Positions 1 to 40,517 of a stretch of DNA of 40,517 nt are shown in pieces. This DNA is from Desulfurivibrio dismutans (GTDB lineage: Bacteria > Desulfobacterota > Desulfobulbia > Desulfobulbales > Desulfurivibrionaceae). The translations under genes and the position numbers were made by a program. Location: positions 1-40,517 of the forward strand of contig NZ_JARGDQ010000013.1 in assembly GCF_029210385.1 (NCBI RefSeq), given 5' to 3'. How positions within the stretch are numbered: position 1 is the first letter of the stretch; every line of letters begins with the position of its first letter. The notes beneath the pieces were generated by a model that was not told the DNA's origin, made no database searches, and worked only from the letters and a program-made list of their open reading frames with translations.

Positions 1-68
1 GCGTCGTTATCCTCTGGCCAACCATAAAAAAATATGGCGCTATGCCCCAATTGTGATAAAGTTAAGAT

Positions 69-359
69 ATGCCAAAAGCAGATTTTGAATGGGACCCCAA
101 TAAAGACCGCGAAAACGATCAAAAACACGGGGTCAGTTTCAGCGAGGCACAATACGCTTTTGCCGATCCTCGCCGCGTGATCGCGGAAGATTTAAACCAC
201 AGCGACCAGGAACAGCGTTATTATTGTTTTGGCAAGGTCGGCGGCGGCATCCTCACCGTGAGGTTTACTTTTCGCAACCAAGTGATCCGCATCATCGGGG
301 CCGGTTACTGGCGCAAGGGAAAGGTGATTTATGAGCAGGAAAATCAAGTACAGCGATGA
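69..359 (+). CDS. brnT: BrnT-family toxin (DUF497)
   Basis: This 96-residue protein is the RelE-fold ribonuclease toxin of a type II BrnT/BrnA toxin-antitoxin pair. The N-terminus has the family signature FEWDPNK followed by KHGVSFSEA, and the C-terminal half has the usual beta-rich pattern ending in an IRIIGAGYWRKG-like stretch (residues about 73-84). Length is normal for the family. The ATG at 69 is the only start that keeps the FEWD motif near the N-terminus; no strong ribosome-binding site is visible. The 3' end overlaps the antitoxin start by 29 bp, so the two are translated together. BrnT/BrnA pairs often sit inside type I restriction operons between hsdS and hsdR, and an hsdR follows here, so hsdM/hsdS may lie just left of the window (inference). 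Family assignment is confident; activity is untested. Confidence 0.9.
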   Translation: MPKADFEWDPNKDRENDQKHGVSFSEAQYAFADPRRVIAEDLNHSDQEQRYYCFGKVGGGILTVRFTFRNQVIRIIGAGYWRKGKVIYEQENQVQR

Positions 360-570
360 ACCCCTTGGGGATTTGCGGGTGATCCCGGACTTTCTCCCCT
401 CTCCGGAAGAACTTGCCTTTCGGGAAGAGTCGGTGAAGGTGACGATTACTCTGAGTAAAAAGAGCGTATCCTTTTTCAAGGAGGAAGCCGGCAAGCATCA
501 CACTCAATATCAGCGGATGATCAGGCAGTTGCTGGACGCCTATGTTGATAGTCGGCAAAAGGCTGTATAA
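331..570 (+). CDS. brnA: BrnA-type antitoxin (ribbon-helix-helix)
   Basis: A 79-residue partner of the preceding BrnT toxin. The C-terminal half reads as a ribbon-helix-helix DNA-binding domain: a short beta strand (VKVTITLS, about residues 32-39), then two helices ending YQRMIRQLLDAYV. BrnA proteins neutralise BrnT and repress their own promoter through this domain. The gene begins inside brnT (ATG at 331, 29 bp before the toxin stop), which implies coupled translation. It stops 17 bp before the hsdR start, so all three were probably cotranscribed. The acidic N-terminal stretch (SDEPLGDLRVIPDFLPSPEEL) fits the toxin-binding segment. Assignment rests on context plus fold pattern; the symbol is by analogy. 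Confidence 0.85.
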   Translation: MSRKIKYSDEPLGDLRVIPDFLPSPEELAFREESVKVTITLSKKSVSFFKEEAGKHHTQYQRMIRQLLDAYVDSRQKAV

Positions 571-587
571 GGGGGAGGAACAACAAC

Positions 588-2225
588 TTGCCGCCCAACC
601 AGAACCCGGAACAAATCGCCCGCGACCGCATCGACCGGCAACTGGCCCTGGCGGGCTGGGTGGTGCAGGATAACCGCGCCATCGACTTCAACGCCGACCC
701 CGGCATCGCGGTGCGCGAATACCGCACCGACGTCGGCCCCGCCGACTACGTCCTCTTCGTCAACGGCCAGGCCGCCGGGGTAATCGAAGCCAAGGCCGAA
801 GAACAGGGCCACAAGCTAACCACCGTCGAAGATCAATCCGGCCGCTACGCCAGCGCCAAACTCAAGTGGGTCAACAACAACACCCCGCTGCCCCTGGTCT
901 GCGAGGCCACCGGCATCATTACCCGCCTCACCGACAACCGCGACCCCAAACCCCGGGCCCGGGAAATCTTCAACTTCCCCACCCCGGCCGCCGTGGCCGA
1001 GCAACTCAGCCAGTCCGCCACCCTGCGCGCCCGCCTGCAAAACCTGCCGCCGCTCAACCCCGAAGGCCTGCGGGCCTGCCAGGTCAGCGCCATCACCAAC
1101 CTGGAAGCCTCCTTCCAGGCGGACCATCCCCGGGCCCTGGTCCAGATGGCCACCGGCTCCGGCAAAACCTTCACCGCCATCACCGCCGTTTACCGGCTGC
1201 TCAAACACGCCGGGGCCCAGCGCGTCCTCTTCCTGGTGGATACCAAAAACCTGGGCGAACAGGCCGAGCAGGAGTTCATGAGCTACCTGCCCAACGACGA
1301 CAACCGCAAGTTCACCGAACTCTACACGGTCCAGCGCCTCAAGTCTTCCTACGTGGCGCCGGACAGCCAGGTCTGCATCAGCACCATCCAGCGCCTCTAC
1401 TCCCTGCTCAAGGACGAACCCCTGGACGAAGCCGCCGAAGAGGCCAACCCCGCCGAGCAAGATGAAGAGCTGGCCTACTCGGCCAAACAACTGGACCGCG
1501 CCATCGTCAACCCGGACCAGATCCGCACCGTGATCCGCGCCTTCAAGGCCAAGCTGCCGGAAATCTTCCCCGGCCGTCGGGAAGTGCCCAAAACCCTGAT
1601 CTTCGCCAAGACCGACAGCCACGCCGACGACATCATCCACACCGTGCGCCGGGAGTTCGGCGAGGGCAACCAGTTCTGCAAGAAGATCACCTACCAGGCC
1701 GAGGAAGACCCTAAATCGGTGCTGGCCCAGTTCCGCAACGACTTCTACCCCCGGATCGCCGTCACCGTGGACATGATCGCCACCGGCACCGATGTCAAAC
1801 CCCTGGAATGCCTGCTCTTCATGCGCGATGTCAAAAGCCGCAACTACTTCGAGCAGATGAAGGGCCGGGGCACCCGCACCCTGGACGCCGACGGCCTGAA
1901 AAAGGTGACCCCGTCCGCCCCCGGCGGCAAAAACCACTACGTGATCGTCGATGCCGTGGGGGTGACCAAATCGCTGAAAACCGCCAGCCAGCCGCTGATC
2001 ACCAAACCCTCGGTGGCGCTGAAAGACCTGGCCATGGGGGTGATGATGGGGGCGCGGGACGAAGACACCGTCTCCTCCCTGGCCGGCCGCCTGGCCCGCC
2101 TGGACCGGCAGCTTGACGACCACGACCGCCGCCGGATCAGCGACCAGGCCGGCGGCGTTTTTTGCCGTCCATCGACCGGCTGGAGGGCGTTCGACCCGAC
2201 GGGCGCAGCATGTACCAACGGGTGA
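588..2225 (+). pseudogene. hsdR: Type I restriction enzyme R subunit, internally deleted and C-terminally truncated
   Basis: The N-terminus is a normal HsdR start. It has a PD-(D/E)XK nuclease (D in PADYVLF, then IEAK, residues about 50-70) followed by helicase motif I, MATGSGKTFTAI (about residue 187). After the segment QRLYSLLKDEPLDEAAEE the sequence jumps directly to LAYSAKQLDRAIVNPDQIRTV. In intact family members roughly 150 residues lie between, including the DECH box (motif II) and the TATP motif III; none of this is present, yet the frame is kept. Motifs V and VI (MIATGTDVKPLE, QMKGRGTRTL) remain. HsdR similarity stops near 2157 at a SDQAGG segment and the frame runs into unrelated sequence. 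The start is TTG at 588 behind GGGGGAGG. Without the DEAD box it cannot translocate DNA, so this is called a pseudogene. Flanking GC is higher (about 68% in a sampled row) than in the operon downstream. Confidence 0.85.
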
Positions 2226-2305
2226 GGGTAGATGTGCTGGGTGGACGCACTCCGATCCCGGCCAGGATCTACTGGATGTTTGCCTCCCTTAATTACGGAG
2301 AGAGT
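2162..2305 (+). pseudogene. Fragment resembling the C-terminus of a gamma-glutamylcyclotransferase-like protein
   Basis: In the frame starting at 2162 the translation contains IDRLEGVRPDGRSMYQRVRV followed by PIPARIYWM. This matches the pattern of the AIG2/GGCT family C-terminal half (LDxLEG, then YxRxxVxV, then AxxYW). Only about 45 residues remain, with no start or catalytic region. It abuts the point where HsdR similarity ends, so it marks a deletion or insertion junction. The family call is from pattern memory only and is moderate. Confidence 0.45.
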
Positions 2306-2367
2306 CACCAGCGGCCGATGGCTACGTCCTCGAGCATGCTATTGCGGTCTTATCCGGACGAAAGCGT

Positions 2368-2396
2368 TTGACAATCTGTCCCTGCCTAAATATATC
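2368..2396 (+). promoter_or_regulatory. Sigma-70 promoter of the HTH-SNF2-Mod-Fic-Res operon
   Basis: A perfect -35 hexamer TTGACA (2368-2373), a 17-bp spacer and a -10 TATATC (2391-2396) lie about 87 bp upstream of the first operon gene. This is the best promoter-like match in the region. It sits exactly between the decayed hsdR/GGCT remnants and the intact operon. Confidence 0.6.
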
Positions 2397-2436
2397 AGAT
2401 GCAGTCTCAAGTTGGGAAACAGTGCCATGGAACCCC

Positions 2437-2459
2437 ATTACCGCCTCTGTTATGGTAAT
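2437..2459 (+). promoter_or_regulatory. Inverted repeat ATTACC-N11-GGTAAT, possible operator
   Basis: The arms ATTACC (2437-2442) and GGTAAT (2454-2459) form a perfect 6-bp inverted repeat between the promoter and the HTH gene start. The centre-to-centre distance is 17 bp, compatible with a dimeric DNA-binding protein. It could be an autoregulatory site for the adjacent HTH protein, but this is inference; a 6-bp repeat may also occur by chance. Confidence 0.3.
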
Positions 2460-2482
2460 AAGCCTATCTCCCATGAGGAGTT

Positions 2483-2698
2483 ATGGAAATGACCTTGTTG
2501 GAAGACCGCTGGTTATCAGTAGACGAGATAGGCAAGTACCTCGGTGTCAGCAGTGACACCGTTTACCGCTGGATCGACAAGCATGCGATGCCCGCCCATC
2601 GCATGGGCCGTCTTTGGAAGTTCAAGAAAGACGAAGTCGACGAGTGGGTGAAAGCTGGCGGCGCGGCTGATCGCAATAAGAAGGATTGGAAGGAATGA
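2483..2698 (+). CDS. Small excisionase-family helix-turn-helix DNA-binding protein
   Basis: A 71-residue protein made almost entirely of one winged helix-turn-helix of the excisionase/MerR-like type. WLSVDEIGKYLGVSSDTVYRW (split around residues 10-30) is the HTH, and AHRMGRLWKFKKDEVDEWVK is the wing plus last helix. These proteins bind DNA as regulators or as recombination directionality factors. No integrase is present nearby, so a regulatory or target-marking role in the operon is more likely (inference). A GAGGAG ribosome-binding site precedes the ATG at 2483; an internal ATG at 2489 is an alternative. The stop overlaps the next start as ATGA (2695-2698), showing tight translational coupling to the SNF2 helicase, so it is an integral first gene of the operon. 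Confidence 0.85.
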   Translation: MEMTLLEDRWLSVDEIGKYLGVSSDTVYRWIDKHAMPAHRMGRLWKFKKDEVDEWVKAGGAADRNKKDWKE

Positions 2699-5592
2699 TC
2701 ACCGACTACCATGCAAGCTACTACGCGCATGAATTGAGCCGGGTCGGTGGCACCGGTGTCGACCGCCTTGGCCGTGCGCTGTTCGATGCATGCGTAGACC
2801 TGAATCCTCACCAGATTGAAGCAGCTCTTTTCGCATTACGCTCACCCCTTTCAAAGGGCGTGCTGCTCGCCGATGAAGTCGGCCTTGGCAAGACCATCGA
2901 GGCAGGTCTTGTACTATGTCAATACTGGGCAGAACGCAGGCGGAACATTCTGGTCATCAGCCCTGCCTCTCTCCGCAAGCAGTGGGCGCTGGAACTCTCC
3001 GAAAAATTCAACCTGCCATCCATCGTTCTGGATGCAAAAACCTATAAAGATCAGCAAAGGCTTGGTGTTCCGAACCCGTTCAGGGACAAGCAAATCGTCG
3101 TCTGCTCCATGCACTTTGCCGCCAGCCGGGCGGAAGAACTCAAAGAGATTGCCTGGGACTTGGTGGTTATCGACGAAGCCCATAAGCTTCGCAATGCCTA
3201 CCGTGAAAGCAACCGGCTGGGTCAGCGTATCCGTTGGGCAACAGAAGATCGCAAAAAGCTGCTCCTGACGGCGACGCCGCTGCAAAACTCCCTGCTCGAA
3301 CTCTATGGCCTTTCGACCCTGATCGATGACCGGCTGTTTGGTGACTTGGCATCTTTCAGAACGCAGTACATCAACTATGGCGGTGATATTTCCGGCCTGC
3401 GGGAACGCCTGGGCGCATTCTGCTGGCGTTCGCTCCGTAGCCAGGTTATCGAATTCGTGCGCTACACCGAGCGCAAACTCATTACCCGACCGTTCAAGCC
3501 CACGGAGCAAGAGCACAAACTATATGAGGCGGTTTCCAGCTATCTCATGCGTGACGAAACCTATGCGCTCCCATCAGGGCAGAAACACCTGCTCATACTT
3601 CTTGTCCGAAAAGTTCTGGCATCATCGCCCCACGCCGTTGCCGGAACACTTGAGATCATGCGTGACCGTCTGCTGAAATTGAGGGACGAAGCCAGGCAGA
3701 ACGCAAGCGCCTTGGATCTGCTGATTTCTGGTGAGGACATTGATGACGATCTGCTCGATGAAATCCTCGAGGACGAAGAAGATGGTCTCATCGATGACGA
3801 ATCCCCAACACCTGAGATAGAACCGGAACCGCAGACTAAAAAGATTGATCTGGAAAAGCTCAATGCTGAAATTGAAGAGCTGACCGACTACATTCGCTGG
3901 GCCAGAAGTCTTGGCATCGACACAAAAACCAGAGCGCTCCTGAAGGCCTTGGACATTGGCTTCAGCGTCATGGAAGACATGGGCGCGGCCAAAAAAGTGG
4001 TCGTCTTTACCGAATCACGGCGAACTCAGAACTGGCTCAAAGACTTCCTTGAGGGGAATGGCTATGCCGGTCAGGTGCTGACGTTCAATGGCACCAACAA
4101 GGATGATGCCTCCGGTCAAATTTATAAAGAGTGGCTTGCCGCCAACAAGGAGTCAGGTCGCGCTACCGGTTCTCGTCAAGTGGATCTCAGAGCGGCAATC
4201 ATTGATCGTTTCCGTGACCAGGCAAGTGTCTTGATCGCGACAGAAGCCGGTGCCGAAGGCCTTAACCTTCAGTTCTGCTCGGCCATCGTCAATTTTGATT
4301 TGCCCTGGAATCCTCAGCGCATTGAACAGCGGATAGGCCGTTGCCACCGTTACGGCCAAAAACACGACGTGGTGGTCATCAATTTCCTCAACGAGCGCAA
4401 CGAGGCCGACCGGCGCGTCCACGAGTTGCTTGAGCATAAATTCAATCTGTTTACCGGGGTTTTCGGTGCCAGCGACGAAGTACTGGGCTCCATCGAAGCC
4501 GGGGTGGATTTTGAGCGCCGAATTCTCGAGATCTATCAAGAATGCCGGAGCGAAGAGGAAATTCAGACCGCTTTTGAAAAGCTGCGATTCGAACTCGATG
4601 AGCAGATTCAGACCAGAATGCGTGACACCCGAAAGATGCTGCTGGAGCATTTTGACGAAGACGTGCACGAGCGGCTGAAGGTCAACCTGGCTGGAACCCA
4701 AGAACGACTGGACCGGATTGGCCGTCTGTTTTGGTCGGTCACCCGCCACGCCCTGGAAACCCATGCTGTTTTTGATGATGCGGATTTCTCTTTCACCCTG
4801 AACAACAGCCCGGCTCCTCATGTCTCGACCGGGCGGTATCACCTGATCTCCAAAACCCAGGAGAATATACCCGGGGAGTATCTCTACCGGCTCAGTCATC
4901 CGTTGGGAGAGCACGTATTGAGTGAGGCTAAGGAAAGGCCTTGCCCGCCTGCCGAAGTCGTTTTTGATATTTCCGGGCACTCCACCCGCATCGCCGTGGT
5001 GGAACGTCTCAAGGGGCGGTCCGGCTGGCTGAGCCTTCAGCGACTCCACATCGAATCATTTGATTTCGAGGAGTATATGCTTTTCTCGGGAATGGACGAT
5101 ACGGACAACAACATCGACCAGGAAACCTGCGAAAAGCTGTTTAATTGCAGCGGGCGGGTCAATGGACAATTGACAATGATCAATGAACAGGTGAAGCAAC
5201 GGCTTGATGCCGATTCAAAGCGGCATGTGCAGGCGACCCTGGCCAAAAACCTGGAGGAGAACAACCGCCACTTCTCCGAAGCCCGTGACCAGCTCGACAA
5301 ATGGGCCGAGGACATGGAAATGGCGGCCCAAAAAGAATTGGACGATACCAAACGCCAGATCCGCGACCTGCAACGGCGCAGCCGCCAGGCTCCCACCATC
5401 GAGGAGCAGCACAGCCTGCAGGAAGAAATCGCCAAGCTCGAGCGGAAGAAGCGCAATTTACGCGAGCGGATCTTCGACATCGAGGACGAGATTGCTGAAA
5501 AGCGTGACCGCCTCGTGGAATCGCTCGAAAAACGTATGCAACAGAAAACAACTGTCACGCCGGTGTTCACCATCCGGTGGAGCGTGATTTAA
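2695..5592 (+). CDS. SNF2/RapA-type DEAD-like helicase with C-terminal coiled coil
   Basis: A 965-residue superfamily 2 ATPase. Motif I is LADEVGLGKTIEAGL (about residues 57-71), motif II is VVIDEAHKLRN (DEAH at about residue 160) and motif III is LLLTATPLQN. The second RecA lobe carries VVVFTESRRTQ, IATEAGAEGLNLQ (about residue 520) and RIEQRIGRCHRYGQ. This is the SNF2/RapA arrangement, in which the motor translocates along duplex DNA or remodels protein-DNA complexes. After the motor there is a roughly 300-residue unassigned region, then a strongly charged coiled coil from about residue 840 to the end. I chose the ATG at 2695, which overlaps the upstream stop as ATGA and has a GGAAGGA site, over the upstream TTG at 2686. 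It ends 17 bp before the methyltransferase. SNF2 helicases accompany methyltransferases in several defense systems such as DISARM, but DrmA/DrmB are not here. Confidence 0.88.
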   Translation: MITDYHASYYAHELSRVGGTGVDRLGRALFDACVDLNPHQIEAALFALRSPLSKGVLLADEVGLGKTIEAGLVLCQYWAERRRNILVISPASLRKQWALELSEKFNLPSIVLDAKTYKDQQRLGVPNPFRDKQIVVCSMHFAASRAEELKEIAWDLVVIDEAHKLRNAYRESNRLGQRIRWATEDRKKLLLTATPLQNSLLELYGLSTLIDDRLFGDLASFRTQYINYGGDISGLRERLGAFCWRSLRSQVIEFVRYTERKLITRPFKPTEQEHKLYEAVSSYLMRDETYALPSGQKHLLILLVRKVLASSPHAVAGTLEIMRDRLLKLRDEARQNASALDLLISGEDIDDDLLDEILEDEEDGLIDDESPTPEIEPEPQTKKIDLEKLNAEIEELTDYIRWARSLGIDTKTRALLKALDIGFSVMEDMGAAKKVVVFTESRRTQNWLKDFLEGNGYAGQVLTFNGTNKDDASGQIYKEWLAANKESGRATGSRQVDLRAAIIDRFRDQASVLIATEAGAEGLNLQFCSAIVNFDLPWNPQRIEQRIGRCHRYGQKHDVVVINFLNERNEADRRVHELLEHKFNLFTGVFGASDEVLGSIEAGVDFERRILEIYQECRSEEEIQTAFEKLRFELDEQIQTRMRDTRKMLLEHFDEDVHERLKVNLAGTQERLDRIGRLFWSVTRHALETHAVFDDADFSFTLNNSPAPHVSTGRYHLISKTQENIPGEYLYRLSHPLGEHVLSEAKERPCPPAEVVFDISGHSTRIAVVERLKGRSGWLSLQRLHIESFDFEEYMLFSGMDDTDNNIDQETCEKLFNCSGRVNGQLTMINEQVKQRLDADSKRHVQATLAKNLEENNRHFSEARDQLDKWAEDMEMAAQKELDDTKRQIRDLQRRSRQAPTIEEQHSLQEEIAKLERKKRNLRERIFDIEDEIAEKRDRLVESLEKRMQQKTTVTPVFTIRWSVI

Positions 5593-5609
5593 GGAATCAG
5601 GAGATAACA

Positions 5610-8600
5610 ATGCCATCAGCCGAACAACTTCGCAGCCGCCTTTTGAAGAAGCTTTCCGAGCTGTTCCAGCTCGACCAGCCGGATCTCGATTTCGGCTTTT
5701 ACCGCATCATGCACGCCAAGGCGCAGGAAGTTCAGGAATTCATCAGCACCGACCTGTTGAAAATCGTGGCGGATGCCTTCGGCGATGTGGACGAGGCCCG
5801 CAAGGCCGAGCTGCAGGCCGCCTACGAGAAGGCCATTCAGACCGCCAAGGATTTCGGCGCTCCCAATCCGGAAGAGACCGAGCCGGTCAAAAAGGCCAAG
5901 GCCGCGCTGGATGCAGTCAAGGATACGGCTAGCGCCGAGGCCGACGTCTATGACCACTTGTATCGCTTCTTTGAGCGCTACTACGATGACGGCGACTTCA
6001 TCTCCCGCCGCTATTATACCCGGGAAACGTCCGGCAAGGCAGCACCCTTTGCCGTGCCCTACAACGGCGAGGAAGTGAAACTGCACTGGGCCAACGCCGA
6101 CCAGTATTACATCAAGAGCGCCGAGTATTTTTCCAACTTCACTTTCGATTTGCGGCAGGCGCAAGAGATCCGCGCCCTGCGGCAGCAGAATCAGATCGGT
6201 ATCCTGCTCGGAGCAGAGGACGATTCCCCGCTCAAAGTCCACTTTCGCGTCGTCGAGGCCACCGAGGGCGAGCACGGCAACGTCAAGGCCTCCGAGGCCA
6301 ACAAACGTTTCTTCATTCTGCATGCCGAAAATCCCGTCGCCCTGACCGAAACCGGCGAGCTGGTCGTCAATTTTGAATACCGGCCCGACCCGGAAAAAAC
6401 CGGCCAGGAAAACACCTGGCGGGACAAGCGCAACACCGAGGCGGTGGAGACCATACTGGAGCGTCTCCAGGCCATGGCTGCCGCCGGTGGCGAACACGAA
6501 AAACAGATCGCGGAATATCTGCGTCTGTTCAAGGTCCCCGCTCCGACCGACAGCGACAAGAAGCGCCCAGTGCTGGCCAAGTACGTGAACCAGTACACGG
6601 CCCGCAACACCATGGACTATTTCATTCATAAGGACCTGGGCGGCTTTCTACGCCGGGAGCTGGACTTCTACATCAAGAACGAGGTCATGCGCCTTGATGA
6701 CATTGAAAACGCCGAAGCCCCGGCGGTCGAAAGCTATCTGGCCAAGATCAAGGTGCTGCGCAAGATCGCGGGCAAGCTGATCGACTTTCTGGCCCAGCTT
6801 GAGGATTTTCAGAAAAAGCTCTGGCTCAAGAAGAAGTTCATTATTGAAACCAACTACTGCATCACCCTCGACCGGGTTCCCGAGGAACTCTACGCGGAAG
6901 TGGCCGCCTGTGATGCGCAGTGTGAAGAGAGGATCAGGCTGTTCGCCATCGACGAAATCCAGGCCGATCTGCACAGCCCGGGGTTCTCGCGGCCTTTGAC
7001 GGTCGAGTTCCTCAAGGCCAACAACAAGCTGGTGCTGGATACCCGCTTTTTCGATGACAGCTTCAAGGCACGGCTGGTGGCGTCGATTGAGAACTTCGAT
7101 GAGCAGTGCGATGGCCTGCTGATTCACTCGGAGAATTTTCAGGCGTTGAAACTGATAGAGGAAAGATACCGAAAGCAGGTTCGCGCAACTTACATCGATC
7201 CACCTTACAACACCGTTCACTCCGAAATTGTTTATAAGAACCAGTACAAGCATTCGTCTTGGCTGTCTTTAATCGCCAATGTAGCAAGGATTACACCCGC
7301 ATTTTGGCAGAATACTTATTCTTTCGGATTAGCTATCGACGATTACGAGTTTGTCAATCTGGCGGCTTTATTGGATGGTTTATTCCCCACACTCGAACGC
7401 TCTGTGGTTGTAGTCAATCACCATCCTCAAGGAGCAGGCGGTCGCTTGTCGAGGACTCACGAATATTTGATTCTTTGCAGCCCGGCGGATGCTCCATCCT
7501 ATTTGGGTCAACCCAAAGATGACTATCAGGAAGAGCGAAGCTTTATGCGGAGCGGAACAGCAGAAAACAACTACCGTTCAGGCAGGTGGAAGAGTTTCTA
7601 TGCCTTGTTACTGGACCCAAGAACTAATCAGATTGTAGATGCTGAACCGCCAGTTCCTCTCGGGGAAGCATATCCTACTGAGAATACGCCCGAAGGGCAC
7701 CAGCGGATTTACCCGATCAACTCAAAAGGTGAAGAGCGTGTTTGGCGTTCTAGCCATTTGACTGGAAAGAAAAGAGCCCAAGATGGCGAACTTATCGTTT
7801 CTGACCGTGGAACGGTTTATCAAACGATAGATCACGACGGAAAAAGGGAAACGCTCTTCAGCAATTGGACAGACAGCAAATTCAATGCTGGCATCCATGG
7901 GTCAAATGTTCTTGGAGACTTGGGTCTTCGAGGAGCATTCGACTATCCAAAATCGATCTATACAGTCGAGACTGCACTTTGGGCACAAACATTTGGTGAT
8001 CACAGGGCTACCATCCTCGATTACTTTGCTGGGTCAGGAACAACGGGGCACGCAGTTCTAAATCTGAATAGAAGCGATAATGGCAAAAGAAAATACGTCT
8101 TAGTGGAAATGGGGGACTACTTTGGTACAGCCACCAAGCCGCGTGTTCAAAAAGCCATTTATTCCAATTCTTGGAGTGATGGAAAACCGACATCTAGGAC
8201 TGATGGAATTTCTAACTGCTTCAAATACGTCCGTCTGGAATCCTACGAGGACACGCTCAACAACCTGCGCCTCGACCACCACCCCCAGCGTAAAAGGGCA
8301 GTAGCTGCCAACCCGGCGCTCAAAGAAGACTACATGCTCCGCTACCTGCTGGATGTGGAGACACGGGGAAGTCAGTCGCTGCTCAATATCGACGCCTTTG
8401 CCGATCCGACCGCTTACACCCTGGAGGTCAAAAAGCCGGGGACGGACGAGTACGCCACCCGTGCGGTCGACCTGATCGAGACCTTCAACTATCTGATCGG
8501 CCTGCGCGTGCTGCACACATCCGTGCCGCAAACCTTCCAGGCGACCTTCAAGCGCATCACGGACCCGGAGCTGCCCGAAGACCAGCACACCAAGCTGGTG

Positions 8601-8933
8601 GTGGATGGCCGCATCCGCCAGGACGAAGGCGGCCCGTGGTGGTTCCGCAAAGTCGAAGGCTGGGTGCCCAAGGACGCGGCCAATCCCAACAATGGCCAGC
8701 GGGAAAAGGTTTTGGTCGTCTGGCGCAAGCTCACCGACGACATCGAGCAGGACAACCTGATGCTGGATGAATGGTTCCAGAAGAACCGCATCAGCACCCG
8801 CGATTTCGAGTTCGACACCATCTACGTCAACGGCAGCAACAATCTGCCCAACCTCGCGCTTCCTGACGAGAACTGGAAGGTCCGCCTCATCGAAGAAGAG
8901 TTCATGAAGCGCATGTGGGAGATGGAAGGATGA
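5610..8933 (+). CDS. Large beta-class N6-adenine/N4-cytosine DNA methyltransferase (type III Mod-like)
   Basis: A 1107-residue methyltransferase. Catalytic motif IV is IDPPYNT (D at about residue 530) and the SAM-binding motif I is [12 protein letters not shown] (about residue 804). The order DPPY before FxGxGTT defines the beta class, which includes type III Mod subunits. The roughly 275 residues between the motifs would hold the target-recognition region. The N-terminal 500 residues are an unusual helical and charged extension, making the protein much longer than a classical Mod (about 600-700). I chose ATG 5610 with CAGGAG upstream; it follows the SNF2 stop by 17 bp. Composition is mosaic: rows between about 7150 and 8215 are 42-53% GC against 58-65% on either side, suggesting that the catalytic and specificity core was exchanged. 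It would methylate host DNA for the operon. Confidence 0.88.
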
Positions 8934-9053
8934 GTAACCACGAACTAAGTACGAAAGAGAACCACAGATGAACATCGATGGACACGGATTAGCTTTTGCA
9001 ACTGACAAGGAAGGCTTGTCGGTTCATGCCGCACCCAGGCACGGAGGCGATTC

Positions 9054-10157
9054 ATGAAACCCTACGAACCGAATAAATTGCCACTGGAAGGGCTGGACTA
9101 TAAGCAGTTGTTTTCCCTGGTTGGCAATGCCAATGCGGAATTGGCCCGGTATGATGGGCTGCTGCAGGGAATTGTTAATCCTTCGATCATGCTGTCACCG
9201 CTGACCAATGAGGAGGCCGTGCTTTCTTCAAAAATCGAAGGAACCCAGGCTACAGTCGATGAGGTTCTGGAACAGGAAGCCGGTATCCTCAAGGAGGGTG
9301 AAAAGGCAAAAGACATTCAGGAAATCATCAATTACCGCGAAGCGTTGCGTGGTTCGCATCAATATCTTGAGGATCGCCCCATCACCCTGTCGTTCGTGCG
9401 GGAGTTACACAGGATTCTGCTCAACAGCGTGCGCGGACAAGACAAAACCCCCGGTGAATTTCGCAAGGATCAGAACTGGATCGGCAAGTACGGCTGCACC
9501 ATCGAACAGGCCAGCTTCGTTCCGCCCAATCCTTTGCAGTTACAGGATCACCTGGAAGCGTGGCAGCGCTACATGGCCAGCAATGATGTTGACTTGCTGC
9601 TGCAAACGGCGGTAGTTCATGCCCAGTTTGAGCTACTGCATCCGTTCAAGGATGGAAATGGGCGAATCGGACGAATCCTGATCCCGCTATTCCTATATCA
9701 GAAGAAGAAGCTTTCGCAGCCGATGTTCTACCTGAGTTCCTACCTGGAAAACCACCGGGAAGAATACTATGCGCGGTTGCAGAATATTTCGCGTGAAGGC
9801 GACTGGAATGGCTGGATTGCCTTCTTCCTGACGGCCATCACTGTGCAGGCGAAGCACAATAACGCCAAAGTCAAGGCAATCATGGACCTGTACGATGCGA
9901 TGAAAAGACGAATTCATGGCATCACCCACTCCCAGTACACCGTGCATCTGCTGGACGCAATTTTTGATCGTCCGATCTTCGAAACAACGGACTTCATCAG
10001 ACGCACGGGTATCCACAAACCCACCGCCATGGGATTGCTTCGTCAACTGAAAGCGGCGGATGTTTTGCGCGAACTGCGTCCCGGTAGTGGCAGGCGCGCC
10101 GCGGTTCTCTGTTTCCCGGAATTGCTGAATATTGCCGAGGGGAGGCAGATCGTATGA
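9054..10157 (+). CDS. Fic-family protein (class II autoinhibited AMPylase), intact
   Basis: A 367-residue Fic protein with the full catalytic loop HPFKDGNGRIGR (His at about residue 196) and an N-terminal inhibitory motif SSKIEGT (Glu at about residue 62). This is the class II arrangement, in which the glutamate blocks productive ATP binding until relieved. Fic enzymes usually transfer AMP to a hydroxyl of a target protein. The C-terminal 80 residues look like a winged helix (TDFIRRTGIHKPTAMGLLRQ), so it may also bind DNA. It lies 120 bp after the methyltransferase, a gap holding a 6-bp hairpin (GACAAG/CTTGTC at 9004-9020) and an AGG-rich leader. Being kept intact inside the operon suggests a role as effector or regulator, but its target is unknown. 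Confidence 0.9.
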   Translation: MKPYEPNKLPLEGLDYKQLFSLVGNANAELARYDGLLQGIVNPSIMLSPLTNEEAVLSSKIEGTQATVDEVLEQEAGILKEGEKAKDIQEIINYREALRGSHQYLEDRPITLSFVRELHRILLNSVRGQDKTPGEFRKDQNWIGKYGCTIEQASFVPPNPLQLQDHLEAWQRYMASNDVDLLLQTAVVHAQFELLHPFKDGNGRIGRILIPLFLYQKKKLSQPMFYLSSYLENHREEYYARLQNISREGDWNGWIAFFLTAITVQAKHNNAKVKAIMDLYDAMKRRIHGITHSQYTVHLLDAIFDRPIFETTDFIRRTGIHKPTAMGLLRQLKAADVLRELRPGSGRRAAVLCFPELLNIAEGRQIV

Positions 10158-10162
10158 TGGAA

Positions 10163-10274
10163 CTTGTGTATCGCCTGACCACATCTATTGGCTTTGTGTA
10201 TCGCAAGCGCTGCCTTGCAATACGCGAATCGGTTTATGGATCGCAGAATAGCCACAAACCACTTTGCGGATCGT
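10163..10274 (+). repeat. Four direct repeats (TTTRTGGATCGC-like) at 30/40/30-bp spacing
   Basis: Four 12-bp units start at 10163 (CTTGTGTATCGC), 10193 (TTTGTGTATCGC), 10233 (TTTATGGATCGC) and 10263 (TTTGCGGATCGT). The intervals are 30, 40 and 30 bp, whole multiples of about ten, so the units face the same side of the helix. The block fills the gap between the fic stop and the res start. It resembles an iteron-like operator, for example for the Fic winged helix or the HTH protein, but no binding protein is identified. An alternative is degenerate low-complexity repeat DNA. Confidence 0.5.
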
Positions 10275-10325
10275 TTCCCGGGTTTTGCCGTCCACAAAAC
10301 CTGCAAGACACGAAGGGAGGCGGCC

Positions 10326-13300
10326 ATGCCAAGGGGTAGAACCAGGGGCCGGGCCAGAGGCCCGCAGCAACACGCCTTCCGCAACAAGCTGCTGCTCAAC
10401 CAGTGGCTCATAAGCCTGTTCGGCATCGATCCGCTCGCCGAACACAAAGTAAATGGCAAGGTGGTTCGCCCCTTTCACAAGTTGGCCGAACCCATCCGTG
10501 ATCCGCGCCTGGAAGGGTTGGACAAGGATAATCTGCATTTCTTCTACCACCATCTCGGCGATAGTCCGCTCTTCAGCTATGCCGATCCAACGGCTGATTT
10601 CCCGGGCTTTCGCATCAGTCGGGATATGCTGTTGACCTATGAGCAGAACATTGTTCGCCATACCCAGGCGATCAACGAAAAGCGCCACCGCCCGATTGGG
10701 TGGAAATACTACCAATGGCTGACCCTGATCTTTGTTGAAATCTACCTGGACCGCTTTTTTGGCAATCGTGAAGGGTTGCTCGCCGATCTCAATGCATTCG
10801 CCCTGCGTTTCAACCGCCACTGGGACGATTACGCCGATGTGCCGCCTTACAACGAGGATGACCTGAACAAGCTCTGCATGCAGAACGCCACCGGCAGCGG
10901 CAAGACGCTGCTAATGCACGTCAACCTGCTGCAATACCGGCACTACGCCGCAAGACACGGGAAGGGTAAAGAACTCTCCCGGGTCATCCTGCTGACGCCC
11001 AATGAGCGTCTCTCGGAGCAACACATCACCGAGTTTCGGGAGAGCGATATTTCTGCAGGCAACTACCTGCAATCCCGTGGCGGGCTGTTCGGTCTTGCCC
11101 AAGGCCTTGAGCGGGTGGATGTGCTGGAGATTACCAAACTGGCCGATCAGGAGGGGCCGAACACCATCGCCACTCGAAGTCTTGGTGACCAGAACCTGCT
11201 TCTGGTGGACGAAGGCCATCGCGGATTGTCAGGCAACAAGGCCAAGGAAGAGGAAAACGCCTGGTTCAAGCGGCGGGGAAAACTATGTGAAAAGGGTTTT
11301 ACCTTCGAGTATTCGGCGACTTTTGAACAGGCAGTTGCTGTAGCCAAAAGTGACAAATTTGAAAACACCTACGCAAAAACGGTGATTTTTGATTATTCCT
11401 ATCGGTGGTTCTATGAGGACGGTTTCGGTAAGGATTACCAGATTCTCAATCTGCCCGAATCCTTCGAGGAGGCCCACTCCGTTTACATGACTGCTTGTCT
11501 GCTGAAATTCTATCAGCAACTCCGGATCTACGAGGAAAAGGCGAAGGATTTCGAGACGTTCAATCTGGAAAAGCCGCTATGGGTCTTTGTCGGCAGCACG
11601 GTTTCCTCCGGCAAGATGAGCAAGGATGAACAGATCGTGGCCACGGACGTGGCGCTCATCATCCAGTTTATCGCCGACTTCCTCGACAACAGCCAAGTGG
11701 CTACGCGGCGCATGCACGAAATCCTCACCGGCAAAGGCCAGGATACCGGCCTGCTGGACAAGGATGGAAATGACATCTTTGCCGGAGCCTTTACCTACCT
11801 AGCCCGGTCCATGAATGTCGGTGAAACCGTTGAAGCCCTCTACCGGGACATTCTCGCCAGGCTGTTTAACCATGCCGCAGGCGGCCATTTGTCACTGGAT
11901 CGCATCAAAGGCGAATCCGGCGAAGTGGCCTTGCGTGTGGGCACGAGCGAGACGCCCTTCGGTCTGATCAACGTCGGTGATGCCAAGAGCCTGTGCGACC
12001 ACGTGGCCGAAGTGGCAGCACAGAATGGCACACGACTGACCGTGGAAGACAGTGACTTCACGGAGGCGATGTTCGCCTCCGTGAAGGATTCCACGTCACC
12101 GGTCAATCTGCTTATCGGCTCGAAGAAATTCGTTGAAGGCTGGGACTGCTGGCGCGTCAGCACCATGGGCCTGATGCATGTCGGACGCTCGGAAGGCTCG
12201 CAGATCATTCAGCTCTTTGGGCGCGGTGTCCGCTTGAAGGGTTATGAGTGGAGCCTCAAGCGCAGCGGCCATTCCCATGCTCCGCTCCGGCCGACCTTCA
12301 TCGAGGAATTGGAAACCCTCAACGTGTTCGGCATCGAAGCCGACTTCATGGAGAAGTTCCGCGAGTTCCTCAAAGAGGAAGGCCTACCCGGCAACGAGCG
12401 CCGCAAGATCATTACCATCCCGCTGAATGTCACCTATGACTTCGGCAAGAAGCTTAAAATCCTCCGCCCTAAGCGGAAGGCCTCTGACGGCAAGGAATAC
12501 GACTTCAAGAAAGATGCAGCGGTTCCCACTGTCGGGGATATCCCGGACTACATGACGCACAACACGGTAGTCGCCGACTGGTACCCGCGCATTCAGGCCA
12601 TGCAGTCACGCGGTACATCCCTGGCGACCCAGAAGGACAAGGTATCGTTACGTGAACAGCATTTGGCTCTGCTGGATTATGACACGCTCTTTTTCGAGCT
12701 GGAGCGGTTCAAGCGCGAACGGAGCTGGTACAACTTCAATATCACCAAGGATGGCATTCAACGTCTGCTGGGGGACCCGAACTGGTACACCCTCTACCTG
12801 CCCGAAACCCGCCTGAATCCGGCAACCTTTGATGGCGTGCTCTTGCTCCAGCAGGTGGCGTCAGAGCTTCTGAAGCGGTACTGCGATCACTACTACAACT
12901 ATCGCAAACGGGAATACATCGAACCGCGCCTGGAGCTACGTGACCTGACGCCGGATGATGACAACATCCCGCAGGAGGAATTCTACCAGCTCATCGTGGA
13001 TGGCGATGAAGAACAGGTCATTCAGGGAATTCAGCAGATCAAGAAGGATCTCGAACAGAAGAAGGATGATCTGCTGAAGGTTGGCGATCTGAACGCCTGC
13101 AATTTCGGCAAGCACCTGTTCCAGCCGCTTTTTCACGTTCGGCGCGGAGGGAAAATCACCATCCTGCCTGTCGCCCTCAACGAGAGCGAATATCAGTTTG
13201 TCACCGATCTGAAGACCTGGGGCGACGGCCACAAAGCCGCTCTGGAAAAGGAAGGAATGGAACTCTTCCTGCTCAGGAACATGAGCCGGGGCAAAGGCGT

Positions 13301-13640
13301 GGGATTCTTCGAGGCGGGCAACTTCCACCCCGATTTCATTCTGTGGATACTGATTGGCGAGAAACAGTACGTCACCTTCATCGAGCCGCACGGCCTTTTG
13401 CACGAAGGCCCCGCCAGCGAGAAGGTTCTGTTCCACAAGCGGATCAAGGATGTCGAGCAACGTTTGAAGGACCCAACCGTGATCCTCAACAGCTTCATCC
13501 TTTCCTGGACGCGATACCCACAACTGAAATGGGATAACACACAGGACGAGCTCGAGGATATGCACGTGCTGTTCATGACCAATGACCGTGACAGATACAT
13601 CGACAAGCTGTTTGCCCGGCTGAGGGGGATGGTGAAATGA
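10326..13640 (+). CDS. Type III Res-like DEAD-box helicase/restriction endonuclease subunit
   Basis: A 1104-residue superfamily 2 helicase of the type III restriction (ResIII) kind. Motif I is NATGSGKTLLMHVN (about residue 190), motif II is LLVDEGHRGLSG (DEGH at about residue 295), motif III is FEYSATFE and motif VI is QLFGRGVRLKGYE (about residue 630). Near the C-terminus NFHPDFILWI and TFIEPHGL (about residues 1000-1022) form a PD-(D/E)XK-like core in which the usual lysine position is His. I chose ATG 10326 behind AAGGGAGG; the longer frame from 10188 runs through the repeat block and has no ribosome-binding site. The stop overlaps the PHP gene as ATGA (13637-13640). With the upstream Mod-like methyltransferase it forms the core of a type III-like restriction-modification unit. 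Confidence 0.87.
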   Translation: MPRGRTRGRARGPQQHAFRNKLLLNQWLISLFGIDPLAEHKVNGKVVRPFHKLAEPIRDPRLEGLDKDNLHFFYHHLGDSPLFSYADPTADFPGFRISRDMLLTYEQNIVRHTQAINEKRHRPIGWKYYQWLTLIFVEIYLDRFFGNREGLLADLNAFALRFNRHWDDYADVPPYNEDDLNKLCMQNATGSGKTLLMHVNLLQYRHYAARHGKGKELSRVILLTPNERLSEQHITEFRESDISAGNYLQSRGGLFGLAQGLERVDVLEITKLADQEGPNTIATRSLGDQNLLLVDEGHRGLSGNKAKEEENAWFKRRGKLCEKGFTFEYSATFEQAVAVAKSDKFENTYAKTVIFDYSYRWFYEDGFGKDYQILNLPESFEEAHSVYMTACLLKFYQQLRIYEEKAKDFETFNLEKPLWVFVGSTVSSGKMSKDEQIVATDVALIIQFIADFLDNSQVATRRMHEILTGKGQDTGLLDKDGNDIFAGAFTYLARSMNVGETVEALYRDILARLFNHAAGGHLSLDRIKGESGEVALRVGTSETPFGLINVGDAKSLCDHVAEVAAQNGTRLTVEDSDFTEAMFASVKDSTSPVNLLIGSKKFVEGWDCWRVSTMGLMHVGRSEGSQIIQLFGRGVRLKGYEWSLKRSGHSHAPLRPTFIEELETLNVFGIEADFMEKFREFLKEEGLPGNERRKIITIPLNVTYDFGKKLKILRPKRKASDGKEYDFKKDAAVPTVGDIPDYMTHNTVVADWYPRIQAMQSRGTSLATQKDKVSLREQHLALLDYDTLFFELERFKRERSWYNFNITKDGIQRLLGDPNWYTLYLPETRLNPATFDGVLLLQQVASELLKRYCDHYYNYRKREYIEPRLELRDLTPDDDNIPQEEFYQLIVDGDEEQVIQGIQQIKKDLEQKKDDLLKVGDLNACNFGKHLFQPLFHVRRGGKITILPVALNESEYQFVTDLKTWGDGHKAALEKEGMELFLLRNMSRGKGVGFFEAGNFHPDFILWILIGEKQYVTFIEPHGLLHEGPASEKVLFHKRIKDVEQRLKDPTVILNSFILSWTRYPQLKWDNTQDELEDMHVLFMTNDRDRYIDKLFARLRGMVK

Positions 13641-14176
13641 GTTCAACAGCGTACATAGGAAGCAAATGGTGGAAGCTTGATTTCCACACACATACTCCCA
13701 AGTCGGACGATTACGGCCGGGGTGATGAATCCTTCAAGAGTATCGAACTGGAGGAATGGCTCCAGAAAGCTATGGAATCCGGTCTCGACTGTGTGGTGAT
13801 AACCGATCACAACGCGGGCGGCTGGATTGATGTGTTGAAGGCAAAGAACAAGGAGCTTCGAGACCGTGACACAAGGCCCGGGTGGTACAGGGATCTGACC
13901 ATTTTCCCGGGGTTTGAGATCACAGTTGCCAACAGCAGCAGCCGGGTTCATCTGCTCGCGATTTTTGACCCGAGTTGCGACAGTCAAAAGGTGACCGGCG
14001 TTCTGGGGGCGTGCGGAATTACATCTGGCTACGGTGATCCGAATAAATCCACGTCAACCGGCTTTGTGGATACCGTGAAACATATCATCGAAGCAGGTGG
14101 AATTGCTCTACCGGCCCATATCGATGGTAAACAGGGGTTGCTTGAAGGTATTGTCTCATTATCGCCTGAGCTCGAA
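13637..14176 (+). pseudogene. PHP-domain N-terminus of a TrlF-like PHP-ATPase, truncated
   Basis: The first 175 or so residues are a PHP phosphoesterase domain: KWWKLDFHTHTPKSDD with the metal-binding HTHT at residues 17-20, then VVITDHNAGG and an AHID motif near residue 160. This start is typical of the large TrlF-type proteins, in which a PHP domain precedes an SMC/AAA ATPase; such PHP-ATPases occur in defense loci. Here coding similarity ends near 14165. From 14177 the DNA is a DUF4357 3' fragment in a different frame, and the open frame continues only as nonsense to 14404. The whole ATPase part is missing. The start overlaps the Res stop as ATGA, so it was originally the last gene of the operon. 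Loss of the ATPase may disable this part of the system. Confidence 0.75.
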
Positions 14177-14393
14177 CTACAGCAAACTGCTCGCCGAGCT
14201 GGTAACCACCGGGGTACTCTCATCCCAAGATGGCCGCTGCGTCTTCACGGAAAACTACGCCTTCAAAAGCCCCAGTGCAGCCGCCGCCGTAGTCAACGGC
14301 CGCCCGGCCAACGGCACCATCGAATGGAAACTCCCGGCCACCAACAAAACCTACAAAGAATGGGAAGCCGAAAACCTGAACCAGGAAGGGTAG
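14177..14393 (+). repeat. DUF4357 fragment A (3' half of the gene)
   Basis: A 215-bp stretch (14177-14391) differs at only three positions from copy B at 15545-15759. In frame it encodes the C-terminal DUF4357 core (FTENYAFKSPSAAAAVVNGR, then ANGTIEW) and ends in its natural TAG. There is no 5' half: the preceding DNA belongs to the truncated PHP gene in another frame. It is followed after 66 bp by the AlbA_2 remnant. Confidence 0.85.
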
Positions 14394-14459
14394 TGACGCA
14401 CTAAAAACCTTCACGCCTTTGTGTGAGGAATTCATAGCTTTACGGGAGAAGCAGAAACC

Positions 14460-15078
14460 ATGACCATCGACCGGACCACGGAATATCTGCTCGGCCTGCT
14501 CAACGAGTTGCGCAAGCTTCCACAAGAAACCGAATGGGTGGAGTTCAAGCACAACAATGATGATCCGGAGCAGATCGGCGAATACCTCTCCGCGCTGGCC
14601 AATGCCGCCGCGCTGCTGGGCAAGGTGCATGCCTACCTGGTCTGGGGCGTGGATGATAATACCCATGAGGTCGTCGGAACCGCCTTCGACCCCATCAGTA
14701 CGAAGGTCGGCAACGAAGAGCTGGAAAGCTGGCTGCTGCGATTGCTGAGTGGTCTTTCAGACCGAGTTGTATCAACTCTCCGCGCCGCTGTTTGAAACGA
14801 CCGATGAACATACGCGGGCCGTTCTCTTTGCGCATCTGGAATTCCGGGAAATGGATAAAGCTGATCGCATCCGCGCTTGTTACCTGCACGCCTGCCTACG
14901 GTATGTGCAGCGAGATTTCATGACCAATACGACCCTGCGGGAGCGGTTTGGGATTGAGGAGAAGAACAGCTCCATGGCCTCGCGGATCATCCGGGATACC
15001 ATTGAGGTTGGCCTGATCCGCTGCCATGATGAAACAGTCGGCAGCAAAGCCAGAAAATATCTGCCGTGGTGGGCATGA
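14460..15078 (+). pseudogene. AlbA_2 (Schlafen-type) ATP-binding protein, collapsed by internal deletion and frame change
   Basis: The first frame (14460 to about 14747) encodes the AlbA_2 N-terminal domain: TEWVEFKHNNDDPEQIGEYL and AYLVWGVDDNTHEVVG, typical of ATP-dependent regulators with a Schlafen AlbA_2 fold. The same protein family has a C-terminal winged helix starting LFETTDEHTRAVLFA and ending in SRIIRDTIEVGLIR plus KYLPWWA. That segment appears immediately afterwards, in the next frame (about 14749-15078). The roughly 300 residues normally between the two parts are absent and the frames do not match. The gene is therefore dead or reduced to two fragments. It sits between DUF4357 copies A and B. 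Confidence 0.75.
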
Positions 15079-15392
15079 TGGCCGCCATAAAATTTGCTTG
15101 ACCGTTGCTTGACTGGAGAAGCCGTACATTGAGGCGATTCATGCAAATTTGATTTTAAAACACAGGGTTATGCATATTGATTTGCTTGACCTGTTTTTAA
15201 CAGGAGGGAGTGTTTCATTGAAACGCCCAAGGAAACCGGATGGCATGCTGAGTCCGTGGCGGCACTCGTTACAGAATACTGACCGGGAATGATCCTTCCT
15301 GGTTTGGCTCAATTTACCCCTTATCGAGGTATTGAACTTGGCTCAAGTCAGCTCGTTCGCAAGTAATAAACTGATTTTAAGAGGTTTTTAGT
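15079..15392 (+). other. Intergenic region with short repeats, no convincing gene
   Basis: This 314-bp gap carries three copies of GCTTGAC (15096, 15107 and 15184) and a hairpin CCTGTT-TTT-AACAGG (15190-15204). An AGGAGG-like site is followed by a 24-codon reading frame starting TTG near 15219 that resembles no family I know. It could be remnant coding DNA from a deleted module. No promoter of good quality was found. Confidence 0.4.
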
Positions 15393-15761
15393 ATGGCGAT
15401 ATTTGGGCTTTGGGCCAAGTTTGAGCCAAACAAACCCAGGCACGGCGTCCACGCCACCGCCCGTCTGGATGGCGGTGAATTTGTCGTCCAGGCCGGCTCC
15501 CAATCGCGCGGAATCCGGGCCGGCAAGGGGACCGGCCACACCAGCTACAGCAAACTGCTCGCCGAGCTGGTGACCACCGGGGTACTCTCATCCCAAGATG
15601 GCCGCTGCCTCTTCACGGAAAACTACGCCTTCAAAAGCCCCAGCGCAGCCGCCGCCGTAGTCAACGGCCGCCCGGCCAACGGCACCATCGAATGGAAACT
15701 CCCGGCCACCAACAAAACCTACAAAGAATGGGAAGCCGAAAACCTGAACCAGGAAGGGTGA
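15393..15761 (+). CDS. DUF4357-domain protein, most complete copy (copy B)
   Basis: A 122-residue open frame. Residues about 24-115 are a DUF4357 domain: GEFVVQAGSQSRGIR, then SYSKLLAELVTTGVL, then FTENYAFKSPSAAAAVV and ANGTIEWKLPATNKTYKEW. This domain is usually the C-terminal part of GIY-YIG nucleases or stand-alone proteins of unknown role in restriction and defense loci. The first 22 residues (GLWAKFEPNKP) do not match the corresponding part of copy E, so the true N-terminus may be replaced. The ribosome-binding site is weak. It is the only copy holding both halves, and A, C, D and E align to parts of it. It may be translated, but it could equally be a 5'-truncated remnant. Confidence 0.6.
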   Translation: MAIFGLWAKFEPNKPRHGVHATARLDGGEFVVQAGSQSRGIRAGKGTGHTSYSKLLAELVTTGVLSSQDGRCLFTENYAFKSPSAAAAVVNGRPANGTIEWKLPATNKTYKEWEAENLNQEG

Positions 15762-15784
15762 AAAGCTCGGCCGGACAAAATGAC

Positions 15785-15813
15785 TTGTTTTACCGTACGA
15801 TTGTCTGTAATAA
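15785..15813 (+). promoter_or_regulatory. Promoter of the MNT/HEPN pair, giving a near-leaderless mRNA
   Basis: TTGTTT (15785-15790), a 17-bp spacer and TAATAA (15808-15813) precede the MNT start codon at 15823 by only 9 bp. Initiation would fall about 3-5 bases before the ATG, and no ribosome-binding site is present, so the message is probably leaderless. Confidence 0.5.
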
Positions 15814-15822
15814 TCATACACT

Positions 15823-16410
15823 ATGACCATCCTGGCGGAAATTCTCTCATCGAAGGCGCGGGCGGAAGTTTTTCGGCTTCTTTTTGGGGCGAAGAAGTCG
15901 GAGTTGCATATGCGGGAAATGGCCCGGCAGGCAGGGTGCGCCATCGGCACCATGCAAAACGAACTGGCCCGGCTGCACCGGCTGGATCTGGTGGCGTCGC
16001 GCAAGGACGGCAATCGCACCTATTACCGCGCCAATTCAGACCATCCCCTGTATCCCGATCTTCATGGCCTGGTTTTGAAAACCGTGGGCCTAGTCGATAT
16101 CTTGCGCCGAGCGCTGGGAAAAAGCCCGGATATCAAACTCGCATTCGTCTTCGGTTCCATCGCCCGCCAGGAGGAAACGGCGGCCAGTGATATCGATCTG
16201 CTGGTGATCGGCCAGCTCGGCCTGCGGGGTTTAACCGGCCTGCTGGCCGGAGTAGCGGAACAGATCGGCCGCGAGATCAACCCCCATGTCCTCAGCCTTG
16301 AGGACTTCAAGGCCCGCCACGCAGCCGGCAACCATTTTATCACCCGGATCATGGCGGCAAACAAAATCTTCATCATTGGGGATCAAGATGAGCTTGATGC
16401 AATGGGCTGA
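15823..16410 (+). CDS. HTH-MNT protein: winged helix plus minimal nucleotidyltransferase (antitoxin-type)
   Basis: A 195-residue protein. Residues 1-75 form an ArsR-like winged helix (MREMARQAGCAIGTMQNEL, then SRKDGNRTYYRAN). Residues about 105-130 hold the nucleotidyltransferase signature: FVFGSIARQEETAASDIDLL, containing GSxAR and the DxD metal site. Such MNT enzymes neutralise HEPN ribonuclease toxins, in characterised systems by adenylylating them. The HEPN gene follows and overlaps. The start is ATG 15823, nearly leaderless. The DNA-binding domain suggests that the protein also represses its own promoter. The gene appears intact while its HEPN partner is damaged, consistent with an orphaned antitoxin. 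Confidence 0.85.
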   Translation: MTILAEILSSKARAEVFRLLFGAKKSELHMREMARQAGCAIGTMQNELARLHRLDLVASRKDGNRTYYRANSDHPLYPDLHGLVLKTVGLVDILRRALGKSPDIKLAFVFGSIARQEETAASDIDLLVIGQLGLRGLTGLLAGVAEQIGREINPHVLSLEDFKARHAAGNHFITRIMAANKIFIIGDQDELDAMG

Positions 16411-16831
16411 AAACGGCTGACTACGCCGACACCAGACGAGCCGGGAAGAGATCGATAATCTGCTGAAAATTGTTGACCGGGATGTGCAGGACGCCAGAGA
16501 AGGCGGCATTTCCTACGACTGGCAATTCGGCATCGCCTATAACGCCGCCCTCAAACTGTGCGCCATCCTGCTTTATGCCGAAGGCTACAAGGCGGAGCGG
16601 ACCTTGCAGCATTACCGAACCATTCAGGCATTGGCACTGATCTTGGGCAAGGCCAGGAACCCCGATGTGCAGTATCTCGATGCCTGCCGGGCCAAAAGAA
16701 ACATCGTCGAATACGATCAGATCGGGGTGGTGGGCAAGGCGGATGCGGACGAGCTGATTGCCTTTACGGAAGAGTTGCGGCAGATCGTCCTCAAGTGGCT
16801 GAAAGAGCACCACCCGGAGTTGCTGGAATAA
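16388..16831 (+). pseudogene. HEPN-domain protein with a premature in-frame TGA at codon 11
   Basis: From ATG 16388, overlapping the MNT gene by 23 bp, the frame reads MSLMQWAENG, then TGA (16418-16420), then LRRHQTSREEIDNLLKIVD and onward without interruption to 16831. HEPN partners of MNT proteins normally start like this, with a tryptophan at the stop position (TGG to TGA is one substitution), so the TGA is most likely a nonsense mutation. The remaining sequence has the all-helical HEPN pattern with LDACRAKRNIVEYD (about residue 97 onward), the conserved basic motif region. Re-initiation at GTG 16484 would give 115 residues lacking the first helix. A pseudogene is most likely, with a truncated product possible. 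Confidence 0.7.
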
Positions 16832-16858
16832 AAGCTGAAGCCGGCCCTGCGCATCGAC

Positions 16859-16963
16859 TGCTTTCCGGCCCAGACCCGGCCCCAGCTCAAGCCGGTGACC
16901 GCTTCCCCGGCCAACGGCACCATCGAATGGAAACTCCACGCCACCAACAAAACTATAACCTGA
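16859..16963 (+). repeat. DUF4357 fragment C
   Basis: This segment is near-identical to copy D exactly 1200 bp downstream: 16859-16931 matches 18059-18131 apparently without mismatch, then similarity continues to about 16953. It encodes SPANGTIEWKLHATNKT and hits a TGA at 16961. The first part (CFPAQTRPQLKP) is shared with D but not with A or B. It follows the HEPN stop and, together with D, brackets the RelE/XRE operon as a direct repeat. Confidence 0.75.
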
Positions 16964-16995
16964 TTTTAATTCCCCCGAATTCGAGGGAATTAAAA
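16964..16995. terminator. AT-rich inverted repeat, possible bidirectional terminator
   Basis: TTTTAATTCCC (16964-16974) and GGGAATTAAAA (16985-16995) form a perfect 11-bp stem around a 10-nt loop that contains CGAATTCG. It lies between the HEPN/C fragment and the minus-strand toxin-antitoxin operon. The stem has A/T runs at both edges, as expected for a two-way terminator. Confidence 0.45.
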
Positions 16996-17097
16996 ATCGC
17001 TAGCAGGCTAGTCGATCATGAAATACTAAAAATGATCATCAAGTCGTGTTGTCGGGCATGGCTGACCGACAAAATATGCACTAAAAGCAATGAATAT

Positions 17098-17292
17098 TCA
17101 GGATGGTTCTGGCGCGGACCCTTCGGCAGGAGTAGGCAATGCCGGTTTCTGATCCAAGCCCAGCGCCTTGACGGCGGACTTGCCCACACCTTCCACGGCG
17201 CTGGAGGTCAAGACCGTTCGGCGCAGGCGCTGATCACGGCGGTCGCGGTCTTTCAGGTAACTGTTTGTCGCCAGCAAAGAAGTCTGTTTCAT
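17098..17292 (-). CDS. Small conserved-looking protein, third gene of the RelE/XRE operon
   Basis: A 64-residue frame starting at the ATG whose first bases overlap the XRE stop (ATGA at 17289-17292). The sequence KQTSLLATNSYLKDRDRRDQ followed by TSSAVEGVG resembles small proteins found beside antitoxin genes that carry an ATNPYLKD / SSAxEG pattern; this is from memory and not a named family. The C-terminal 20 residues are Pro/Ala-rich. Translational coupling argues that it is real. Function is unknown; it may be a regulatory or chaperone-like accessory of the toxin-antitoxin pair. Confidence 0.55.
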   Translation of the reverse strand: MKQTSLLATNSYLKDRDRRDQRLRRTVLTSSAVEGVGKSAVKALGLDQKPALPTPAEGSAPEPS

Positions 17293-17621
17293 GCCTGCTC
17301 CCGCAACTGCTCGACGTTCAAGCCCAGCGCGGCGGCCCATTTTTCCAGGGTGGCGCGGCGGGGCTTTTTGTCCGGGGCTTCCTGCTGGGAGACGGCGGCT
17401 TGCTTGACATGCAAGCGCCTGGCCATTTCATCTTGCGTAATCCCGAGATGCTCCCGCCAGGCCCGCAACAGGCTATAATTTTTCTTCACCACCAGGCCCA
17501 CGACCTCATGGGGAATGGTGGCGGTCGGACCGATAAGCCGCATGAAATCCTGATAAGGCACCACGGCAAAAACCGGCTTCCCGTGCTCCATGATGGTCTG
17601 GTAGTTAATATGTGCGCTCAT
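17289..17621 (-). CDS. XRE-family antitoxin
   Basis: A 110-residue antitoxin. The N-terminal 35 residues (INYQTIMEHGKPVFAVVPYQ) resemble the Phd/YefM-like start that binds the toxin and DNA. The C-terminal half is an XRE helix-turn-helix (WREHLGITQDEMARRLHVKQ followed by AAVSQQE). It lies downstream of the toxin and overlaps it by 17 bp (17605-17621), the toxin-first order seen in HigBA-like loci. The HTH most likely recognises the palindrome over the promoter at 17866-17882. The gene looks intact. Confidence 0.85.
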   Translation of the reverse strand: MSAHINYQTIMEHGKPVFAVVPYQDFMRLIGPTATIPHEVVGLVVKKNYSLLRAWREHLGITQDEMARRLHVKQAAVSQQEAPDKKPRRATLEKWAAALGLNVEQLREQA

Positions 17622-17865
17622 CGCGTTTTTTCACCTCCTGAACGGTGATGATGGTAACGGTTTCTTCGCTGACATTAAAAAACACCCGGTAGCGGCCCAC
17701 TCGGAGCCGGTACTGGTATTCATGATTTGTAAGATGTTTGACGTTTTGGCAGTCGGGCCACGAGGTCAAAGAGTCCACCGCATCAAAGATAAATTCCGCC
17801 ACTTGCGGGTTACGAAGTTTGCGAAGCTGACGGTATGCTTTTGGCGTCCACTCGATCCGGTTCAT
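17605..17865 (-). CDS. RelE/ParE-superfamily toxin
   Basis: An 86-residue toxin with the RelE fold pattern: an N-terminal IEWTPKAYRQLRKL helix region, then VKHLTNHEYQYRLRVGRYRV (about residues 41-60), and an FFNVSEETVTIITVQEVKKR finish. RelE members cleave mRNA on the ribosome; ParE members poison gyrase. The sequence alone favours the RelE/StbE side. The start is the ATG at 17865, with essentially no leader and no ribosome-binding site behind the predicted promoter. It is the first gene of a three-gene minus-strand operon placed between DUF4357 fragments C and D. Confidence 0.88.
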   Translation of the reverse strand: MNRIEWTPKAYRQLRKLRNPQVAEFIFDAVDSLTSWPDCQNVKHLTNHEYQYRLRVGRYRVFFNVSEETVTIITVQEVKKRDERTY

Positions 17866-17902
17866 GCTTATTTAGCATAAGCTATAGATAAGTCATTGGC
17901 AA
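17866..17902 (-). promoter_or_regulatory. Promoter and palindromic operator of the RelE/XRE operon
   Basis: On the minus strand, TTGCCA (17897-17902), a 17-bp spacer and TATGCT (17874-17879) form the promoter. A perfect palindrome GCTTAT-N5-ATAAGC (17866-17882) covers the -10 and the expected start point, directly against the toxin ATG at 17865. Binding here would block transcription, which fits XRE autoregulation. The message would be leaderless. Confidence 0.6.
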
Positions 17903-18058
17903 GATGTTTTATCCAGGTGATTAATGCCAAAAATCCCTGAAACACCAAAGAGCGGGAGTATTATCGGGATGTGGCGGAGAACAGGTTGGGTGAAAGAGAT
18001 TCAACAGGCACTGCCTGTTACATCTCTATCGGTTCACAAATTGGCCGAATCCATCCGT

Positions 18059-18196
18059 TGCTTTCCGGCCCAGACCCGGCCCCAGCTCAAGCCGGTGACC
18101 GCTTCCCCGGCCAACGGCACCATCGAATGGAGACTCCCGGCCACCAACAAAACCTACAAGGAATGGGAAGCCGAAAACCTGAACCAGGATGGGTAA
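18059..18196 (+). repeat. DUF4357 fragment D (3' end)
   Basis: The first 73 bp match fragment C. From 18107 to 18194 (88 bp) it also matches copy B (15672-15759) with three differences, encoding ANGTIEWRLPATNKTYKEW and ending at its natural stop (TAA at 18194-18196). An open frame from 17924 runs through it, but its first half matches nothing and is probably fortuitous. The frameshifted Fic gene starts 20 bp later. Confidence 0.8.
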
Positions 18197-18215
18197 TGAA
18201 AAAACGAGGAGGACG

Positions 18216-19356
18216 ATGAAATTCGAAGCGTTTGTTTCCGGTAGCTACAAGCAGCAATACCAATACCAGAGTTTCTTGCCTTCTCCTATCAACCAGGTTT
18301 GGTCATGGGAAGATCCGCGCATCAACGTTCTGTTTGAAAAGGCGACGAAATCGCTGGGTGAACTAAACGCCTTCACGCTGATTGTGCCGGATGTCGACCT
18401 TTTTATCCGCATGCACATCATCAAAGAGGCGAACACCTCCAGCCGCATCGAGGGAACCCGCACCGAGATGGACGAGGCGGTGCTGGAAGAGGAGGCCATC
18501 CTGCCGGAACGCCGTGATGACTGGCACGAGGTGCAGAATTACGTCCGAGCCATGAACACGGCCATCGAAGAGTTGAAGACCCTGCCGCTCTCCCTGCGTC
18601 TGCTGCGCCACACCCATGAAATCCTGATGAGCGGCGTCCGGGGCGAGCGCAAGACCCCTGGAGAGTTTCGTCGCAGCCAGAACTGGATCGGGGGCGCGAG
18701 TCTTGCCGATGCCGCTTTTATTCCCCCTCAACCACGAGGACATGGTCGATCTTTTGACCGACCTGGAAGCCTTCTGGCATAACGACAATGTTGCCGTTCC
18801 CCACCTGATCCGCTGCGCTTTGAGCCACTATCAGTTTGAGACCATTCACCCGTTTTTGGACGGCAACGGCTGCATCGGCCGCCTTCTGATCACGCTTTAT
18901 CTGGTCAGCCACGAGTTGCTGAGCAAGCCGTCGCTCTACCTTTCCGCTCATCTGGAAAAGCACCGGGGAGCCTATTACGACGCCCTGACCCGTGTGCGCG
19001 AATCCAACGACATCGGTCATTGGGTGCGTTTTTTTCTGCAAGCGGTAATTGAGACCGCCGAAAGCGGCAAAAGGACCTTTCAGCGCATCCTGGCGCTGCG
19101 GCAGGAACTTGACGCTGAAATTTTCAAACTTGGTCGCCGGGCTGAGAACGCCCGGCAGCTCATTCTTTATCTCTACGGGACACCGACGATCAGCGTCAAC
19201 AGAGCCATGGAAGTGCTGAAAATCAAATATGTGCCGGCCAATAGCCTGATCGCGTCTCTGGTGGATATGGGTATCCTGCAGGAGGTCACCGGATTCCAGA
19301 GAAACAGGATTTTCATCTTCAGGCGTTATATAGACATATTCAGGGATGGAAACTGA
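18216..19356 (+). pseudogene. Fic-family protein, disrupted by a one-base frameshift
   Basis: ATG 18216 follows a GAGGAGGACG site. The first frame holds the Fic N-terminal region with the inhibitory motif SSRIEGT (about residue 76) and the KTPGEFRRSQNWIGG segment. It derails near 18730. Removing one A from CCTCAACCACGAG restores PPHHEDMVDLL, which then continues in the second frame to 19356. The catalytic loop in that frame reads HPFLDGNGCIGR: the arginine after GNG is Cys (CGC to TGC), a second lesion in a normally invariant position. The C-terminus has a winged-helix-like part (TPTISVNRAMEVLKI). Both lesions make an active AMPylase unlikely. It differs clearly from the intact Fic at 9054. 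It sits between DUF4357 fragments D and E. Confidence 0.82.
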
Positions 19357-19418
19357 AATACGCTGATCTTTGTTATGTTTTTATCGTTATAAAATATAAT
19401 AAGATTTTTCATGTATAA

Positions 19419-19760
19419 TTTCAAATCCGGAAAAACGATGCAGGAAAACCATTCGTAAAAATTACGGCCTCTGAGATTTTAGAGCGGGTTAAATCGTGTA
19501 TCCATCGGCTATATGGGCAAAAAGTAAAGGATTTTATGTGCGGAAAAAACTTTGAGGAAGCCCGGCAAATCGGCAAGGTCCGGCTTGAAAACGGCGAGGA
19601 CGCCCCCGTCCTGTTCGAGTTGCATACTCCCAGGCCCGGCATCCACGCCACCGCCCGTCTGGATGGCGGTGAATTTGTCGTCCAGGCCGGCTCCCAATCT
19701 CGCGGAATCCGGGCCGGCAAGGGAACCGGCCACACTCGTACGGAGGTGCGCTCGATATGA
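19419..19760 (+). pseudogene. DUF4357 gene fragment E (5' half) with upstream coding remnant
   Basis: Frame 0 is open from a stop at 19416 to 19760. Its first part (GKPFVKITASEILERVKSCI, then MCGKNFEEARQ) has no usable early ATG; the first is at 19536. From 19629 to 19736 the DNA matches copy B (15435-15542) with about four differences, encoding GEFVVQAGSQSRGIRAGKG. Similarity ends at GHT, almost the same point where fragment A begins, so E and A are complementary halves. It runs into the YhcG start (ATG 19757 overlaps the stop). Confidence 0.65.
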
Positions 19761-20394
19761 ACCGCGAAACACGCGAAAAGCGCAAAAAGGATAATTCGGA
19801 CCTTCCCACAGACTATGCGGGCCTGCTGGCTTTGGTCAAGGAGCGGGTGCGGTCGGCGCAGTATGCCGCACTGAAGGCGGTCAACACCGAGCTGGTTGGG
19901 CTTTACTGGGACATCGGGCGGATGATCGTGGAGCGACAGGATGCTGAAGGCTGGGGCAAGGCGGTGGTGGAAAATCTGGCCGCAGATCTGCGGGCGGAAT
20001 TTCCCGGCGTGGGCGGTTTCTCGGCCTCCAACTTGTGGCGAATGAAGGGTTTTTTTGAAACCTATCAAGAAGTTGAAAAACTCGCACCGCTGGTGCGAGA
20101 AATCGGTTGGAGCCATAACATCGTCATCATGGAACGCTGCTCCGATCCGCTGGAACGAGAATTCTACATCCGCATGACCAGCAAGTTTGGGTGGTCAAAA
20201 AATGTGCTGTTTCACCAGATCGAAAATCAGAGCTACGAGAAATCTCTGCTCGGCCAGACAAATTTCGATCAGGCATTGACACCGGAGCTCCGCGCTCAGG
20301 CCAAATTGGCGGTAAAGGACGAATATACCTTCGATTTTCTGGAACTGGGCGAGGAACACAGCGAACGGGAACTGGAACAGGCGCTGATCGCCCC
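19757..20394 (+). pseudogene. YhcG/DUF1016-family protein, nuclease domain lost
   Basis: About 212 residues cover the DUF1016 N-terminal domain: NTELVGLYWDIGRMIVERQ, then GFSASNLWRMKGFFETYQ, WSHNIVIMERC, and the closing DEYTFDFLELGEEHSERELE. In full-length YhcG proteins this is followed by a PD-(D/E)XK nuclease domain of about 150 residues. Here family similarity ends after EQALI at about 20394. The frame then wanders to a stop at 20527, through the terminator and 3' end of the opposing PEP-CTERM gene. A good GGAGG site (about 19741-19746) precedes the ATG. The DNA-binding part could still be made, but the enzyme is incomplete. Confidence 0.8.
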
Positions 20395-20423
20395 GGTGTG
20401 CCGACCCCCTGCACAAACAAGAC

Positions 20424-20455
20424 GGCCCCGCCACTTTGAAAACAGGGGCGAGGCC
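20424..20455 (-). terminator. Rho-independent-type terminator of the PEP-CTERM gene
   Basis: On the minus strand GGCCTCGCC (20447-20455) pairs with GGCGGGGCC (20424-20432), giving nine pairs with one U-G, around a 14-nt loop. It is followed by GTCTTGTTTGT. It lies 35 bp past the stop of the minus-strand gene. Confidence 0.6.
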
Positions 20456-20489
20456 ATTATAATCGTCAAACTAGATGAATCAGCTTTGC

Positions 20490-21140
20490 TTAAGCATTCC
20501 GCTGCACCCGCCCCCGCCGCCGGCTAATCCCGGCCACGCCGGCCAGACCGGCGCCAAAGAGCAGCATGGAAGCAGGCTCCGGCACCTGTGACGGATCACC
20601 GGGGTAGGCTGTTCCGGAGAAAGTGCCTTCAAAGGAGGTTCCGCTGTTCAGCAATCCCCAAAAATTTTCAGACTGCATCGTGAGGACCGTATATCCTTGC
20701 CCCATGCCGATGAAGATATCGGCGATCGCTGAGCCGCCAGTGTAGAAATCACCTGCCACGATGTTCCATAGATTCACAGTCGGAGTGCTATTGATGGTGG
20801 CCACGGATTCTTCACCTTCCAATTCTGCCACCTCAAAGTCGGCGATAAACACAGTGCCCCCAAGACCATCATGGGCAACCGTAAAGGCATTCGCAAAATA
20901 CCCTCCATCGCCGAAAACGCCGTTGGTGTCAATCGGCAACGGGTCGATGATCACGGTTCCACCAGCCAACAAGTCGCCTTCGGGATTAGTGGCCAGTATC
21001 CCTTCACCAAAAGAAATACTGTCGTCGGTGTATTCGTATTCACCGGTAAAACTGAACTCAACAGCCAAAGCGCTGCCAGCACCGAACACCAGCCCCGCCG
21101 TCGCCAAAACCATACTTCTTACAACCGTTTTTGCTTTCAT
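20490..21140 (-). CDS. PEP-CTERM sorting-domain exported protein
   Basis: A 216-residue secreted protein. A signal peptide occupies residues 1-26 (KAKTVVRSMVLATAGLVFGA ending in SALA). A glycine- and threonine-rich beta-type body follows. The C-terminus has the exosortase recognition signal VPEPASMLLFGAGLAGVAG followed by SRRRGR. Proteins of this kind are processed by exosortase (EpsH family) and associate with exopolysaccharide or biofilm matrix. No exosortase gene is in the window. An AAGGAGC site precedes the ATG. It is monocistronic, flanked by a terminator and a gene-free stretch. The body matches no family I recognise. Confidence 0.9.
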   Translation of the reverse strand: MKAKTVVRSMVLATAGLVFGAGSALAVEFSFTGEYEYTDDSISFGEGILATNPEGDLLAGGTVIIDPLPIDTNGVFGDGGYFANAFTVAHDGLGGTVFIADFEVAELEGEESVATINSTPTVNLWNIVAGDFYTGGSAIADIFIGMGQGYTVLTMQSENFWGLLNSGTSFEGTFSGTAYPGDPSQVPEPASMLLFGAGLAGVAGISRRRGRVQRNA

Positions 21141-21756
21141 TGCTTGCTCCTTGTCTGTTTGTTGTCTTGTGAAGTTGCCGAACTTAATTGACGATTCAAC
21201 TCATGTGCTTAGGTACCCGGGCGCAATCCAGGCCAGCAGAACTTTGCCGCGCCTCCTGTAATGGCTGCTGTCGGAGATGACTGCAACATGCATGCCAAAT
21301 GCTCCGCGCAACCTCTTGTGCCTGTATCTGGTGCAAAAAACACACATCTCATTAAATCGGACCAGCTCGGGGTCGGAGGGCTGGTTTCCCGAAAACGGAA
21401 CTCTGTGCAACAAAAAGCGCGATTTAATAGTGGGTTGTCAATTGGTTCTGATTCCGAGAAAGCGAACAGCCGAAAGAAACCCATGTGCGTCGCGCCGAAC
21501 TGGCATCTTCAGTGGGAGGCGGGTAAGCCGATAATAGTCTTCAGTTCAAACTCACCTCGACATGGTGCTCCTGGCGGTCGTCCACCATGGGGATCAGGCC
21601 TTGCGGCCGGTGTGCGGTGCCATGCCATATATATCGGCATGACGTAGGGCTCGGGTATTCCGGGGACAGTATACAGAATTATCGTGAGCCGGACTTCGGT
21701 CCCGGCTTCCGGGGAGGACTTCACCAACAGACTCCTAGGCTCCTCTTAAGACGCAC
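21141..21756. other. Gene-poor spacer, possible transposase-associated scar
   Basis: No convincing coding sequence is seen in these 616 bp; the open frames (for example 21261-21647) lack family patterns and overlap one another. The first about 100 bp must hold the PEP-CTERM promoter, but no clear -35/-10 was found. A small inverted repeat CATGCC-ATATATATC-GGCATG spans about 21621-21641. The stretch ATTCCGGGGACAGTATACAG near 21657 resembles text I associate with the borders of REP-associated Y1 transposase genes, which would suggest a remnant insertion. That link is from memory. Confidence 0.4.
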
Positions 21757-23721
21757 TTATGGTTCAGAGATGGATGGCGCATGCGCGCCGACCACCTCCA
21801 CCCTGTTGCGTCCCGAGCGCTTGGCTTCATAAAGGGCGTTGTCCAGCCGCTTCAGCACGGTATTGCTGTTGTCGCTCGGATGGATGCTGGTGACCCCCAG
21901 GCTGATGGTGATCGAGCCCACACCCGGGAAAGGTTTTCCCGCCGTTTTCAGGCGTAGTCGCTCGGCCATCTGACCGGCTTCGGTTGCGATGGTTTCCGGC
22001 ATGATGACGACGAACTCCTCGCCACCCCATCGTGCCAGGGTGTCCGGTCCCCGCAGGGTTGCGGTGGCCCGCCGGCCCAGTTCGTACAGCACTCGGTCGC
22101 CGGCATCATGGCCGTATGTATCATTGACCGCCTTGAAGTGATCAACATCGAACATGACCAGCGAAATTTTGCTGCTGTAGCGCTGTGTACGGGACAGCGC
22201 CTGAGCCAGTTCCGCCTCAAAGTACTGACGATTATAAAGTTCGGTCAGGTGGTCGGTGGTGGCCATTCGGAACAGGCTCTCTTCGGCGCGTTTACGAGTG
22301 GTTATGTCCCTGAAGTTCCATAATCTGCCTTCAAGCATGTTTGCCTCATCCATGACCGGGCATGAAAACCATTCAAAAACTCGGCCATCATTGAGGTTAA
22401 GCTTATCCGTATCTTCGTTTAGAGAGGAGTTCAGGGCTTTGGCCCTGGCAAAAAAACTTTCCGGCTCTGCGATCTGGCCGGCGATCATGGTGGCCAGGTG
22501 GTGAACATCCGCCTTGAGGGGGGGCTCCAGCGGGAGGTGCCACATCTCTTTATAGTGAGAGTTGGCATAGGTAACCCGGCCATGGTTGTCCGTCACCAGA
22601 ATGCCGTCCCTGGAGGACTCTAGAATCGTTTGCAACTCATTGGCCTTTCTCTGCAGGGCTCGTTCCGTCAACTCCTCGATGTGGTTGGCAATGGTGGCAA
22701 TTTCGTGATTGGACTGGTTATATTCGAAGCCGGTTTTGGGTCGCCCTTCGACGATTTCTGCGATCCTTTTCCCCAGCCGGGTTAGCGGTTCTGCCAGTCT
22801 CTTGCCGAGATAACGGCTCTGCAGGCCTCCCAGGATGAGAGCAACGAGCGCTACGCCCAGGGTGTAGTAGAAAGTTGTGATCAGAATCGGGGCGATCACC
22901 TCGCTGCGTTTGACAGTGGTCACAACCGTCCAGCCAACAGGCTCCAAGGGGGTGAAAAACGCCCAACGGGTGTCCCCGTTTTCGGTATACAGAAACTCAC
23001 CCTCACCGCGTCGGTCTTTGATTTGGTTTGTGATGTGCGGTAATTCATGACCGATTAATTCTTCGTCGGGATGGATGATCAGCTTTCCTTCCCGGTCCAG
23101 GAGAAATGTTCGTTGTGAGGAGTATTCTTTGTTTTCGGCCAGTAGGTTGTTGATCCGTGCAAGAGAAACATCGATGCTTACCACGCCGGTGATGCGGCCG
23201 GTGGTATCGGTCAAGGCCTTGGATTGGGAAATAAGCCACTCATTTGTCTTGGCTTCCCGGTACGGCAGGCCAAAAGATTGCTCCGGCTTTTTGGCAATGG
23301 CTGCGATGTACCATGGTCTTGCCGGGGCATAAAAGCCTTCGGGTGGGGTGTAGTCGTTGATCAGAAGGCTACCGTCTTCGTATCCGGAGTAGAGGTAGCC
23401 GATGTCTTCGTTGGCCTGGGTGATCTTCTCGTAGATAAGCAGCGCTCGCGCTGCTTGGGGACTGTTCGCCGAGGTGATGTGGGCAACCTGGGGAATAGCG
23501 GTCAAGGTGTCGACGGTGAAGCGCATCTCCTTAAACAGACTGTCGGTGACGATCCCGACCCGGGTGTTGGTTTCCTGAAGTGATTTCTTGGCCTTATCAA
23601 CGTTGGTCGCCGCCAGGCTGGAGAAATACAGTAACCCGAATACGACAAGGGTGATAAAGGAGAAAATAGCTCCCCAAAAGAATATTTCTTCCTTTATTGA
23701 TGGTCTTTTTATTACGAACAT
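21757..23721 (-). CDS. Membrane diguanylate cyclase: dCache-HAMP-PAS-GGDEF
   Basis: About 654 residues. A first transmembrane helix lies at about residues 12-35, a periplasmic dCache-like double sensor (YxxxxARPWYIAA motif, then VSIDVSL) at about 40-270, and a second transmembrane helix at about 280-302. A HAMP segment follows, then a PAS domain (LQTILESSRDGILVTDNHG) and a C-terminal GGDEF domain. The active site is RWGGEEFVVIMP, and an inhibitory I-site RGPD lies five residues before GGEEF, so it should make c-di-GMP with product feedback. I chose the ATG at 23721, with GGAG 8 bases upstream, over the GTG at 23733. It starts 28 bp after the nucleotide-cyclase stop and forms one operon with it. 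The ligand is unknown; dCache domains often bind amino acids or organic acids. Confidence 0.9.
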   Translation of the reverse strand: MFVIKRPSIKEEIFFWGAIFSFITLVVFGLLYFSSLAATNVDKAKKSLQETNTRVGIVTDSLFKEMRFTVDTLTAIPQVAHITSANSPQAARALLIYEKITQANEDIGYLYSGYEDGSLLINDYTPPEGFYAPARPWYIAAIAKKPEQSFGLPYREAKTNEWLISQSKALTDTTGRITGVVSIDVSLARINNLLAENKEYSSQRTFLLDREGKLIIHPDEELIGHELPHITNQIKDRRGEGEFLYTENGDTRWAFFTPLEPVGWTVVTTVKRSEVIAPILITTFYYTLGVALVALILGGLQSRYLGKRLAEPLTRLGKRIAEIVEGRPKTGFEYNQSNHEIATIANHIEELTERALQRKANELQTILESSRDGILVTDNHGRVTYANSHYKEMWHLPLEPPLKADVHHLATMIAGQIAEPESFFARAKALNSSLNEDTDKLNLNDGRVFEWFSCPVMDEANMLEGRLWNFRDITTRKRAEESLFRMATTDHLTELYNRQYFEAELAQALSRTQRYSSKISLVMFDVDHFKAVNDTYGHDAGDRVLYELGRRATATLRGPDTLARWGGEEFVVIMPETIATEAGQMAERLRLKTAGKPFPGVGSITISLGVTSIHPSDNSNTVLKRLDNALYEAKRSGRNRVEVVGAHAPSISEP

Positions 23722-23749
23722 GGGACGCTCCACATACCTAAATCAAGTG

Positions 23750-25189
23750 TTACCGCGAGGTCGGGAGTTCGTTCTTGCCCAGCAACTCGAAAACCCCGCT
23801 TTCGCCGGCCACCTCAACCGCCAATTCCCGCAGCTTGAGTCGGCTGCTGCTGGCGCGCGAGGTGGCCGGGTCGATGAGGATGCCGTTGGGGGTCGCGCGG
23901 GTGAGCTCCTGCAGTTCAAAAACTTTGTTGACCGGGTCGCCGATCACCGTGTAGTCCATCTTCATTTCAAAACCGATGTTGCCCAGAATCACGTCACCGG
24001 TGTAGATGCTGATGCCGATGACGATGTCGGCCCCCAGGATCTCCCGGAAATATTTCTCGTTGAGTTCACCCAGGATTTCCTGCATGGCCAGGGCGGCGGT
24101 GATGGCATGGTCGGCATCGTGAGCCGAGGAAAGCGGCGCCCCGAACAGGGCCAGGAAACCATCGCCCAGGTACTTGTCGATGATGCCGTGGTTGGTGAAG
24201 ACGATGCCGCCCATTACTGAAAAAAAGTGGTTGAGCATGGTAACGCTCTTGTGGGGGCCGATTTGCCGGGTCATTTCGGTAAAGCCGCGGATATCCAGGT
24301 TAAGCAGGGTGATGGTCCTGAATTCTTCGATCAGGGCCTGCTCGGCGCCGTTGCCGATGATCTTGTTGACGACCTCCTTGGGAACGAATTTTTGGAACAT
24401 CTTACGAATGCCGCGTTCGTTATCGGCCATGGCCACGGTTTCCTTGTACAGACGGGCGTTTTCCAGGGCGATGCTGACCGAGGTGGCGATGGACTGCAGC
24501 AGCTCCTTGTCCTGGTCGCTGAATTCCCCCTCTCGTCGGTTCAGGACCTCAATGACTCCGATCACCCGCCCCTGCGAGAACATCGGCACACAGAGGACCG
24601 AGCGGGTCTCGAAATCGGCAACTTGGTCGAGGGTGGTGAAAAAATGCCGGGAATTGATGACATCGTTTTCGACCACGGCCTCCCCTCGCGAGGCGACGGT
24701 GCCGGCGATCCCCTGGCCCAGCTTGAGCCGGTATTGCCGGAGGCGGGCCACGTCGATCTCAAACGCGACCACGAATTCCAGCTCGTCGTCTTTCAACAGG
24801 GCCAGTGAGCCGGCCTCGACGTTCATCAGTGAACGGATCATCTCCATGGTGTAGTCAAGCACCTGCTGGATGTCGAAGGTGGAGGAAGCCAGGGCGCTGC
24901 CGATATGTTTGATTTCTTCCAACTCCTGATTGCGCTGGGCCACCAGGGAGGTCATCCGGCTCTCTTCGATGGCAAACGAGATAATGTTGATAATGCCTTC
25001 GGTGATCGCCCGGGTTTCGTGGAAGACGCTTGGCTCCCGGGCATAAAGCAGTACCACGCCGCTGACCCGGCCCTGCATGACCAGAGGGGCCAGCAGGCAT
25101 GCCCGGCCGGCGGCGGGCAACACGAGATCGCCGACCTCCTGCTGCAGAGTCGCGTCCTCATCGAGCACTCGAATCGCCCCCTGCTGCAT
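23750..25189 (-). CDS. GAF-class III nucleotide cyclase (C-terminal part of a split gene)
   Basis: A 479-residue frame. Residues 1-75 are the second half of a GAF domain whose first half ends the upstream frame. A full GAF follows at about 95-250, then a class III adenylate/guanylate cyclase domain at about 290-470. It has LLNLDIRGFTEM and IDKYLGDGFLALFG, which supply the two metal aspartates and the adenine-selecting lysine position. The usual N-x3-R transition-state pair reads VNKVFELQE: Asn is present (23927-23929) but the Arg position is Glu (23915-23917). Catalysis is therefore uncertain. The frame in use before its ATG continues upstream as GNLLDRV, so the true gene is probably fused to the sensor. 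The likely product is cAMP, if active. Confidence 0.8.
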   Translation of the reverse strand: MQQGAIRVLDEDATLQQEVGDLVLPAAGRACLLAPLVMQGRVSGVVLLYAREPSVFHETRAITEGIINIISFAIEESRMTSLVAQRNQELEEIKHIGSALASSTFDIQQVLDYTMEMIRSLMNVEAGSLALLKDDELEFVVAFEIDVARLRQYRLKLGQGIAGTVASRGEAVVENDVINSRHFFTTLDQVADFETRSVLCVPMFSQGRVIGVIEVLNRREGEFSDQDKELLQSIATSVSIALENARLYKETVAMADNERGIRKMFQKFVPKEVVNKIIGNGAEQALIEEFRTITLLNLDIRGFTEMTRQIGPHKSVTMLNHFFSVMGGIVFTNHGIIDKYLGDGFLALFGAPLSSAHDADHAITAALAMQEILGELNEKYFREILGADIVIGISIYTGDVILGNIGFEMKMDYTVIGDPVNKVFELQELTRATPNGILIDPATSRASSSRLKLRELAVEVAGESGVFELLGKNELPTSR

Positions 25190-25205
25190 GACCCGGTCCA
25201 GGAGA

Positions 25206-26270
25206 TTACCTTATAAAGGAAAAGCTGGTTCCGATGGAGATATCCACCGGTTCGCGGCTCAACAGGTCGATGACCTTGAGCTTGTTGGCCCGCTTCTCGT
25301 CGCGGAGCAGGACGATGGCGATTTCAAAGGGAATAACCTCCTGGATTTCGCTTAAAATGGTGTGCAGCAGTTCGCTGTTCTGGAGGCTGGAGTTCAACGA
25401 TTTGAAGATTTTGCGGATCGCCTGCAGGTGCTCCCGGGTGTGTTCCAGGTCGTTGGTCAGGCGAATATTTTCATAGGTAAAGGCGGCATTGCTCAAGAGC
25501 GGGATTAGGGCTTCGATATCCTCCTGGTGAAAGATTGCGGCCTCGTCGCGCCGGGAGAGACTCAGCACCCCGATAACATCCTTGATGGTCTTGATGGGCA
25601 TGATCACGAAAGACTTGCTGCCGTAATGGGACCGGTTGGCACGGCCGAAACGGCGTTCCTTTTCGATGTCCTCGACGACCAGGGGACTCTTGTTGATCAC
25701 CGCGTACTTCCCGACGGAAGTTTCGAAGGCGATTCGGTCGTTAATCTTGACGAAGTCACCCAGGCCGATGCTGGCCTTGACCACGAAGTGCTGCTTGGCC
25801 TGGTCCAGCAGTTGGACCGAGCCGATGTCCGCTCTTGTCAAGGTCAGGGCCCGCTCCAGGGTGAGCTGGAGAATTTCCCCCGGGTCCAGGGTTACATAAC
25901 AGAGATCGGAAAGTTCCCGGAGGGTGGAAATCTCGTGCGCCTTCTGGGTCAGCCGCTCGGAACTCTGCCGGAAGCGCTGCTCGATTGCGTTGAAGGAAGA
26001 GATAATCTGCTGGAGTTCGCTTTGGCTGTTGTCGGCGATGCCGGTCTTGTCGGCGATGGTTTGTGAGATGGCGATGATGTTGTCGAACAATCGGCGCATC
26101 AGCGTATAGCCGACAAAGATATAAACCAGCCCGACGACCACGACCAGCTGTACCGAGGTATCTTCGAGAAAGCCGTATTGGAAGCCGAAGTAAAGAAAGC
26201 CCGCTACGGGAAAGAGCAGCAACAGAGTGAAGATAAGGTTGAGCTTGTAGTAAAGTTTCTGCTGGTTCAT
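25206..26270 (-). CDS. Membrane GAF sensor (N-terminal part of the split cyclase gene)
   Basis: A 354-residue frame. Two transmembrane helices with almost no external loop occupy about residues 8-28 and 38-58, followed by a HAMP-like coil, a GAF domain at about 110-265 and the first half of a second GAF. The protein stops at GTSFSFIR while the next frame continues the same domain. On the minus strand TTTATAAGG is followed by TAATCTCC; adding one base after ATA would read on as GNLLDRVMQQGAIRV. One base is therefore missing (or skipped) near 25212, and the real product is probably an approximately 840-residue membrane-GAF-GAF-GAF-cyclase. The ATG at 26270 has GGGGAGG upstream. It is first in a signalling operon with the diguanylate cyclase. 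Confidence 0.8.
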   Translation of the reverse strand: MNQQKLYYKLNLIFTLLLLFPVAGFLYFGFQYGFLEDTSVQLVVVVGLVYIFVGYTLMRRLFDNIIAISQTIADKTGIADNSQSELQQIISSFNAIEQRFRQSSERLTQKAHEISTLRELSDLCYVTLDPGEILQLTLERALTLTRADIGSVQLLDQAKQHFVVKASIGLGDFVKINDRIAFETSVGKYAVINKSPLVVEDIEKERRFGRANRSHYGSKSFVIMPIKTIKDVIGVLSLSRRDEAAIFHQEDIEALIPLLSNAAFTYENIRLTNDLEHTREHLQAIRKIFKSLNSSLQNSELLHTILSEIQEVIPFEIAIVLLRDEKRANKLKVIDLLSREPVDISIGTSFSFIR

Positions 26271-26328
26271 CCTGTATCCTCCCCTCTGCGGTTGGGGATG
26301 AAGTTTTAATTGCGCGGAGACTCCACTA

Positions 26329-26357
26329 ATCATCAGGAAAAGAAGGATCAAAGTCAA
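26329..26357 (-). promoter_or_regulatory. Promoter of the GAF/cyclase/GGDEF operon
   Basis: On the minus strand TTGACT (26352-26357), a 17-bp spacer and GATGAT (26329-26334) precede the sensor start by about 60 bp. The match to sigma-70 is moderate (5/6 and 4/6). Confidence 0.45.
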
Positions 26358-26401
26358 GGATTTAGCTGCTGAAGTTATTTGCAATTGTATGGTGGGTTGC
26401 G

Positions 26402-26520
26402 ATTGCAATGCGAAATAGGTGCAGATGTTGGTGGCGGTGATTGGTCGCGCCTGCAGCAGCCAGAACCGGTCACCATCCTGCGCCCACTCCATGTCGTAGT
26501 TGGGACGAAGATTTTATTAG
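26402..26520 (-). pseudogene. C-terminal scrap of a PEP synthase/pyruvate phosphate dikinase ATP-binding domain
   Basis: The minus strand encodes RPNYDMEWAQDGDRFWLLQA followed by RPIT. This matches the conserved end of the PPDK N-terminal (ATP-grasp) domain, normally DIEWAxDG..LxILQARPxT. Only about 35 residues remain, and the frame then drifts into the leader of the GAF sensor. It is a degraded relic between divergent promoters. Confidence 0.65.
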
Positions 26521-26523
26521 CGC

Positions 26524-26553
26524 TTGACAAGAACTCATGCTCGGCCTGATACT
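26524..26553 (+). promoter_or_regulatory. Promoter of the DUF5752-treT operon
   Basis: A perfect TTGACA (26524-26529), an 18-bp spacer and GATACT (26548-26553) lie about 70 bp upstream of the DUF5752 start. It is divergent from the signalling operon promoter. Confidence 0.45.
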
Positions 26554-26622
26554 GGGTTTTCAGGCTGGCATCCGGAGCAATTGCTTGCCTGGCGAGGTCT
26601 AATATCTACCCGGAGCCGAGAC

Positions 26623-27345
26623 ATGACCGCCACTGCCGCCGCTGCCACCAATTCCTCTGACCATGCAACTGCCGCCGTTCATGCCCAACAACCCTTCGCC
26701 CTCAAGGACTGCTCCCTGATAGCCATCGCCACCGGGCGTAAGGCCTTTACTCTGGTCGAATTTCGCGATCATCTGCGGGATGTTACCCTGGACAGTGTTT
26801 ATCATCACTTCTGGGGTGGGTTGCTGGGGGCCCGTTTCGAGGAGCGGGAGTTCAACAACGACTTTGCCGCCTGGTGCCGCCACCACCTGCACGAACCGGG
26901 GCTGGCCGAGCAGCTGGCGGTGGTGGACCCCGGCGAGCACCGTAAATTGGAAAGCCTGCGCCGGGAGTTGCTGGATATCATCGATGAACGGCTGGACAGC
27001 AGTGAACTTGCCCCCTGGTTGCGGGCCGAGCGGCCCTTTGAATTTCTCCGCTCACAACTGGTGATCTTTGCCACCGGCAAAACCCTGCAGCACCCCTCGG
27101 AGATGTCCGCGGTTTTGCCGGAGATCGCCACCGGTTCGGTGTTTTACCACTTTATCGACGCCCGTCGCCGCCTGGAAGATGGCGGGGATGACTTCAGCTT
27201 CTGGTTGGCCGGTTTCGGGGCGGAATACGAGGAGTTGCGCCGTGGCCTGGGCAAGATCGACCCCTTCTTCGCCAGCTTGAGCCAGGTACGGGAAGAGCTG
27301 GTGGGCCTGTGCCGGCAGTTCTGCGACGGGGAGGAGAAATCATGA
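26623..27345 (+). CDS. DUF5752-family protein
   Basis: A 240-residue protein made of two similar halves. Each has a TGRKAFTLVEFRDHL- or TGKTLQHPSEMSAVL-like segment, a VYHHFWG / VFYHFID helix, and a short ExxE-rich end. The repeat suggests an internal duplication. DUF5752 proteins are found next to TreT-type glycosyltransferases; the biochemical role is unknown to me. I chose the ATG at 26623, with CGGAG about 7 bases upstream, over the longer frame from 26524, which starts inside the promoter. The stop overlaps the treT start as ATGA, so it is a dedicated partner of that enzyme. The N-terminal 25 residues are Ala/Thr-rich and probably disordered. Confidence 0.75.
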   Translation: MTATAAAATNSSDHATAAVHAQQPFALKDCSLIAIATGRKAFTLVEFRDHLRDVTLDSVYHHFWGGLLGARFEEREFNNDFAAWCRHHLHEPGLAEQLAVVDPGEHRKLESLRRELLDIIDERLDSSELAPWLRAERPFEFLRSQLVIFATGKTLQHPSEMSAVLPEIATGSVFYHFIDARRRLEDGGDDFSFWLAGFGAEYEELRRGLGKIDPFFASLSQVREELVGLCRQFCDGEEKS

Positions 27346-28580
27346 AGGAGATGCTGGCGGCCTATGCCGAGGTGGTGGGGCAGGATGTCATTGCCCATCT
27401 GCAGCAGTTGTCCCTTCCCCTGCAGGGGATGAAGGTGGTGCATGTCAACTCCACTCGGGTGGGTGGCGGGGTGGCGGAGATCCTGGAGAAACTGGTGCCG
27501 CTGAGCAACGAACTGGGAATTGACACCAGCTGGGAGGTGATCAGCGGCAACGATGAATTTTACCGTTGCACCAAGGCCATGCACAACGGGTTGCAGGGCC
27601 ACCGGGGGCCCATCGCCGACTCTCTGTTGCGTGCCTATGAAGAAGCCAACCGGGAAAACGCTGAAAAACTGCGGGAGCAACTGGAGGCGGCGGATTTCGT
27701 CTTTATCCACGACCCCCAGCCCGCCCCCCTGCTGGGGTTGTGCCCCAACCGTCGGGGCCGCTGGATCTGGCGCTGCCATATCGACGCCAGCCGCCCCTAC
27801 CGGCCGCTCTGGCGCTACCTGCGCGACCATATCGCCCCTTACGACGCCAGTGTCTTTTCCCTGCCGGACTTTGCCCAGGCCCTGCCCCATCCTGAATATA
27901 TCATCCCCCCCAGCATCGACCCCTTGAGCGACAAAAACATCGAACTGCCGACTGCTGAAATCGACCGGGTGCGCAAGGAGTTTGATCTGGACCCGGAGCG
28001 GCCCATGGTGCTGCAGGTTTCCCGCTTCGATCGCTTCAAGGACCCGGTGGGGGTCATCGAGGCCCACCGTCTGGCCCGCAAGTTCGTGCCCGGCCTGCAA
28101 CTGGTGCTGGCCGGCGGTACTGCCACCGACGATCCGGAAGGGGAGGTGGTCTTGCAGGATGTCCGCCGGGCCGCCGGCGATGATCCCGACGTCAAGGTAC
28201 TGTTGCTGCCGCCGGACGCCCATCGCACCATCAACGCCCTGCAGCGGGCGGCGGATATCGTGATCCAGAAATCCACCAAGGAGGGTTTCGGGCTGACGGT
28301 CACCGAGGGGCTGTGGAAGGGCAAGCCGGTGATCGGCGGCGATACCGGTGGTATCCGTCTGCAGGTGGTCAACTACCAGACCGGTTTCCTGGTCCGCACC
28401 CCCCAGGGGGCGGCACTGCGGATTCGTTACCTGCTCTACCGCCGCGATCGGATGGCGGAGATGGGCGAGAAGGCCCGCCAGTTCGTGCGGGAAAATTTTC
28501 TGCTCACCCGCCACCTGCGGGAATACCTGGCCCTGATTGTCGGCCTGCTGCACCAGGCCGAATACCGGATCGAGTTGTGA
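27342..28580 (+). CDS. treT: Trehalose glycosyltransferring synthase (GT4 family)
   Basis: A 412-residue GT-B glycosyltransferase. The start VVHVNSTRVGGGVAEIL (residues about 32-48) is characteristic of TreT, followed by a glucose-binding segment DTSWEVISGNDEFYRCTKAM. The C-terminal Rossmann half has VLQVSRFDRFKDP and the nucleotide-sugar-binding QKSTKEGFGLTVTEGLWKGK (Glu pair of the EX7E motif). TreT reversibly joins nucleotide-activated glucose and glucose to trehalose. It lies directly after the DUF5752 gene (ATGA overlap) and 145 bp before glgX, a gap with two alternative hairpins. With treYZ downstream the cell has two independent trehalose routes. Confidence 0.88.
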   Translation: MKEMLAAYAEVVGQDVIAHLQQLSLPLQGMKVVHVNSTRVGGGVAEILEKLVPLSNELGIDTSWEVISGNDEFYRCTKAMHNGLQGHRGPIADSLLRAYEEANRENAEKLREQLEAADFVFIHDPQPAPLLGLCPNRRGRWIWRCHIDASRPYRPLWRYLRDHIAPYDASVFSLPDFAQALPHPEYIIPPSIDPLSDKNIELPTAEIDRVRKEFDLDPERPMVLQVSRFDRFKDPVGVIEAHRLARKFVPGLQLVLAGGTATDDPEGEVVLQDVRRAAGDDPDVKVLLLPPDAHRTINALQRAADIVIQKSTKEGFGLTVTEGLWKGKPVIGGDTGGIRLQVVNYQTGFLVRTPQGAALRIRYLLYRRDRMAEMGEKARQFVRENFLLTRHLREYLALIVGLLHQAEYRIEL

Positions 28581-28614
28581 GATCCGGAAGTCGGAGGACA
28601 GAGGGCAGAGCTAA

Positions 28615-28648
28615 CATCCCGTTTTTCAACGGGCTGATAAACGGGATG
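28615..28648 (+). promoter_or_regulatory. Two mutually exclusive hairpins between treT and glgX
   Basis: CATCCCGTTT (28615-28624) pairs perfectly with AAACGGGATG (28639-28648). A shorter alternative hairpin CCCGTT-TTTC-AACGGG (28618-28633) uses the same left arm. Only one can form at a time. Neither has a U-tract directly after it. It could be an RNA processing or stability element, or an attenuator. Confidence 0.4.
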
Positions 28649-28725
28649 GATGCCTGTGGGGGCGGGCAGGCTGTGAACAGTAAACGGTCGGCCCCCGGTT
28701 GCCGGAATGGAGGTTGCAAAGGATC

Positions 28726-30975
28726 ATGAACCAACAGCAAATTGCCTTTTGGCCGGGGCATCCCTATCCCCTGGGGGCCACCTGGGACGGCTTGGGGGTT
28801 AATTTCGCGCTTTTTTCGGAAAACGCCACCAAGGTTGAACTGTGTCTCTTTGATCATCGGGGACGGCAGACCGCTTCTCTTGAACTCAAGGAACAAACCG
28901 ATCAGGTCTGGCACTGTTATATTCCCCAGGCCCGGCCCGGCTGGCTCTACGCCTACCGGGTGCACGGCCCCTATGCGCCGGAAGAGGGGCACCGTTTCAA
29001 CCCCGCCAAGCTGCTGTTGGACCCCTACGCCAAGGACCTGGCCGGGGAGCTGCGCTGGCATGACGCCCTGTTCGGTTACCGGGTGGGGGGCCGCCGGGAA
29101 GACCTGTCGCCGGATCGCCGGGACAGCGCCCGTTATCTGCCCAAATGCCGGGTCATCGATCCCGCCTTTACCTGGGGCGATGATCGGCCGCCGGCCACCC
29201 CCTGGCATGACACGGTGATCTACGAGTTGCACGTCAAAGGTTTTACCAAGCTATTGCCGCAGATCCCCGAAAACTTGCGCGGCACCTACGCCGGACTGGC
29301 CAGTGAGCCGGCCATTGACTACCTCCGCCGCCTGGGGATCACCGCCGTGGAACTGATGCCGGTGCATGCCATGGTGGACGAACGCCACCTGGTGGACAGG
29401 GATTTGCGCAACTACTGGGGCTACAACACCATCGGCTTTTTTGCCCCGGAACGGCGTTACAGCTTCGACAGCGGGGTCGACGAGTTCAAGAGCATGGTCA
29501 AGGCGCTGCATGCCGCCGGCATTGAAGTGATTCTGGACGTGGTCTACAACCACACCGCCGAGGGCAACCAGCTGGGGCCGACCTTCTCCTTCCGGGGCAT
29601 CGACAACCGGGCCTACTACCGCCTGGAACCCGACCAGTTGCGTTACTACCGCGACTACACCGGCTGCGGCAACACCCTCAACATGCAGCACCCCAGGGTG
29701 CTGCAATTGATCATGGACAGCCTGCGCTACTGGGTGCTGGAGATGCACGTGGACGGCTTCCGTTTCGACCTGGCCTCGGCCCTGGCCCGGGAACTGCACG
29801 AGGTGAACCGGCTGGGGGCTTTTTTTGACATCATCCACCAGGATCCGGTGCTTTCCCAGGTGAAGCTGATCGCCGAGCCCTGGGATCTGGGGGAGGGCGG
29901 CTACCAGGTGGGCAACTTCCCGGTGGGTTGGACTGAATGGAACGGCCGCTACCGCGACGAGGTACGCTCCTTCTGGAAAGGGGAGGGCGGCGCCATCGGC
30001 GATCTGGCCTATCGGCTCACCGGCTCCAGCGACCTGTATGAACGGGGCGGCCGCCGTCCCCACGCCAGCATCAACTTCATCACCTGCCACGACGGCTTCA
30101 CCCTGCGCGACCTGGTGAGCTACAACGACAAACATAACGAGGCCAACGGCGAGGACAATCGGGACGGCGAGAGCCACAACCGGAGCTGGAACTGCGGCGC
30201 CGAAGGCCCCACCGACGACCCCGAGATCAACGCCTTGCGGGCTCGCCAGCAACGCAACCTGCTGGCCACCCTGCTGCTCTCCCAGGGGGTGCCCATGCTT
30301 TGCGCCGGTGATGAGTTCGGCCGCAGTCAGCAGGGCAACAATAACGCCTACTGTCAGGATAATGAACTGAGCTGGCTTGACTGGGAGCTGGATGAAGAGC
30401 AGCAGAGGTTGCTCTCTTTCACCCAGCGGTTGCTGCAACTCAACCGTCAACACCGGGTTTTTCGCCGTCGCCGTTTCTTTCAGGGGAGAAGTCTGAAAAG
30501 TTCCGAGTTCAAAGATATCATTTGGCTGACGCCAAGCGGCAGCGAGATGAGCGACGAAGAGTGGAGCCATGAGTTTGCCCGCTGCCTGGGCATCTTTCTC
30601 GCCGGCCAGGCCATGGCCGAGGAAGACGAGCGGGGCCGGCCGGTGCGGGACGACTCCTTCCTGCTGCTGATCAACGCCCACCACGAAGAAATTCCCTTTA
30701 CCATCCCCGAACTGCCGCCGGCCAAGCTCTGGCAGGTGGAGCTGGACACCTTCTGGCCCGGCGGCGCAGAACCGGCCTCCGGGCGTTTTCTGCGCCCCGG
30801 CGAACAATTCCCCCTGGCGCCCCGTTCCCTGGCCCTGCTGGTGGCCCATCCCCGACAGGTGAACGTCCAGCAGCACCACATCTACGGGCGATCGGCCAAG
30901 CTTGCGTACCCGGACGGTCGCTTGCCCGAATCTGCGGCACGGCTGAACGTTGACCATGATTTGCGCAAAAAATGA
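28726..30975 (+). CDS. glgX: Glycogen debranching enzyme (isoamylase-type GH13)
   Basis: A 749-residue enzyme. The N-terminal CBM48 domain is [20 protein letters not shown] (residues about 16-35). The GH13 barrel has [10 protein letters not shown], the nucleophile in [10 protein letters not shown], the acid in [16 protein letters not shown] and [20 protein letters not shown]. These are the GlgX/TreX-type motifs that hydrolyse alpha-1,6 branches of glycogen and limit dextrins, giving linear maltodextrins for TreY. I chose the ATG at 28726 over the in-frame ATG at 28699 because of the GCAAAGGA site and because this start begins the conserved N-terminus. The stop overlaps treZ as ATGA. A segment around residues 600-650 ([17 protein letters not shown]) matches the usual C-terminal sheet. 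Confidence 0.93.
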
Positions 30976-33038
30976 TGCAGCGTTGTCATGACATGCCTTT
31001 TGGCGCCGCCTGCCTGTCCGGCGGCGGGGTGCGTTTCCGGCTCTGGGCCCCGGCCGCCGACCGGGTGGAGTTGTGCCGTCTGGTCGGGTCGGCTGGGGGC
31101 TTGACCGCCAGCCAACCCGGCAGCCAGGCTGGGGGGCGGGCCGGAAACCGGGTCGTTAGCGGTACCACGCCGCCCGCCGCCCCCGCCATGGTCGGTGCTG
31201 CCGCCCCCGCTGCTGACGGCGAGGGGGGCCTGGGCAGTTTGCAGGCGGCCTGGTGGCGGGAAAATGCGGCGCGTGGTGATTTGGTGGAGGTTGTCGCCAT
31301 GGCGGCGGCGGGGGAAGGGTGGTTTGAACTGATCAGCCACCGGGCCGCCGCCGGTGATCTATACTGTTACCGGATTGATGGCGGTTTGCTGGTGCCGGAC
31401 CCGGCCTCCCGTTTTCAGCCGGCCGGGGTGCACGGCCCCAGCCGGGTGGTTGATCCCGCCGCCCGGTCCTGGCCGGACCGGGCGTGGCCAGGCCGCCCCT
31501 GGGCGGAGGCGGTGGTGTACGAACTGCACATCGGCGGCTTTACTCCCGAGGGCACCCTGGCCGCCGCCGAGCAGCGGCTGGATTACCTGGCCGAATTGGG
31601 GGTAACGGCCCTGGAGCTGATGCCCCTGGCGGCCTTTCCGGGGCAACGCAACTGGGGCTACGACGGGGTGCTGCCCTTTGCTCCGGCGGCCCCCTACGGC
31701 GAGCCGGAAGATTTGAAAAGCCTGGTGGCCGCCGCCCACGCCCGCGGCCTGATGGTCCTGCTGGACGTGGTCTACAACCACTTCGGTCCCGAGGGCAATT
31801 ACCTGCATACCTACGCCCCGCCCTTTTTCACCCGGCGGCATCAAACCCCCTGGGGGGAGGCCATCAACTTCGACGGCGCACAAAGTCGCTGGGTGCGCCG
31901 CTTTTTCATCGACAACGCCCTCTACTGGCTTACGGAATACAACTTCGACGGCCTGCGGCTGGACGCGGTGCACGCCATCTTTGATGATTCCGAGCCCCAT
32001 TTTTTGTTTGAACTGGCCGCCGAGGTTGAGCGTTGTTGCGAAAGGCCGGCGGTTGACGATAAACCGGCGGGCTACCGCCCCCGGCACCTGATCCTGGAAA
32101 ACGACGCCAACCAGGCCCGTTTCCTGGCCCGTGACCCGGCCCGGTCGCCGCTTGCGGCGGCGCCTGGTGAGCCTTTACCCCGCCATTACAACGCCCAGTG
32201 GAACGACGACTGGCACCACGCCGCCCATGTTTTGCTCACCGGCGAAGGGGAAGGCTATTACCGCGATTATGCCGACCGGCCCTTGGCACTGCTGGGCCGC
32301 TGTCTCAGCCAGGGTTTTGCCTACCAAGGTGAGCCGTCCCCCTTTCGCGGCGGCCGCCGGCGGGGAGAGTCCAGTCGGCACCTGCCGCCCACCGCCATGG
32401 TGAATTTTCTCCAGAATCACGACCAGATCGGCAACCGCGCCTTGGGCGAACGGTTGACCCGACTGGCCCCGTCGGCGGCCCTGCGCGCCCTGACCGCCAT
32501 CCTGCTGCCGGCCCCTTCGCCCCCCCTGCTCTTCATGGGCCAGGAGTGGGGGGCTGCCACCCCCTTTCTCTTTTTTGCCGATTTCGGGCCCGAACTGGCC
32601 CAACTGGTCACTGCGGGCCGCCGCCGGGAATTCGCCGATTTTCCGGCCTTCACCACGCCCGAACAACAACATTTGATTCCCGATCCCGCCGCCCCGGCCA
32701 CCTTTCAGGCCAGCAAGCTGGACTGGGCGGAAAAGGAAAAAACGGCCAACCGGGCTTGGCTAACCCTGCACCGCCGCCTGCTGGCCCTGCGCCACCGGGA
32801 AATCATCCCCCTGCTGCCGCAACTGGCGGTTGGTGCAGCCGAATATCAAATTTTTGCCGCCACCGGCCTCAAAGTAAGCTGGCCGCTGGCGGCTGGACAA
32901 AGGCTGATGTTGCTGGCTAATCTGGGCAAGCACCCGGTGGCGGCCCCGGAGGTGGCGGGTCGGGAGTTGTTCAGCCTGGTTGCCGATCCGCAACCAGGCC
33001 GGTTACCCCCTTGGTCGGTGCGGTGGTTGCTGGTTTAA
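30972..33038 (+). CDS. treZ: Malto-oligosyltrehalose trehalohydrolase with low-complexity insertion
   Basis: A 688-residue GH13 enzyme that releases trehalose from the maltooligosyl-trehalose made by TreY. Active-site motifs are [23 protein letters not shown] (nucleophile), [12 protein letters not shown] (acid) and [13 protein letters not shown], with the family signature [12 protein letters not shown]-like context and RREF late in the protein. The length exceeds the usual 560-620 because the N-terminal CBM48-like domain is interrupted from about residue 40 to 110 by an Ala/Gly/Pro/Ser-rich stretch ([20 protein letters not shown] and on). Strand pairs [14 protein letters not shown] and WFELISH flank it, so it looks like a loop insertion. 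It starts in an ATGA overlap with glgX and converges on hsp20 with a 4-bp gap. Confidence 0.9.
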
Positions 33039-33054
33039 GCGCTCAGGCGCTTTT
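33037..33054. terminator. Compact terminator overlapping both treZ and hsp20 stop codons
   Basis: AAGCGC (33037-33042) and GCGCTT (33047-33052) form a 6-bp stem with TCAG as loop, followed by TT on the plus strand (33051-33054 is TTTT). The left arm starts inside the treZ TAA and the loop is the hsp20 stop (TGA on the minus strand). Both convergent genes therefore end within the same hairpin. Confidence 0.55.
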
Positions 33055-33627
33055 GATCTCGATCTGCTTGACGTCCTTGTCGCTGGTGGGCCGCCGGGGC
33101 ACGGTGATGTTCAGCACCCCGTTTTTGAAGTTGGCCGCCACTCCGTCGGCGTCGGCATCGTCAGGCAGGGAGAGAACCCGCTGGAAGGAGCCGTAGGTGC
33201 GCTCCATGCGGTAGTAATCCTTTTCCTTCTCTTCCTTTTCCTGCTTCTTTTCGCCACCGATGGTCATGGTGTCGCCGCTGATCTCCACCTTGACGTCATT
33301 TTCAGCCACCCCGGGAACTTCCACGGTGATGGTGTACTCCTTTTCGCCGGCGGTGATATCGACGCTGGGGCGCAGCAGACCGCCGGTGGCCACCGGGGTG
33401 GGCAGCCCTTCCCGACCAAGGGGGCCGAGGCCGAAGCCGCGAAAGGCGTCTTCAAACAGCCGGTCCATCTCCCGGTGCAACTGCATGATGGGGTCATGCG
33501 CCCGGCCGGTCGGCAGACGGGAGGGCTGTTGCTCCGTTGCACCGCTGCGGCGCACCGGCACCACGGAACCGCTTTCCTCGTTTTCCTTCTTGAACCAATT
33601 CCAGGGGGAAAATTTTTTGATGTCCAT
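33043..33627 (-). CDS. Small heat shock protein, Hsp20/alpha-crystallin family
   Basis: A 194-residue small heat shock protein. The N-terminal region has DPIMQLHREMDRLFEDAFRG (about residues 45-64). The alpha-crystallin domain starts PSVDITAGEKEYTITVEVPG (about 87-106) and contains VKVEISGDTMTIGGEKKQEK. The conserved A-x-x-x-N-G-V-L motif is present as AANFKNGVLNITVP, and a C-terminal IEIKSA tail carries the I-x-I oligomerisation element. It holds unfolding proteins in solution until ATP chaperones refold them. AAGGAGG sits before the ATG. It is the only opposite-strand gene in the trehalose block, between treZ and treY, and both functions protect against desiccation, salt or heat. Confidence 0.93.
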   Translation of the reverse strand: MDIKKFSPWNWFKKENEESGSVVPVRRSGATEQQPSRLPTGRAHDPIMQLHREMDRLFEDAFRGFGLGPLGREGLPTPVATGGLLRPSVDITAGEKEYTITVEVPGVAENDVKVEISGDTMTIGGEKKQEKEEKEKDYYRMERTYGSFQRVLSLPDDADADGVAANFKNGVLNITVPRRPTSDKDVKQIEIKSA

Positions 33628-33683
33628 AACGTACCTCCTTGGAAATCAGTTTTTTTGGTTAACGCACCAGCCTTTTGGCTGAT

Positions 33684-33711
33684 ACAATAATTCCGCTTTG
33701 GCCGCTGTCAA
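33684..33711 (-). promoter_or_regulatory. hsp20 promoter with 5'-leader hairpin
   Basis: On the minus strand a perfect TTGACA (33706-33711), a 16-bp spacer and TATTGT (33684-33689) form a sigma-70-type promoter. The transcribed leader then contains CAGCC-AAAA-GGCTG just downstream. No CIRCE or clear ROSE-type thermometer is visible. Confidence 0.55.
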
Positions 33712-33810
33712 GATTGCTCCCGGGGCATGATCTTTTGCTCAGTCTGCGGGAATGAAAGGTGATTGTACAGCAAAAAACAACCGTTCATCAGCCCCGCAGG
33801 AGGCCCGCCC

Positions 33811-36800
33811 ATGTCGTCCCGGCCCCGTAGTTTTCCTTATGCCACCTACCGGCTGCAGTTCAACCGGGATTTTACCTTTGCCGCCGCCGCCCAACTGGTG
33901 CCCTATCTTCATCGCCTGGGGGTCAGCCATTGCTACGCCTCGCCCCTGCTCAAGGCCCGGCTCGGCAGCATGCATGGCTATGACATTGTCGATCATCACC
34001 AACTGAACCCGGAACTGGGCGGGCGGGCGGATTTCGACCGTCTGGTGGCGGGTTTGCATGAACACGGCATGGGACTGATCGTCGATATTGTGCCCAACCA
34101 CATGGGGGTGGGCGGAGCCGACAATGCCTGGTGGCAGGATGTGCTGGAAAACGGCCCCGCCGCCGAGTATGCCGATTTCTTCGACATCGACTGGCGGCCG
34201 GCCCATGAAACCCTGCGGGGCAAGATCCTGCTGCCCCTGCTGGGTCAGCCTTACGGTGCGGCGCTGGATAAGGGCGAGATCAAGCTGGATTATGATTCAA
34301 CCGCCGGCAGCTTCCACTTTGCCTACTACGAACACCGGTTGCCCTTGGACCCGGTCACCTACCCGGCGGTGGCGGCTCCCGGCCTGGAAGCGTTACGCCG
34401 CCGGCTGCCCGCCGATGACCCGGGCCGGGCGGAGTTGGAAAACCTGCTCACCGCCCTGGCCCACCTGCCGGGTCGGGCCGACCGGGAGCCGGAGCGGCGG
34501 CAGGAGCGGCGGCGGGACAAGGAGATCACCAAGCAGCGGTTGCGCGAGCTCGGCGCCCGGTTTTCCTGGGTCAACACCTTCTGGCAACAATGTCTCGATT
34601 ACTTCAACCAGCCCGGCGACCACCGGCCGGAGGCCGTTGCCCGGCGGGGTGAGCGGCTGCATCAACTGCTGGAACAGCAGGTTTATCGCCCGGCCCATTG
34701 GGTGGTGGCCGGCGATGAAATCAACTACCGCCGTTTTTTCGATATCAACTCCCTGGCCGGGCTGCAGGCGGAACGGGAAGAGGTTTTTACCGCCACCCAT
34801 GGCCTGCTGCTGGAACTGGTGGCCGCCGGCCGGATCGACGGCCTGCGGGTGGACCACCCCGACGGGCTAAGCGATCCGGCGGGATATTTCCGCCGCCTGC
34901 AGGCCGCGGTGGCGGCGGTAAGGGCGGACTCCGGCACCGGACCGGTTTCATGGTCGGAGGGTAACGCCGCCCCGGAACTGGTACCGGGTTCGTCCTCGGT
35001 GGCGGGGCCGGGTTCGACCCCAGCGGAGAAGAGCGGCGGGGAAACGGCCGGGATTTATCTGGTGGTGGAAAAAATCCTCGCCGTCCATGAGCATCTGCCG
35101 AAAAATTGGCAGGTACACGGCACCACCGGTTACGATTTTGTCAATCAGGTCAACGGCCTCTTTGTCCAGCCGGCCCACGAGGCGGTATTGAGCCGCATCT
35201 ATCACCGTTTTGTCGGTCGCCGCCAGGACTTCGACGAGCTGCTTTACCGGCGCAAGAAGCTGATCATCACCGGCCAGTTGGCCAGCGAACTGACGGTGCT
35301 GGCCCGGCTGCTCAAGGACATCGCCGAGGGTGATCGCCATACCCGGGATTTTACCTTAAACGGCCTGCGGGAGGCGCTGATCGAAATAACGGCGGCTTTT
35401 CCCGTTTATCGCACCTATATCATCCCGGCGGAAGCCGGGGCGGCAATTTACCAGGTTGCCCCGGAAGACCGGCGCCATGTGGAATGGGCCGTGGCCCAGG
35501 CCCGCAAACGGGCCTGGGCCAGAGACGGCGGCCTGTATGACTTCATTCGTAGTCTGCTGACCGGTGAATCGCATGGTTCCGGGGTCGGGGACCGAGCCGG
35601 CGCCGCCGGTTCGGTGTTGGCTGAGCAGGCGTTGACCGTCGCCGGGGAGTCGGCGGGGCAAATGTCGGAATTTTCGTTATCGGCCCGTTTCATCCGTAAA
35701 TTTCAGCAGTACACCGCCCCGGTGATGGCCAAGGCCCTGGAGGACACCACCTTTTATGTGGCCAATCGTCTGCTTTCCTTGAACGAGGTGGGCGGTGATC
35801 CCCGCCGCTTTTATGTGAGTCCGGCGGCCTTTCATCACGCCGCCCAGGAACGGTTGCGCCGCTGGCCCGTAGCCATGCTGGCCACCTCCACCCACGACAG
35901 CAAGCGCAGTGAGGATGTCCGGTCCCGGATCAACGTGCTCAGCGAAGTACCGGAGCTGTGGGGCCGGTACCTCAAACGCTGGCGCCGACTGAACCGTTCC
36001 CGCAAAAGCCGGGTCAACGGCCGCCTGGCCCCCAGCCCCAACGACGAATATTTTCTCTACCAGACCCTGCTGGGTTCCTGGCCGCTGAACGCCCAAAACG
36101 GTTACAATCCGGGGGGCGACTCCCTGGGCGACTATCGCGGGCGCATCCGGGAATACATGCTTAAAGTCATTCGTGAGGCCAAAACCCATACCTCCTGGCT
36201 CAATCCGGACGCGGCCTACGAAGAGGCCGTCGCCCGTTTTGTGGAGCAACTTTTGAGCCCTCCCGGGGTAGCCGGGCCGGGTGGTTTAACCGGCGCCAAT
36301 CCTTTCCTGGCCGACTTTGTTCCCCTGGTCCGGCAACTGGCCCCTTACGGCCTCCTCAACGCCCTGGCCCAGGTGCTGCTTAAACTGACCAGCCCCGGCG
36401 TGCCCGATCTGTATCAGGGCACCGAACTCTGGGATTTTTCCCTGGTGGACCCGGACAACCGCCGACCGGTGGATTACCGCCGTCGGCGGGAACTGCTGGC
36501 GGCCTTGCCGGACCCGACCCGGCCCGCCACGGCGGAGATGATCAAAGAACTGCTGGCCAACCTGGAAGACGGCCGCCTCAAGCTGTTGCTCACCAGCCGC
36601 CTGTTGCATCTGCGACGGCAAATTCCTGAACTTTTTGGGGAAGGCGGCTATCAACCTCTTACCGCGACGGGGGAGCGTGGCGAGCATCTCTGCGCTTTTG
36701 TGCGTCAGTGGCGGGAACATCGGCTGCTGGTGATCACCGGTCGCTGGTTTGCCACCCTGGCGGCGGTTGGGACGCCACCGGAGTCCGGCGGCGGCAATGC

Positions 36801-37098
36801 CGGCCGGTCGAGACTGGAAGCGGCGGCTGATTCGGCCGTTAAAAGTGCCGGGGGTACCGGTGGGGTCGCCCCGGCCATGGCGTTGCTCAATCCACAGCTC
36901 TGGCAGAATACCGTTCTGCCGTTGCCGGAGGATAGCACCCCGCTGGACCGGGCCGCCGACCAGGCCACTGGCTGGCAGGATCTGCTGACCGGCCGCAAGG
37001 TGCCGGTGTTGTCGGGGCCGGACGGGAATTACTTGACCTGCGGCGATCTTTTTGCCACCCTGCCTATGGCGGTGCTGTACAGCCGGGCCGCCGTCTGA
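33811..37098 (+). CDS. treY: Malto-oligosyltrehalose synthase with three low-complexity insertions
   Basis: A 1095-residue GH13 isomerase that converts the reducing end of maltodextrins to a trehalose bond, the step before TreZ. The start YATYRLQFNRDFTFAAAA is canonical. Active-site motifs are VDIVPNHMGVGG, GLRVDHPDGLSDP (nucleophile), YLVVEKILAVHEHLP (acid) and TSTHDSKRSEDVRSR. Most TreY proteins have 700-950 residues; the excess is Gly/Ala/Ser/Glu-rich inserts near residues 368-411, 581-616 and 985-1025. The first insert directly precedes the acid motif. I chose the ATG at 33811, 7 bp after AGGAGG, over the TTG at 33763. It is transcribed away from hsp20 and is alone before the rhodanese gene. 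Confidence 0.92.
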   Translation: MSSRPRSFPYATYRLQFNRDFTFAAAAQLVPYLHRLGVSHCYASPLLKARLGSMHGYDIVDHHQLNPELGGRADFDRLVAGLHEHGMGLIVDIVPNHMGVGGADNAWWQDVLENGPAAEYADFFDIDWRPAHETLRGKILLPLLGQPYGAALDKGEIKLDYDSTAGSFHFAYYEHRLPLDPVTYPAVAAPGLEALRRRLPADDPGRAELENLLTALAHLPGRADREPERRQERRRDKEITKQRLRELGARFSWVNTFWQQCLDYFNQPGDHRPEAVARRGERLHQLLEQQVYRPAHWVVAGDEINYRRFFDINSLAGLQAEREEVFTATHGLLLELVAAGRIDGLRVDHPDGLSDPAGYFRRLQAAVAAVRADSGTGPVSWSEGNAAPELVPGSSSVAGPGSTPAEKSGGETAGIYLVVEKILAVHEHLPKNWQVHGTTGYDFVNQVNGLFVQPAHEAVLSRIYHRFVGRRQDFDELLYRRKKLIITGQLASELTVLARLLKDIAEGDRHTRDFTLNGLREALIEITAAFPVYRTYIIPAEAGAAIYQVAPEDRRHVEWAVAQARKRAWARDGGLYDFIRSLLTGESHGSGVGDRAGAAGSVLAEQALTVAGESAGQMSEFSLSARFIRKFQQYTAPVMAKALEDTTFYVANRLLSLNEVGGDPRRFYVSPAAFHHAAQERLRRWPVAMLATSTHDSKRSEDVRSRINVLSEVPELWGRYLKRWRRLNRSRKSRVNGRLAPSPNDEYFLYQTLLGSWPLNAQNGYNPGGDSLGDYRGRIREYMLKVIREAKTHTSWLNPDAAYEEAVARFVEQLLSPPGVAGPGGLTGANPFLADFVPLVRQLAPYGLLNALAQVLLKLTSPGVPDLYQGTELWDFSLVDPDNRRPVDYRRRRELLAALPDPTRPATAEMIKELLANLEDGRLKLLLTSRLLHLRRQIPELFGEGGYQPLTATGERGEHLCAFVRQWREHRLLVITGRWFATLAAVGTPPESGGGNAGRSRLEAAADSAVKSAGGTGGVAPAMALLNPQLWQNTVLPLPEDSTPLDRAADQATGWQDLLTGRKVPVLSGPDGNYLTCGDLFATLPMAVLYSRAAV

Positions 37099-37162
37099 CC
37101 GCGCCGGCATGCCGGTGCTTGCGACTGATCAACCGCCATAACCGAGGCATAAGAGGTAGATA

Positions 37163-37981
37163 ATGAACTGGAAAAGACTTTTTTCCCGCACGCCGTCTTT
37201 GGACCCCGCCGAGGCACGTAAGTTTATGGATCAACGTTCGGCCGCTGAGTACCAGTTGTTGGATGTTCGCCAGCCCAAGGAGTACGAGGCGGAGCACCTG
37301 CCGGGGGCGCGCCTGATTCCCATCAAGGAACTGGCCCAGCGTCAGGCCGAGCTGGACCCGGCCCGGCCGGTGCTGGTTTATTGCGCCGTGGGAGGGCGCA
37401 GCCGGGCGGCGGCCCAGTATTTGAACGGTCAAGGCTTCAAGGAGGTCTACAATGTGGCCGGCGGCATCAAGGCCTGGGAAGGAGGCAAGGCCGCCGGACC
37501 CGTCGAGGCGGGCCTGGAACTGCTGCCCGCCGAGGCCGAATATGACGAAGCCGCCGCTTTGGCCTACGCCATGGAGGACGGCCTGCAGCGTTTTTACCTT
37601 AAACTGGCGGCCGACAGCGGCGATGCCGCCCTGCAAAAAACCTACCAGCGCCTGGCGGGCCTGGAAGACGGCCACAAGGCCCGGCTGGCCGCTGAGTACC
37701 GCAAGAAAACCGGCCAAAACCTGGAGCCGGCCGGGCAGGATGAACTGCTGGAAGGCGGCCGGCCCCCGACATCGTTTACCTCCGCCACCCCGGCCCAAGC
37801 CCTGGATCAGGCCATGGGGCTTGAATTCCAGGCCCAGGATCTTTACCTGCGCCTGGCCGCACAAAGCGAAGTGGCCGCCAGCCGAGAGTTTTTTCTGGCC
37901 ATGGCGGCGGAAGAAAAAGAGCATCTGGCCCTGTTGGCCCGTGAGTTGGAGCAGGCCGGGGAAGGGGACAATGCCGCATAA
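37163..37981 (+). CDS. Rhodanese-ferritin-like (rubrerythrin-type) fusion protein
   Basis: A 272-residue two-domain protein. Residues 10-108 are a rhodanese: LLDVRQPKEYEAEHLPGA, then the active-site loop VYCAVGGRSRAAA (Cys at about residue 75), closing NVAGGIKAWEGG. This domain carries sulfane sulfur on Cys. Residues about 120-268 are a four-helix ferritin-like domain with AMEDGLQRFYLKLA, LEDGHKARLA, GLEFQAQDLYLRLA and AAEEKEHLALLA, giving the E/E-x-x-H ligand pattern of a di-iron site. A GAGGTAG site precedes the ATG. The stop overlaps the FAD oxidoreductase start by 11 bp, so the two are cotranscribed. The fusion suggests a role in sulfur or selenium transfer with peroxide or oxygen protection (inference). 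Confidence 0.85.
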   Translation: MNWKRLFSRTPSLDPAEARKFMDQRSAAEYQLLDVRQPKEYEAEHLPGARLIPIKELAQRQAELDPARPVLVYCAVGGRSRAAAQYLNGQGFKEVYNVAGGIKAWEGGKAAGPVEAGLELLPAEAEYDEAAALAYAMEDGLQRFYLKLAADSGDAALQKTYQRLAGLEDGHKARLAAEYRKKTGQNLEPAGQDELLEGGRPPTSFTSATPAQALDQAMGLEFQAQDLYLRLAAQSEVAASREFFLAMAAEEKEHLALLARELEQAGEGDNAA

Positions 37982-39110
37982 AACAGGTAAAAAACTGGTG
38001 CTGGTGGGCGGCGGGCATGCCCACATGCAAACCCTGGCCGCCATCGGCAACTTCGTTCGCCGGGGGCATTCGGTAACCGTGGTGGCGCCCTCGCCCTACC
38101 ATTATTATTCGGGAATGGGGCCGGGGATGCTGGGGGGTACCTACCAGCCGGAGGATATTCGCTTCGCTACCCAGCAGCAGGTGGAAAAGCTGGGCGGCAC
38201 CTTCGTGCTGGGCCGGGTGACCCGCATTGACCCGGTGGCGGGCGAGGTGGAGTTGGCCGACGGCGGCCGCATCCCATATGATGTGGTTTCCTGCAACGCC
38301 GGCAGCCAGGTGCCGACCAGTTTGCCCATTACCGCCGCCGAGGGCGAAGGGGTGCCGATTTTTACCGTTAAGCCCATCGAGCGGCTGTGGGAAGCTCGCC
38401 AACAGTTGCTGGCCCTGGCCATCGAAGGCCCCCCCAAAGTGGCGGTGATCGGCGGCGGGCCTTCGGCGGTGGAAATCGCCGGCAACACCTGGCGCTTGCT
38501 GCGGGAGGCCGGCCACCAGCGCCCCTGCATCCGAATCTTTGCTGGTCGTAAACTGATGGGCCGGGCTTCCGAAGAGGTGCGCCGGCGGGTCAACGCTTCT
38601 TTGGCGCGGCGGCATATCGAGGTGGTGGAGCCGGGCCGGGTGCAGGAAATACACGACGGCAGGGTGGTGATAGAGGGCAGGAACAACAACTGCAAGGCGG
38701 ATTTTATCTTTCTTGCCCAAGGGATCAGGCCCGCGCCCATCTTTGCCGACTCCGGCCTGCCGGTGGGGCCCGACGGCGGCCTGCTGGTCAACGAATATCT
38801 GCACTGCCCGGGGAAGTCGCAGATATTCGGCGGTGGCGACTGTATTTACTTTGAACCCCAACCGTTGGACAAGGTCGGGGTTTATGCGGTGCGGCAAAAC
38901 CCGGTGCTGCGCCACAACCTGCTGGCGGCCCTGGAAGGTGGCGAGTTGCGGACGTTTGCCCCGGGCGGCGACTACCTGCTGATTTACAACCTGGGTGATG
39001 ACACCGGGGTGCTCCAGAAACGCTGGCTGATTTTCGGCGGCCGTTTGGCTTTCCGTATCAAAGACTATATCGACCGCCGGTTCATGCGTCGTTTTCAACA
39101 GCACGCCTGA
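37971..39110 (+). CDS. FAD-dependent pyridine-nucleotide oxidoreductase (NDH-2/SelD-associated type)
   Basis: A 379-residue flavoprotein. The FAD-binding start KLVLVGGGHAHMQTL (residues about 8-22) carries GGGHAH, a variant typical of oxidoreductases fused or linked to selenide-water dikinase (SelD) and of some NDH-2-like quinone reductases. The NAD(P)H Rossmann motif is VAVIGGGPSAVEIAG, and the second FAD motif is IFGGGDCIYF. There are no redox-active Cys pairs, so it is not a disulfide reductase. The start at ATG 37971 overlaps the rhodanese gene. The context of a rhodanese upstream and YeeE genes downstream suggests electron transfer in sulfur or selenium metabolism, but the substrate is unknown. 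The gene ends 153 bp before the next gene. Confidence 0.85.
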   Translation: MPHKTGKKLVLVGGGHAHMQTLAAIGNFVRRGHSVTVVAPSPYHYYSGMGPGMLGGTYQPEDIRFATQQQVEKLGGTFVLGRVTRIDPVAGEVELADGGRIPYDVVSCNAGSQVPTSLPITAAEGEGVPIFTVKPIERLWEARQQLLALAIEGPPKVAVIGGGPSAVEIAGNTWRLLREAGHQRPCIRIFAGRKLMGRASEEVRRRVNASLARRHIEVVEPGRVQEIHDGRVVIEGRNNNCKADFIFLAQGIRPAPIFADSGLPVGPDGGLLVNEYLHCPGKSQIFGGGDCIYFEPQPLDKVGVYAVRQNPVLRHNLLAALEGGELRTFAPGGDYLLIYNLGDDTGVLQKRWLIFGGRLAFRIKDYIDRRFMRRFQQHA

Positions 39111-39127
39111 TAAAAAAACGTTTTTCC

Positions 39128-39167
39128 TTGACAATCGGGAGCTAGAATAACGACAATTGATTGTTAT
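39128..39167 (+). promoter_or_regulatory. Promoter and operator-like inverted repeat of the yeeE pair
   Basis: TTGACA (39128-39133), an 18-bp spacer and GACAAT (39152-39157) could form a promoter. An inverted repeat ATAAC-N11-GTTAT (39147-39151 and 39163-39167) with a central CAATTG covers the -10. This is the layout expected for a repressor-controlled operon; no regulator gene is in the window. An A7-CG-T5 hairpin just upstream may end the previous transcript. Confidence 0.4.
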
Positions 39168-39263
39168 CAGCTGAACACTGTCGTGTTGGTGATGATATGG
39201 GGTTTAGTGTACGCAGTTCTTTAATTATTGCATTTAAAATTTAAAGAGCAAGGAGGAAGAATC

Positions 39264-39779
39264 ATGAAACAGAATGGTGCCTGGAGTCCCTATCTGGCCG
39301 GCGGTTTGGCCGGCCTGCTGGGGGTGCTGTCGGTGCTGCTGGCCGGTCAGTTTTTCGGTGCGTCCACCTCGTTTGTGCGAACCGCCGGGATGATCGAGCA
39401 GTTGTTGGGTCCGGAACGGGTCGCAGAAATGGATTACTTTGTCAAGGTGGTCCCCGGGATCGACTGGCAGTGGATGTTTGTTTTCGGCATTTTCCTGGGT
39501 TCTTTGGTCGCCGCCCTGGCTTCCGGCACTTTTCGCCTGCAGACGGTACCGGATATGTGGCAGCGGCGCTTTGGTCACACCCCGGTAAAACGGGCAGTGG
39601 TGGCTTTTGCCGGCGGGGTGGTGGCCATGTTCGGTGCTCGGCTGGCCGACGGCTGACCCAGCGGTCACGGGTTGAGCGGTTCGCTTCAACTAGCGGTCAG
39701 TGGGTTTGTGGCATTAATTTGTTTCTTTGTGGCCGGGGTAATCATGGCCCGCATCGTCTATGGAGGTGGCAAATCATGA
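39264..39779 (+). CDS. YeeE/YedE-type membrane protein with in-frame TGA, candidate selenoprotein
   Basis: Read through the TGA at 39654-39656 this is a 171-residue membrane protein. Three or four helices lie at about residues 8-28, 70-92, 112-130 and 145-165. The stretch around the TGA reads GARLADG-(TGA)-PSGHGLSG. YeeE/YedE transporters have GAR(L/I)AGGC(T/P)SGHG(I/L)SG here, with a Cys that is functionally essential in the thiosulfate transporter TsuA, so the TGA replaces the conserved Cys. The frame after it stays open, continues with good membrane sequence (GFVALICFFVAGVIMARIVY), and ends in an ATGA overlap with the next yeeE gene (39776-39779). A hairpin with GU in its loop lies 15-34 bases past the TGA. 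Together these indicate selenocysteine rather than a stop. AGGAGGA precedes ATG 39264. An ordinary annotation would truncate this at 39656. Confidence 0.85.
39671..39690 (+). promoter_or_regulatory. Candidate bacterial SECIS hairpin
   Basis: GTTGA-GCG (39671-39678) pairs with CGC-(T)-TCAAC (39682-39690), eight pairs with one bulged U on the 3' side, and a GUU loop (39679-39681). The loop begins 22 nt after the TGA, inside the range for bacterial SECIS elements, and contains the GU needed for SelB contact in E. coli fdhF. The bulge is on the opposite side from the fdhF bulged U, which is a point of caution. Confidence 0.6.
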
Positions 39780-40303
39780 GTTCGTTACTTTATGGTCTGA
39801 TCACCGGCTTTTTGTTCGGCTTTCTGCTCCAGAAGGCCCGGGTAATCCGTTATGACAAGCAGTTGGGAGCCCTGCGGCTACTGGACATGACCATCGTCAA
39901 GTTCATGCTCACCAGCGTCATGGTGGGCATGGTTGGGGTTTACCTGCTGCAGGACCTGGGCCTGGCCGAGTTATCGATCAAGAGTATGGTGGCCGGCCCG
40001 GTGATTATCGGCGGCCTGCTCTTCGGTCTAGGCTGGGGGCTGTTGGGCTACTGCCCCGGCACCTCCGCCGGCGCCCTGGGCGAGGGTCGGGTGGACGCCT
40101 TCTGGGGAATCCTGGGCATGGTCACCGGGGCCGCCCTGTTTGCCGAGGCCTACCCCTGGCTGCTGCGCACCGTTTACACCTGGGGCGATCTCGGCAAGCT
40201 GACGGTGCCGCAGGTCTTGGGCGTCAACCACTGGCTGGTGATCCCCGTCTTCATCATCGGCGTGGTTTTCTTGCTGCGCTGGCTGGAGAAAAGGGGGCTG
40301 TAA
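39776..40303 (+). CDS. YeeE/YedE (DUF6691-like) membrane protein, second half-transporter
   Basis: A 175-residue integral membrane protein with four to five predicted helices (about residues 4-20, 42-60, 72-94, 105-122 and 150-168). The motif GLGWGLLGYCPGTSAGALGE (about residues 83-102) is the second conserved Cys segment of the YeeE/YedE fold, matching half-length DUF6691-type proteins. Full-length YeeE has two such Cys-bearing halves in one chain; here they are two genes joined by an ATGA overlap, so the products very likely assemble into one thiosulfate- or other sulfur-species-conducting unit. This copy keeps Cys (TGC) where the partner has TGA. A hairpin lies 22 bp past the stop. Confidence 0.88.
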   Translation: MSSLLYGLITGFLFGFLLQKARVIRYDKQLGALRLLDMTIVKFMLTSVMVGMVGVYLLQDLGLAELSIKSMVAGPVIIGGLLFGLGWGLLGYCPGTSAGALGEGRVDAFWGILGMVTGAALFAEAYPWLLRTVYTWGDLGKLTVPQVLGVNHWLVIPVFIIGVVFLLRWLEKRGL

Positions 40304-40324
40304 GGTGCAGGGCAAACTGACTGA

Positions 40325-40359
40325 CTGGAAGTTCCGGGCTTGGGCCAGGGTGCTTCCAG
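40325..40359. terminator. Inverted repeat between convergent genes, possible terminator
   Basis: CTGGAAG (40325-40331) and CTTCCAG (40353-40359) form a perfect 7-bp stem with a GC-rich 21-nt loop that can pair internally. It lies between the yeeE stop and the convergent minus-strand gene. No clear U-tract follows. Confidence 0.4.
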
Positions 40360-40364
40360 CCAGC

Positions 40365-40517
40365 TTAACTTGCTGATTTCATGTTTTCGCCGTCTGGCTT
40401 GCGAGCTTTTTTAATAAATTTGTTAAAATTGCTGTTGACGTGCATTACCTCTTCGGCTATGTTGCCCGTCTCCTGCAGCACGGGAGGGAGCGAGGCCGTC
40501 AGGGCCCGGTTCCGAAG
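40365..40517 (-). CDS. C-terminal 50 residues of an unidentified protein (runs off the window)
   Basis: The minus strand is open from the window edge to a TAA at 40365-40367. The encoded C-terminus contains LPPVLQETGNIAEEVMHVN, then NFNKFIKKARKPDGENMKSA. It is helical and lysine-rich at the end and not obviously membrane-bound. The in-frame length and convergent position support a real gene, but I cannot assign a family from this piece. Confidence 0.5.
   Translation of the reverse strand, partial: LRNRALTASLPPVLQETGNIAEEVMHVNSNFNKFIKKARKPDGENMKSAS

Follow-up and report, generated by a model that had tools for sequence, protein, structure and literature searches.

Among the closest described relatives of the gene pair reported here are the split transporters PmpA/PmpB and YedE1/YedE2, together with the TsuA/YeeE protein of Spirochaeta thermophila (6LEO, 8K1R). 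According to the available text of PMC11582611, Cys91 and Cys293 are indispensable in TsuA, and PmpA and PmpB are split halves which match Cys293 and Cys91, respectively, and have been proposed to form a heterodimer. The accessible portion of PMC10812762 describes the split YedE1E2 as an importer of zero-valent sulfur, the activity of which is abolished by mutation of either cysteine.

In the accessible parts of PMC9312934 (2022) and PMC13188914 (2026), YeeE/YedE (PF04143, WP_012471001.1) is listed as a selenoprotein family, for which the latter source gives the motif GUxSG; the main texts of PMC2398784 and PMC5029168, both cited for the family, do not name YeeE/YedE. It was left undecided by the first-pass annotation of this DNA whether selenocysteine (Sec)-containing members had already been catalogued. 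Since such a family is listed, the locus described below is a further well-supported example and not a new kind. A text search for literature linking PmpA with selenocysteine gave nothing relevant, judging by its listing, and a literature search outside which most subscription papers fell found neither a PmpA-like character nor the Cys293 position described for the Sec half.

The window analysed here is a whole contig of 40517 bases from an assembly of 2.84 Mb rated 99.99% complete. As in PmpA/PmpB and YedE1/YedE2, two half-length genes are found, one with the Cys293-type and the other with the Cys91-type residue, but the Cys293-type residue is here predicted to be Sec, the halves comprise 171 and 175 aa as compared with about 130 in the accessible descriptions, and no sulfur-metabolism gene was recognised among the neighbours scanned, the contig ending 214 bases past the pair. 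With TsuA/YeeE of S. thermophila the pair shares residues corresponding to Cys293 (U131) and Cys91 (the partner cysteine); it differs in consisting of two genes and in lacking Cys22, and in 31 genomes the TGA form has no TusA-type gene nearby. The likeness to the WP_012471001.1 family, compared by the listed family and motif alone as they appear in the available text, consists in the same Pfam entry, the motif, which reads GUPSG here, and a single Sec.

Gene pair and in-frame TGA

The features of the locus are collected in Table 1. The reading frame of the first gene contains a lone internal TGA (codon 131) and terminates in another TGA at 39777-39779. Under translation table 11 the ORF ends at 39656 and the protein is cut at residue 130, the truncation that had been foreseen for a standard gene caller. 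When read through, the product matches PF04143 (Sulf_transp) with an E-value of 4.8e-21 and 76.1 bits (cut-off 27) over residues 5-159 and profile positions 175-309, and residues 130-134 form the GUPSG motif, so that PF04143 and GUxSG are both present. The first-pass annotation had placed the TGA at the conserved cysteine of a YeeE motif followed by typical YeeE sequence. The position is right, the column being TGA, TGC or TGT in 108 of 108 genes, and so is the sequence beyond it, as judged by the read-through match and the coding pattern; the spelling of the motif, however, is GARLADG-U-PSGHG and not GARLAGG.

Table 1. Features of the split YeeE-type locus in the window.
Feature	Position	Strand	Basis
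Sigma-70-like promoter match, TTGACA-18-GACAAT; consensus match alone	39128..39157	+	Consensus
Shine-Dalgarno-like AAGGAGG ahead of ATG 39264	39250..39256	+	Sequence
Predicted Sec-containing PmpA-like half of YeeE/YedE (PF04143) transporter, 171 aa, U131	39264..39779	+	PF04143 match; TGA/TGC/TGT column
In-frame TGA, most likely selenocysteine; aligned to S. thermophila TsuA Cys293	39654..39656	+	Alignments to 6lep, 6leo, 8j4c; codons of relatives
Bacterial SECIS-type apical hairpin, loop GUU 39679-39681, 22 nt past TGA	39672..39689	+	SECIS rule, relatives
PmpB-like partner covering the N-terminal half of PF04143, overlapping by ATGA; GYCPGT Cys corresponding to TsuA Cys91; no Cys at Cys22 position	39776..40303	+	Profile, alignment

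The table 11 stop at the internal TGA would be in keeping with a real stop, that is, with a decaying gene or a protein of 130 residues only. Such a reading is very improbable, since the TGA occupies the same codon in 60 of the 107 relatives, the other 47 having Cys codons there, and the coding pattern is kept 3' of it: between the window and 27 of the 29 TGA loci of the first set of relatives (see below), codon positions 1 and 2 differ by 14% and position 3 by 50%. The loss of downstream conservation in homologues, which had been named as an argument against read-through, is thus not seen, and a hairpin accompanies the TGA genes. The TGA at 39654 is very likely read as selenocysteine.

The expected ATGA overlap with a second YeeE-type gene was found, the partner starting with the ATG at 39776 and covering profile positions 19-153 of PF04143. 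Judging by the profile and alignment matches, the first gene is a PmpA-like, C-terminal-type half, and the overlapping downstream gene is a PmpB-like half. In phmmer alignments against PDB chains, U131 falls on Cys293 and the cysteine of the partner's GYCPGT on Cys91 of S. thermophila TsuA, the aligned spans being residues 66-166 of the Sec half with TsuA 238-328 and residues 5-166 of the partner with TsuA 4-176. An AlphaFold2 model built from 18 sequences (pLDDT 53) was too poor for use.

The partner was sought in 67 loci (38 of the first and 29 of the second set of relatives, a few being duplicates) and lies directly 3' of the Sec or Cys half in 66 of them; in the remaining one, L033, the contig ends at this place. 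At the Cys91 position of the partner a cysteine is encoded in all 66 readable loci (TGC in 40, TGT in 26) and no Sec was seen; I, L or V stands at the Cys22 position, both in the window and in these 66 loci.

Codons at the Sec/Cys column in relatives

Two sets of relatives were compared. Scanning of genomes with the read-through protein gave a first set of 39 loci, of which L056 failed to align across the column and 38 were usable. For the second set, 296 genomes belonging to the phylum of the window were scanned, and 75 contained a match at E 1e-20 or better; among the 83 matches one was the window's own, and 69 of the 82 others were read, the 13 left out including two listed with one TGA and eleven with none. 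The alternation of Cys and Sec that was to be looked for at this column is evident in both: TGA is found in 29 and Cys codons in 9 of the 38 loci, and TGA in 31 and Cys codons in 38 of the 69 genes. Taken together, the window and its 107 relatives have 61 TGA, 28 TGC and 19 TGT codons (n=108), that is, 61 TGA versus 47 Cys. For the comparisons of the hairpin below, four entries with an identical 66-base stretch (L032, L067, L079, L082), at least some of which represent the same gene present in both sets, were dropped, leaving 58 TGA and 46 Cys genes.

The occurrence of Cys as the alternative at the column might also be expected if TGA were read as tryptophan or cysteine through a reassigned code without the Sec machinery. 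Yet TGA also ends this very gene at its 3' terminus, the Sec machinery is present in the genome (see below) and tryptophan occupies the column in none of the 108 genes, which makes a reassigned code hardly credible and leaves Sec decoding as the preferred reading.

In a maximum-likelihood tree of 104 proteins, calculated with the column masked, a minimum of 10 Sec/Cys changes is required. Well-supported branches force 4 of these; the tree as a whole is weak, with stars on 19 of its 101 inner branches, and the direction of the changes was not inferred. Within the genus of the window, the two genomes matching in the second set (G188, G210) have the Cys form. Four genomes (G005, G135, G249, G289) encode a distinct Cys paralogue with a GCTSGHG motif in addition to the TGA form, and in G005 and G135 a few kb of a single contig separate the two. 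The L033 contig carries the label Syntrophomonadaceae; its terminal gene shares 83% identity with that of the window, and the contig is possibly mis-binned or the result of recent transfer.

SECIS-type hairpin

A hairpin with a GU loop had been noticed 22 nt downstream of the TGA and is indeed found there, the loop being GUU (Table 1). The bare 18 bases of the hairpin fold weakly (-3.8 kcal/mol, 5 bp), and the 54 bases 3' of the TGA fold with -18.0. According to the available text of PMC13188914, a bacterial SECIS element has a loop of 3-9 nt, an upper stem of at least 4 bp, a G in the first two loop positions, a distance of 16-37 nt from the UGA and an MFE of -7.5 or lower. When this rule was applied to the 30 bases starting at the tenth base after the codon, with synonymous codon redraws providing the expectation, it was satisfied by 54 of the 58 distinct TGA genes, including that of the window (5.04 expected), versus 7 of the 46 Cys genes (2.32 expected). 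The hairpin thus goes with the TGA genes, and the SECIS check proposed in the first-pass annotation speaks for its reading. The four remaining TGA genes (L060, L083, L085, L108) have a 5-bp hairpin with a G-initial loop; it is the energy limit that they miss, the 30-nt piece giving -5.1 to -5.7. A first definition, in which the place of the bulge was fixed, had been satisfied by 30 of the 58 TGA genes and 2 of the 46 Cys genes; the switch to the published rule was made after this result was known, and both definitions favour the TGA genes.

In all 58 TGA genes a G opens the loop, at a distance of 21 or 22 nt from the TGA. Two architectures are distinguished: in the first, to which the window belongs, the loop has 3 nt and the stem is bulged; in the second, the loop has 6 nt (GGUCUG or GGUUCG, for example). 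The outer pair, contributed by the codons of Leu6 and Gln11, covaries at silent sites in the TGA genes (TTG-CAA in 28, CTG-CAG in 22, TTG-CAG in 1 and CTG-CAA in 0, together 51 of 58), whereas the corresponding counts in the Cys genes are 1, 7, 9 and 1 (18 of 46), the genes outside these counts having other codons at Leu6/Gln11. Fisher tests gave 1.5e-13 for the TGA genes versus 1.0 for the Cys genes, values which ignore kinship and overstate independence because the genes are related. In addition, the Gly8 codon is GGT in 56 of the 58 TGA genes versus 6 of the 46 Cys genes.

Two of the seven rule-satisfying Cys genes, L041 and L063, retain the Sec-type hairpin itself and may represent recent Sec-to-Cys changes with relic SECIS elements. 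A scan of 39100-40517 against Rfam at E up to 5 gave two matches, both under their gathering scores.

Selenocysteine machinery

The lack of selB or selC had been named in advance as an argument against Sec decoding; all four genes, selA, selB, selC and selD, are present in the window genome. The tRNA-Sec search gave 73.2 bits (gathering score 47), and ARAGORN also calls this tRNA, with the anticodon tca. The latter call matters because the tRNA-Sec search cross-matches: all 14 control genomes give matches, 5 of them above the cut-off, and the second match of the window genome itself lies exactly at 47. SelA was identified with 562.5 bits, SelB by its wing domain (6.9e-20) inside a 635-aa ORF, and SelD with 382.6 bits. 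The gene of the latter (L127, G000:C12:203584-204513) contains one in-frame TGA, and this SelD is probably a selenoprotein itself. Selenoprotein forms of SelD are known elsewhere.

SelA was detected in 71 of the 75 second-set genomes having the protein; the base rate in the whole phylum sample is 275 of 296, so the co-occurrence, being consistent but not discriminating, was dropped as evidence. Among the 31 genomes in which a TGA form was read (that of the window being one), a SelA match is missing from G066 and G262, both of which have SelB over the cut-off. These two genomes belong to family f32 and are rated 98-99% complete; SelA may have been lost in an assembly gap, or the enzyme may have diverged or been replaced.

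Gene neighbourhood

When neighbouring genes were clustered, the partner proved to be the only widely common one, the next most common occurring in at most 4 of the 39 loci (window included). Close neighbours on the same strand numbered 28 in the loci, and 20 of them (16 loci) were scanned. Pfam matches, mostly to unrelated families, were obtained for 18; those that may bear on sulfur or redox chemistry were confined to a CitMHS/Na_sulph_symp transporter (L021, L024) and a peroxiredoxin (L052). The neighbours give no clear hint, and the derivation of a substrate from them was dropped.

No TusA gene (PF01206) was found beside the TGA form in the 31 genomes, short contigs limiting the reach of this search. 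PF01206 is present in 28 of the 31, but on the same contig as the TGA form only in G034, at a distance of 87 kb. The window genome also possesses a full-length, Cys-type YeeE gene (C23:312895-313893), which is followed 70 bases on by a TusA gene (C23:313963). The absence of a TusA gene by the TGA form, as opposed to its presence next to the genome's own full-length YeeE, agrees better with a PmpAB-type system than with one of the TsuAB type. Rhodanese-like frames, so labelled by reading their translation, lie upstream of the full-length YeeE, and the region G000:C23:312895-314178 is taken as a TsuAB-like system in the window genome.

Upstream of the split pair, the window encodes an FAD-type oxidoreductase (37452-39110), which resembles a domain fused to SelD in some bacteria and matches TIGR03169 (Nterm_to_SelD) with 245 bits (cut-off 310). 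At the other end of the window, 588-14404 is occupied by a defence-type island encoding a DrmD-like SNF2 helicase (678.6 bits), a type III methyltransferase (828.1), a type III restriction enzyme (562.5), SoFic (385.8) and a Ppl-like protein (106.9 bits).

Proposed function

It can be stated with high confidence that the TGA at 39654 is decoded as Sec within a split YeeE-type pair. The description of the gene product as a thiosulfate-type transporter is correct only in part: the gene belongs to a split pair of the PmpA/PmpB type, for which thiosulfate is one of the candidate substrates. By analogy with the published homologues, the two halves would form a heterodimer. The pair probably imports a sulfur species, with polysulfide/zero-valent sulfur or thiosulfate as the likeliest substrate.

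It is conceivable, though rather unlikely, that the selenoprotein pair moves selenium species, by uptake or export, instead of sulfur species. In the available text of PMC5322559, YedE is tied to selenium metabolism by comparative genomics. The YedE/FdhT selenium-related membrane proteins (TIGR04112, NF033796) belong to the same superfamily as the pair and give weak matches with it, and the upstream oxidoreductase carries the likeness to the SelD-fused domain mentioned above. Still, selen_YedE_FdhT scores 33.9 and 35.4 bits with the two halves (cut-off 350) and seleno_YedE 26.6 bits (partner only, cut-off 200), values far under the curated cut-offs. The halves score higher with the TsuA model NF052577 (47.2 and 43.1 bits), although these values, too, are far under its cut-off of 400, as are 36.8 and 27.9 bits versus the other TsuA cut-off of 645. 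Moreover, among the 38 loci the upstream gene is common to L020 only, and no selenium-metabolism gene was recognised among the 20 of 28 close same-strand neighbours scanned.

For import of sulfur, the preferred reading, a mechanism may be outlined. By alignment Sec is at the place of TsuA Cys293, where it would have a relay or first-contact role: a reduced sulfur species would meet the Sec of the PmpA-like half first and would then be handed to the Cys91-like cysteine of the partner, the selenol presumably allowing faster or more reversible capture. A more speculative and rather doubtful extension is that Sec accepts the sulfane sulfur of polysulfide or thiosulfate, forming a selenenyl sulfide, and passes the sulfur on to the partner cysteine, in a covalent chalcogen exchange tuned by the repeated Sec/Cys swaps. 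If this were true, import would be a chalcogen exchange, in contrast to the relay by hydrogen bonds that has been put forward for TsuA.

In the available text of PMC13188914, the transporter families listed as selenoproteins amount to no more than a handful. What the present comparison of sequences adds to the entry for YeeE/YedE is that the Sec half is PmpA-like, that Sec falls on Cys293 and that the partner keeps the Cys91-type cysteine and is devoid of Cys22. By tying the GUxSG motif to Cys293 of a solved transporter and to a split partner, the list entry becomes testable with respect to the role of a selenol at the entry cysteine, for which the natural Sec/Cys pairs, including the two Cys genes with the hairpin, provide ready material.
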